Positions 1-38,053 of a DNA stretch of 38,053 nucleotides are shown here, one piece after another. The DNA lies in assembly GCA_003242955.1 (NCBI GenBank), contig QJPH01000150.1, positions 1 to 38,053 of the forward strand, given 5' to 3'. Under the pieces are notes generated by a model, which had not been told where the DNA came from, made no database searches, and saw nothing but the letters and a program-made list of their open reading frames with translations. The position numbers and the translations under genes were made by a program. This stretch comes from Candidatus Methylumidiphilus alinenensis. GTDB taxonomy: Bacteria; Pseudomonadota; Gammaproteobacteria; Methylococcales; Methylococcaceae. Every line of letters starts with the position of its first letter. The stretch's first letter is position 1.

Positions 1-50
1 AACAACGGGATTTCGAGGCGGAACTGGCACACGCTGATTGCCGCGTTCAT
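1..50 (-). CDS. Putative group II intron-encoded protein, N-terminal 16 codons (partial)
   Basis: The minus strand reads ATG at 50 and stays open to the window edge (MNAAISVCQFRLEIPL). A near-perfect Shine-Dalgarno AGGAGGA lies at 58-64, seven bases upstream. Sixteen residues are too few to recognise a reverse transcriptase. The call rests on position, immediately 3' of a region that looks like group II intron domains I-III. It could be an unrelated gene. Confidence 0.4.
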   Translation of the reverse strand, partial: MNAAISVCQFRLEIPL

Positions 51-673
51 TTGCCTGTCCTCCTTTGTGAAAGGTTCTACAAACTCTCCCGTGACGAGAG
101 ACCAAGCGGAAGTCTGCGCCATTGCTGGTGGGGTGATGTTGCCTTGCGGCTCAACCCCTATCCACCCCATTACAGAAGCGGCCTTTGCTTTTTCCGCCAT
201 CCTCTGCCCCTCCTCCATCAACCTTCCTTGCTGTCGGCCTGCCATTGCTGGCGGAGGACAGGGTTTACCATGTTCCGCGCAAGTAACATGAGCGGGTTAG
301 GTTCTATCTTTTCTCCGATGGTCATGATGTCCCTGTAACCCGACGAAAAACCAGGTTAGCCGACCACATACTTTTTAGTTCAAGCCTGTCAGTGCCTTTG
401 GCTTGTCATTGCTGACGGAGTTTATCGATAGTTCACATGGGTTAACCATGCCACCTAGCCTAGCCCCCTTCCGCTTTTGCACTAGCAGATACGCATCTCC
501 CTCACGGGTTTGGCTTCACCTCTTTCGAGGAATGGGGTACATTGTCCCGACAGTTTCAAACGAAACCATTGCTGGTAACGCCTGTGCCAGTAGGCTACCG
601 CCGAGGGAACGGCGGGTTTTGTATGCACTGGCTCGTCAATCAAAACAGTTAAATACGCGACATCATGTCGCAC
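1..673 (-). mobile_element. Group II intron, 5' ribozyme portion (partial)
   Basis: On the minus strand, position 673 begins GTGCGAC, which fits the GUGYG 5' end of bacterial group II introns, followed at once by a short hairpin. The next ~620 bases have no convincing reading frame but many short paired segments and recurring sequence of the kind seen in intron domains I-III (for example GCGCGGAACATGGTAAACC at about 253-271 read on the minus strand). They end in a strong ribosome-binding site and an ATG at 50, as expected for an intron-encoded protein starting in domain IV. Domains V-VI and the 3' end would lie beyond the left edge. The element points away from the operon, with its 5' exon being the operon leader. 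The identification rests on pattern recognition and no fold was computed. It could also be another structured retroelement. Confidence 0.6.
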
Positions 674-764
674 TTTACGAAGGAATCCTTACGTCTACCC
701 AAATTGATATATCATTAGGTCTGTCAAATACCGTCGCAATACATGCAAGCATAGGAATTTATTC
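674..764 (+). other. Operon leader / 5' exon of the intron
   Basis: This 91-base stretch lies between the intron 5' end and the first operon gene. It is AT-richer than the genes and must hold the start signals of the first gene unless transcription enters from outside. A weak TTGATA hexamer sits at about 702-707, but no good -10 box is found at the right spacing. A modest ribosome-binding site (AGGAA, about 751-755) precedes the ATG at 765. The intron probably cut the gene cluster off from whatever lay upstream. Confidence 0.3.
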
Positions 765-2588
765 ATGAACGACAGTCGCAAAGGCCATAGCGAAAGCGAA
801 ACCGCGATACCCGGCCCGCTTGATTCCAATGGTTGGATCAATCGTCTGGGAACGCGCTCGCCCCCGGCCGTAATGCTTTCTTGGGCTTCTTTCCTCGCTT
901 TCATTACAATTTTTGGGCTGTTGCGGGGAAATGGTGTATTGCGAGTTTGGTTTAAAATCAAGTTGGGCGACGGTATTTGGGATGGTCGCATCCCCACGCT
1001 AATCTTGGTCGGTTCCGCAGGCGTATTGGCTTGGGTGATCACGCTGAAATGCCGGCTACGCCCCGGTCCATTTGGCCCGCGCCTTTGGGTGTTGGGTCTG
1101 GCGCTGGCGACCACCGGGCTGGCTGTGTCCCAGTTTGGATTTCGCCAATGGGAAGTACTGGCACCGGCAGTGGATGCTGCCAGCGTCGCTTGCTTTGCCG
1201 CCACGCTCGCGCTCTTGCCTAGGTTGTTGCGCATACACCCCGACAATCCTTGGTTGCAGCGAGTCGCCCCATGGAGTTTTGTGCTGGTGCTGCTGCTGTT
1301 GTTGCCCAGCCTATGGCTGATCGCCCACAAAGCCGAGCAGTTCCAGCGGGAAGGCTTCGACGCAGCCATCGCCGATATGCAAGCCAAAACCGCCGAATTT
1401 TCCCAGTGTGGCGAAACCGACGCTTGCGAGGCCGCCTTATTCCAAGAAGGTAAAAAGCGGTTGGAAGAGGTGCTTGGGCAAGCGCAATGGCAGGAGAGCG
1501 CCGATTTGTTGGGGCGTTCCAAGGAGTTTGCCGAGGCCAAGGATGGATTGCTGGATGCCTTGGCCTTGGAATCTTCGCGCAGGCTGCAACGGCAAATCGA
1601 CGATGATGCCAAAGACTGGCCAAACTATGGCTTGAGTTCAATGAAACTCACTGAATTCAACGCCATTCTGCAACTGGCGGTGCGCATGGGCAAGGCAGGC
1701 CCGGACAGCAAGACGTTTACAGCCTACCAGCAACTTGTCGGCAAAATCATCGATGTGTTGAAGCAGGGCTATGCCAAACTGGACGAACCGCCTGTGGTGT
1801 ACGACGATGTGACAGAGGGAAAAGAGTATGGCCCTTGGAATCCTAATGCCTCGTTTTCTAAGGAAAGCGAATTGGTCGTCAGGCATCATCAAGCCTTGCG
1901 CCGTTTATACCAGGAAGCCGACGGCATGGTGAAAAACCAAGCCACACTGGACGCTTTGCACAAGGCTTTTATCCAAAACCGGGGCTGGCCCGACTATGTG
2001 AATAAACTCGAACAGGATTGGGCCAGACATTGGTTGATACCCTATTTGGAGCCGGGGAAAACGGTTTCTACGAGTTTGTCCGGGTTGTTGGCCATGAACG
2101 TCATCAATGACATTCCTGCCAGTGATGAGAACAGCCTGTCGCGCCTGTCGTTGGCGAAGGCTGAGAAAGCCGCAAAGCAAGACCCCTATGGCAATTGTGA
2201 CCCGAAGGACACAACCGAGAAAGACAAAACCGGAAACGACAAACCCATCAAAACTCTGCGCTGCCGAGGCTATCTGGCGGGCGATGGCGTCGATCCCGTT
2301 TTGGGGGTGGAAATACGGCTGATCTACCAGCTAGAAAATCCCGAAAGGCCGAATCGCTTGTTCTACTTCTTTCCGATCCCGACGGGAGAAACCGATAAAG
2401 CTGCCTTCATCACCCGATTGCAAAACATCAGTTTCAACGGAAACCCAGTTTTCAAACAAATATTAACTCGGTACAACGCTTCGCCCGACAAACCATGTCC
2501 GCTGATAGAGGGCCAGGCGAAGCCCTGTGCAACCATTCGCTACTTCAGCGAAAAGCAAAAATACATCCTTATCTATTTTCCGAATTAG
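765..2588 (+). CDS. Five-helix membrane protein with large soluble C-terminal domain, unknown function
   Basis: The 607-residue product has about five hydrophobic segments in its first third (roughly residues 34-53, 76-95, 106-124, 134-153 and 168-188). A mostly helical, charged soluble region of about 420 residues follows to the C-terminus. No enzyme motif is visible. It has a cluster of cysteines near 215-221 (QCGETDACEAA) and three more at about 474, 490 and 549-555, which could form disulphides if the domain is periplasmic; topology is not settled. It is the first gene of the cluster, 21 bases before the GTPase-like gene, so it may be the membrane platform of the system. I do not recognise a named family. 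Confidence 0.85.
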   Translation: MNDSRKGHSESETAIPGPLDSNGWINRLGTRSPPAVMLSWASFLAFITIFGLLRGNGVLRVWFKIKLGDGIWDGRIPTLILVGSAGVLAWVITLKCRLRPGPFGPRLWVLGLALATTGLAVSQFGFRQWEVLAPAVDAASVACFAATLALLPRLLRIHPDNPWLQRVAPWSFVLVLLLLLPSLWLIAHKAEQFQREGFDAAIADMQAKTAEFSQCGETDACEAALFQEGKKRLEEVLGQAQWQESADLLGRSKEFAEAKDGLLDALALESSRRLQRQIDDDAKDWPNYGLSSMKLTEFNAILQLAVRMGKAGPDSKTFTAYQQLVGKIIDVLKQGYAKLDEPPVVYDDVTEGKEYGPWNPNASFSKESELVVRHHQALRRLYQEADGMVKNQATLDALHKAFIQNRGWPDYVNKLEQDWARHWLIPYLEPGKTVSTSLSGLLAMNVINDIPASDENSLSRLSLAKAEKAAKQDPYGNCDPKDTTEKDKTGNDKPIKTLRCRGYLAGDGVDPVLGVEIRLIYQLENPERPNRLFYFFPIPTGETDKAAFITRLQNISFNGNPVFKQILTRYNASPDKPCPLIEGQAKPCATIRYFSEKQKYILIYFPN

Positions 2589-2609
2589 TCCGAACTACAA
2601 GGAATTTTC

Positions 2610-4052
2610 ATGGCAACTTCCAAACCAAGCACCGGGCAAACGCCGCCAGACGGCAACGCCATCCATGATCCCGACAGTTTGCGCTCGGTCGACGAGCAGC
2701 ATGTGGGGGAATCAGAGTTTGATGTTTTCCGTGCGCCGCCTGCCTTGCCACCTAGCCAAGCGTCCGCCCCCGATTCCGCGCAGGAGGCGGAGGACGCTGA
2801 AAAATTGGAATTTGATGTGTTCAGGGCCACGGCGCCAAACCGACAAGCACCGCTTGAACCTGCTTCCTTGCCTGACGATGACGAGGTTGATTCACTCGAA
2901 CTTGGGCAAGAAGATATTCACGCTTTCGCTCAGGATGGCGCAACCAAGCCACCACCCCCCATTGCAGCAGGCAATAGCCAATACGAGCCAAAACCCGGCC
3001 AACCCCAGCCACAGCAGCATAGTCGGGCAGACGGCTTTCCGACAGTGGCTTTGCCCAGCGTCAATCCAGGCCGCAAACGCGCCCCGGCGCATAAGCTCGG
3101 CATCATCGGCGGCAAGGGGGTTGGCAAGAGTTATTTGTTTCAGTCCATGGTTTACCGCACCTGTTCCAGAGGTAAATCTGGCGCTCTCGCTTATTATTTG
3201 GATGGCGGCGGTGTCCGTTTGCGCAGCAGCCCAGTGGATTTGCAAGATCATGAATACGAAGAAGATGTGGTGCGATTTGTCGATGCTTACCAAGCCTGGG
3301 ACCGTCTGTCCAGCACATTGTTTGACGACCAGCGCTGGTATCGGTTGCGCCTGCCTTATCGCACAGGGTTGCTTGGACTCAGGCGGCGGGAGTTGGAGGT
3401 GGAGTTTTTTGACGGATCGGGCGAATACCTGCTGGAAAAGCAGGTCTTGAACGATAAAGACAAACGCTTGTGGTGGGATGCCTACCTAGGCGTGACCACC
3501 ATGGTGTTTTGCCTGCCCTTATGGACGGTGTTTCCCAATGGCGGATTGACCAAGGAAGACCACGATAAACGCAGCTTGAGTTTGAAGGGGTTCGGGCAGG
3601 TCGTTGCCAACTTCCGTGAAATGCGCGAGGAATTCAATATCAACCATCCGGTGCGTAGCATCCTGGCATTGACCATGGCGGACGATACGCGCAGTGCGCT
3701 AGTCACTTTGCGCGACCGCTGGATCACACCCTACATGGACTCCCCTGAGCATTATCTCAAAACCCTCCGCAAAGGCTGCGGAGTGGCTCTTTACTTGGCC
3801 AATGCCCGCAAAGTTTCCGAATGCCTGCACCGTGAATTCGAGAGCCACCAAGACCCTCTCATCAGCGGTATACCGGATCGCTTGGATTTCAATGGCGGTC
3901 GTCCTTGGTTGATCCCTTTGAGCGCCGTCGAAGGAAAGATGGTCGATATTAAAGAAAATTCCCCCCAGGAGTTTGATCGTTTTCCGATTCCGGTGCATGT
4001 TGAACTGCCCCTGTTAGTCGCGCTCTGCGAGCGCGAAAACGCCTTGATGTGA
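2610..4052 (+). CDS. P-loop GTPase-like protein with disordered N-terminus
   Basis: The 480-residue protein has a Walker A motif GGKGVGKS at 167-174. A DxxG-type motif follows at 266-272 (FFDGSGE), and a possible guanine-specificity strand at 352-359 (LALTMADD, where an N/TKxD would be expected). No transmembrane segment is seen. Residues 1-160 are rich in Pro, Gln, Asp and Ser and look disordered; they carry the heptapeptide EFDVFRA twice, at 36-42 and 67-73. A clear AAGGA ribosome-binding site fixes the start. Known context: a distinct GTPase is a regular partner of the FtsZl1 tubulin family. The next gene, 9 bases downstream, looks like a GTPase-associated protein, which supports a GTPase role. 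Whether it binds GTP or ATP cannot be decided from the motifs. Confidence 0.8.
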   Translation: MATSKPSTGQTPPDGNAIHDPDSLRSVDEQHVGESEFDVFRAPPALPPSQASAPDSAQEAEDAEKLEFDVFRATAPNRQAPLEPASLPDDDEVDSLELGQEDIHAFAQDGATKPPPPIAAGNSQYEPKPGQPQPQQHSRADGFPTVALPSVNPGRKRAPAHKLGIIGGKGVGKSYLFQSMVYRTCSRGKSGALAYYLDGGGVRLRSSPVDLQDHEYEEDVVRFVDAYQAWDRLSSTLFDDQRWYRLRLPYRTGLLGLRRRELEVEFFDGSGEYLLEKQVLNDKDKRLWWDAYLGVTTMVFCLPLWTVFPNGGLTKEDHDKRSLSLKGFGQVVANFREMREEFNINHPVRSILALTMADDTRSALVTLRDRWITPYMDSPEHYLKTLRKGCGVALYLANARKVSECLHREFESHQDPLISGIPDRLDFNGGRPWLIPLSAVEGKMVDIKENSPQEFDRFPIPVHVELPLLVALCERENALM

Positions 4053-4061
4053 AGGTGACAG

Positions 4062-7000
4062 ATGGCATCCGAACCCACTGAAATGCTCTCGGTATACCGA
4101 GGCCAGGCCGATTCCGGGTTGGGCGCTGGCCCTGGCTCCCCAATTTTGTCGGGCGAGCAGTATCTGGAAGGCACGGCCGACACACTGTATAACCGCCGAG
4201 ACTCCCTGCTCTCGGATATCAGGCCATGGCTGAGCCTGGATTCTGAGCCTGAAGATCACCGCCAAGCGCAATTGGAAGCTTGGTCCTGCTTTTGTTCGGG
4301 TGGGCGTTTGTTCGTCTGCCGCATGGTGCTGGCGGGCAAGCATGATAACCGGGTTGCTTATTTCAGCCATGCCCGCTCGTGGCCGCAGGGCAAGGTTCTG
4401 CAGGCCGACGACCCGGGAGTCTGCCTAGGTTGCCCGGAAATGTTCGACGAACCCGGCGCACGGCCCGGTAGTTCGGACGCGGCTCTGGAGCGTATGCGGG
4501 ATCTGCCCGGCGAACTCTGGAAGAAACACTTGGAAAAGGAGCCACAAACCGCCGTCCGCTTACTCGGCTTTCTCGCCCAATCCCTGGCGCGGCAGGAAAC
4601 CCAGGCACCCTTGCTGATAGGCGTACCGCTGAGCGAATTTAGCCGAGGCTCGCCCTTGTTTTCGCTGGTGGCATTTGCCCGCGCCGCCCTTCCCGCCGAC
4701 TTAAAGGAGGCATGCTCCATCCGCATGCACACCCGCCAGCCGGAAAATTTTGCCTTGCGGCTGAAAGCCCGGCTGATCGTGCTGCCTGCTGACATGGGCA
4801 ACAAAGCCTTGCGGGCGCAACGCGACGCCATCCTGCTCGACCGTCAGGGCAAATGTATAACCGACCACACCTTGGCTGAGCAATATGAAGATTATGCCAA
4901 TGAGGTGATCAAGTTTGCGCTGGCGAAGCCCAAGGGTTTGCTGCCTTTTAGTGCCTTGCTTGGCAAACAAAAGACTGCCAAGCAATGGGCCAACCCACGC
5001 TGGACGCAAGCGATGGTGCGCCCCGGCTATGCTTTGGCGGTGGCTTTGGAGGGTGGCGAGGAGCAACTCAAAGGCGGTTTTGAAGCTGTGCGAACCGGCA
5101 CCGATGCCGACTTTCCATGGCAGGATTTGCTGGAAGACGGCGACTGGGCGCGGTTCCCTGAGTGTTTGTTGGCTGAATTTGCCTTGCAGCCGCCGGAAAA
5201 TCTCAAGGATGTCGGCGAAGTGCAATTACAGGCGGCGGTCACAGCGGCCTTAGACCGTCTGCGCAGATCGCTTGATGGCTTCTTGACCGGCATGGGTCGG
5301 GACACCCAGGTGCTAGATGCAGAGCATGACCGGCGTGAAATGAACCGCCTGATACATTTGCTGGAACACAATCCACCGTTACTGTCCCGTAAGGCAGTGC
5401 GGGAACGCTTCGGCCTGAGATGGGGCGAATGGGTGCTGCAACCACCGGAGGAACTGGACCCTGCGGGCAAAGACTTGCAGACTCGGGCCGAGCATGCCAT
5501 GTTGAGCCTGGACCTGAGCTTAGACGAAGCCTTGGATCGTTGTTTGCCGATGCCCGGCTTGGTTTCCGGCAAAGACGGCCAGCTTAGGCTTGGGCGGTTA
5601 CTGGATTTGTGGGATAAAAAACTGATTGGCGATCAGGCCATGGTCGCCAAGGCCGCGCCCGCGTTACGGGAACTGGTGCTGGCATCCGAACTTGAAGCTG
5701 ACGGCCGGGGCTTGCAAGCCAAGGCCGAAAAAGCCCTGCAAACCTTGGGACTGACCTTGGACGATGCCTTGGATGGCTGGTGGCCGGAGACCGCCTCACC
5801 CAACAGAATGGATAAATTAAAACGCCTGTTGCAACTGTTGGGCATCAACGGGTATTCCAAGAGTTTTGGCAACTATGCGGAACTTACACGCCGGACCCAG
5901 TCCGTCGCGCTGCCGACATGGCTCAATACCCTCTTGACCTTGGAAGGGTTGCTGAAACTGGAAGTTCAACACGGCGAGCCGGGCGGGCGGCGCGCGGAAG
6001 AGTGGGCGAAACTCGCCAGACAAGAAAATTACCACCGCCTTTTGGTTGATTTCACGGAGAAGGGCCAATTCGATCCCGCTTGGGTCAGCTGTTGGGTCAA
6101 GAATACTCGCGATGCTCAGCGTGACCCAGCCACACTGACTCTTTTGGTTGACCTCGTCACACGCCTGATAAAAAGCCCGGAAACCTTGAAAAAGTGGGGG
6201 GGCTATCCGCTAGGCCAAGACGCTTTGGACTGTCTGCGGCAGTGGTGCCGCGCCCTGCCGGAAAAACAAACCATCGCAAATCTGTGGAGCAATGGGCTTG
6301 CCCGGTTTGAAAACACATGGCTGAACCCGCTTGTCAGATCGTTCGATTTTGCGGAGGAGTTGGAGATTTGCCTGCGGGTGGCTGACCTGCCATCCATAGA
6401 CATCTACGACAAGCTCACCTACCCGCTGATCGAAAAGATTAAAACCATTCGCAGTCACCTAATCGCAGAACACAGATCCATCCTTGAACAACGCCTATAT
6501 GAGATTGCCTTAGATGATGAATGGCACTGTCGAAAACCTGATGCCTTGCTGACTGCTGATGGTAGTCTGGTTTTATCCGACCTGAGTGAAAAAAACGCGG
6601 GGCTGCTGCTCCAGCATGACGGTATTCTGGACAAGCTAAACACGGCAAGCCTTCTTCGCGTGTTGGCTGCCGCGCCCAGGTTGGATGAAGGCGGTGTGGC
6701 GAAGGTCTGTTCGGCCATCACGGCACAATGGAAAAACAACTCGGGCATAAGCACGCAAGCGTTGATTAGCGGCGAAGCATGGTTGTTTTGGCGGCAAGCG
6801 GAAGACCGTAACTTGAAGTCTGGCGAAAAAAAGAAGGCTGCATTGGATTGGTTGCACAATCCGCGTTGGTGCATCGGCAAAGCCGCCCCCGATCTATGTT
6901 TGGAAGATTGGGATCAAGCCATTAAGGATTTACAACCAGGTTTGATCGCCGTGGAAATGCAAAGCCTGTTTAAAAACGGTAACCCACGATGGCCTTTGGC

Positions 7001-8294
7001 TTTTTGTTTTGAGGAGCGGCAATGGCGGGATTTGCTGCAATTGGCGCGGGTGGATGTCGCTACGTTCCGAGTTTTGCTCAGTGCGGCGGGAGAATTCGCC
7101 AAAACGGAAAAGTCCAGAAAGATTGCTGAGGTTGACACAGCATACCGGGAGCTGTTTAAACAATTGGAAAGCATTGATGCCATGCGATTAAAACCCGTGG
7201 AAAAGGAGCGATGGGAAACTTGGTTATTGTTAGCTGGTAAAGTGCTGATCGAATATAGGGCAGCCGCCATTATCGAAGGACTAAGCACCAACCCTCAAGC
7301 CGCGTTGGCGGCGGCGGAACAGCCAAACATTTTGAGCCACGAAAAATTTGTAAAACAACTTATAATTTGGATTGCGACAAACTTGGATGTTACGACTCAG
7401 CAATGGGTCATTGGATTAGTCGATGCCAAATTTGCGTTAATCAAACTTCCATCGCTCGCACCGTCCGAAGTGACAAGGAAACTTGCTAGAAAATTGCAGG
7501 ATAAAGGCTACAAACACATTGCCAAATTCTTAGACCCAACGATTGACCTTAACCCAATCCAACTAGAAAAACAGAGTAGGCCGCCAAATCTCCCTCCGGC
7601 AACGTCTGCGCGCACGGGAGATAGAGACCAGACTTGGTGGAATGAGGCTGAAACTAGTCAGCATGGCGTGGCAAACTCAGCGTCTCCAGCCACTACCCTA
7701 GGTTCCAATTTTCCCCCGGAGGAATCGAACGCCCGGTTCATCATTAGGCTGCTTGAATTGGGTGAAGCATCTGTCGAGGCGGAGGCACTCCGAAAAGTGC
7801 AGGATGGAAGCCTTAACCTTACATGCTTACAGCGAAGTTCAGCAGATGGGGAGCATCCTTTCTGCCGGCTCGCCCGTCTTTTATTGACCAAACACAGCCT
7901 AGAGACAGCCGAACCCCGCTTGAAACTTGAAAAATTACTTTGGCGACAGCTTGAAGGTTCCAAGGAAATGCTGGAGCATCAACCGAACCCGCCTTGCTTG
8001 CCGACCTTTGAATTGTGGTTTAGTCTGGGCAACATGGGTTTAGGCGGGGCTGCTGTCAGATTCATCCAAGCCGCCGCCGGGCAAGACCCAAGTCTGGTTG
8101 GGGACGTGAATTGGTGGCAAGCGGTGATGAAAAGTCTGTCGCGATGTCGTCTGCGTGGCGATGACCGCTTGGATGTCGCTATCTCGCATATTATCAGCCA
8201 TGCCAACCGGAACCTGAAGCTACCCCACCGCCAAGCCCTGCAAAAAGCACTTGAGGCGGCAAATAACGATGACCGCAAACTGGTAAAAATTTAA
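4062..8294 (+). CDS. Large GTPase-associated protein, GAP1-like (1410 aa)
   Basis: Residues 1-270 resemble the N-terminal domain of the GTPase-associated protein 1 (GAP1) families. A Gly-rich opening (GQADSGLGAGPGSPILSG) is followed by a strand-rich segment with VAYFSHARSW near 104-113, then LPADLKEACSIRMHTRQPE near 212-230. In GAP1 proteins the equivalent parts read like YFAHxL and LPxxLRxxLSFTT. The remaining ~1100 residues are predicted helical, with no membrane segment or catalytic signature. An internal repeat of about 79 residues is visible at 455-612. It follows the P-loop GTPase gene by 9 bases with an AAGGTG ribosome-binding site, so it is probably its physical partner. GAP1 proteins are associated by genome context with GTPase-centred conflict systems; the family assignment here is from memory of motif patterns and not from a search. 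Confidence 0.75.
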   Translation: MASEPTEMLSVYRGQADSGLGAGPGSPILSGEQYLEGTADTLYNRRDSLLSDIRPWLSLDSEPEDHRQAQLEAWSCFCSGGRLFVCRMVLAGKHDNRVAYFSHARSWPQGKVLQADDPGVCLGCPEMFDEPGARPGSSDAALERMRDLPGELWKKHLEKEPQTAVRLLGFLAQSLARQETQAPLLIGVPLSEFSRGSPLFSLVAFARAALPADLKEACSIRMHTRQPENFALRLKARLIVLPADMGNKALRAQRDAILLDRQGKCITDHTLAEQYEDYANEVIKFALAKPKGLLPFSALLGKQKTAKQWANPRWTQAMVRPGYALAVALEGGEEQLKGGFEAVRTGTDADFPWQDLLEDGDWARFPECLLAEFALQPPENLKDVGEVQLQAAVTAALDRLRRSLDGFLTGMGRDTQVLDAEHDRREMNRLIHLLEHNPPLLSRKAVRERFGLRWGEWVLQPPEELDPAGKDLQTRAEHAMLSLDLSLDEALDRCLPMPGLVSGKDGQLRLGRLLDLWDKKLIGDQAMVAKAAPALRELVLASELEADGRGLQAKAEKALQTLGLTLDDALDGWWPETASPNRMDKLKRLLQLLGINGYSKSFGNYAELTRRTQSVALPTWLNTLLTLEGLLKLEVQHGEPGGRRAEEWAKLARQENYHRLLVDFTEKGQFDPAWVSCWVKNTRDAQRDPATLTLLVDLVTRLIKSPETLKKWGGYPLGQDALDCLRQWCRALPEKQTIANLWSNGLARFENTWLNPLVRSFDFAEELEICLRVADLPSIDIYDKLTYPLIEKIKTIRSHLIAEHRSILEQRLYEIALDDEWHCRKPDALLTADGSLVLSDLSEKNAGLLLQHDGILDKLNTASLLRVLAAAPRLDEGGVAKVCSAITAQWKNNSGISTQALISGEAWLFWRQAEDRNLKSGEKKKAALDWLHNPRWCIGKAAPDLCLEDWDQAIKDLQPGLIAVEMQSLFKNGNPRWPLAFCFEERQWRDLLQLARVDVATFRVLLSAAGEFAKTEKSRKIAEVDTAYRELFKQLESIDAMRLKPVEKERWETWLLLAGKVLIEYRAAAIIEGLSTNPQAALAAAEQPNILSHEKFVKQLIIWIATNLDVTTQQWVIGLVDAKFALIKLPSLAPSEVTRKLARKLQDKGYKHIAKFLDPTIDLNPIQLEKQSRPPNLPPATSARTGDRDQTWWNEAETSQHGVANSASPATTLGSNFPPEESNARFIIRLLELGEASVEAEALRKVQDGSLNLTCLQRSSADGEHPFCRLARLLLTKHSLETAEPRLKLEKLLWRQLEGSKEMLEHQPNPPCLPTFELWFSLGNMGLGGAAVRFIQAAAGQDPSLVGDVNWWQAVMKSLSRCRLRGDDRLDVAISHIISHANRNLKLPHRQALQKALEAANNDDRKLVKI
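5424..5897 (+). repeat. Two ~79-codon repeats inside the GAP1-like gene
   Basis: Two adjacent protein segments share the pattern LQxxAExAxxxLxLxLDxALD followed by a helical RLxxLLxL stretch. The first copy has its LQTRAE at residues 472-477 and the second its LQAKAE at 551-556, a period of 79 residues. DNA similarity is low, so this is an old helical repeat and not a recent duplication. Confidence 0.5.
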
Positions 8295-8303
8295 GGAAAT
8301 TCG

Positions 8304-9749
8304 ATGAGCAACGTCCTAACTTTATTCCGTGATCTCAGCACTGACAGAGGCGATTTTCAGCAACGCGAAATCCTATGCGGGAAAGATAAGTATTGTTTGT
8401 ATGTTTATTCGCGCTTAGGTTCTTTAAACCTAGATTTTATCAATGAGGTTTCAATCGAAAACATAAACAATCATGATTATATTCTCAGCTCACTTAGAAA
8501 GAGTGGTGGTGGGTGGGTGGTTGACTCTGTCAATTATGACGAAGAATCGTTCAAAATAAGAATTTATATAATCTATGGACAAGGTTTCAGTGGGGGTGAT
8601 TCCCCAATAAAATGCTATTGCTTGCAGCCTGACACTGACACAATCCAACCCTGTGCTTTGAATGATAAGAATCCGTCATCTGGAATTCCAGTATTTGAGA
8701 GGATACTCCCCCAAGGTTCACACATCATTTTGCCCATCGACAAAGCCGCAGAAGATAGGTTTTTGCAATTCAGGAGTGATTGGTTAAATTGGTTTCCTAA
8801 TGATTTTGAATTGAACGTGTTGTCCTTGCTACGCCAACCCAGCATGAGCCTTAGGATTGAACGCCTAGAAAGACTGCTCGAAGGCAAGATGGTGGAATTA
8901 GGCGTTTTAGAGAAGGCCAAGATTCCAAGCGTTGAACCCGGTTCTGTGGAAAACTCTAGCCCGGCAATTGCCGTATCCGCTGATAAGGAAACCCCTAGTT
9001 TAATTGGCAAACTGAAACTTTTTATTCAAGCTGCCTATAAACCCTATCTATTAGGCTTCGCTGTTGCAGCCATTATCGTTGCTGTGTTGTTTAAGTTACA
9101 AATTCTTCCGCTCGTTTCAACAACTGCCGAAACTCGTTTTCTCATTTTAAAACGTCAGAATAAAACAGGACAAGCAACACCAGATAAAGTTCTATTAGCT
9201 GATTTACACAAAATTGTCGACCATAATAAGCCGATGCAAATTACAAATTTATGGAACAGTCATTTCAGTGGTGAGACGGGGGATGAAATCAATTTCTCTA
9301 CCAGTGTTTGCCAATCCGATCCAAAAGTTTGCTGGGGCTTAATCAAGCTGCCGCTTGTACTAATTTTGAAACAAGATAAAAACTTGTTAAAAAAAGATCA
9401 GGATAATAACTTGCAATCAATGCTTGAGAATGAAAAATTCTTTGACAGTTCAAACGACACAGAGGCTACCTTAAAAGCATACAATACTGCTTTATCTTCA
9501 ACAAATAAGGATCAACATTTTAATCTAACTACACCAGAGATGGGCTGTTATTTGTCTTTCCTGCTTTCTCAGCTTGAACCTACTCAAAATGGTATTACAA
9601 ATAAATTCAAAACTGATCTAAACACAATCGTTTGGACTTCTTGCCCAGAAACTCAAAAAGGGATGATTGACGAATATAAAATGCTAATGAACGGGATCAA
9701 AACGAGTATGCTGTCAAATAATCAACGGAAACACGACTACCGCCACTAA
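8304..9749 (+). CDS. Single-pass membrane protein of lower GC, unknown function
   Basis: The 481-residue product has a soluble N-terminal region of about 240 residues, one hydrophobic segment at about 248-266 (ending IIVAVLFKL), and a second soluble region of about 210 residues. No signal peptide is present, so the N-terminus is probably cytoplasmic and the C-terminus periplasmic. The gene is distinctly richer in A and T than the genes on both sides, suggesting separate acquisition or a fast-evolving slot in the operon. An AGGA ribosome-binding site lies in the 9-base gap after the GAP1-like gene. I do not recognise the family. Cysteines at 331 and 336 and again at 425 and 445 are present in the C-terminal part and might pair there. 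Confidence 0.8.
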   Translation: MSNVLTLFRDLSTDRGDFQQREILCGKDKYCLYVYSRLGSLNLDFINEVSIENINNHDYILSSLRKSGGGWVVDSVNYDEESFKIRIYIIYGQGFSGGDSPIKCYCLQPDTDTIQPCALNDKNPSSGIPVFERILPQGSHIILPIDKAAEDRFLQFRSDWLNWFPNDFELNVLSLLRQPSMSLRIERLERLLEGKMVELGVLEKAKIPSVEPGSVENSSPAIAVSADKETPSLIGKLKLFIQAAYKPYLLGFAVAAIIVAVLFKLQILPLVSTTAETRFLILKRQNKTGQATPDKVLLADLHKIVDHNKPMQITNLWNSHFSGETGDEINFSTSVCQSDPKVCWGLIKLPLVLILKQDKNLLKKDQDNNLQSMLENEKFFDSSNDTEATLKAYNTALSSTNKDQHFNLTTPEMGCYLSFLLSQLEPTQNGITNKFKTDLNTIVWTSCPETQKGMIDEYKMLMNGIKTSMLSNNQRKHDYRH

Positions 9750-9759
9750 TGGGAATTTT

Positions 9760-10887
9760 ATGGACACCGAATCTATCCACTTGCTTGCCTATCATGACAA
9801 CCAGCTGACGCCTTATCAATTGCCCGGCTTGGACGGGCCGGGGGGACAGTGCGAGGTGAGGCTGCGCAAACTTCCCGGCGCACGGCAGGTGCGGGTGGTG
9901 TTGCAAGCGGGCAATGCCACCCGGTTCCGCGCCGAGGTGGACTCCGATGAAGGCATGCCCGAAGTCACCTTCGCTATCCGGCGCGGCGCGGATTCCGGTT
10001 TTGCCATGGAATGCCTCGAAGGGGCGCCCGTCAAATACCTGCAAGACAATCCCGCGCACAAAAGAGACTACGAGATGCCGATAGTCTGGGAAGGCCCGCC
10101 GCAACACATCGACCTGGCAATCGTCATCGATGCCACGGCGCGGATTTTCCTGCGCGACGAGACGCAGCCTGACAAGCTGATACCTTCACAACTGTTGGCA
10201 AAGCAGAACCGGACACACTGGGAAGCCCATGTGGACAAACTGTGCGCCTTCGTCGAGTCCGTGCGGCGGTCCTGTGCGCATTGCCGCATCGCCGTGCTGG
10301 CATTTGGCGACCATGCCATGCCGGAAAATGTCACGGCGGAGGATTTGCACCCGGCTTATTTGCTCCATCCCAAGCCGGAACAGCGGTTTCTGCAAAACGT
10401 GGATGCCGCAGCGCTGAAAAGCCGCTTGCTGGCCATTCCGCCCAGTTCCGGCGGGGATTTTGTCGATGCGCTGGCGGATGCGCTGGCGGCTTGCGACGGG
10501 CTGTTTTGGAATCCTAGCCCCGGCGCACGCAAACTGGTGTTGATCAGCGGCGAGTCCCCCGGCCATTCCATCCTGCATCCCTTGAGCAAAGGCGATGTCT
10601 GTGTGCGCGAACATGACGTGGACACCCAAGCCCTGCGCCTGCATCGCAAAGGCGTGGCGCTGCTGAGCCTGTACCATGGGCAGCCTGACGACTACTTGGA
10701 CAGTCTGGTGGGAACCGAGGCGAAAGAACTGCAAGAGGCTGCGAAGGATCAGTATGCAAGGCTGGCCACGCTGCCGCAGTTTGCCATGGACGCCGGCTGT
10801 TTCGAGGGTGGCGCGGAAGCGGAATTATTACTCGGCCTGTCCGGTTTGCTTGGGCGTGGCGGTTGTTGTGGCGAATGGGTGGAGTGA
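9760..10887 (+). CDS. Cytosolic vWA-like protein with degenerate metal site
   Basis: This 375-residue protein has no signal peptide or membrane segment. A beta-rich N-terminal part (1-110) precedes a vWA-like fold starting at the strand IDLAIVID (117-124). The usual DxSxS metal-ion site reads DATAR at 124-128. A later LISGES replaces the usual LxTDG strand. It therefore probably kept the fold but lost normal divalent-metal binding. The C-terminus ends in a glycine/cysteine-rich tail (GRGGCCGEWVE). It sits 3 bases before the first secreted vWA gene and is the only cytosolic member of the five, so an adaptor role on the inner face of the membrane is plausible. The start is supported by GGGAA upstream. 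Confidence 0.7.
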   Translation: MDTESIHLLAYHDNQLTPYQLPGLDGPGGQCEVRLRKLPGARQVRVVLQAGNATRFRAEVDSDEGMPEVTFAIRRGADSGFAMECLEGAPVKYLQDNPAHKRDYEMPIVWEGPPQHIDLAIVIDATARIFLRDETQPDKLIPSQLLAKQNRTHWEAHVDKLCAFVESVRRSCAHCRIAVLAFGDHAMPENVTAEDLHPAYLLHPKPEQRFLQNVDAAALKSRLLAIPPSSGGDFVDALADALAACDGLFWNPSPGARKLVLISGESPGHSILHPLSKGDVCVREHDVDTQALRLHRKGVALLSLYHGQPDDYLDSLVGTEAKELQEAAKDQYARLATLPQFAMDAGCFEGGAEAELLLGLSGLLGRGGCCGEWVE

Positions 10888-10890
10888 AAC

Positions 10891-13020
10891 ATGAAGACTG
10901 TGGGATGGTTGATTTCGGTTTTGGCCCTGTGTTTACCCTGGCCCGTGGCCTGGGCAGACAATGCCCACGACGATGTAGTGGTGATTGTGGACACGTCCAC
11001 CAGTATGCATGACCCAGGCATGGACCCGGAACGTGCCTCGCTATTAGTCACCAAGCTGCTGGCGGACATCGTGCCGGGCGATTTGGCGGTGGTGCGTTTG
11101 TTGGACTTGTCAGGTGACAAAGCCTGGTTGCCTAGGAGTGAAACCGGCCAGACCATGCCTTGCTCGGAAGATACCAGCAAGACTTGCCAACGGGTAGAGC
11201 CTACTTCCGACTGGGACAAAGATGCCCGCGCCGGGCGCTTTGGGGTTTTGCCTCGCCCCAGCCGCGCCGATGCGGATTACAAACGAACGTTGGAAGGGCA
11301 TCTTGAGCAGAAGGCCAACAACAGCCAATTCAACTTGGCCTTTCAGGCTGCCTTGGGTGTTTTTGATCAACACCCCGGTTCGTCGCCGCGCAAAGTGATG
11401 TGGCTGTCAGACGGGAAAAGTGACAGTGTGCCTAAATTGCAAGAAGCCATAGCCGCAGTCAAAGCCAGCGGTGCCGGCATCGAGGCGATTGTGTTTGGCA
11501 ACGGGGAAGTTGACCTTCCCAAGCGGATGGGCGTGGACACGCTGAAAGTGACCAACCCCGCCGAGATGATGAAGGCATTTGCCAATGCCTTCCGTGACAT
11601 CGTCAAAGCCCCTTTTCGCATCGACAATCTGGTGTCCGCCCAGCCCCAGTTTGAGATGAAAAGCAATGTCCAAGAGGCTTGGGTCGTCGTCTATGGCGAT
11701 AACAGCCTAACCGGCGCGGATATCCAAGGACCTGGCGGCACGGTGAAGGCCGATTATGCCGCCGACCAATGGCCAACCGCCGGCGCTTACCGGGTGGCCT
11801 ATGTGCAACGGCCTGCCACGGGCGAATGGACGGTCAGGGTGCAGGGCGGCGGGCCGGCGGCGGCTTATGCGGTGATTCAACGCTCCGATTTGCTGCCGGT
11901 GCTGGTTTCCCCGGCCAAGGTCCTGGCTGGGGTTGAAGTGCCGTTGGTGGTGGAAATCCGTTCGGGTATAAATGGCGAAGCCATCGCCGATGCGGAATTG
12001 CTGAAAGATGCCCTAGTCACGGCGGAAATCGAAGGTGGCAAAGTCGATCTCGTTGACAATGGCACCTCCGGCGATGCCACGGCCAACGACGGCCGCTACA
12101 GCGGCATGGCGAAATTTTCCAAGTCCGGCGAAATCCCCGTGCGCCTGCATCTGAAAAGTGCCATCGCCGAAAGCGACCACGAGGCAAAAGTCAGCGTGGG
12201 TGGGCAATTCAACTACACTGGCGGACCTTTGCAAATTGACCTAGGAAGCTTGGGCGTGAATGCCGAAACTTGCCGTCCGCTGGTGTTCCGGGCCGACCAC
12301 CAAGGCGAGGTGGCGTTTGAACTGCAAAGCCTGAAATCCCCGCCCTCCGGGCATACCTTGGAGGTACGCCTGCCGACGGGCGTGTTGGCCGCCGATAGCG
12401 GCGCGGCATCCGCCAAACCACAAGACACCCTGAACGTCTGCCTGAAAACCGCAGCCCGCATCGCTTCTTCCCATGCCGACGGCGAGCCTTGGCTGGCCTT
12501 GCGTGTCCAAGGCAGCGACCGGCCGGAGCATCAAATCGTCCTCAAGCTGCGCTGGCAGGTGCAAGGCTTGTCGTTTTGGGCGTTGTGGGGCTGGCTGGTG
12601 GAACTGGTCTTGGCGGCTTTGGCGCTATTGTTCATCGCACTGGGGTTCATCCTGCCGCAGCGGTTTAGCGGGGCGCTCGCCGTCACTTTTGTGCCGGACC
12701 GCAACGAGTTGGACGAACAGTCGCCGCAGCCAGTGCTGCAATGGCGTGGCGTGGGCATCGGTTTTTACCGCCATGCGCGGGCTTATCTGCATCCGGATTT
12801 CCGGCTTTCTGGCAAGTCTCGCGGCGCATTGGCGGGTTTGTTTGCCGAACGCGGAGGCAACCGGGCTGCCCCCGGTGCGGGGTTTGGCCTGTTCCGTGAA
12901 ACCTTGCATGGCGATTGGGAACCGGTGCCACCCGAAGGTTGCCGCTGCCGGGCCGGCGACGTGTACCGGGTGGGTAGCCACGGGCCGTTTTTCCGCATCG
13001 CCGCCAGAGGCAGGGGATGA
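10891..13020 (+). CDS. Secreted, membrane-anchored vWA protein with Ig-like module and cytoplasmic tail
   Basis: The 709-residue protein starts with a Sec signal peptide (hydrophobic 5-20, likely cut after AWA at 22). A vWA domain follows with an intact metal site DTSTS at 34-38 and the strand WLSDGKSD near 171-178. Residues ~330-420 hold one Ig-like module with the loop VDNGTSGDATANDGRY. One transmembrane helix lies at about 563-587, then a 121-residue tail containing GFYRHARAYLHPDFRLS. The same tail type ends the two vWA paralogs at 15419 and 19218, so all three probably present this domain to the cytoplasm. Its stop overlaps the next start (ATGA), implying translational coupling. The vWA ectodomain would face the periplasm and bind a protein ligand through a metal ion. 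Confidence 0.85.
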   Translation: MKTVGWLISVLALCLPWPVAWADNAHDDVVVIVDTSTSMHDPGMDPERASLLVTKLLADIVPGDLAVVRLLDLSGDKAWLPRSETGQTMPCSEDTSKTCQRVEPTSDWDKDARAGRFGVLPRPSRADADYKRTLEGHLEQKANNSQFNLAFQAALGVFDQHPGSSPRKVMWLSDGKSDSVPKLQEAIAAVKASGAGIEAIVFGNGEVDLPKRMGVDTLKVTNPAEMMKAFANAFRDIVKAPFRIDNLVSAQPQFEMKSNVQEAWVVVYGDNSLTGADIQGPGGTVKADYAADQWPTAGAYRVAYVQRPATGEWTVRVQGGGPAAAYAVIQRSDLLPVLVSPAKVLAGVEVPLVVEIRSGINGEAIADAELLKDALVTAEIEGGKVDLVDNGTSGDATANDGRYSGMAKFSKSGEIPVRLHLKSAIAESDHEAKVSVGGQFNYTGGPLQIDLGSLGVNAETCRPLVFRADHQGEVAFELQSLKSPPSGHTLEVRLPTGVLAADSGAASAKPQDTLNVCLKTAARIASSHADGEPWLALRVQGSDRPEHQIVLKLRWQVQGLSFWALWGWLVELVLAALALLFIALGFILPQRFSGALAVTFVPDRNELDEQSPQPVLQWRGVGIGFYRHARAYLHPDFRLSGKSRGALAGLFAERGGNRAAPGAGFGLFRETLHGDWEPVPPEGCRCRAGDVYRVGSHGPFFRIAARGRG

Positions 13021-15422
13021 TGACTATGCTGAAATGGCTGTGCTGGCTGATGTTGGGTGTGTATGGATTTTGCGGTGTTGCGCAAGCCGATCCGCACAAC
13101 CATAACAAACATATTCGCGTGGTGTTGGACTTGTCCTTGTCGATGCGGCAGGATAAGGTCATTGACAAGCAAGGCAGAGTCATAGGTTACAAAGAGGGCA
13201 ACGACCCTGGCGGCATGGCGATTTTGTCCACCTTGTTGTTATACGACTTGGCCCATCTCGATATCGCATCCGGTGATAGTTTCAAAGTCATACCCTTTCA
13301 TAAGGCTTGGAATTGGTCCGACCCCGCACAAAAGCCAGATATCAAAAATGGCCCGATTATCGAGGCTCAAAAGGACAAATTAGGTGGGAGAGCCAGATTT
13401 GTCAGCGCCATCAAGGCACTGAAGTATGAAGCCGAATGCACACATTTTTATCCAGGGCTGGAAGCAGCCACCAAAGACTTGGAGGACAGTAAAAAGGACG
13501 GAGATACCCGAATCATTGTCTTGGTGACTGACGGGTTGCCGGACAATCCCTGTCATGGCACCAAGCCTACCCTCGACGCGGAAAAAAGATACATCGAACA
13601 AGACATTGTGCCTCGTATGATAAGCAAGGAGATCGGGCTGTATGTGCTGGCCTTTGGACCTAGCGTCAAGCCTGATTTCTTCAGACAAATGACGACTGTT
13701 ACGAATGGCGATTTAAAAATTGACCCAAATGGGGATAAACTGCTAGAAGAAATGCTCGAGCTATATGCTAAAAGCCTAGGGTATGAGAATGTCCCGCCTT
13801 ATCCGCTGCCAAAAACAGACTTGGAACTCACCCAAGGGGCAGGCCAAGGAGATGACACCGCCGTTGTCGTATTCAATCCCAAAACCTCGATTCCTGCGCA
13901 AATACCCACTATTAATAATTTCACCCCTGCACCCAATGCGCCCGTGCCTAGTCTGCACCATAACGCCTACCAAAGTGAGATAGCGCCTGTCGTCAAGAAG
14001 GTGGCGAACAGCCGCGACGGTGAACCCGGCGCGGCCTATACTTTGGGATGGGTGCAAAATCCTTGGCCGGGGATTTACAAGATTGACATCAGCCCCACCC
14101 GCGGCATGGTAGCGTTGCTGCGACCTCCAACAGCAAAAATTGAGTTTGTGAATTTGCCTGACACTAAGAAAACACCTCTTAATGTGGAAGTGATGGCAAG
14201 AAGCCCCTTGCCTTTGGGTTTTCTTGTCAGCAATCAAGGGGGTGGAAACCCGGGTAAAGAAATTACCATCCAATATAAACTAACTTCTGATGAGATTGGC
14301 AAAACAAATGATCGCACACTAAACGCCCAACCTTCAAGCACCATCCTTCCACCAACGCCAGGCGGAGTGGTGTTTACCCTGCCATCCGAGTTTCCCGAAA
14401 AACCAAACAATCCAGATAGAACCTATGACGGATTCATCGAAGGGGATGCATACAAGGGAAAACGCTTTTTGGCTAGGTTAAGCCATCCGGTTACAGTCTA
14501 TCCCTATTTATCAATCACTCCCAACCCGCTAAAAGGTATCGACGGACCTCTTGGCAAGGACGAAAAATCTGCATGCACCACATTTAAGCTAAAGGTGGAT
14601 GGACACCTGCCGGAGTTAAAGCCGGGAAAATCAAAATATAGCGTCACTGCACGCATTGACTATAAAAATATCGCTGCCATCGACCAGGAATTCTATGGTA
14701 CTAGGTTCAGTTTGGACAAAGACGACGTTGTTGATGACCGGCTGCAATTTGATAACCCGGCCAGTCCGTCTCATCCGACTCATGCTGTACAACTAGGGAA
14801 ATGGTTCACAGGACAGGATTTGTCAGCAACAGAGTTGACCAAAGAACACAAAGTTTGTGTCACCATCGGCAAACCCAAAACGGCAAACCCTTCTAACAAA
14901 CTCGATCTCAAAGTACATTTTAGGCTCAGGTATGCGCCTTACGAGGATGCAGATGTCATCGCCCCGTTTACATGGCAACTAACACTAGCCGATGTCCCCT
15001 CTCCCGGCCCCCCCAGCAAAACATTATTGTCTTTGCTGGCCTTGGCCTTGTTGGCCTTGTTGTGGCATTTGCGCGGCCAGCCCAAGCTGCCGCCCGACCT
15101 CGCTTTCGCGCTGGCCCCGGACGGCGCGGGCGCGAAGTTGGAGCCGCGACGCCTAGGCGAGGGTTCGCAATTGAGCCGGGTGTTGGGATTGGCAGTGGAG
15201 AAGCCCATCATTGCCGACAGCGGGGATGAGCCTTTGGCATGGGTGCGCCCTGTGGATGGCGAACTCTATCAATTGCGGATGGGCAAGGGTGTCAGCCTGA
15301 CGCGGCCCGACGGCCCTCCGCCAGTGCAAATCGGCGACTTGGTGACGGTTTCCGTGCATCATGTCTACACTTTGCGCAGGGGCAAGAAGGCGCATCGTGT
15401 GCGGCTGGAGTATCGCGCGTGA
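13017..15422 (+). CDS. Secreted, membrane-anchored vWA protein with a different tail
   Basis: The 801-residue protein has a signal peptide (hydrophobic 6-20, likely cleavage after AQA at 24). Its vWA domain has the metal site DLSLS at 38-42 and a second site strand IIVLVTDGLPD. A long beta-rich ectodomain, a transmembrane helix at about 668-685 and a 116-residue cytoplasmic tail follow. That tail does not share the PDFRLS pattern of the neighbouring vWA proteins and is instead beta-rich, ending in RVRLEYRA. Base composition changes inside the gene: roughly 13650-14950 is AT-richer, while the tail from about 15000 matches the GC-rich neighbours, suggesting a chimeric origin. Three in-frame ATGs occur at 13017, 13020 and 13026; the first overlaps the upstream stop. 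The following gene starts at the GTGA overlap. Confidence 0.85.
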   Translation: MMTMLKWLCWLMLGVYGFCGVAQADPHNHNKHIRVVLDLSLSMRQDKVIDKQGRVIGYKEGNDPGGMAILSTLLLYDLAHLDIASGDSFKVIPFHKAWNWSDPAQKPDIKNGPIIEAQKDKLGGRARFVSAIKALKYEAECTHFYPGLEAATKDLEDSKKDGDTRIIVLVTDGLPDNPCHGTKPTLDAEKRYIEQDIVPRMISKEIGLYVLAFGPSVKPDFFRQMTTVTNGDLKIDPNGDKLLEEMLELYAKSLGYENVPPYPLPKTDLELTQGAGQGDDTAVVVFNPKTSIPAQIPTINNFTPAPNAPVPSLHHNAYQSEIAPVVKKVANSRDGEPGAAYTLGWVQNPWPGIYKIDISPTRGMVALLRPPTAKIEFVNLPDTKKTPLNVEVMARSPLPLGFLVSNQGGGNPGKEITIQYKLTSDEIGKTNDRTLNAQPSSTILPPTPGGVVFTLPSEFPEKPNNPDRTYDGFIEGDAYKGKRFLARLSHPVTVYPYLSITPNPLKGIDGPLGKDEKSACTTFKLKVDGHLPELKPGKSKYSVTARIDYKNIAAIDQEFYGTRFSLDKDDVVDDRLQFDNPASPSHPTHAVQLGKWFTGQDLSATELTKEHKVCVTIGKPKTANPSNKLDLKVHFRLRYAPYEDADVIAPFTWQLTLADVPSPGPPSKTLLSLLALALLALLWHLRGQPKLPPDLAFALAPDGAGAKLEPRRLGEGSQLSRVLGLAVEKPIIADSGDEPLAWVRPVDGELYQLRMGKGVSLTRPDGPPPVQIGDLVTVSVHHVYTLRRGKKAHRVRLEYRA

Positions 15423-18400
15423 ATCTGCAATGGCGCGGACTCGGCACAGCCTTGTGGCTGGCCTTATCCTTAAGCCTCCCGCTTGCCGCCGTGGCGGCGG
15501 GCCGCCATGTCAGCATCATTGTCGATACCTCGGGTTCCATGGACCGCAACGACAAACCCCGCTATACCTTGCTGTTGTCGCAGATTCTCGCAGACCTGCT
15601 CGAACCGGGTGACAGCCTTACCGTGATTCGCCTGCCGCAAAGCGAAGGCAGTTGTGACGATGGTGAGAACCCGGCGCTGGCAGTGCCGTTAAATTCGACT
15701 GACCGCAATAGTTTCCAAGCCAAGTTGGACAGGCTGCTGTATTACGGCAACGAAAATTATTTTGCCGCCCCGGTTCACACCGCCCAAGCCGATTTGGAAC
15801 GGCACAAGGACAAGGCGCGATTGTTGTTGTTCATCGCCGACTCCGGGGGCTTGGACAAATGCGAAGTCAAGCTGACTGAAGACTTGAAAAAACTGCGTGA
15901 CCAAGGCGTGATGGTTGCCGCAATTAACATAGGGGGTGTGGGGGCGTTCGACAGCAACCCCGCGTTCACCTTTACCACCGGCGCAAGTGACTCCGAGGAA
16001 TTGACCAAGTCCGTCGCCTTGGTGTATCAAAAATTCATCGGTGCCAGGCAAGTGCAGACTGGCCGGGTTGGCAAAACCATCGAATTCGAGCTAGGCCCGC
16101 TGGTGAAAGACGCCTACCTCGTCGTGGTTGCGGATGGGCAAATGGAAGCCTTGGCGGGAGACGGGGGCAACCCGGAGGCTGCGGAAATCGATCTGGATCA
16201 TAAAGGCGGCGGCCATGCCCTCGGCTTGGACGGACGGCGGCGCGATTACCGCATTGTCCGCATCCACCATCCCGAAGCGGGAAAATGGCAGTTTCATGCG
16301 CCCGAGTTAAGGCAAAACGCTGGCTGGATGCTGCTGCAAGATTCGGCCATGGCGTTGCGCTTGGTGTCCCCTGCCAAAGCGGCGCAGGGTGTCAATACAC
16401 CCTTGGAAGTCGAATTGTACGACCAAGACACGGGCAAGCGCCTAAACACCCCGCCGGAAGGACTGCAAGCCAGCGTGGAGCTTGAGGGACAGAAACTGGC
16501 CCTGCGCGACGACGGCCAAGGCGGCGACCGGTTGGCCAATGACGGCGTGTACACCACGCTTGCCGATTTCAAACAGGTCGGGCCGCAACGCATTGGCCTG
16601 AATTTACAAAGCGCATTGCTGGACCGCCGCAGCCATGTGGACATGCTGGTTGAAAAAGTCGGTTGGATTTTACAGGCGGATGCCTTGGGCTCTGTCGAGG
16701 TGGATACCCCGGTCAGCCTGCATGCGCAAGCCCGCCCCACGCCCCCCGGTCAAACGTCGGTTTCCTTAGAGGCGGTGGAAGCTTTCTATGATGGCACGGT
16801 CTTGACGCGTTTGGGCGACGATGGCGGCAACGGTGACAAGCAAGCCGGCGACCATCGTTACACCGGCCTGTGGACACCGCAAAAGACCGGCGATTACAGC
16901 CTTGAACTGAGGCCCGTCGGCGGCGGTAGCACCCAGCCCATCACCGTGCCTGTGAAAGTCGTCCGCAGCCTTCGCTTCGGCGATGCCAACTTGGCTTTGC
17001 GCTTGCTGCCACCGGCTAAAAAACCCTTGCAAGGCGCAAAGGCCACGCTGGAAGTCGAATTGTATGACCAAGACACCGGCAAACATTTGGACAATCCGCC
17101 CGACGGCGGGTTGCAAGCCAGCTTGGATGCCGAAGGCCGCACCCTTACTTTGCGCGACGACGGTCAAGGCGGCGACCGGTTAGCCAATGACGGCGTGTTC
17201 GCCGTCACCACAAGCTTTGCGCGAGCGGGTATCCAGCAACTCCGCATGAACTTGAAAGGCAAGTTGCTGGATAGCCATAATGAGGCGGATGTCGAGGTCG
17301 AAGAAACCGGCTGGGCATTAAAGGCAGACCCGCCCGGAAGCGTCGAGGTGGAATCACCGGCAAGCCTAAGCGTCCGTGCGCAACCGAGCATTGCCGGCCT
17401 GACCCCCCCCCAATTACAGGCCGTCGAAGCCACGTTGGGTGGAAATGCCGAGGCCAGTTTGCGCGACGACGGTAAAAACGGCGACGCCAAGGCGGGCGAC
17501 CTGCGTTTCACCGGCCTGTGGACACCGCAAAAAACAGGCGATTACACCCTAGAATTCAAACCCTTAGGCGGCGGCAGCACCCAGCCCGTCACCGTACCTG
17601 TGAAAGTCGTCCGCAGCCTTCACTTTGGCGATGCCAAATTGGCTTTGCGCTTGGCATCTTCGGCTAAAGTCGCGCAAGGCGTGGACACGCCATTGGAAGT
17701 CGAACTGTATGACCAAGACACCGGCAAACATCTCGCCAACCCGCCAAAAGAAAGGCTGCAAGCTGGCGTGGAAGTCGAGGGCCAAAAGATCGAACTGCGC
17801 GACGACGGAAAAAACGCCGACCGCAAGCCAGGCGACGGCGTGTTCGCCGCCCTGGCCCGTTTTAGCCAGGCCGGTTCCCAGCGCATTAAAATGAATTTGC
17901 AGGGGAAACAGCTAGACCGCCAGAGCGAGGCGGAGATTGAGGTGGAAAAAGTCGGCTGGACTTTGCAAGCGGATGCCCCAAGCCGAGTCGAAATGGACAC
18001 CCCGGCAACCCTCGGCATCCAGGCACAGGCCAATCCCAGCGTGTTGTCCCCTGTCCCGTTGCAGGCCGTGGAGGTCTACGTCGATGGCAAGGTCCAGGCC
18101 AGCCTGCGCGACGACGGCAAGAACGGCGATGCCCAGGCCGGCGACAACCTCTACAGCGGCCAGTGGACACCGCAGGCCATCGGCGAACGCAACCTTGAAT
18201 TCCGGCCCGTCGGCGGCAGCCGCGCCCAGCCCGTTGCCGTCACGGTCAAAGTCGTCGGCAGCATCCGCTTTGGCGCACCCGTCCCGGTGAAATTGGGCCG
18301 CACCGGAAGCAACAGCCAACTGCAAGGCCGCCTGGAATTGGGCGCGGGCACGGTTGTCAAGGGCGAATTCACCCTGGATCTGAACAGTGCCTACCACGCC

Positions 18401-19075
18401 TCCGGCAGCAGCTTGGAAATCGACCTCGGCGAAGGCTGGGTGGCGCTGGACGGCCATGCCAGGCCGGTCAGCCTAAACTCGAAAGGCCCTAGCTCCTGGC
18501 CGCTGCGCCTGCGGGTGGGCGACTGCCCCGCCGGCGTGACCGCCGCCGACCGCTTCACCATCGAGTTCGCCGGCGCGGACGCCAACGGCCAGCCGGTGCG
18601 GCACAGCGTCCCGATTGAATTGGCAATCACCGAAGACCCCTGGCTGCACTGCTGGTGGCCGGTGCTGGCCGCCGCCGCCGCCGCCCTGTTGACGGGCATC
18701 GTCATTTACGGCTTCTGGTCGCCGTCGCGGTTTTCCGCGAAACTCGGCGTGCTGCTGTCCCCGGAGGAAGACATGAACGAAGGCTTCTTCCATCCCATCC
18801 GCGCCCAGCGCGGCACTGGCAGCGGCTTTTACCGCGATGCGCGGGTGTACGTCCGCCCAGACTTCCGCCTGTCCGCCAGCGCCAAGGGCGAACTGGCCCG
18901 GCTGCGCGCCGACGGTCGGCGCGTTTTCATCCGGCCTGCGACCGCTGCCACGGTTTACCGGCAGAACTTCGACGGCGCATGGGAAGCACTGCCGACAGAG
19001 GAAACCACCGTCCATTTCGGCGTGGTTTACAAAGATTCGATGGGCGGGGTGTATTTTGAGTTGAGGAATGGGTGA
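15419..19075 (+). CDS. Secreted vWA protein with three tandem double-Ig repeats (1218 aa)
   Basis: I place the start at GTG 15419, which overlaps the previous stop. It follows a GGAG at 15405-15408 and yields a typical signal peptide cut after AVAA at 27; an in-frame start at 15239 would lie deep in the upstream gene. A vWA domain with metal site DTSGS (36-40) comes first. Three tandem repeats of 214-216 residues follow (about residues 312-955), each with two Ig-like halves that carry loops such as RDDGQGGDRLANDGVY. These loops resemble acidic, possibly calcium-binding turns and the NCBI 'choice-of-anchor X' pattern. Then come a beta-rich domain, a transmembrane helix at about 1077-1099 and a 119-residue cytoplasmic tail with FYRDARVYVRPDFRLS. 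The gene is a longer paralog of the one at 19218. Confidence 0.85.
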   Translation: MNLQWRGLGTALWLALSLSLPLAAVAAGRHVSIIVDTSGSMDRNDKPRYTLLLSQILADLLEPGDSLTVIRLPQSEGSCDDGENPALAVPLNSTDRNSFQAKLDRLLYYGNENYFAAPVHTAQADLERHKDKARLLLFIADSGGLDKCEVKLTEDLKKLRDQGVMVAAINIGGVGAFDSNPAFTFTTGASDSEELTKSVALVYQKFIGARQVQTGRVGKTIEFELGPLVKDAYLVVVADGQMEALAGDGGNPEAAEIDLDHKGGGHALGLDGRRRDYRIVRIHHPEAGKWQFHAPELRQNAGWMLLQDSAMALRLVSPAKAAQGVNTPLEVELYDQDTGKRLNTPPEGLQASVELEGQKLALRDDGQGGDRLANDGVYTTLADFKQVGPQRIGLNLQSALLDRRSHVDMLVEKVGWILQADALGSVEVDTPVSLHAQARPTPPGQTSVSLEAVEAFYDGTVLTRLGDDGGNGDKQAGDHRYTGLWTPQKTGDYSLELRPVGGGSTQPITVPVKVVRSLRFGDANLALRLLPPAKKPLQGAKATLEVELYDQDTGKHLDNPPDGGLQASLDAEGRTLTLRDDGQGGDRLANDGVFAVTTSFARAGIQQLRMNLKGKLLDSHNEADVEVEETGWALKADPPGSVEVESPASLSVRAQPSIAGLTPPQLQAVEATLGGNAEASLRDDGKNGDAKAGDLRFTGLWTPQKTGDYTLEFKPLGGGSTQPVTVPVKVVRSLHFGDAKLALRLASSAKVAQGVDTPLEVELYDQDTGKHLANPPKERLQAGVEVEGQKIELRDDGKNADRKPGDGVFAALARFSQAGSQRIKMNLQGKQLDRQSEAEIEVEKVGWTLQADAPSRVEMDTPATLGIQAQANPSVLSPVPLQAVEVYVDGKVQASLRDDGKNGDAQAGDNLYSGQWTPQAIGERNLEFRPVGGSRAQPVAVTVKVVGSIRFGAPVPVKLGRTGSNSQLQGRLELGAGTVVKGEFTLDLNSAYHASGSSLEIDLGEGWVALDGHARPVSLNSKGPSSWPLRLRVGDCPAGVTAADRFTIEFAGADANGQPVRHSVPIELAITEDPWLHCWWPVLAAAAAALLTGIVIYGFWSPSRFSAKLGVLLSPEEDMNEGFFHPIRAQRGTGSGFYRDARVYVRPDFRLSASAKGELARLRADGRRVFIRPATAATVYRQNFDGAWEALPTEETTVHFGVVYKDSMGGVYFELRNG
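16352..18283 (+). repeat. Three tandem 642-648 bp coding repeats
   Basis: Unit 1 runs 16352-16993 (642 bp), unit 2 16994-17641 (648 bp) and unit 3 17642-18283 (642 bp). All begin with an ALRL-type strand and contain VELYDQDTGK, a first acidic loop (RDDG...DGV) and a second acidic loop (DDG...GD). Long stretches are nearly identical at DNA level between units, for example around the DQDTGK codons. Copy number can therefore change by recombination without breaking the frame. Confidence 0.9.
18074..19075 (+). repeat. Near-identical 3' tract, copy 1 (pairs with 20631-21632)
   Basis: From 18074 to the stop codon, this 1002-bp tract aligns without indels to 20631-21632 (offset 2557), with only a few mismatches per 100 bases by eye. 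It encodes the last Ig half-module, the juxtamembrane domain, the transmembrane helix and the cytoplasmic tail. The two genes are clearly less alike over their vWA domains, which points to gene conversion or selection holding the 3' halves together. Confidence 0.9.
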
Positions 19076-19217
19076 GGTCTTGACCGTATGCGATTAGCCA
19101 GTTCGTTCAAATGTATAAAATCATGCCGCAAACTGTGTGATTTCAATAAAACGGCTTCCGTGCCAAATTCAGTGTTAGGATAACTTAACCCGTGAAGATC
19201 ACCGAACAGGCCAAGAC
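19076..19217 (+). other. Intergenic region with a relic of the tubulin gene leader
   Basis: These 142 bases are AT-rich in the first half (19110-19155). A TATAAA occurs at 19114-19119, but no good -35 box is found at normal spacing. The second half, from about 19160, aligns with the leader and first codons of the tubulin-like gene at 23629. No small gene is supported here. This is one of the few real gaps in the operon. Confidence 0.7.
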
Positions 19218-19260
19218 ATGATCGTTCCCATCCTCACCAGCGGTGTCAGCAGGGCAGTCG
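19160..19260 (+). repeat. Duplicated 5' end of the tubulin-like gene
   Basis: The sequence at 19194-19236 matches tubulin gene positions 23635-23677 with mostly single transitions, including an uninterrupted CGAACAGGCCAAG. The same reading frame is kept: EDHRTGQDMIVPIL here against EDYRTGQGTIIPTL in the tubulin. Upstream, AGTGTTAGGATAACTTA resembles the tubulin leader ACTGTAGGAATACTTA. Similarity fades after about 19260, and similarity to the 15419 vWA gene begins at TGGCGCGGACTCGGCA (19281). The site therefore looks like a duplication junction between tubulin and vWA genes. Confidence 0.8.
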
Positions 19261-21632
19261 CATCGCCTGCGGCCAGGCTTTGGCGCGGACTCGGCATCGC
19301 CTTATTGCTGGCTTTAAGCTTGGGTAGTTCGCTTAATGCCGTGGCGGCGGGCCGCCATGTCAGCATTATCGTTGACACTTCAGGTTCTATGGATGGCAAT
19401 GACAAGCCGCGTTACACCTTGCAATTGTCGCAAATCATCGCGGACCTGCTTGAACCGGGCGACAGCCTCACCGTGATCCGCATGCCGAAAAGCGAAAGCC
19501 GTTGCAGCGATGGGCCGGACCCGGCGCTGGCGTTGTCTTTGAACCCGGCGGACCGTGGCGGTTTTCAAGCCAAGCTGGACACTTTGCTGAAATTCGACAC
19601 AGGCACCTACTTTGCCGCCCCGGTCCACACTGCCCAAGCCGATTTGGATCGGCACAGTAACGAAGACCGTTTGCTGTTGTTCATCGCCGACTCCGGGGGT
19701 TTGGGTAATTGCGCCAGCGAATTGACCGAGGACTTGAAAAAATTACACGGCCAAGGCGTGATGATCGCCGCGATTAACTTGGGTGGTGAAGGCGCGTTCG
19801 ACGGCAACCCTGCGTTTGATTTGACCACTGGGGCGAGTGACTCTGAGAAACTGGCCAAATCTGTCGCCGGGGTCTATCAAAAATTCATTGGTGCGAAAGA
19901 GGTGCAAACCGGGCGGGTCGGTGCAACCATCGAGATCGAGTTGGGACCGCTGGTGAAAGACGCCTATCTCGTCGTGGCCGCAGACGGGCAGTTAAGTGGC
20001 ATGGAAGCCGTGAAGGGAAACCCCAAGGCTGGGCAAGTCGATCTCAACCACAAAGGCGGCGGCCATGCGGTGGGTTTGGACAAACGGCAACGGGATTACC
20101 GCATCGTCCGGCTGCATCGGCCAGAGGCCGGCGTTTGGCGATTCCGTGCGAGCGGTTTGAAGGACACGGCAGGGTGGATGCTATTGCAAGACTCCGCCTT
20201 GGCGCTGCGCTTGGCGTCCACGCCCAAAGCCGCGCAAGACATCAGCGCCCCGCTGGAAATCGAACTGTACGACCAAGACACCGGCAAACGCCTCGCCACC
20301 TCGCCGGGGGGGCTGCAAGCCAGCGTGGAAGCCGAAGGGCAAAAGATCGAACTGCGCGACGACGGCCAGGACGGTGATCGCAAAGCGGGCGACGGCGTGT
20401 TCACTGCCCCCGTCAAATTCAATCAAGCCGGCAAGCAGCGCATCCGCATCAACTTGCAAAGCAAGTTGCTGGACCGCCACACCGAGGTCGAGATTGAGGT
20501 GGAAAAAGTCGGTTGGACTTTGCAGGCGGATGCCCCGAGCCAAGCCGAACTGGACACTCCGGCAAACCTTAGCGTCCAAGCCCGGCCCGCCCCCACCAGC
20601 CTGTCGCCCGCCCCCGTGCAAACCATCGAAGTCTACGTCGATGGCAAGGTCCAGGCCAGCCTGCGCGACGACGGCAAGAACGGCGATGCCCAGGCCGGCG
20701 ACAACCGCTACAGTGGCCAGTGGACACCGCAGGCCATCGGCGAACGCAACCTTGAATTCCGGCCCGTCGGCGGCAGCCGCGCCCAGCCCGTCGCCGCTAC
20801 GGTTAAAGTCGTCGGCAGCATCCGCTTTGGCGCACCCGTCCCGGTGAAATTGGGCCGCACCGGCAGTAACAGCCAACTGCAAGGCCGCCTGGAATTGGGT
20901 GCGGGTACGGTCGTCAAGGGCGAATTCACCCTGGATCTGAACAGTGCCTTCCACACCTCCGGCAGCAGCTTGGAAATCGACCTCGGCGAAGGCTGGGTGG
21001 CGCTGGACGGCCATGCCAGGCCGGTCAGCCTAAACTCGAAAGGTCCGCGTTCCTGGCCGCTGCGCCTGCGGGTGGGCGACTGCCCCGTCGGCGTGACCGC
21101 CGCCGACCGCTTCACCATCGAGTTCGCCGGTTCGGATGCCAACGGCCAGCCGGTGCGGCACAGCGTCCCGATTGAATTGGCAATCACCGAAGACCCCTGG
21201 CTGCACTGCTGGTGGCCGGTGCTGGCCGCCGCCGCCGCCGCCCTGTTGACGGGCATCGTCATTTACGGCTTCTGGTCGCCGTCGCGGTTTTCCGCGAAAC
21301 TCGGCGTGGTACTGTCCCCGGAGGAAGACATGAACGAAGGCTTCTTCCATCCCATCCGTGCCCAGCGCGGCAGCGGCAGCGGCTTTTACCGGGATGCGCG
21401 GGTGTACATCCGCCCAGACTTCCGCCTGTCCGCCAGAGCCAAGGGCGAACTGGCCCGGCTGCGCGCCGACGGCCGGCGCGTCTGCATCCGGCCTGCGACC
21501 GCGGCCACGGTTTACCGGCAGAACTTCGACGGCGCATGGGAAGCCCTGCCGTCCGGGGAAACCACCGTCCATTTCGGCGTGGCTTACAAAGATTCGATGG
21601 GCGGGGTGTATTTTGAGTTGAGGAATGGGTGA
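19218..21632 (+). CDS. Secreted vWA protein with one double-Ig repeat (804 aa), paralog of the 15419 gene
   Basis: This protein has the same order as its upstream paralog: vWA with metal site DTSGS at 53-57, one double-Ig unit (about residues 329-541), a beta-rich domain, a transmembrane helix at about 663-685 and a 119-residue PDFRLS tail. The signal peptide is unusual. Its first ~20 residues (MIVPILTSGVSRAV...) are encoded by a duplicated piece of the tubulin gene, joined to the normal hydrophobic core and a cleavage site after AVAA (44). The ATG itself corresponds to an ACG threonine codon in the tubulin gene. No strong ribosome-binding site precedes it, so expression may be weak. It probably shares its role with the longer paralog but has a much shorter stalk. 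Confidence 0.85.
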   Translation: MIVPILTSGVSRAVASPAARLWRGLGIALLLALSLGSSLNAVAAGRHVSIIVDTSGSMDGNDKPRYTLQLSQIIADLLEPGDSLTVIRMPKSESRCSDGPDPALALSLNPADRGGFQAKLDTLLKFDTGTYFAAPVHTAQADLDRHSNEDRLLLFIADSGGLGNCASELTEDLKKLHGQGVMIAAINLGGEGAFDGNPAFDLTTGASDSEKLAKSVAGVYQKFIGAKEVQTGRVGATIEIELGPLVKDAYLVVAADGQLSGMEAVKGNPKAGQVDLNHKGGGHAVGLDKRQRDYRIVRLHRPEAGVWRFRASGLKDTAGWMLLQDSALALRLASTPKAAQDISAPLEIELYDQDTGKRLATSPGGLQASVEAEGQKIELRDDGQDGDRKAGDGVFTAPVKFNQAGKQRIRINLQSKLLDRHTEVEIEVEKVGWTLQADAPSQAELDTPANLSVQARPAPTSLSPAPVQTIEVYVDGKVQASLRDDGKNGDAQAGDNRYSGQWTPQAIGERNLEFRPVGGSRAQPVAATVKVVGSIRFGAPVPVKLGRTGSNSQLQGRLELGAGTVVKGEFTLDLNSAFHTSGSSLEIDLGEGWVALDGHARPVSLNSKGPRSWPLRLRVGDCPVGVTAADRFTIEFAGSDANGQPVRHSVPIELAITEDPWLHCWWPVLAAAAAALLTGIVIYGFWSPSRFSAKLGVVLSPEEDMNEGFFHPIRAQRGSGSGFYRDARVYIRPDFRLSARAKGELARLRADGRRVCIRPATAATVYRQNFDGAWEALPSGETTVHFGVAYKDSMGGVYFELRNG
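20202..20840 (+). repeat. Single copy of the double-Ig unit (639 bp)
   Basis: This unit corresponds to the three tandem units at 16352-18283 and begins with the same ALRL strand. It contains VELYDQDTGK-like codons and the two acidic loops (RDDGQDGDRKAGDGVF and RDDGKNGDAQAGDNRY). Its second half is nearly identical to unit 3 of the upstream gene and its first half is also closest to unit 3. Confidence 0.85.
20631..21632 (+). repeat. Near-identical 3' tract, copy 2 (pairs with 18074-19075)
   Basis: This is the second copy of the 1002-bp tract described at 18074-19075. Similarity stops a few bases after the TGA (GAGG is shared, then the sequences part). That edge marks where the downstream regions differ, with a tubulin-like leader after copy 1 and the SIR2 insertion after copy 2. 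Confidence 0.9.
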
Positions 21633-21710
21633 GGCTTTGTGTTGCTAACAAAGGCTGTGATAGCAAGGCGGATGAAAAAAACAAAAATAATCTAAGAAGT
21701 GAGAATTAAA
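21633..21710 (+). other. Left border of the SIR2 insertion
   Basis: These 78 bases between the vWA stop and the SIR2 start hold a 6-bp inverted repeat TTGCTA/TAGCAA (about 21643-21667) and then an A-rich run. Composition shifts sharply to AT from here. No T-tract follows the hairpin, so it is not a convincing terminator. No promoter boxes with good spacing were found. Confidence 0.4.
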
Positions 21711-23549
21711 ATGACTAAAAATAATCATGAAATCACAGAACTAAGTCTACAAGGTTTTTTGAAGCACATAATGCGGATAGATGACGAGGATACTGAGCAA
21801 CGTTTTTGCTTTATCATAGGTGCCGGAGCATCTGCATCGTCTGATATTCCTATGACCAAGAATTTAGCGGATCAATTATTAATAAGATTGTATGAAGATG
21901 ATCACCATGAAAAAGTAGTTGTTTCCATGGATGAACTGAAGAGGTGGGCGACAAAAAAGAACTTAGAAAAATTTGGGGTGAAGAATTTTAATTATTCTTG
22001 TAGAGAAAGTTTCTATCAAGATTTGTTTAAAACATGTTTTATGAATAAAATGAATATTGGAAAAATATTTATTGAAGAATTAATTCAAGGTAAACAACCA
22101 AATATTGGATATTTAGCTCTTGCTAAGATACTAAGCATGAATAAGCATAATATAGTTATAACAACTAATTTTGACAATCTTGTAGCTGACGCTCTTACCT
22201 TATTCTCTAACACTTACGCTAGAGTGGTTGGTCATGAACATTTAGCATCTTTTGCCATAGCGACTAAGCGACGCCCTTTGATTGCCAAAATACACCGTGA
22301 TTGGTTGTTTGATCCAAACAATGATGATGTACATACCTTGCCAGAAAAGTGGGTTAAACCGCTAACAGATATACTAAATACATATACTCCAATCGTGTTA
22401 GGTTATGCCGGAAATGATGGTGGACTTATGGGGTTTATGGAAAAATTTGAATTTAGAAAAGATCCAAATTATCCAAATAAGCATAATATTTATTGGTGTT
22501 ATCGATATTCTGGTGAAAAGCCAACTAAACGCGATTTACCAAATGAGAGAATCCTTAATCTTATCAAACATTATAATGGAATTCTAGTGCCTCATAAGGA
22601 TTTCGATAAAACAATGCTTGAGCTTTTTATGGCTCTGAATTATAAAATACATGATGACCTAGGCATATCGAAGCCATCACCCGGTAATAATAAATCTTTT
22701 GCTATCCGCGCATTCGTTAGGGAAGAGAAGCTCTTGAAAAAATTAAGAGAACTTTATCCTGATGATCCACCACCAGGACCAGGAGGTGCAGGTGGTGGCG
22801 GATCAGTTGAACCCTCACCAAAATATGCGTTAAGCTTGATAAATCAAGATTGGAGAGATTGGGAATTAAAAGCTAGAAAGGAGCCTGATATTGAAAAGAA
22901 AAAATTGATTTATGAAGAAGGTATAATACTTTTTCCACATAGTTGTGAACTTATAGGAAACTTTGCTCATTTGTTGAAAGCTCATGAGGAATATGATAGA
23001 GCCGAATATCAATATCGAAATGCGCTCAGAATTAATCCAAATGATTCAATAAATACCGGCAATTTGGCATTCTTTTTGGATACCGTTAGAAATAATATAG
23101 AAGAGGCTGAAAAACTCTATAAAAAATCTATCAGGCTTGACCCTAATCGTTCAGAAAACACTACTCGATTTGCTTTTTTTCTGTTTAATCAGAAAAGATA
23201 TAGGCAAGCTTTAGAGAAAACAAAGCATGTATTGAATAATTTACATTGCAATCGTTGGTCTGCCCGATCAGCATTCTGTTCGAGCCTTGCTTTTAATAAA
23301 CTTTTTGAAAACGAAAACCCAGCGTTAGGACGATTAAAAACATTGCTTGAAAATGGATTTGAGCGAGGCGATTCTCTTTTTTATGGAATCCTTGAAATCT
23401 CCTTCCTAAAAACTCCTGAATGGAAGCACGATTTTTATAAGGCATTGGCCTTGTCAATAGAGGAGCAATCTAAATTGAATGAACTAAATGCTTTCCAAGA
23501 ATGGAAAGAAATCAAGCCCATTGATTTGGGTGATTCATGGGAGGAGTAA
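21711..23549 (+). CDS. SIR2-like NADase-type domain with C-terminal TPR repeats
   Basis: I prefer ATG 21711 (612 aa) to the in-frame GTG at 21699, because an AAGTGAG sequence is well spaced before the ATG. Numbered from ATG 21711, residues ~30-300 show the SIR2 hallmarks: IIGAGASASSD near 35-45, ITTNFDNLV near 148-156, a candidate catalytic histidine in AKIHRDW near 192-198, and VLGYAGND near 227-234. A Pro/Gly-rich linker (PPPGPGGAGGGG) leads to TPR-like helices at ~390-510, with repeated LRINPND and IRLDPNR ends. SIR2 domains of this bacterial type commonly deplete NAD in antiphage systems. The gene is strikingly AT-rich against a GC-rich operon and has its own spacers, so it was probably inserted. 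Function as a toxic effector is an inference. Confidence 0.85.
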   Translation: MTKNNHEITELSLQGFLKHIMRIDDEDTEQRFCFIIGAGASASSDIPMTKNLADQLLIRLYEDDHHEKVVVSMDELKRWATKKNLEKFGVKNFNYSCRESFYQDLFKTCFMNKMNIGKIFIEELIQGKQPNIGYLALAKILSMNKHNIVITTNFDNLVADALTLFSNTYARVVGHEHLASFAIATKRRPLIAKIHRDWLFDPNNDDVHTLPEKWVKPLTDILNTYTPIVLGYAGNDGGLMGFMEKFEFRKDPNYPNKHNIYWCYRYSGEKPTKRDLPNERILNLIKHYNGILVPHKDFDKTMLELFMALNYKIHDDLGISKPSPGNNKSFAIRAFVREEKLLKKLRELYPDDPPPGPGGAGGGGSVEPSPKYALSLINQDWRDWELKARKEPDIEKKKLIYEEGIILFPHSCELIGNFAHLLKAHEEYDRAEYQYRNALRINPNDSINTGNLAFFLDTVRNNIEEAEKLYKKSIRLDPNRSENTTRFAFFLFNQKRYRQALEKTKHVLNNLHCNRWSARSAFCSSLAFNKLFENENPALGRLKTLLENGFERGDSLFYGILEISFLKTPEWKHDFYKALALSIEEQSKLNELNAFQEWKEIKPIDLGDSWEE

Positions 23550-23628
23550 CCCTAAGAGTTACCTACATTTTCTGCATCATCATAGGGTTTAAAAACCAGC
23601 ACATTAAATTTATACTGTAGGAATACTT
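23550..23628 (+). other. Leader of the tubulin-like gene
   Basis: The 79 bases are AT-rich and end in a ribosome-binding site TAGGAA at 23618-23623. From about 23595 the leader resembles 19160-19193 upstream of the vWA paralog. A TTTAAA...TATACT pair with a 17-base spacer lies at 23588-23616, but initiation there would begin inside the ribosome-binding site, so a functional promoter is doubtful. Confidence 0.4.
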
Positions 23629-26600
23629 ATGAGCGAAGACTATCGAACAGGCCAAGGCACGATCATCCCCACCCTCATCATCGGGATAGGCGGGGCGGGT
23701 TCGCGGATGGTGGACCGGATGGCCGGTCGTGCCGCCCGCCTGGTCAATTGGGACAGCCAGTTGCGCCCACTGACCCAGTTTGTGTCCATCGACACCAACG
23801 AGCTGGACCAGCACAAACTGCGCAACATCCCGGCGGGCAACCGGCTGAACATCGCCGCCTTCGACAAGGCGAAGGTGATCGACAATTTTCGCCGCTCCAA
23901 TGACGCGCAAGCCTTGCAATGGCTGGACAAGGGCTACCGCCCAAGGCCCGGTTACAGGCCGGGGGCCGGACAGATCCGGGTCGAGTCCCGGCTGGGTTTC
24001 TTCTACCATTCCCCGGCTATCCGTCAACGCTTGCAGGAGTTGGTCGAAAGCAGTCTGCGCCCCGGCATCACTTGGCGGCAAGCCAGCCCGCCCAAATATA
24101 ATGTCTATGTATTTTGCTCTTTGGCCGGCGGCACCGGCTCGGGCAGTTTCCTGTCGGTGGCTTATTTGGTCGATGCGGTGGTGCGGGAACGGCATTGGCA
24201 GCCGCGGGTGATCGGCAATTTGCTGCTGTCGACGGTAATGCTGGACAAGGTCGGCCCGGAGTTGCATTCCGACATCCACGCCAACACCTACGCCGCATTG
24301 AAGGAGTTGGAACACCTGACCAAGCTGGATTACAAGCAGGTCAAAGACGAGGGCCGCACCGAAGAGAAGTTTGTCTATTGCCGCGACCCCAACACGCAAG
24401 ACATTGCCACGGTCAACACCCGCCCGTTTTTCCTGACCTTCATCTACGACCGCCCACCGCACTTGGGCCTGCCCGATTGCGAGGCGGCGGTCGCGGACGC
24501 GGCCTACCTGCAAATATTCACCCCGCTGATGGACAATCTGGCCGGCGAGTTGGACAACTATGAAAAGAAGCTGGAGGAACTGACTCGCTTCCCCGGCGAA
24601 CTGCGTGACGTGGGCTTGGGCTACACTAAGAATTTCGGCGCATGCGGCGCGGCGGCGATGGTGCTGCCGGGCGAGGACTTGCTGCAATATTGTGTGCTGC
24701 GTTTCGCTGCCCAAGCCTTGCGCCGGCAAATCACCTTCGGCATTGACCCGACCGACGCCTATGACGACCGCACCCGCGCCTTGGCAAGGCTGGCGGTGAA
24801 TTATAGCGACCCGAAGTTTTTGGCGATGGCCGACGAGGGCCGCGAACGGGCGATCAACCAATCGTTTGTCTCCTCGGTGCAGGAATTGGCGCGTCAGGAC
24901 ACCGCCCAGGATTTGGCCCAAGGCTTTTGGTTGCAGTTGGTGGAGGCGGTGGACGAGGGCAAGCAGGCCGGGTTGGATGCCCAAGGGGTGCCGATCCGCA
25001 ACGAATCGCTCGCGAGGCAAGTGGAACGCAAGCTGGAGGAATCGCGGACGGGCTTGCTCAACAAAGTGGCCATCAGGGAAAGGGCGTTTGTGTTCCACCG
25101 GGAAGGGGTCAACCAATATATCGAATTGGTCGCCCGCCTGAGCGAGGATATCCGCGCCGCCAGCGCGATTGTCGGGGAAGGCTTGCAGACTTTGGAAACG
25201 GAGGCGAACGAAGGCGAGGTGGTCGGCAATCTCAGGCTCGACCCCTTGAACGAGCGTTACCTTGCCATCCGTCTGTTGGATTTATGCGAACAGCGCTGGA
25301 TACCCGAAGCGCAGCAACAACTCGACAAGGCCATGGAGCGCGACATCAACAACGCGAAAGTGCGCGAGCGTTTGGAGCGGGAGCTGCCGGCAACCTTGGC
25401 CGACGCGGCCCGTGCGGGCAGTTGGTTTGGCCGGCGTTTTGGCAACGCCGATGAGGCGTTCCTAGCGGCACGGGACGAGGCGCAGGAATACTGCCGAGGC
25501 GTTGCCGCCGCCGCCCGCAAAACCTTCGACGCGCAGATTAGGCTGCGGCAATTGCGCGCCCTGCACGGCTATCTGTTGCGCCGCTCGCGCCAGTATGCCG
25601 GACTGTCCACGCGCATGGACGGGCTGGTGCAGGATTTGGAGCGGGAGGCAGAAAGGCTGCGGCGCGGCGAAACCGAGACATCCCCGTCATTGGCGTTGCG
25701 GGTGGAGGTATTCGAGACGCTGGACGAACCGCGCCAGCGTATCTGGGACCGGGTTTACCGGGCGCTGTTTGTGGACGGCGGACGTTACATCAACACCTTC
25801 GACCGCCAGTCGCTGGCGGAGGCCATCGCCCGCGAGTTGAAGCCGGTGGTTCGCGCCGACGGGCGCATCGTCGAAAAGCCCACCGACCAATTGGTCGCCG
25901 ACTTGCGCCGGGCCTTGTGCGACTTGGGTCGCACACGGCTGAAACCCACGCTGCTGGGCGACGCGGCGGGCCGAGGCTTGGATTTGGCGCGTGGGCTGGA
26001 GCTTGAGGCCGAGTTGATGCTAGGCGCGGCCAAGCCATCCGGCTTGGGCGTGACCGAGGATGAAATCGCCGCCTACCGGGAACAGAAATTCCGCGCACTG
26101 GCGCAATTGGCCGGGGTCTTGGCGCGGGTGAACAGCGCCGAAGCCAACGCCTTGGACGATGGCGTCGTCACCAACCACACGCGCCAGTTGATTTTGGGCG
26201 ACATGGGGGAGTCCGTCGGTAGCCAGCGTTTCACGCAGAAACTGGAGGATGTGCTGTCGGCGGGCGGGCGGCAAGTGAAGAAGGACGTGTGGTACGATCC
26301 GAGGACGATTATCGTCCATGACGTGGCGATGCCGATCCCTTTGTATTATTTCCCCGCCGTGGTCGGCGACATCGAGCAAGCTTACTTGCAGCAAGCGGCC
26401 GACGAACACCGCAGCTACAATCTGCATACCGATTTCAATTGGGAAAAACCACTGCCCAACCTGAACCCGCGCAATTCCGAACTTAGCGTAGACTGGTCGC
26501 TAACCATGCTGACCCGGGGTTTGGTCGCCCGGGCCATTGAATTTAGGAAGGAGGACGGTCTGTTCATCTACACCGATGACAAGGGCGAGGTCCAAAAATT

Positions 26601-26913
26601 GGGTAATAACCTATCCAGCCTGCTTTACCATCTGGCTAACCTTCACGAAACGCTGAAAGAGGCAATGGAAAACCACATCGCCGCCCTACGGCTGGTCCAG
26701 TCCGCAGAGGAACGCAAACAGCGCGACTTGGAACTGGCACAACGTTTCGACGCGCAAGTCAAACAAATGTATTGGCGCGAGGGGCGAGGCGAAATCAGCC
26801 GGGAGGATTTGCTGGACCGCCCCATTTTGCGCGCCTTGATCCGCATTTTGGGCAAGCCTGCAAACGACGGCCCGTCCGCGCCGGCATCAGGACCCCGTTA
26901 CGACTTTGGATGA
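23629..26913 (+). CDS. Divergent tubulin/FtsZ-like GTPase (Tubulin_2/FtsZl1-type), 1094 aa
   Basis: The N-terminus has the tubulin-fold first loop (TLIIGIGGAGSRMVDR, 15-30) and the strand FVSIDTNELD (51-60). The GTP-binding signature loop follows as LAGGTGSGSF (165-174), matching the GGGTGSG of tubulins and FtsZ. At 1094 residues it is about three times the length of FtsZ. The extra ~700 residues are mostly helical and charged, with an apparently long coiled stretch around 600-700, and no membrane segment. Makarova and Koonin (2010) placed such proteins in the FtsZl1 family, associated with vWA and GTPase genes and predicted to remodel membranes. It is probably the cytosolic polymer-forming or scaffold core of this locus. 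It lies 3 bases before the next gene. Whether it polymerises is unknown. Confidence 0.85.
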   Translation: MSEDYRTGQGTIIPTLIIGIGGAGSRMVDRMAGRAARLVNWDSQLRPLTQFVSIDTNELDQHKLRNIPAGNRLNIAAFDKAKVIDNFRRSNDAQALQWLDKGYRPRPGYRPGAGQIRVESRLGFFYHSPAIRQRLQELVESSLRPGITWRQASPPKYNVYVFCSLAGGTGSGSFLSVAYLVDAVVRERHWQPRVIGNLLLSTVMLDKVGPELHSDIHANTYAALKELEHLTKLDYKQVKDEGRTEEKFVYCRDPNTQDIATVNTRPFFLTFIYDRPPHLGLPDCEAAVADAAYLQIFTPLMDNLAGELDNYEKKLEELTRFPGELRDVGLGYTKNFGACGAAAMVLPGEDLLQYCVLRFAAQALRRQITFGIDPTDAYDDRTRALARLAVNYSDPKFLAMADEGRERAINQSFVSSVQELARQDTAQDLAQGFWLQLVEAVDEGKQAGLDAQGVPIRNESLARQVERKLEESRTGLLNKVAIRERAFVFHREGVNQYIELVARLSEDIRAASAIVGEGLQTLETEANEGEVVGNLRLDPLNERYLAIRLLDLCEQRWIPEAQQQLDKAMERDINNAKVRERLERELPATLADAARAGSWFGRRFGNADEAFLAARDEAQEYCRGVAAAARKTFDAQIRLRQLRALHGYLLRRSRQYAGLSTRMDGLVQDLEREAERLRRGETETSPSLALRVEVFETLDEPRQRIWDRVYRALFVDGGRYINTFDRQSLAEAIARELKPVVRADGRIVEKPTDQLVADLRRALCDLGRTRLKPTLLGDAAGRGLDLARGLELEAELMLGAAKPSGLGVTEDEIAAYREQKFRALAQLAGVLARVNSAEANALDDGVVTNHTRQLILGDMGESVGSQRFTQKLEDVLSAGGRQVKKDVWYDPRTIIVHDVAMPIPLYYFPAVVGDIEQAYLQQAADEHRSYNLHTDFNWEKPLPNLNPRNSELSVDWSLTMLTRGLVARAIEFRKEDGLFIYTDDKGEVQKLGNNLSSLLYHLANLHETLKEAMENHIAALRLVQSAEERKQRDLELAQRFDAQVKQMYWREGRGEISREDLLDRPILRALIRILGKPANDGPSAPASGPRYDFG

Positions 26914-26916
26914 GCC

Positions 26917-29430
26917 ATGGCCGAAAAAGCAAACCACCGAGCCACCTTATTGATCGGCTATGGCCGCTTCGGGCTGGAGACGCTACGTCAGTTTCTGACC
27001 AGCACGGCGACGCGCGGGGTGCTGGCCTGGGACACTCCAGCCGGACCCGGCAATGGTGAGCGCCGTCTGCGCGACTTGGGCTTACTGTGGCTGCCCGACC
27101 CGTTTGAAGACAGTGGGCCGGGCGTGGGCGGGATGCCCGCCCTTGACGGCAGCCGCGCCGAGTTGATGCGCGATTTGCACCAACAGATCGAAAACCTTCC
27201 CGACGATGAAACGGGCTTGAAGCAGGCGGTGAAAGCCAGGGCCGAGGCGCTGTTGCGCGCCGACACGCGTGCCAGCAGGGATCGCAACCTGCCATTGGGG
27301 TTGGATGTCGTGGTGCTGGCCCATCCCCATGACCGGCGCACACTGGGCAGGCTGCGCCCCTTGCTGAAAGAGTGCGTGGTCGATGTCCTCTACCGTTCCG
27401 TCACGCAGTTGCATCGCGAGGTGGGTGCAGACGCCCTGAATTTCGTGCAAATTTTGGATTTTGCCAACTACTGGGAGCGATCCGAGTCTGCCAAGGCGCT
27501 GCGAGGGCATTTCAAGGCGTATGTCGAACACTGGCAACGCTGGCGGGAGGAAAAACAACCGACTTTTGGCCGCATTTACCTCGTCGACAGTCACACGCCC
27601 AACGGGGTGCGGGAAGAACGCTTGCGCATCGACGAAATCAGTCTGTTTTTGGAATTTTTGCTGTTTGAAGGCCAGCGCGATAGCGAGTCCATGCAAACCC
27701 TTTATCAAGCACGTCCGGATGACGGGCGCTTGCTGGCGACGTTTGGCATCCGCCTGCTGGAACGCAGTGGCGGACTGCTTAAACGCTTGGCCGCTGCCCG
27801 CTTCGGCATCGGCTGGCTGGAGTATCTGGACGAAGCCCGCACCTGGCCTACGGCAAAAATCCAGCCATTGCGGGATACCTTGGAGGCATGCCAAGGTGTC
27901 GTGTTGGAGGACACGCTAACCGATGGTGGATTGCCGGTCGAATCGCATCAGTCCTTGGCTAGGTTGGCGGACGAATTGGAAGCCCTGCCTGCGGACGATC
28001 CCGCCTGGCCGCAGCAGGTGCGGGCATGCTGCGCGAAGGGGATGCGCCGGCTGGAAAGCGAATTGGCCGACCGGGTGCAACTTCACATCCGCAAAACCCT
28101 GCAAGAAGGGTCGTTCGCCGATTTGGCCAAATCTTTGCGCATTCAAATCGATGCCGCCCTGCATGATGACCGCCAGCCGGCGACTTTGGGCACTGTGGTT
28201 CGCGAGTTGGAATCCGCCCTTGATGCACTCAAGCCAAATTTGGACGGCACTGCCGCCACCGCCCCCTTGCCAGCCGTCGGTCTGGCCAAACTTGAGGAAT
28301 TGCAGGCTGTCCATCAGGATTACCGCCATTTTCTTGAACGGCAATTGGATACGAACGGGGTGCTGAAATGGTGGCCCTTGCTAGCATTTCTGTTTGGTTT
28401 GGGGCTAAGCCATTGGCTCTCCAGTTGGATAGCCGCATGGCTGGCAACCCTTGGCGTTTTTGACTCGGCCACTGCGTCCCATCCATTGAATATGGCCCAC
28501 GAGGCCGCGCAATGGCTGGTCGGCGTTCCCGGCACACCCCTTCCGGGACACCCGTGGGCCTTGGCCCTGGCTTCCTTGCTGCTTGGCGCAGCGATGGTCT
28601 TCATGTTGCATCGTGCCGTCAAACGGCAAGTCCTGCGGGCGCGCTTGTTTTGGACCGACCCCGAGCGTGGCCGGCTGGCCGACGCCCTGCGTGTGCTTGT
28701 GCGCGGCCTGACCGACGACCAAGCGGGCTTGGTGGCGCAGATGCAGAGCGACGCAGCGGCAAACATCCGCGACGAAGCGGGCCGCGAATTGGGCCAATGG
28801 CATCGCAATCTGCGCGAACGCCGCCGCGAGATGGGCTGGCTGCGCAGCCAGCTCCACGATTTTCTGGACATGCATGGACTGGACGCAGACTCGCCAGTCG
28901 AAAACTGGACCCGCATCAGCCGGGACGGAGGCATTCGCCATGCGATGGAGCAATTTGACGATCTGTTGCGCATCAGCCAAACCCGCCCACCTATCCCTGA
29001 ACATTTCCAGTCGATGCAGGCGGAAAAAAAACCCTTTAAAAAATGGGAGGAACGCTATAGCCAAGCGTTCTTGTATCCCTTGCGCTTTATTGACGAACTG
29101 AGCGAAAACTATCAGGAGCCGCTGGAGCAGGAGCTTGCCCAGCCCGGCTCTGGCGCGGAGCAACAAACACGGGCGGATGAATTATGTGCGTTTCTCCGCC
29201 GCCATAGCGGTGATTTCACCACGGCGTTCCGCTGGAAAGCGAGCGTCGGGGTACCGCCGGACAGCGTGTATTGCCTGTTGCCCCCGCTTTGGCTGGGATT
29301 GCCGGGGGTTCGCGACACTTTGACCGGGCAAGCCATCAACGAGGAGCATCGTCTGCCGGGCGAAGACGTTGCCAGGGCCTATTTGTTGCGCCTACAGATC
29401 GGAGTGGAAACAACATGTTTGACACACTAG
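26917..29430 (+). CDS. Membrane protein with a probable degenerate tubulin-like N-terminus
   Basis: The 837-residue product opens with TLLIGYGRFGLETLRQF (10-26), which lines up with TLIIGIGGAGSRMVDRM of the tubulin-like protein. Residues 129-158 (LDVVVLAHPHDRRTLGRLRP...) line up with the tubulin strand and loop 158-186, but the GGTGSG loop is replaced by HPHDRRT. A later IYLVDSHTPNG (220-230) resembles the tubulin's TFIYDRPPHLG. Two transmembrane helices lie at about 485-505 and 546-565, followed by a helical cytosolic tail. I infer a non-GTP-binding tubulin paralog tethered to the membrane, perhaps a partner or cap for the true tubulin encoded 3 bases upstream. The paralogy is by eye and could be wrong. 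The gene end overlaps the next gene by 16 bases. Confidence 0.7.
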   Translation: MAEKANHRATLLIGYGRFGLETLRQFLTSTATRGVLAWDTPAGPGNGERRLRDLGLLWLPDPFEDSGPGVGGMPALDGSRAELMRDLHQQIENLPDDETGLKQAVKARAEALLRADTRASRDRNLPLGLDVVVLAHPHDRRTLGRLRPLLKECVVDVLYRSVTQLHREVGADALNFVQILDFANYWERSESAKALRGHFKAYVEHWQRWREEKQPTFGRIYLVDSHTPNGVREERLRIDEISLFLEFLLFEGQRDSESMQTLYQARPDDGRLLATFGIRLLERSGGLLKRLAAARFGIGWLEYLDEARTWPTAKIQPLRDTLEACQGVVLEDTLTDGGLPVESHQSLARLADELEALPADDPAWPQQVRACCAKGMRRLESELADRVQLHIRKTLQEGSFADLAKSLRIQIDAALHDDRQPATLGTVVRELESALDALKPNLDGTAATAPLPAVGLAKLEELQAVHQDYRHFLERQLDTNGVLKWWPLLAFLFGLGLSHWLSSWIAAWLATLGVFDSATASHPLNMAHEAAQWLVGVPGTPLPGHPWALALASLLLGAAMVFMLHRAVKRQVLRARLFWTDPERGRLADALRVLVRGLTDDQAGLVAQMQSDAAANIRDEAGRELGQWHRNLRERRREMGWLRSQLHDFLDMHGLDADSPVENWTRISRDGGIRHAMEQFDDLLRISQTRPPIPEHFQSMQAEKKPFKKWEERYSQAFLYPLRFIDELSENYQEPLEQELAQPGSGAEQQTRADELCAFLRRHSGDFTTAFRWKASVGVPPDSVYCLLPPLWLGLPGVRDTLTGQAINEEHRLPGEDVARAYLLRLQIGVETTCLTH

Positions 29431-32270
29431 ATTGGAAGCCTTGGGCATTGGTCGGCCTAGGTGCCATCTGGGGTTTCGTATTCGACCGGCTGGCCCGCTT
29501 GCACCGCCCGGAAAGCGATTCGGGCGATTACTGGACCCGCACCGTCGAATGGTGCCTATATCCCTTGGCGACCCTGCTGTTGCTGTCATGGTTATCCCAC
29601 AGCTTCGGTGCTTGGCCGGGCCTTTACTCCGACCAAACGGCGGAGTTTGCGCAAGACGACATTGTGCGTTATGGCTTATTGGCCGGGCCATTCATCTTCT
29701 GGGCCTTGGCCTTGGCGTTTGGGTTTTTTGTCAAGCCGGCCTCCGCAGAATCCGCCCACTGGCTGGCGGGCGGGGTCGGCTTTGCCAATACGCGCCACTG
29801 GCTATGGTGGCAAGTGGCCGTGTTGGCAGTTCTTTTAGGCTTGGGCGCAAGCCCTTTCGATGGCCTGGATACCCCCCCCTATCCGGCAGGGGTCTGGAGT
29901 GTCCTGGCGGTGACGGCGTTGACCTTGGCCGGAATTGCCTGTAGCGGGGGCAGGCCACCCTGGGTCAAAGCAGTGGCGGAGGCTCCCCAGGCGCAGGCCC
30001 TCGCCAAGCTGGAAGATTGGCCCGGCTTGATGGTTGCTGCCAACTTTCAAATCGAAAACCTGGCCAATTGGACAGCCGCCGATGCACCCGCCAGAACTTT
30101 GCCCGACCCATCCGCGCAGGGTTTGGCCGTGCGCTTTGAAGCCATGGGCGCAAGGGGGCTTGCCCCGGAACTGATCGAAGCGGTGACCGCGCTGATGCGG
30201 CGCGAACCGTGCGGCGGCGATGGCTATGGCGCGGTTCGCGTGGTGTTCGGTCCCGACGATTGCGGCCAAACTGAGTCCGTCGGCCTGATGGCCTCGCTGC
30301 TTGACCGGCAAAGCCACACTGTTACCCTGATCATCACGCCGCAAGGCGCGGACTGGCTGGTCGCCCAATTGCAAGGCTGGTTGCCGGAGTCCGTGCAGCG
30401 GATCGTTGCACTTCGCTATGGTGAATTGCCCGAAAACGCGGCTGTGTGGGTGGCGGATGCCGAAATCCTGTCCGACTTCCTATTGCCAAAGCTAAAAGAC
30501 TCCCCCCGCAGTATCGCCAGGGTGGGCTTGGTGGTGTGGTGGCGTCTGCATGATTACAGCGGGGTGATGGCGGCCAATCTATGGGCGATCACCCGCCGTC
30601 TGCACCGCTTGCTGCGCATGCACGGGCGCGAGGATTTGCGCACTTTGGCCTTGTTGTGTCGGGTGGCCGACGATGCGCAAACCGACGATTTCGTGCGCCG
30701 TCTGCTGCCCCACGCCGTGTTGCCGAAAACCTATGTCGAGCCGCGTCGGGCGCAAGCTGTCGCACTGCATGTTGTGCATGCCCGTGACGCCAAAGCAGCC
30801 GCCCGCCAGCATTTGCTGCTGGGAGCCGCCGCCGCGTCCATGGCGGGCAAGTGGCCCACAGCCATCGCACCGCCCGACTTTATCTCCGCTGACGAGTTCG
30901 CCCAGTTTTGCGGACAAACCGTCAATGGCCTGACCATCGGTGGGCAGCTTTGCCCCAGCCCGGATCGTGCGGGTGCCAGGTTGTTGCAGATCCGTCCAGC
31001 CGACCTGCTGGCCTTGCCGGATATGTTGAGCCAAGGCGGGCGTGGCATCGAAGGTTTGGCGATCCACCATGTCGGCATCATGCAGCCGGTCAACCCCTAT
31101 ATGGCCTATAAGCTGAAAGGCCTGACCAAGACCAAGGGCTTCACTGCCTCCCGCCGCCTGATCTGCGCCGAATCCTGTCCGGCAATCATCAAGCGTCATC
31201 TGTTGTTGGGACTGAACGAACTGCCGGAAACCCGTGGCGGTTTGTTGGACAACGCCCTTTGGAAGCAAGATTCGGTCGATGAAACCTTGAACTATCTGGC
31301 GCGTGCGGGAAAACTTAGCAAGGAAGAGGTGCGCTACTTGGATGGCAATAACCGCCTCGCCATCGACTTTGAGTACCGCAGCCGCGACACTCCGGACGAT
31401 CAATACCGTCCGCTCGACACCGTCGGCTTGAAATTGATCAAGGTGCGCGAACCTGCGGGCGGCGGCCAAGGGGGCGGCATCCGCATGCGCCTTGATCCCG
31501 AGCGTTTGTTGATCAAAGCCTATCCGGGACGGGTGTTCATGCATGAAGGCCGCCGCTATCGGATTAGCGACTGGTCTTGCGTGGAGGATGTGGTGCGGAA
31601 AGGCGAGCTTGACTGTCGGCTGGAAAACCGCGCACGGTCTACTTGGCGTTGCAACACCAGCAGGCTATACGGCATCAAGCCGTTGGATGACTCCGCGCCA
31701 GTCGCTATTGGCCGGCAGGGCAGGTTGACGCGGCTGGCGGTCGAATTGTCCTACGCGGAGGAAGTGACCGGGCGCATCGAATGGACCGATGACCCCTGCC
31801 GGGAGTGGATGGACACTATCCAACAAAGCTTTTACATTGAAGCCATCGCCAACGATAAATCGCCGATCAAGACCCAGGCCCAAGTATTGCGCTTGATGGA
31901 TCCCCCCGACGATGCCAGCGCCCTGCCTTCGCTATGCCAAGCCCTGCGCCATGTGCTGCCGACCCATCTTGGCATCGAGGAGGACGCATTGGCGGTGGTT
32001 AGCCTGAACGGCGAGAGCCGCATTGGCGGCGAGGGTCTGTTCGGCATAGCCATCGTCGACCTATACCCCGGTGGCATCGGCTTGATTAAAGCCGTCCACG
32101 ATGACAGTGCCTTTTGGTTGGATGTGCTGCAATCAACCAGCGAGTGGCTGGAAAACTGCCGGGCAGAAGATTTGCGGCAACACCCGATTGCGCTCGCTGC
32201 GGGTGCGGACCAACCGCCGCAGCCACAGGCGGCCCTTAAAGTGTTACGGCAAGTCCTGACAACGGCTTGA
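29415..32270 (+). CDS. Membrane-anchored inactive DUF1998/MrfA-type DEAH helicase homolog
   Basis: I start at ATG 29415 (951 aa), preceded by GGAG at 29400-29403; the frame stays open upstream only as a shadow of the previous gene. Four or five transmembrane helices occupy residues ~8-176. The rest follows DUF1998-family helicases in order. GPDDCGQTE (279-287) sits where Walker A should be, VTLIITPQGADWLVAQLQ (303-320) is a motif Ia strand, and VWVADAEILSDFLLP (344-358) follows. WWRLHDYSGVMAANLWAITR (375-394) replaces DEAHxYxGVFGxHVxxVxR. HLLLGLNELP (595-604), AYPGRVFMHEGRRYRI (702-717) and DLYPGGIGL (882-890) are C-terminal family marks. Neither the lysine of motif I nor the DE of motif II is kept, so ATP hydrolysis is unlikely. 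The role is probably structural. A terminator-like hairpin overlaps its stop. Confidence 0.75.
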   Translation: MFDTLDWKPWALVGLGAIWGFVFDRLARLHRPESDSGDYWTRTVEWCLYPLATLLLLSWLSHSFGAWPGLYSDQTAEFAQDDIVRYGLLAGPFIFWALALAFGFFVKPASAESAHWLAGGVGFANTRHWLWWQVAVLAVLLGLGASPFDGLDTPPYPAGVWSVLAVTALTLAGIACSGGRPPWVKAVAEAPQAQALAKLEDWPGLMVAANFQIENLANWTAADAPARTLPDPSAQGLAVRFEAMGARGLAPELIEAVTALMRREPCGGDGYGAVRVVFGPDDCGQTESVGLMASLLDRQSHTVTLIITPQGADWLVAQLQGWLPESVQRIVALRYGELPENAAVWVADAEILSDFLLPKLKDSPRSIARVGLVVWWRLHDYSGVMAANLWAITRRLHRLLRMHGREDLRTLALLCRVADDAQTDDFVRRLLPHAVLPKTYVEPRRAQAVALHVVHARDAKAAARQHLLLGAAAASMAGKWPTAIAPPDFISADEFAQFCGQTVNGLTIGGQLCPSPDRAGARLLQIRPADLLALPDMLSQGGRGIEGLAIHHVGIMQPVNPYMAYKLKGLTKTKGFTASRRLICAESCPAIIKRHLLLGLNELPETRGGLLDNALWKQDSVDETLNYLARAGKLSKEEVRYLDGNNRLAIDFEYRSRDTPDDQYRPLDTVGLKLIKVREPAGGGQGGGIRMRLDPERLLIKAYPGRVFMHEGRRYRISDWSCVEDVVRKGELDCRLENRARSTWRCNTSRLYGIKPLDDSAPVAIGRQGRLTRLAVELSYAEEVTGRIEWTDDPCREWMDTIQQSFYIEAIANDKSPIKTQAQVLRLMDPPDDASALPSLCQALRHVLPTHLGIEEDALAVVSLNGESRIGGEGLFGIAIVDLYPGGIGLIKAVHDDSAFWLDVLQSTSEWLENCRAEDLRQHPIALAAGADQPPQPQAALKVLRQVLTTA

Positions 32271-32301
32271 TCGGGCCAGTGCGAAGGCCAAGCCTTTTTT
32301 T
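32264..32301 (+). terminator. Probable intrinsic terminator
   Basis: An outer stem GGCTT (32264-32268)/AAGCC (32290-32294) and an inner GGCC/GGCC stem are followed directly by seven T residues (32295-32301). The 5' arm overlaps the stop codon of the pseudo-helicase gene. It could end or attenuate the long upstream transcript and set apart the last three genes. Confidence 0.65.
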
Positions 32302-32333
32302 ATCGTTACGCCACCGATTAGGACAAATACTGA

Positions 32334-34631
32334 ATGTTTGATAAAGACAACCGCCAAAAATTGGACAGAATGGGTTCGCGCTTGAAGGTCTGGGTAGAGT
32401 CCTTCCAAGTGACGCGAGAATTCAGCCGGCAATGCAAGCGTTTGCATGACGAGATGGAAGCCGAAGGGCAACGGCCATTCTGGCATATCGTCAGTGGCGA
32501 AACCCTGCAATCCTTGGCCCAACGCTACGCGAACCTTGAAAAAATTGCGGCTGAACTCCCGTCCGTCGTTGAACAGGCCAAACAACTGGATGCCGAACTG
32601 GACGCAATGCTGGTGCTGCTGAAAAAGGAACAGGATGGTGTCAGCCAATGCGTCTTGCAACTCTGCGACCAGTGGCGTGGCGAACTCGCCGTCGCCATGA
32701 ATTGCGCACGGGACGCGGATATTATCGCGGCAAGGCAGAAATTACCCGCCATTGAGGTGGGCTTGCACCTGTATGCCGACGCATTGCGGCTTTTCCAGCA
32801 GATTGACGACATGTTGATCACCATGAGGCATAGCAACGAAACTGCAGGGTTGGAAAGTGCCCTGCTGACACAGCGCGAAGTGGTGGCCATGGGCGGATTG
32901 ACCCGCGAGGGAATCGAATACATCAAAAGCCTCTACAAGCCACTGGATGAACTGAGCAGGATGCCCCCGCCTCCGCAAATCAGCGAGGTGACCAGCACCT
33001 TGGGCGAAATTCGCAGTTGGGGCAGGGCGTTGAGCATAACCAGTGAAAAATACCGGGATTTATATCTGCGCTTGCAGCAACTGCAAACCAGCTGGATGCG
33101 GCGCGACCCCAACGAGCCTGACCAACTATTGCAGGATGCGAGAATCTTGCTTAACGAACATATCCAACAAGGACACCAAGAACGGGAGGCCAATCTGAGC
33201 CGATTGCAGAATTCGCTAAGCGAGTTGACCCTTGCCTGCGGCCCACAGCAGGAGATTGAAACCCGTCTGCAATCTCTGAAGCATACCCGTTTGGAATATT
33301 CCCACGACTTTGTCGATTGGATGGAAAGGTACACAAACGCCATCGAAGAATTCAAAGCGATCGCCAGTACGCACGAACTGGCCTTGGAAAAACGCCTGGA
33401 AGAGCGGTGCGCCAAATGGAGATTGGGATTACAAAACTTGCAAGCCATGCCGCTGTCCCAGTCGCTCAAGCCCCAGGCTGGAAGACTGCAGCAACGCTTC
33501 GACAAGTTGAACGACAGCAAAGGTGGGCAAGAACTGCTGGTATCCTTGCGCGAGGCCAACGACTGCCTGGCGGAACTGGAACAACTCAATCGACAGGCGG
33601 AAGCAGACCGGGCAGGCTTCGACCTGGCCCGTCGCGGCCTGCGCGAAGGCAATGCCGCTTTGCAGGCCAGCGCCGCCACTGCCGAAATTGACTGCGACGA
33701 TTTACAGGTCGACATCGACGCCTTGGGCGAAAACGCCAGCAATCCAGACCTCGACGAAGTGCTGGCCGAAGCGCAGAGCTTGCAACGGCGGTTGGAATCC
33801 ATCCGCCAAAGGTTTATCAGCGACTGCCAAGCGGCGTGGCATCAAATCCATGCGGAAGCGAAAAGCCTGCGCGATGAGTTGCTGCAGGCCGGCTTTGCCG
33901 AGCTTGCCGCCTCCCCGGCGGTCGATGCCATGCCAACCGATGCCGCCGAATGCGCCAGCCGACTGGTCGATCTGCGCACCTTGCGAAAAGGCTTGGGAGA
34001 GGCCGTCGAACAAGCCGTTGCCAAGTTGCAGGAAAATTGCGCCAAGGCGCAAACCAGGCTGTCGGGTTTGCTGGCCGGCGAAACGCTGGAAGACGCTTAC
34101 CGTGAGCGCGCCCAAGCCCTTCTTGGCCAACTGCAACAAGGCATCACGGCTAAAACAGGTCCGGATAGCCTGCGGGAATTGAGCTGGAAATTCAACTCCT
34201 GTGGGCAATTTTGGCGCGATTTTCTGGAAGAAGAGGAAAAGTTGCGCAAACGCCTGGAGGGATTGAAGGATAAATTGAATCTCTTCGGCCAAGAACGCCT
34301 ATTACCTTATTGCGACAGGGAACACCTCGACAAAGCCACCGATTGGATTCGCGGACTGCCCCAAAGCCCGAATCGAACCCATGCCCGGCAATTGCACGAT
34401 GCTGAGCGGTTGGTGCATACCATCGAAAAGCAAGCCCGCCGCAGGGTGGCGGAAAAGGTCAGCCAGCAAGCCTTGGAACTCGCACAAAAAAAGCACCTTC
34501 ACCCCAACACGGACGAGATGGCTGCGCTGTTGGCCGAAATCGACGGCATCGGCCACGAAAAACATCTGCCTTGGGAACTACGCAACCGACTGGATGCGGC
34601 CATAACCACCACGAGGAGTCAACATGGCTAA
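32334..34631 (+). CDS. Large cytosolic coiled-coil protein
   Basis: The 765-residue product is almost entirely helical with heptad-like stretches rich in Leu, Glu, Gln, Arg and Lys. It has no signal peptide, membrane segment or catalytic motif. Low-complexity composition makes any family match unreliable, so I leave it unnamed. Its length and shape suggest a spectrin-like or SMC-like rod that could bridge components or bundle tubulin filaments. It begins 63 bases after the pseudo-helicase gene, behind a terminator-like hairpin, with AGGA upstream of its ATG. Its last eight bases overlap the next gene, whose GAGGAG ribosome-binding site lies within its final codons, implying coupled translation. 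Confidence 0.8.
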   Translation: MFDKDNRQKLDRMGSRLKVWVESFQVTREFSRQCKRLHDEMEAEGQRPFWHIVSGETLQSLAQRYANLEKIAAELPSVVEQAKQLDAELDAMLVLLKKEQDGVSQCVLQLCDQWRGELAVAMNCARDADIIAARQKLPAIEVGLHLYADALRLFQQIDDMLITMRHSNETAGLESALLTQREVVAMGGLTREGIEYIKSLYKPLDELSRMPPPPQISEVTSTLGEIRSWGRALSITSEKYRDLYLRLQQLQTSWMRRDPNEPDQLLQDARILLNEHIQQGHQEREANLSRLQNSLSELTLACGPQQEIETRLQSLKHTRLEYSHDFVDWMERYTNAIEEFKAIASTHELALEKRLEERCAKWRLGLQNLQAMPLSQSLKPQAGRLQQRFDKLNDSKGGQELLVSLREANDCLAELEQLNRQAEADRAGFDLARRGLREGNAALQASAATAEIDCDDLQVDIDALGENASNPDLDEVLAEAQSLQRRLESIRQRFISDCQAAWHQIHAEAKSLRDELLQAGFAELAASPAVDAMPTDAAECASRLVDLRTLRKGLGEAVEQAVAKLQENCAKAQTRLSGLLAGETLEDAYRERAQALLGQLQQGITAKTGPDSLRELSWKFNSCGQFWRDFLEEEEKLRKRLEGLKDKLNLFGQERLLPYCDREHLDKATDWIRGLPQSPNRTHARQLHDAERLVHTIEKQARRRVAEKVSQQALELAQKKHLHPNTDEMAALLAEIDGIGHEKHLPWELRNRLDAAITTTRSQHG

Positions 34632-35448
34632 ACACGATCCTTGGCAATGGCCTGCGCTGCAAGGCATGCCCGCAACACTTCCCGCCAAACTCGAATACCA
34701 GCGCGGAGTGTTTGGCAAAGTACACGGGGTTCGCTCCGATTTCCGCTGGATCGCCCGCAGCGCGGATTTTAAACGTGGCAACGAATTGGAGGAGGCGCTT
34801 TATCTTGGCAGTCAAGACAAGCCCTGCGCCCTGCCGTTCTGGAGGTGTCTAGCGGCAGTCCATTATGCCGGTTTTGCCTATCCAAGCCGGGCGAAGGATG
34901 CCGCGCAGCGCGGCGGCTTCCTGGAAAAGCAAATTGCCGACTTAGGCAGATCTGTCCTACCGGCCGCGCTGTCCGCATTGTTGTCGCTGCGGATGGTGTG
35001 GCAATGGAACGACAGCATCTGGTGGGACCGGCAAGAGAGCGTAAATTGGTCGCAACCGGATAGCGTACTGCCCATTGCGGCGGCGGACTGCCCGGGACTT
35101 GACTTGGAAGGATTGGGGGATCGGCTTGGCAAAGCCATTGCAGAAGGCTTGGCTGGTTTGATGGAATTGGGTAAAGAAAGCTTGGCCTATTTCTACGCGA
35201 GCCTGTTGGCCGGGGAAACGCCAGCCATCCTCCCAAGCACCAAGCCTCTCGGCCCGGAAGCCTTGGCGGCTCTGCTCCTGCCTTTGCCACGCCCCCTTGC
35301 CGACCGGCTGTCTTTGCTGGGTTGGGTTCCCTCCAATCTCTACGAGCTGAAAGACTTAGGCAAATGTTGGGACGGTGCCGTCCTCGCGGTTGGCCATAAC
35401 GCCCCGGAATTATCTTCCAAAGCCAAAGAGTATCAGGCTGAAGCCGAA
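34624..35448 (+). repeat. Duplicated GAP1-like domain, copy 1 (pairs with 36300-37124)
   Basis: The first 275 codons align without indels with 36300-37124 (offset 1676). Identity is moderate over the first ~100 codons and almost complete from about 35045 to 35390. The uneven identity looks like a gene-conversion tract within an older tandem duplication. Confidence 0.9.
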
Positions 35449-36303
35449 CGGATGGCTGATGCCATCTATGCTGCGGATCCCGACCGTCTCCGGTTGCCGT
35501 CCCCAGTGTTGCCCGCGCCCGCGTCAACCGACCCCCAAGATGACTCCTTGCAACTGGCGATATGGGGTCCGTCCTCGGCAGGCAAGACGGTATTGATGGC
35601 CCAGCTTTTTCTGGAGAACGCCGAGAAAGAAAGCGATTGGCTGATCGTCCCCAACGAAACTTCCTTACAGTTTATCCAAAACATGCGCCAATCCCGCGGT
35701 GGAAATGGTTTCCCGCCCGCCACGCCAGAGAACTTCGTCTCTCAATTGCGTTACCAGTTCTTCAACCGGACCACCGGAATCAGTGCCTCGTTGCTGGTGG
35801 AGGAACGCCCCGGGCGGGATTACGAAAAGCAAAAGCAGGATATTCGGCAACGCATGAAGTCGGCGGATGGCCTCGTGTTGCTGATCGACCCCTACCGTGA
35901 GTCGCGGAAGCTGGACGAGGAACTTGCCAACTTGTTCACCCACATGCAAGTGGACAGACAAGGAATTCACCCGCAAGATACCCGGCCCATCGCCGTGTGC
36001 CTGTCCAAGGCTGATGATTTAATCAACAACCCGGCGGATTTGCGCCATGCCATGGAAAGACCGGATGATTTCGTCAAAACCCGCGACCGCTGGGGCTTGG
36101 TTCCCTTGTTTGGGCGCTATTGCGCCAACTACCGGTTTTTTCCCGTGTCCGCCGTCGGCGTCGGTTTGCGCCATGGCATTGCCGAAAGCAATACCTTCTA
36201 TGATGAAAACCTAAAACTGCGCGTCAAGGGCAAGAGCCAATCTTTCAATTTGATGGCCCCCTTTATTTGGCTGATCGACCAATTGCGGAGGGCGCGGATA
36301 TGA
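34624..36303 (+). CDS. GAP1-like N-terminal domain fused to a GTPase domain
   Basis: Residues 1-275 form a domain beginning EYQRGVFGKVHGVRSDFRWI, with YPSRAKDAAQRGGFLEKQIADLG near 86-108. This resembles the N-terminal domain of GTPase-associated protein families. After a Pro-rich linker (~285-305) comes a P-loop domain: Walker A GPSSAGKT (315-322), a switch-like EERPGRDYE (393-401) replacing DxxG, the strand GLVLLIDPYRES (416-427), and CLSKADDL (459-466) as an N/TKxD equivalent. That order fits a TRAFAC-type GTPase more than an ATPase. No membrane segment is seen. This is probably the 'distinct GTPase' that accompanies FtsZl1 tubulins, and the locus has a second one at 2610. The stop overlaps the next start (ATGA). 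The N-terminal half is repeated in that gene. Confidence 0.8.
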   Translation: MAKHDPWQWPALQGMPATLPAKLEYQRGVFGKVHGVRSDFRWIARSADFKRGNELEEALYLGSQDKPCALPFWRCLAAVHYAGFAYPSRAKDAAQRGGFLEKQIADLGRSVLPAALSALLSLRMVWQWNDSIWWDRQESVNWSQPDSVLPIAAADCPGLDLEGLGDRLGKAIAEGLAGLMELGKESLAYFYASLLAGETPAILPSTKPLGPEALAALLLPLPRPLADRLSLLGWVPSNLYELKDLGKCWDGAVLAVGHNAPELSSKAKEYQAEAERMADAIYAADPDRLRLPSPVLPAPASTDPQDDSLQLAIWGPSSAGKTVLMAQLFLENAEKESDWLIVPNETSLQFIQNMRQSRGGNGFPPATPENFVSQLRYQFFNRTTGISASLLVEERPGRDYEKQKQDIRQRMKSADGLVLLIDPYRESRKLDEELANLFTHMQVDRQGIHPQDTRPIAVCLSKADDLINNPADLRHAMERPDDFVKTRDRWGLVPLFGRYCANYRFFPVSAVGVGLRHGIAESNTFYDENLKLRVKGKSQSFNLMAPFIWLIDQLRRARI

Positions 36304-37124
36304 ACAATGGCGTATGGCGGCAGTGGCCCGCACTGCAAGACATGCCCGCAACACTTCCCGCCGAGCTTGAATACCAGCGCGGAGTGTTTGGCAAAGTCCA
36401 CAAGGCACGCTCCGATTTCCGCTGGATTGCCCGCAGCCAAGGGTTTCATCGCGGCGAAGAATTGGAAGAAACGCTTTATCTTGGTAGCCAAGACAAGCCA
36501 TGCCCTCTGGCATTCTGGCGATGCTTAAAGACCGATTATTTTGCCGGTGTGGCCTATCCCAGTCGGGCGCAGGATGCCGCGCAACGCGGCGGCTTCCTAG
36601 AAAAGCAAATTGCCGACTTGGGCAGATCTGGCCTACCGGCCGCGCTGTCCGCATTGTTGTCGCTGCGGGTGGTGTGGCAATGGAACGACAGCATCTGGTG
36701 GGACCGGCAAGAGGGTGGAAATTGGTCGCAATCGGATAGCGTACTGCCCATTGCGGCGGCGGACTGCCCGGGACTTGACTTGGAAGGATTGGAGGATCGG
36801 CTTGGCAAAGCCATTGCAGAAGGCTTGGCTGGTTTGATGGAATTGGGTAAAGAAAGCTTGGCCTATTTCTACGCGAGCCTGTTGGCCGGGGAAACGCCAG
36901 CCATCCTCCCAAGCACCAAGCCTCTCGGCCCGGAAGCCTTGGCGGCGCTGCTCCTGCCTTTGCCACGCCCCCTTGCCGACCGGCTGTCTTTGCTGGGTTG
37001 GGTTCCCTCCAATCTCTACGAGCTGAAAGACTTAGGCAAATGTTGGGACGGTGCTGTCCTCTCGGTTGACCAAAACGCCCCGGAATTATCTGCCAAGGCC
37101 AAAGAGTTTCAGGCTGAAGCCGAA
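36300..37124 (+). repeat. Duplicated GAP1-like domain, copy 2 (pairs with 34624-35448)
   Basis: This is the second copy of the 825-bp segment described at 34624-35448. Similarity ends at a shared GAAGCCGAA (to 37124), after which one gene continues into a GTPase domain and the other into an unrelated C-terminus. Confidence 0.9.
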
Positions 37125-37823
37125 AAATTAACCCGCGCCCTGTTGGAAAATAGGCCGGAAGATCTTGCCCCAGCTAAGCCCTGCTACCAGGCAAGCATTG
37201 CCGAGCCGGGCGTGCAGAACTCCAAACCGCCACTGGATGGCGAGGAAAGCATACAAGCCGAAAAGACGGCAGTCTCCGAAGCGATATTAGCACCTAGGAA
37301 TGGGGCGGCACTCGAAACCACAGCCCTCGGCGAGCAGGAATTGGAGGGTGCGACGAAAGGCGGGCCAATACCGTCACACACCAAAAATTCATTCCCCGAA
37401 TCCACCAGTCACTCCCGGCAATGCATCTGGTCTGGCCGTTACGATGCAGTCTGCGAACTCGATATGGGAGTCGGCGACACAGATAGTTTGACTCACCTAC
37501 TGCTTGAGTTTTCCCGGCGAGCCAGACGGCGCGTGTTAAACCGCGATGTCTTGTCCAATGGCTTGGAAAAGAACTATAAACTCGGATCAGAGCCAGCTAA
37601 ACGGTTGGCTATGCAGATTAGGGAGTGGATAAGCCAGATGGAAAATCCGCCCGAACTGGCGGATTCGGCGCAATGGGCATTTAAGCTTGCCCAACTGCGA
37701 GTGGTGGCCCGAATGTTGGACACTCCAAGCACGCCAGACTTCACTGACCCGGAAGAGCAACGCATCCATCGGGCGTTTGCCGGCAGAGATTGTCGGCGCT
37801 CCAACAATGCGGGATGGCAATAA
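36300..37823 (+). CDS. GAP1-like domain with a replaced C-terminus (GTPase lost)
   Basis: I start at ATG 36300, which overlaps the previous stop (507 aa); the frame is open 33 bases upstream but inside the previous gene. Residues 1-275 repeat the N-terminal domain of the preceding protein. There is no P-loop afterwards. Instead comes a low-complexity, probably disordered linker (~276-375) and a small helical domain (~376-507) opening with CIWSGRYDAVCELDMGVGDT and containing LLLEFSRRARRRVLNRDVL. The C-terminal part matches nothing I recognise. The protein could compete with, or dimerise with, the GTPase-bearing copy. It is the last gene of the cluster in this window, followed by a non-coding inverted-repeat element. 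Confidence 0.8.
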   Translation: MNNGVWRQWPALQDMPATLPAELEYQRGVFGKVHKARSDFRWIARSQGFHRGEELEETLYLGSQDKPCPLAFWRCLKTDYFAGVAYPSRAQDAAQRGGFLEKQIADLGRSGLPAALSALLSLRVVWQWNDSIWWDRQEGGNWSQSDSVLPIAAADCPGLDLEGLEDRLGKAIAEGLAGLMELGKESLAYFYASLLAGETPAILPSTKPLGPEALAALLLPLPRPLADRLSLLGWVPSNLYELKDLGKCWDGAVLSVDQNAPELSAKAKEFQAEAEKLTRALLENRPEDLAPAKPCYQASIAEPGVQNSKPPLDGEESIQAEKTAVSEAILAPRNGAALETTALGEQELEGATKGGPIPSHTKNSFPESTSHSRQCIWSGRYDAVCELDMGVGDTDSLTHLLLEFSRRARRRVLNRDVLSNGLEKNYKLGSEPAKRLAMQIREWISQMENPPELADSAQWAFKLAQLRVVARMLDTPSTPDFTDPEEQRIHRAFAGRDCRRSNNAGWQ

Positions 37824-37825
37824 AA

Positions 37826-37908
37826 ACTTCTAGCAATTTGGAATTTAGACTGGGTATCGCAGGGCTTACAAGGGGTTGTAAGCCCAAAACCGCGAAAATT
37901 TTAGAAGT
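37826..37908. repeat. 83-bp inverted-repeat element with central hairpin
   Basis: Imperfect terminal repeats (ACTTCTA at 37826-37832, TAGAAGT at 37902-37908; 11 of 14 bases pair when extended inward) flank a perfect 10-bp hairpin, GGGCTTACAA (37862-37871)/TTGTAAGCCC (37876-37885), with a GGGG loop. The right arm also forms its own palindrome TTAGAAGTCTTCTAA (37901-37915). It could be a MITE-like or REP-like element, or the trace of an insertion sequence. It starts 2 bases after the last stop codon. The hairpin has no T-tract, so a simple rho-independent terminator is less likely. No target-site duplication was found. Confidence 0.5.
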
Positions 37909-38053
37909 CTTCTAATTCAATAATTTCAGAACACCTGTCCCCTTGGTCTAACCCAAGCGGTGGATGTTAAGACTGAACTGCTTTCAAATCAGAGATTTGC
38001 TGGTCATATGACACTGAAAAACGGCTGATGGCTTGGCGTGGCAGTTGGATTCC
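37909..38053. other. Non-coding tail of the window
   Basis: These 145 bases are AT-rich with short hairpins (for example CTTGG/CCAAG around 37942-37957) and no supported reading frame, RNA gene or promoter. The gene cluster appears to end before this point. Confidence 0.5.

Follow-up and report, generated by a model that had tools for sequence, protein, structure and literature searches.

Gene g13 (29415..32270, + strand) encodes a 951-aa membrane-tethered pseudo-helicase, in which a body homologous to the YprA/MrfA helicases has lost its ATP-binding motifs and follows a predicted N-terminal membrane domain. The gene lies in an operon with Tubulin_2, vWA and GTPase genes, within a 38,053-nt stretch of DNA from Candidatus Methylumidiphilus alinenensis (the window). 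A sequence-only reading of this DNA had proposed that a helicase without ATP-binding motifs, carrying a membrane anchor, resides in a Tubulin_2/vWA locus, and our analysis bore this out; we found no description of such a combination in the literature searched. With modest confidence, we favor the view that g13 serves a Tubulin_2/vWA/DO-GTPase machine as a scaffold that is tethered to the membrane and has no catalytic role.

Helicase ancestry of g13

The g13 frame starts with an ATG at 29415, is open throughout and ends with a stop codon at 32268-32270. The 772-aa soluble part (residues 180-951) is homologous to YprA/MrfA (DUF1998) along most of its length. An hhalign comparison with 27 MrfA-type helicases gave a probability of 97.9 (P 3.7e-13) over 607 columns, beginning at column 94 of 760. 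The same comparison gave 0.1 for the reversed control, at best 2.1 for column shuffles (n=50), at best 57.5 for shuffles of 20-column blocks (n=50), and 0.6 or less for six other window proteins. The MrfA alignments A5 and A6 omit L062, L067 and L068, which are close to other MrfA sequences, as well as L078, which is the same gene as L064, and the fragments L079 and L081; A5 includes 12 plasmid sequences, taken from the 50 matches listed (76 records matched). The Pfam MZB model matched the g13 protein with an E-value of 3.2e-4 and 21.8 bits, under its 24.2-bit cut-off, and exceeded the cut-off both at g13 in a six-frame genome search (26.4 bits) and in a congener homolog (E 3.6e-5). The TIGR03817 DEAH helicase model gave 21.2 bits (E 7.4e-5), far under its equivalog cut-off, and the sole match in a phmmer search of the PDB up to E 10 was YprA/MrfA (E 0.011). 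The overall MrfA profile of RecA1, RecA2 and DUF1998 canopy is matched by g13, with RecA2 as the weakest part. The DUF1998/MrfA-type DEAH helicase ancestry read earlier from the letters is thus confirmed by the profile comparison over most of the soluble part.

A structure model of g13 from an 18-row alignment was of moderate quality (pLDDT 57.9, pTM 0.56), and its first four Foldseek matches in the PDB were all MrfA; as 15 of the 18 rows are MrfA sequences, the match does not count as independent evidence of the fold. A model built from only the three family members was poor (pLDDT 34.6); MrfA again ranked at the top (133 columns, E 0.004), and all 59 matches had an E-value above 0.001. The structural match to MrfA, which the sequence-only reading had named as a check, was found with the MrfA rows and, in the poor model, also without them.

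Lost motifs and membrane anchor

The soluble part of g13 is for the most part collinear with MrfA/YprA (PDB 6znp, 6znq, 6zns), down to the DUF1998/MZB-like C-terminal domain (residues 840-916, 31932..32162, + strand; Pfam and MrfA alignment), and YPGRVF from residue 703 and DLYPGG from residue 882 are both in register with MrfA motifs. However, g13 differs from MrfA/YprA as follows: First, the Walker A lysine and the DExH motif II are absent in all three sequences of the g13 family. The relics GPDDCGQT (motif I, residues 279-286, 30249..30272, + strand) and VWWRLH (motif II, residues 374-379, 30534..30551, + strand) are in register with the MrfA motifs and carry K to Q in motif I and D to W and E to R in motif II, as the missing lysine and replaced DEAH had been described from sequence. 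Second, the loss is wider than described before, extending to motifs Ia, III, IV, V and VI in the MrfA alignment (the III-V assignments being alignment-dependent) and to the CxC..GCPxC four-cysteine zinc cluster of DUF1998. Third, g13 has an additional N-terminal membrane domain and sits in a tubulin operon. From these substitutions, we infer that g13 has lost its ATPase activity. SF2 helicase motifs Ia, IV and V grip DNA, and their loss in g13 weakens the case for simple binding to a DNA track. The net charge of g13 (-5) falls within the range of the 27 MrfA sequences (-67 to +19), so charge is uninformative on DNA binding and we dropped this argument.

Residues 1-179 (29415..29951, + strand) contain about five predicted transmembrane (TM) helices, two of them weak, in agreement with the four or five proposed earlier; low-confidence model helices accompany them, and the TM helices of both g13 and its homolog were called from hydropathy only. 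Three of the five hydrophobic segments exceed a mean KD value of 1.6, and the other two lie at ~1.3, below the best segment of the soluble part (KD 1.5), whereas all five segments of the G029 homolog are at 1.64 or more. The loop charges, with the topology judged by eye, suggest that the soluble part is cytoplasmic.

Homologs and selection

Full-length homologs of g13 were present in two congeneric Methylococcaceae MAGs (G027 and G029), with identical gene order and identical motif losses. Motifs I and II, whose loss throughout the family had been put forward as a check, are accordingly gone from every full-length sequence found (3/3, from one genus). PDDCGQ and WWRL.DYSG are common to all three sequences, two of which are 97.5% alike. 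Beyond the genus, no full-length homolog was found in plasmids, viral contigs or the overlapping phylum, order and class samples of 398, 311 and 321 genomes, respectively. The genome contigs were queried with two peptides of the membrane part, and relatives lacking that part could therefore be missed. Two short extra matches at E <= 0.001 covered 58 residues (G183, first 300 bases of its locus viewed) and 75 positions within the membrane part (G612); a third (G555) comes, judged by sequence, from the C terminus of an ordinary DUF1998-type helicase (L023). In viral contigs, no MrfA relative was confirmed, and neither g12 nor Tubulin_2 was found.

The g13 gene is under purifying selection, with a dN/dS between G027 and G029 of 0.137 for the whole gene and 0.042 for the C-terminal part. 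The most conserved 24-aa stretch between the window and G029 (95.8%) is residues 375-398 (30537..30608, + strand), in the motif II region. The low dN/dS together with this conservation indicates that g13 is not a decaying pseudogene, and the conservation around the former motif II suggests that this region has taken on a new use under constraint.

The locus and its neighbors

Genes g6 to g12 and g14 to g16 are all on the + strand. Four genes encode vWA proteins with intact MIDAS motifs: g6 (10891..13020) and g7 (13017..15422), both conserved in congeners and matching vWA models under the cut-off (E 0.0011), and the mutually related g8 (15239..19075 as the longest ORF, its true start, judged by eye, probably near 15420) and g9 (19218..21632), with VWA_2 just under the cut-off (E 1.4e-5 and 1.1e-5, respectively). 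They are followed by g10 (21699..23549), a SIR2-TPR protein and possible effector with no counterpart matched in the G027 locus, and g11 (23629..26913), an FtsZ-like Tubulin_2 protein with an intact GGTGSG loop (PF13809, E 1.6e-44). Immediately upstream of g13, g12 (26917..29430; 837 aa, 48% in congeners) belongs to no Pfam family, has at least one TM helix and shares the last 16 bp of its frame with the 5' end of g13; its identification as a second tubulin was unsupported (probability 0.6). Downstream lie g14 (32334..34631), helical and, judged from sequence, probably coiled-coil (32-33% in congeners), g15 (34624..36303), a DO-GTPase2-like protein with an intact P-loop (PF19993 above the cut-off, E 2.6e-8), and g16 (36267..37823; 36% in congeners, no Pfam family over the cut-off), which the N-terminal part of g15 resembles. 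In the congeners, g13 is conserved together with Tubulin_2, g12, g14, g15, g16 and the vWA genes, and the motifs retained in g6-g9, g11 and g15 indicate that there is no general decay of the locus. The G027 homologs of the vWA proteins carry hydrophobic segments at the N or C terminus (L017). Pfam scans of 16 window proteins gave no match to OmpA, methylase or nuclease families, and the window proteins gave no match to the Pfam GAP1 families; g3 (4062-8294) had been suspected by eye to be a GAP1 protein and has no Pfam support. PADLOC, run on 9 of the 16 proteins, yielded two marginal mad8 matches (E ~0.02) besides the SIR2 gene.

A g13-like protein was absent from 14 other Tubulin_2 loci and present in two loci of identical gene order, and thus a Tubulin_2 machine does not need such a protein. 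Helicase-free counterparts in equivalent loci had been named in advance as evidence against the pseudo-helicase proposal; the 14 loci are of that kind, but the two syntenic ones carry a helicase-like homolog. A weak Tubulin_2 match (G215) was below the cut-off and left out of the comparison, and an Azospirillum protein near Tubulin_2 (L046:23431-26787), which has N-terminal hydrophobic helices, showed no detectable homology to g13 (probability 1.2). Five plasmid records had a Tubulin_2 match; in three, all from Thermaceae, the gene order is vWA, Tubulin_2, an unknown gene and BrxL. One Thermaceae plasmid has an IS transposase ahead of BrxL, and one has a DrmD/BrxHII-like helicase, a DrmMI-like methylase and a DruE-like helicase after it.

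Discussion

In the scaffold role that we prefer, a YprA/MrfA-derived body with RecA-like domains and a DUF1998 canopy region, probably unable to drive DNA translocation by the known ATP mechanism, would sit on the cytoplasmic side, held at the inner membrane by roughly five N-terminal helices. As a fixed structural subunit, it would offer a platform on which the Tubulin_2 protein, the DO-GTPase, g12 and g14 dock at the membrane through putative contacts, while the GTPases and tubulin would supply the switching and the vWA proteins would act on the other side. The co-conservation of g13 with the locus genes and its overlap with g12 are consistent with this role, as is the proposal, in excerpts of PMC12839542, that inactive helicase/NTPase domains serve as recognition parts in BREX PglZ and iSTAND proteins. 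Against it stand the restriction of full-length homologs to three genomes of one genus, the dependent 18-row fold match and poor three-member model, the hydropathy-based TM helices with two weak ones in g13, and the 14 Tubulin_2 loci without such a protein.

A less probable alternative is a membrane-remodelling or envelope machine with no link to nucleic acids, as proposed for FtsZl1/vWA operons in excerpts of Makarova & Koonin 2010 (PMC2875224), whose main text never mentions "helicase". Tubulin_2, vWA proteins with MIDAS motifs (and hydrophobic termini in the G027 homologs), a divergent P-loop GTPase and membrane proteins, here g12 and g13, are shared with those operons. However, OmpA-family proteins, present in several of their genomes though not universal, have no match among the 16 window proteins scanned, and BrxL near the Tubulin_2 modules of the three Thermaceae plasmids points to defence. 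The membrane-remodelling frame of the sequence-only reading goes back to the 2010 proposal, and the set of DO-GTPase, tubulin and vWA genes fits predicted conflict systems equally well.

Somewhat more doubtful, though possible, is nucleic-acid sensing in defence, in which g13 would bind DNA entering the cell, or some other phage product, at the inner membrane and thereby set off the GTPase/tubulin switch and an effector, for example SIR2. Kaur et al. 2020 (PMC7159879) predicted that sets of DO-GTPase, tubulin and vWA form conflict systems, and this locus shares with the GAP1-N2 systems a DO-GTPase2-like GTPase, tubulin, vWA and a variable effector-like gene; the SIR2-TPR gene, missing from the G027 locus, resembles a swappable effector, and the BrxL neighborhoods point the same way. 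In contrast to those systems, the window has no Pfam GAP1 match; the tubulin theme was reported for firmicutes and actinobacteria, and the helicases in the main text of PMC7159879 are SWI2/SNF2, type-I-R-M-like and superfamily-I effectors of other systems. The loss of the DNA-gripping motifs and the zinc cluster, the sparse PADLOC result and the 14 loci without a g13-like protein also count against sensing. In ARMADA, moreover, altering the Walker A and B motifs of ArmA and ArmC removes protection, according to excerpts of PMC12458937, so a dead member could not work in the ARMADA manner. A bolder version, which we consider improbable, casts the locus as an immune machine in which g13, fixed in the inner membrane, would detect phage DNA on entry. 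The dead motor would capture the DNA without moving along it, and this capture would control the assembly of tubulin and set free an effector, for instance the SIR2 protein. In that case, prokaryotes would have their own counterpart of non-catalytic helicase-fold sensors.

That g13 is still an ATPase or helicase, working through unorthodox motifs, is very unlikely: the glycine-containing loop PDDCGQ survives and the motif regions are strongly conserved, yet the substitutions in motifs I and II and the loss of motifs III, V and VI in all three sequences led us to reject an active helicase. A decaying pseudogene or chance resemblance, which the weakness of every single-sequence match might suggest, is refuted almost entirely by a frame open in three genomes, the dN/dS and the profile match with its shuffle controls.

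As a candidate scaffold, g13 joins YprA helicases and Tubulin_2/vWA operons and indicates that a helicase body can be kept without ATP motifs. Several anti-phage systems are driven by YprA helicases, while the prediction that Tubulin_2/vWA operons are machines dates from 2010, with no tested function found in the literature searched. The g13 protein offers a testable handle on the tubulin operons: nucleic-acid binding by it would point to a probably immune operon, and partner binding only would indicate a structural platform. BREX PglZ and DndH likewise retain a catalytically dead module of SF2 origin, proposed to serve these defence proteins as a recognition part (excerpts of PMC12839542). 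There it is a single Swi2/Snf2-type P-loop domain, whereas g13 keeps the full MrfA-like body and has a membrane anchor as well. The helicase family of g13 is common to DISARM, Druantia, ARMADA and Dpd (Bell et al. 2025, PMC12458937). DISARM, Druantia and ARMADA, however, combine an active YprA helicase with a methylase or nuclease partner in the operon; g13 has lost the helicase motifs, and the Pfam scans of 16 window proteins matched no methylase or nuclease family. The main text of PMC12458937 does not contain the words tubulin, transmembrane or vWA, and the article applies "inactivated" to nuclease domains and a GTPase homolog. Dpd members, like g13, have no DUF1998 cysteine cluster (PMC12458937).

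g13 resembles MrfA over most of its soluble part

The gene g13 (29415-32270, + strand) is an intact ORF of 951 aa whose first 16 bp are shared with the upstream gene; the 38,053-bp window is a complete contig (G000:C27), and all 16 window genes taken lie on the + strand. Single-sequence matches of g13 were weak, yet mutually consistent. Pfam MZB (MrfA Zn-binding) matched residues 840-916 (E 3.2e-4, below the cut-off), the DEAH helicase model TIGR03817 matched residues 342-412 (E 7.4e-5, far under its cut-off), and YprA/MrfA was the sole match up to E 10 in a phmmer search of the PDB (E 0.011). The MZB match was over the cut-off for g13 in a six-frame genome search (26.4 bits) and for a congener's homolog (E 3.6e-5). 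When the PDB was searched with a profile of the three g13-family members, 9tu7 (E 0.0015), which we take to be a YprA-family member, and the MrfA structure 6znp (E 0.0031) came out on top, the next match being at 1.5.

MrfA-type helicases were gathered from genomes and plasmids, and 27 of them were aligned (A5). In hhalign, the soluble part of g13 matched A5 with a probability of 97.9 (P 3.7e-13) over 607 aligned columns, spanning columns 94 to 759 of 760. Controls reached 0.1 (reversed), at most 2.1 (column shuffles, n=50), at most 57.5 (block shuffles, n=50) and at most 0.6 (six other window proteins). The g13 sequence alone, without homologs, still gave 96.3 (P 1.9e-9), and g13 against a smaller set of six MrfA sequences gave 91.8, its own 200 shuffles staying at or below 28.8. 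The comparison of residues 180-951 with MrfA proposed in the sequence-only reading is thereby borne out, and its claim of likeness along the whole length narrows to most of the soluble part, from column 94 onward.

AlphaFold2 from the three g13-family members alone gave a poor model (pLDDT 34.6), for which none of the 59 Foldseek matches had an E-value <=0.001; the top two were both MrfA (6znp, E 4.2e-3, 133 columns; 6znq, E 1.3e-2, 96 columns, rmsd 2.2 Å), and DrmAB stood at rank 15 (E 5.5). The better pLDDT at residues 830-950 suggests that the MrfA-matching region of this model is the C-terminal domain. A model from 18 rows, 15 of them MrfA, was better (pLDDT 57.9, pTM 0.56), and MrfA structures were the top four of its 1,808 matches (E 3e-16 to 1e-11, TM 0.44-0.47 by query), followed by other SF2 helicases from E 2e-10; this fold match is not an independent test because the MrfA rows were built in, and the rmsd is so large (11-15 Å) that the domain arrangement is unreliable. 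The expected structural likeness thus appears with both models, MrfA ranking first each time.

The four or five transmembrane helices read earlier correspond to five hydrophobic segments by hydropathy in residues 1-179, of which the first two are weak in the window protein (about 1.3, under one soluble-part segment at 1.5). All five are clear in the homolog of G029, which, like G027, is a congeneric MAG, and the poor three-member model has helices here too. The positively charged loops suggest that the N-terminus lies outside and the soluble part in the cytoplasm.

Helicase motifs are lost and the former motif II region is conserved

A Walker A without lysine and the loss of DEAH had been noticed from the sequence, and the losses go further. 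From MrfA to g13, motif I changes from TPTASGKT to GPDDCGQT, motif Ia from FPTKAL to IITPQG, motif II from VIDExH to VWWRLH and motif VI from QRLGRAGR to DMLSQGGR. Motifs III (CSATI to ALLCR), IV (VFARSR to IAPPDF) and V (none in g13) are of uncertain assignment, and the zinc cluster of MrfA is missing. Motifs Ia, IV and V are the DNA-gripping motifs of SF2 helicases. Judged by the motif losses, g13 cannot operate as a DNA motor by the known mechanism.

Motifs I and II are lost in all three full-length sequences, which belong to one genus; PDDCGQ and WWRL.DYSGVMAANLWAITRRLHR are identical in 3/3. Window g13 and its G029 homolog share 50% identity, and residues 375-398, the former motif II region, are their best-conserved 24-residue stretch. 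Between G027 and G029, dN/dS of g13 was 0.137 (55 synonymous and 24 non-synonymous differences) and that of its C-terminal part 0.042; five other genes compared in stop-to-stop frames gave 0.035-0.387. The conservation of the motif II region and the low dN/dS suggest that the dead site has been reused rather than abandoned.

Distribution of g13 and its operon

Of the 38 family genomes, three had a full-length homolog; they belong to a single genus, of which seven genomes were searched, and the copies of the two congeners lie on contigs G027:C82 and G029:C416. None further was found in overlapping samples of 398 phylum, 311 order and 321 class genomes or in the plasmids and viral contigs searched, and a species-level scan returned the same two congeners. 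The g13 homolog is the sole MZB match of G027 and G029, and the window's genome has one additional match (L051), presumably a DrmB-like protein; by this MZB search, no ordinary MrfA accompanies g13 in the three genomes. Within the 15-40 kb read, no g13 homolog at E <=0.1 was found in 14 other Tubulin_2 loci, a few of them weak or partial matches (three second copies in the same genomes, six from the phylum sample, five on plasmids). The second loci (L015, L016, L044) differ in gene content and are without the pseudo-helicase; the second Tubulin_2 of the window's genome is a weak match (27.3 bits).

Matches between the window and its congeners comprise the vWA genes g6, g7 and g8/g9, the Tubulin_2 gene g11, g12, g13, g14, the GTPase g15 and g16, with the G027 locus split across two contigs and G029 read from Tubulin_2 onward. 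In these loci, g1-g5 and the SIR2-TPR gene g10 had no match. The vWA proteins g6-g9 retain DxSxS, the tubulin retains GGTGSG, P-loops are intact in g15 and g2, as are the SIR2 motifs of g10; g5 shows neither a motif of this kind nor a Pfam match. By its motifs, the helicase is the dead one among window proteins of recognisable family.

A possible role for g13

In our view the best explanation of g13 is a non-catalytic platform, which would unite the tubulin, the switch GTPase and the vWA proteins, because a whole MrfA-like body appears to be held at the membrane and is co-conserved with these partners. Alternatively, g13 could be a sensor: the YprA family is used in defence according to Bell et al. 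(2025; PMC12458937), the operon holds a SIR2 gene, and vWA-Tubulin_2 modules lie one unknown gene from BrxL on all three Thermaceae plasmids among the five plasmid records with Tubulin_2. However, the DNA-gripping motifs are also lost from g13, and protection by ARMADA depends on Walker motifs in both ArmA and ArmC (PMC12458937).

Makarova and Koonin (2010; PMC2875224) describe FtsZl1 with vWA, GTPase and OmpA, the main text never using 'helicase', and Kaur et al. (2020; PMC7159879) describe DO-GTPase/tubulin/vWA conflict systems, the main text naming helicases in four places, all of other kinds. The main text of Bell et al. does not contain 'tubulin', 'transmembrane' or 'vWA', and dead SF2 domains are reported for PglZ and DndH (PMC12839542). 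Among the papers listed from a mostly open-access library of main texts, we recognised no description of a membrane-anchored inactivated YprA helicase or of a YprA helicase in a tubulin locus.

Other features of the locus and of Tubulin_2 plasmids

Three Thermaceae plasmids (L045, L047, L048) carry the vWA-Tubulin_2 pair and a next gene of about 680 aa near BrxL; the two Azospirillum plasmid records with Tubulin_2 show no BrxL. Onward on the Allomeiothermus plasmid lie a DrmD/BrxHII-like helicase, a DrmMI-like methylase and a DruE-like helicase, a set similar to ARMADA in the description by Bell et al., making a link between Tubulin_2 and ARMADA on this plasmid possible. The DruE-like helicase has no MZB by Pfam and matches A5 in the helicase core only.

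The SIR2-TPR gene g10 (21699-23549) has GAGAS and TTNFD motifs and lies between the vWA and Tubulin_2 genes; since the G027 locus has no match, it may be a swappable effector. For g3 (4062-8294, 1410 aa), no Pfam match passed its cut-off; its N-terminus looked like GAP1 by eye, a resemblance for which Pfam gave no support. The gene g12 (26917-29430) has a glycine-rich, Rossmann-like ATLLIGYGRFGLETL at its start, matches no Pfam family and has no detectable link to Tubulin_2. The vWA genes g8 and g9 (15239-21632) are close relatives, the inner part of g8 being repeated, and both match one same G027 gene. In the window, the DO-GTPase (34624-36303) is fused to an N-terminal domain also found in g16 (36267-37823); in the congeners, the GTPase and the g16-like domain are separate genes (L013:11082-13423).
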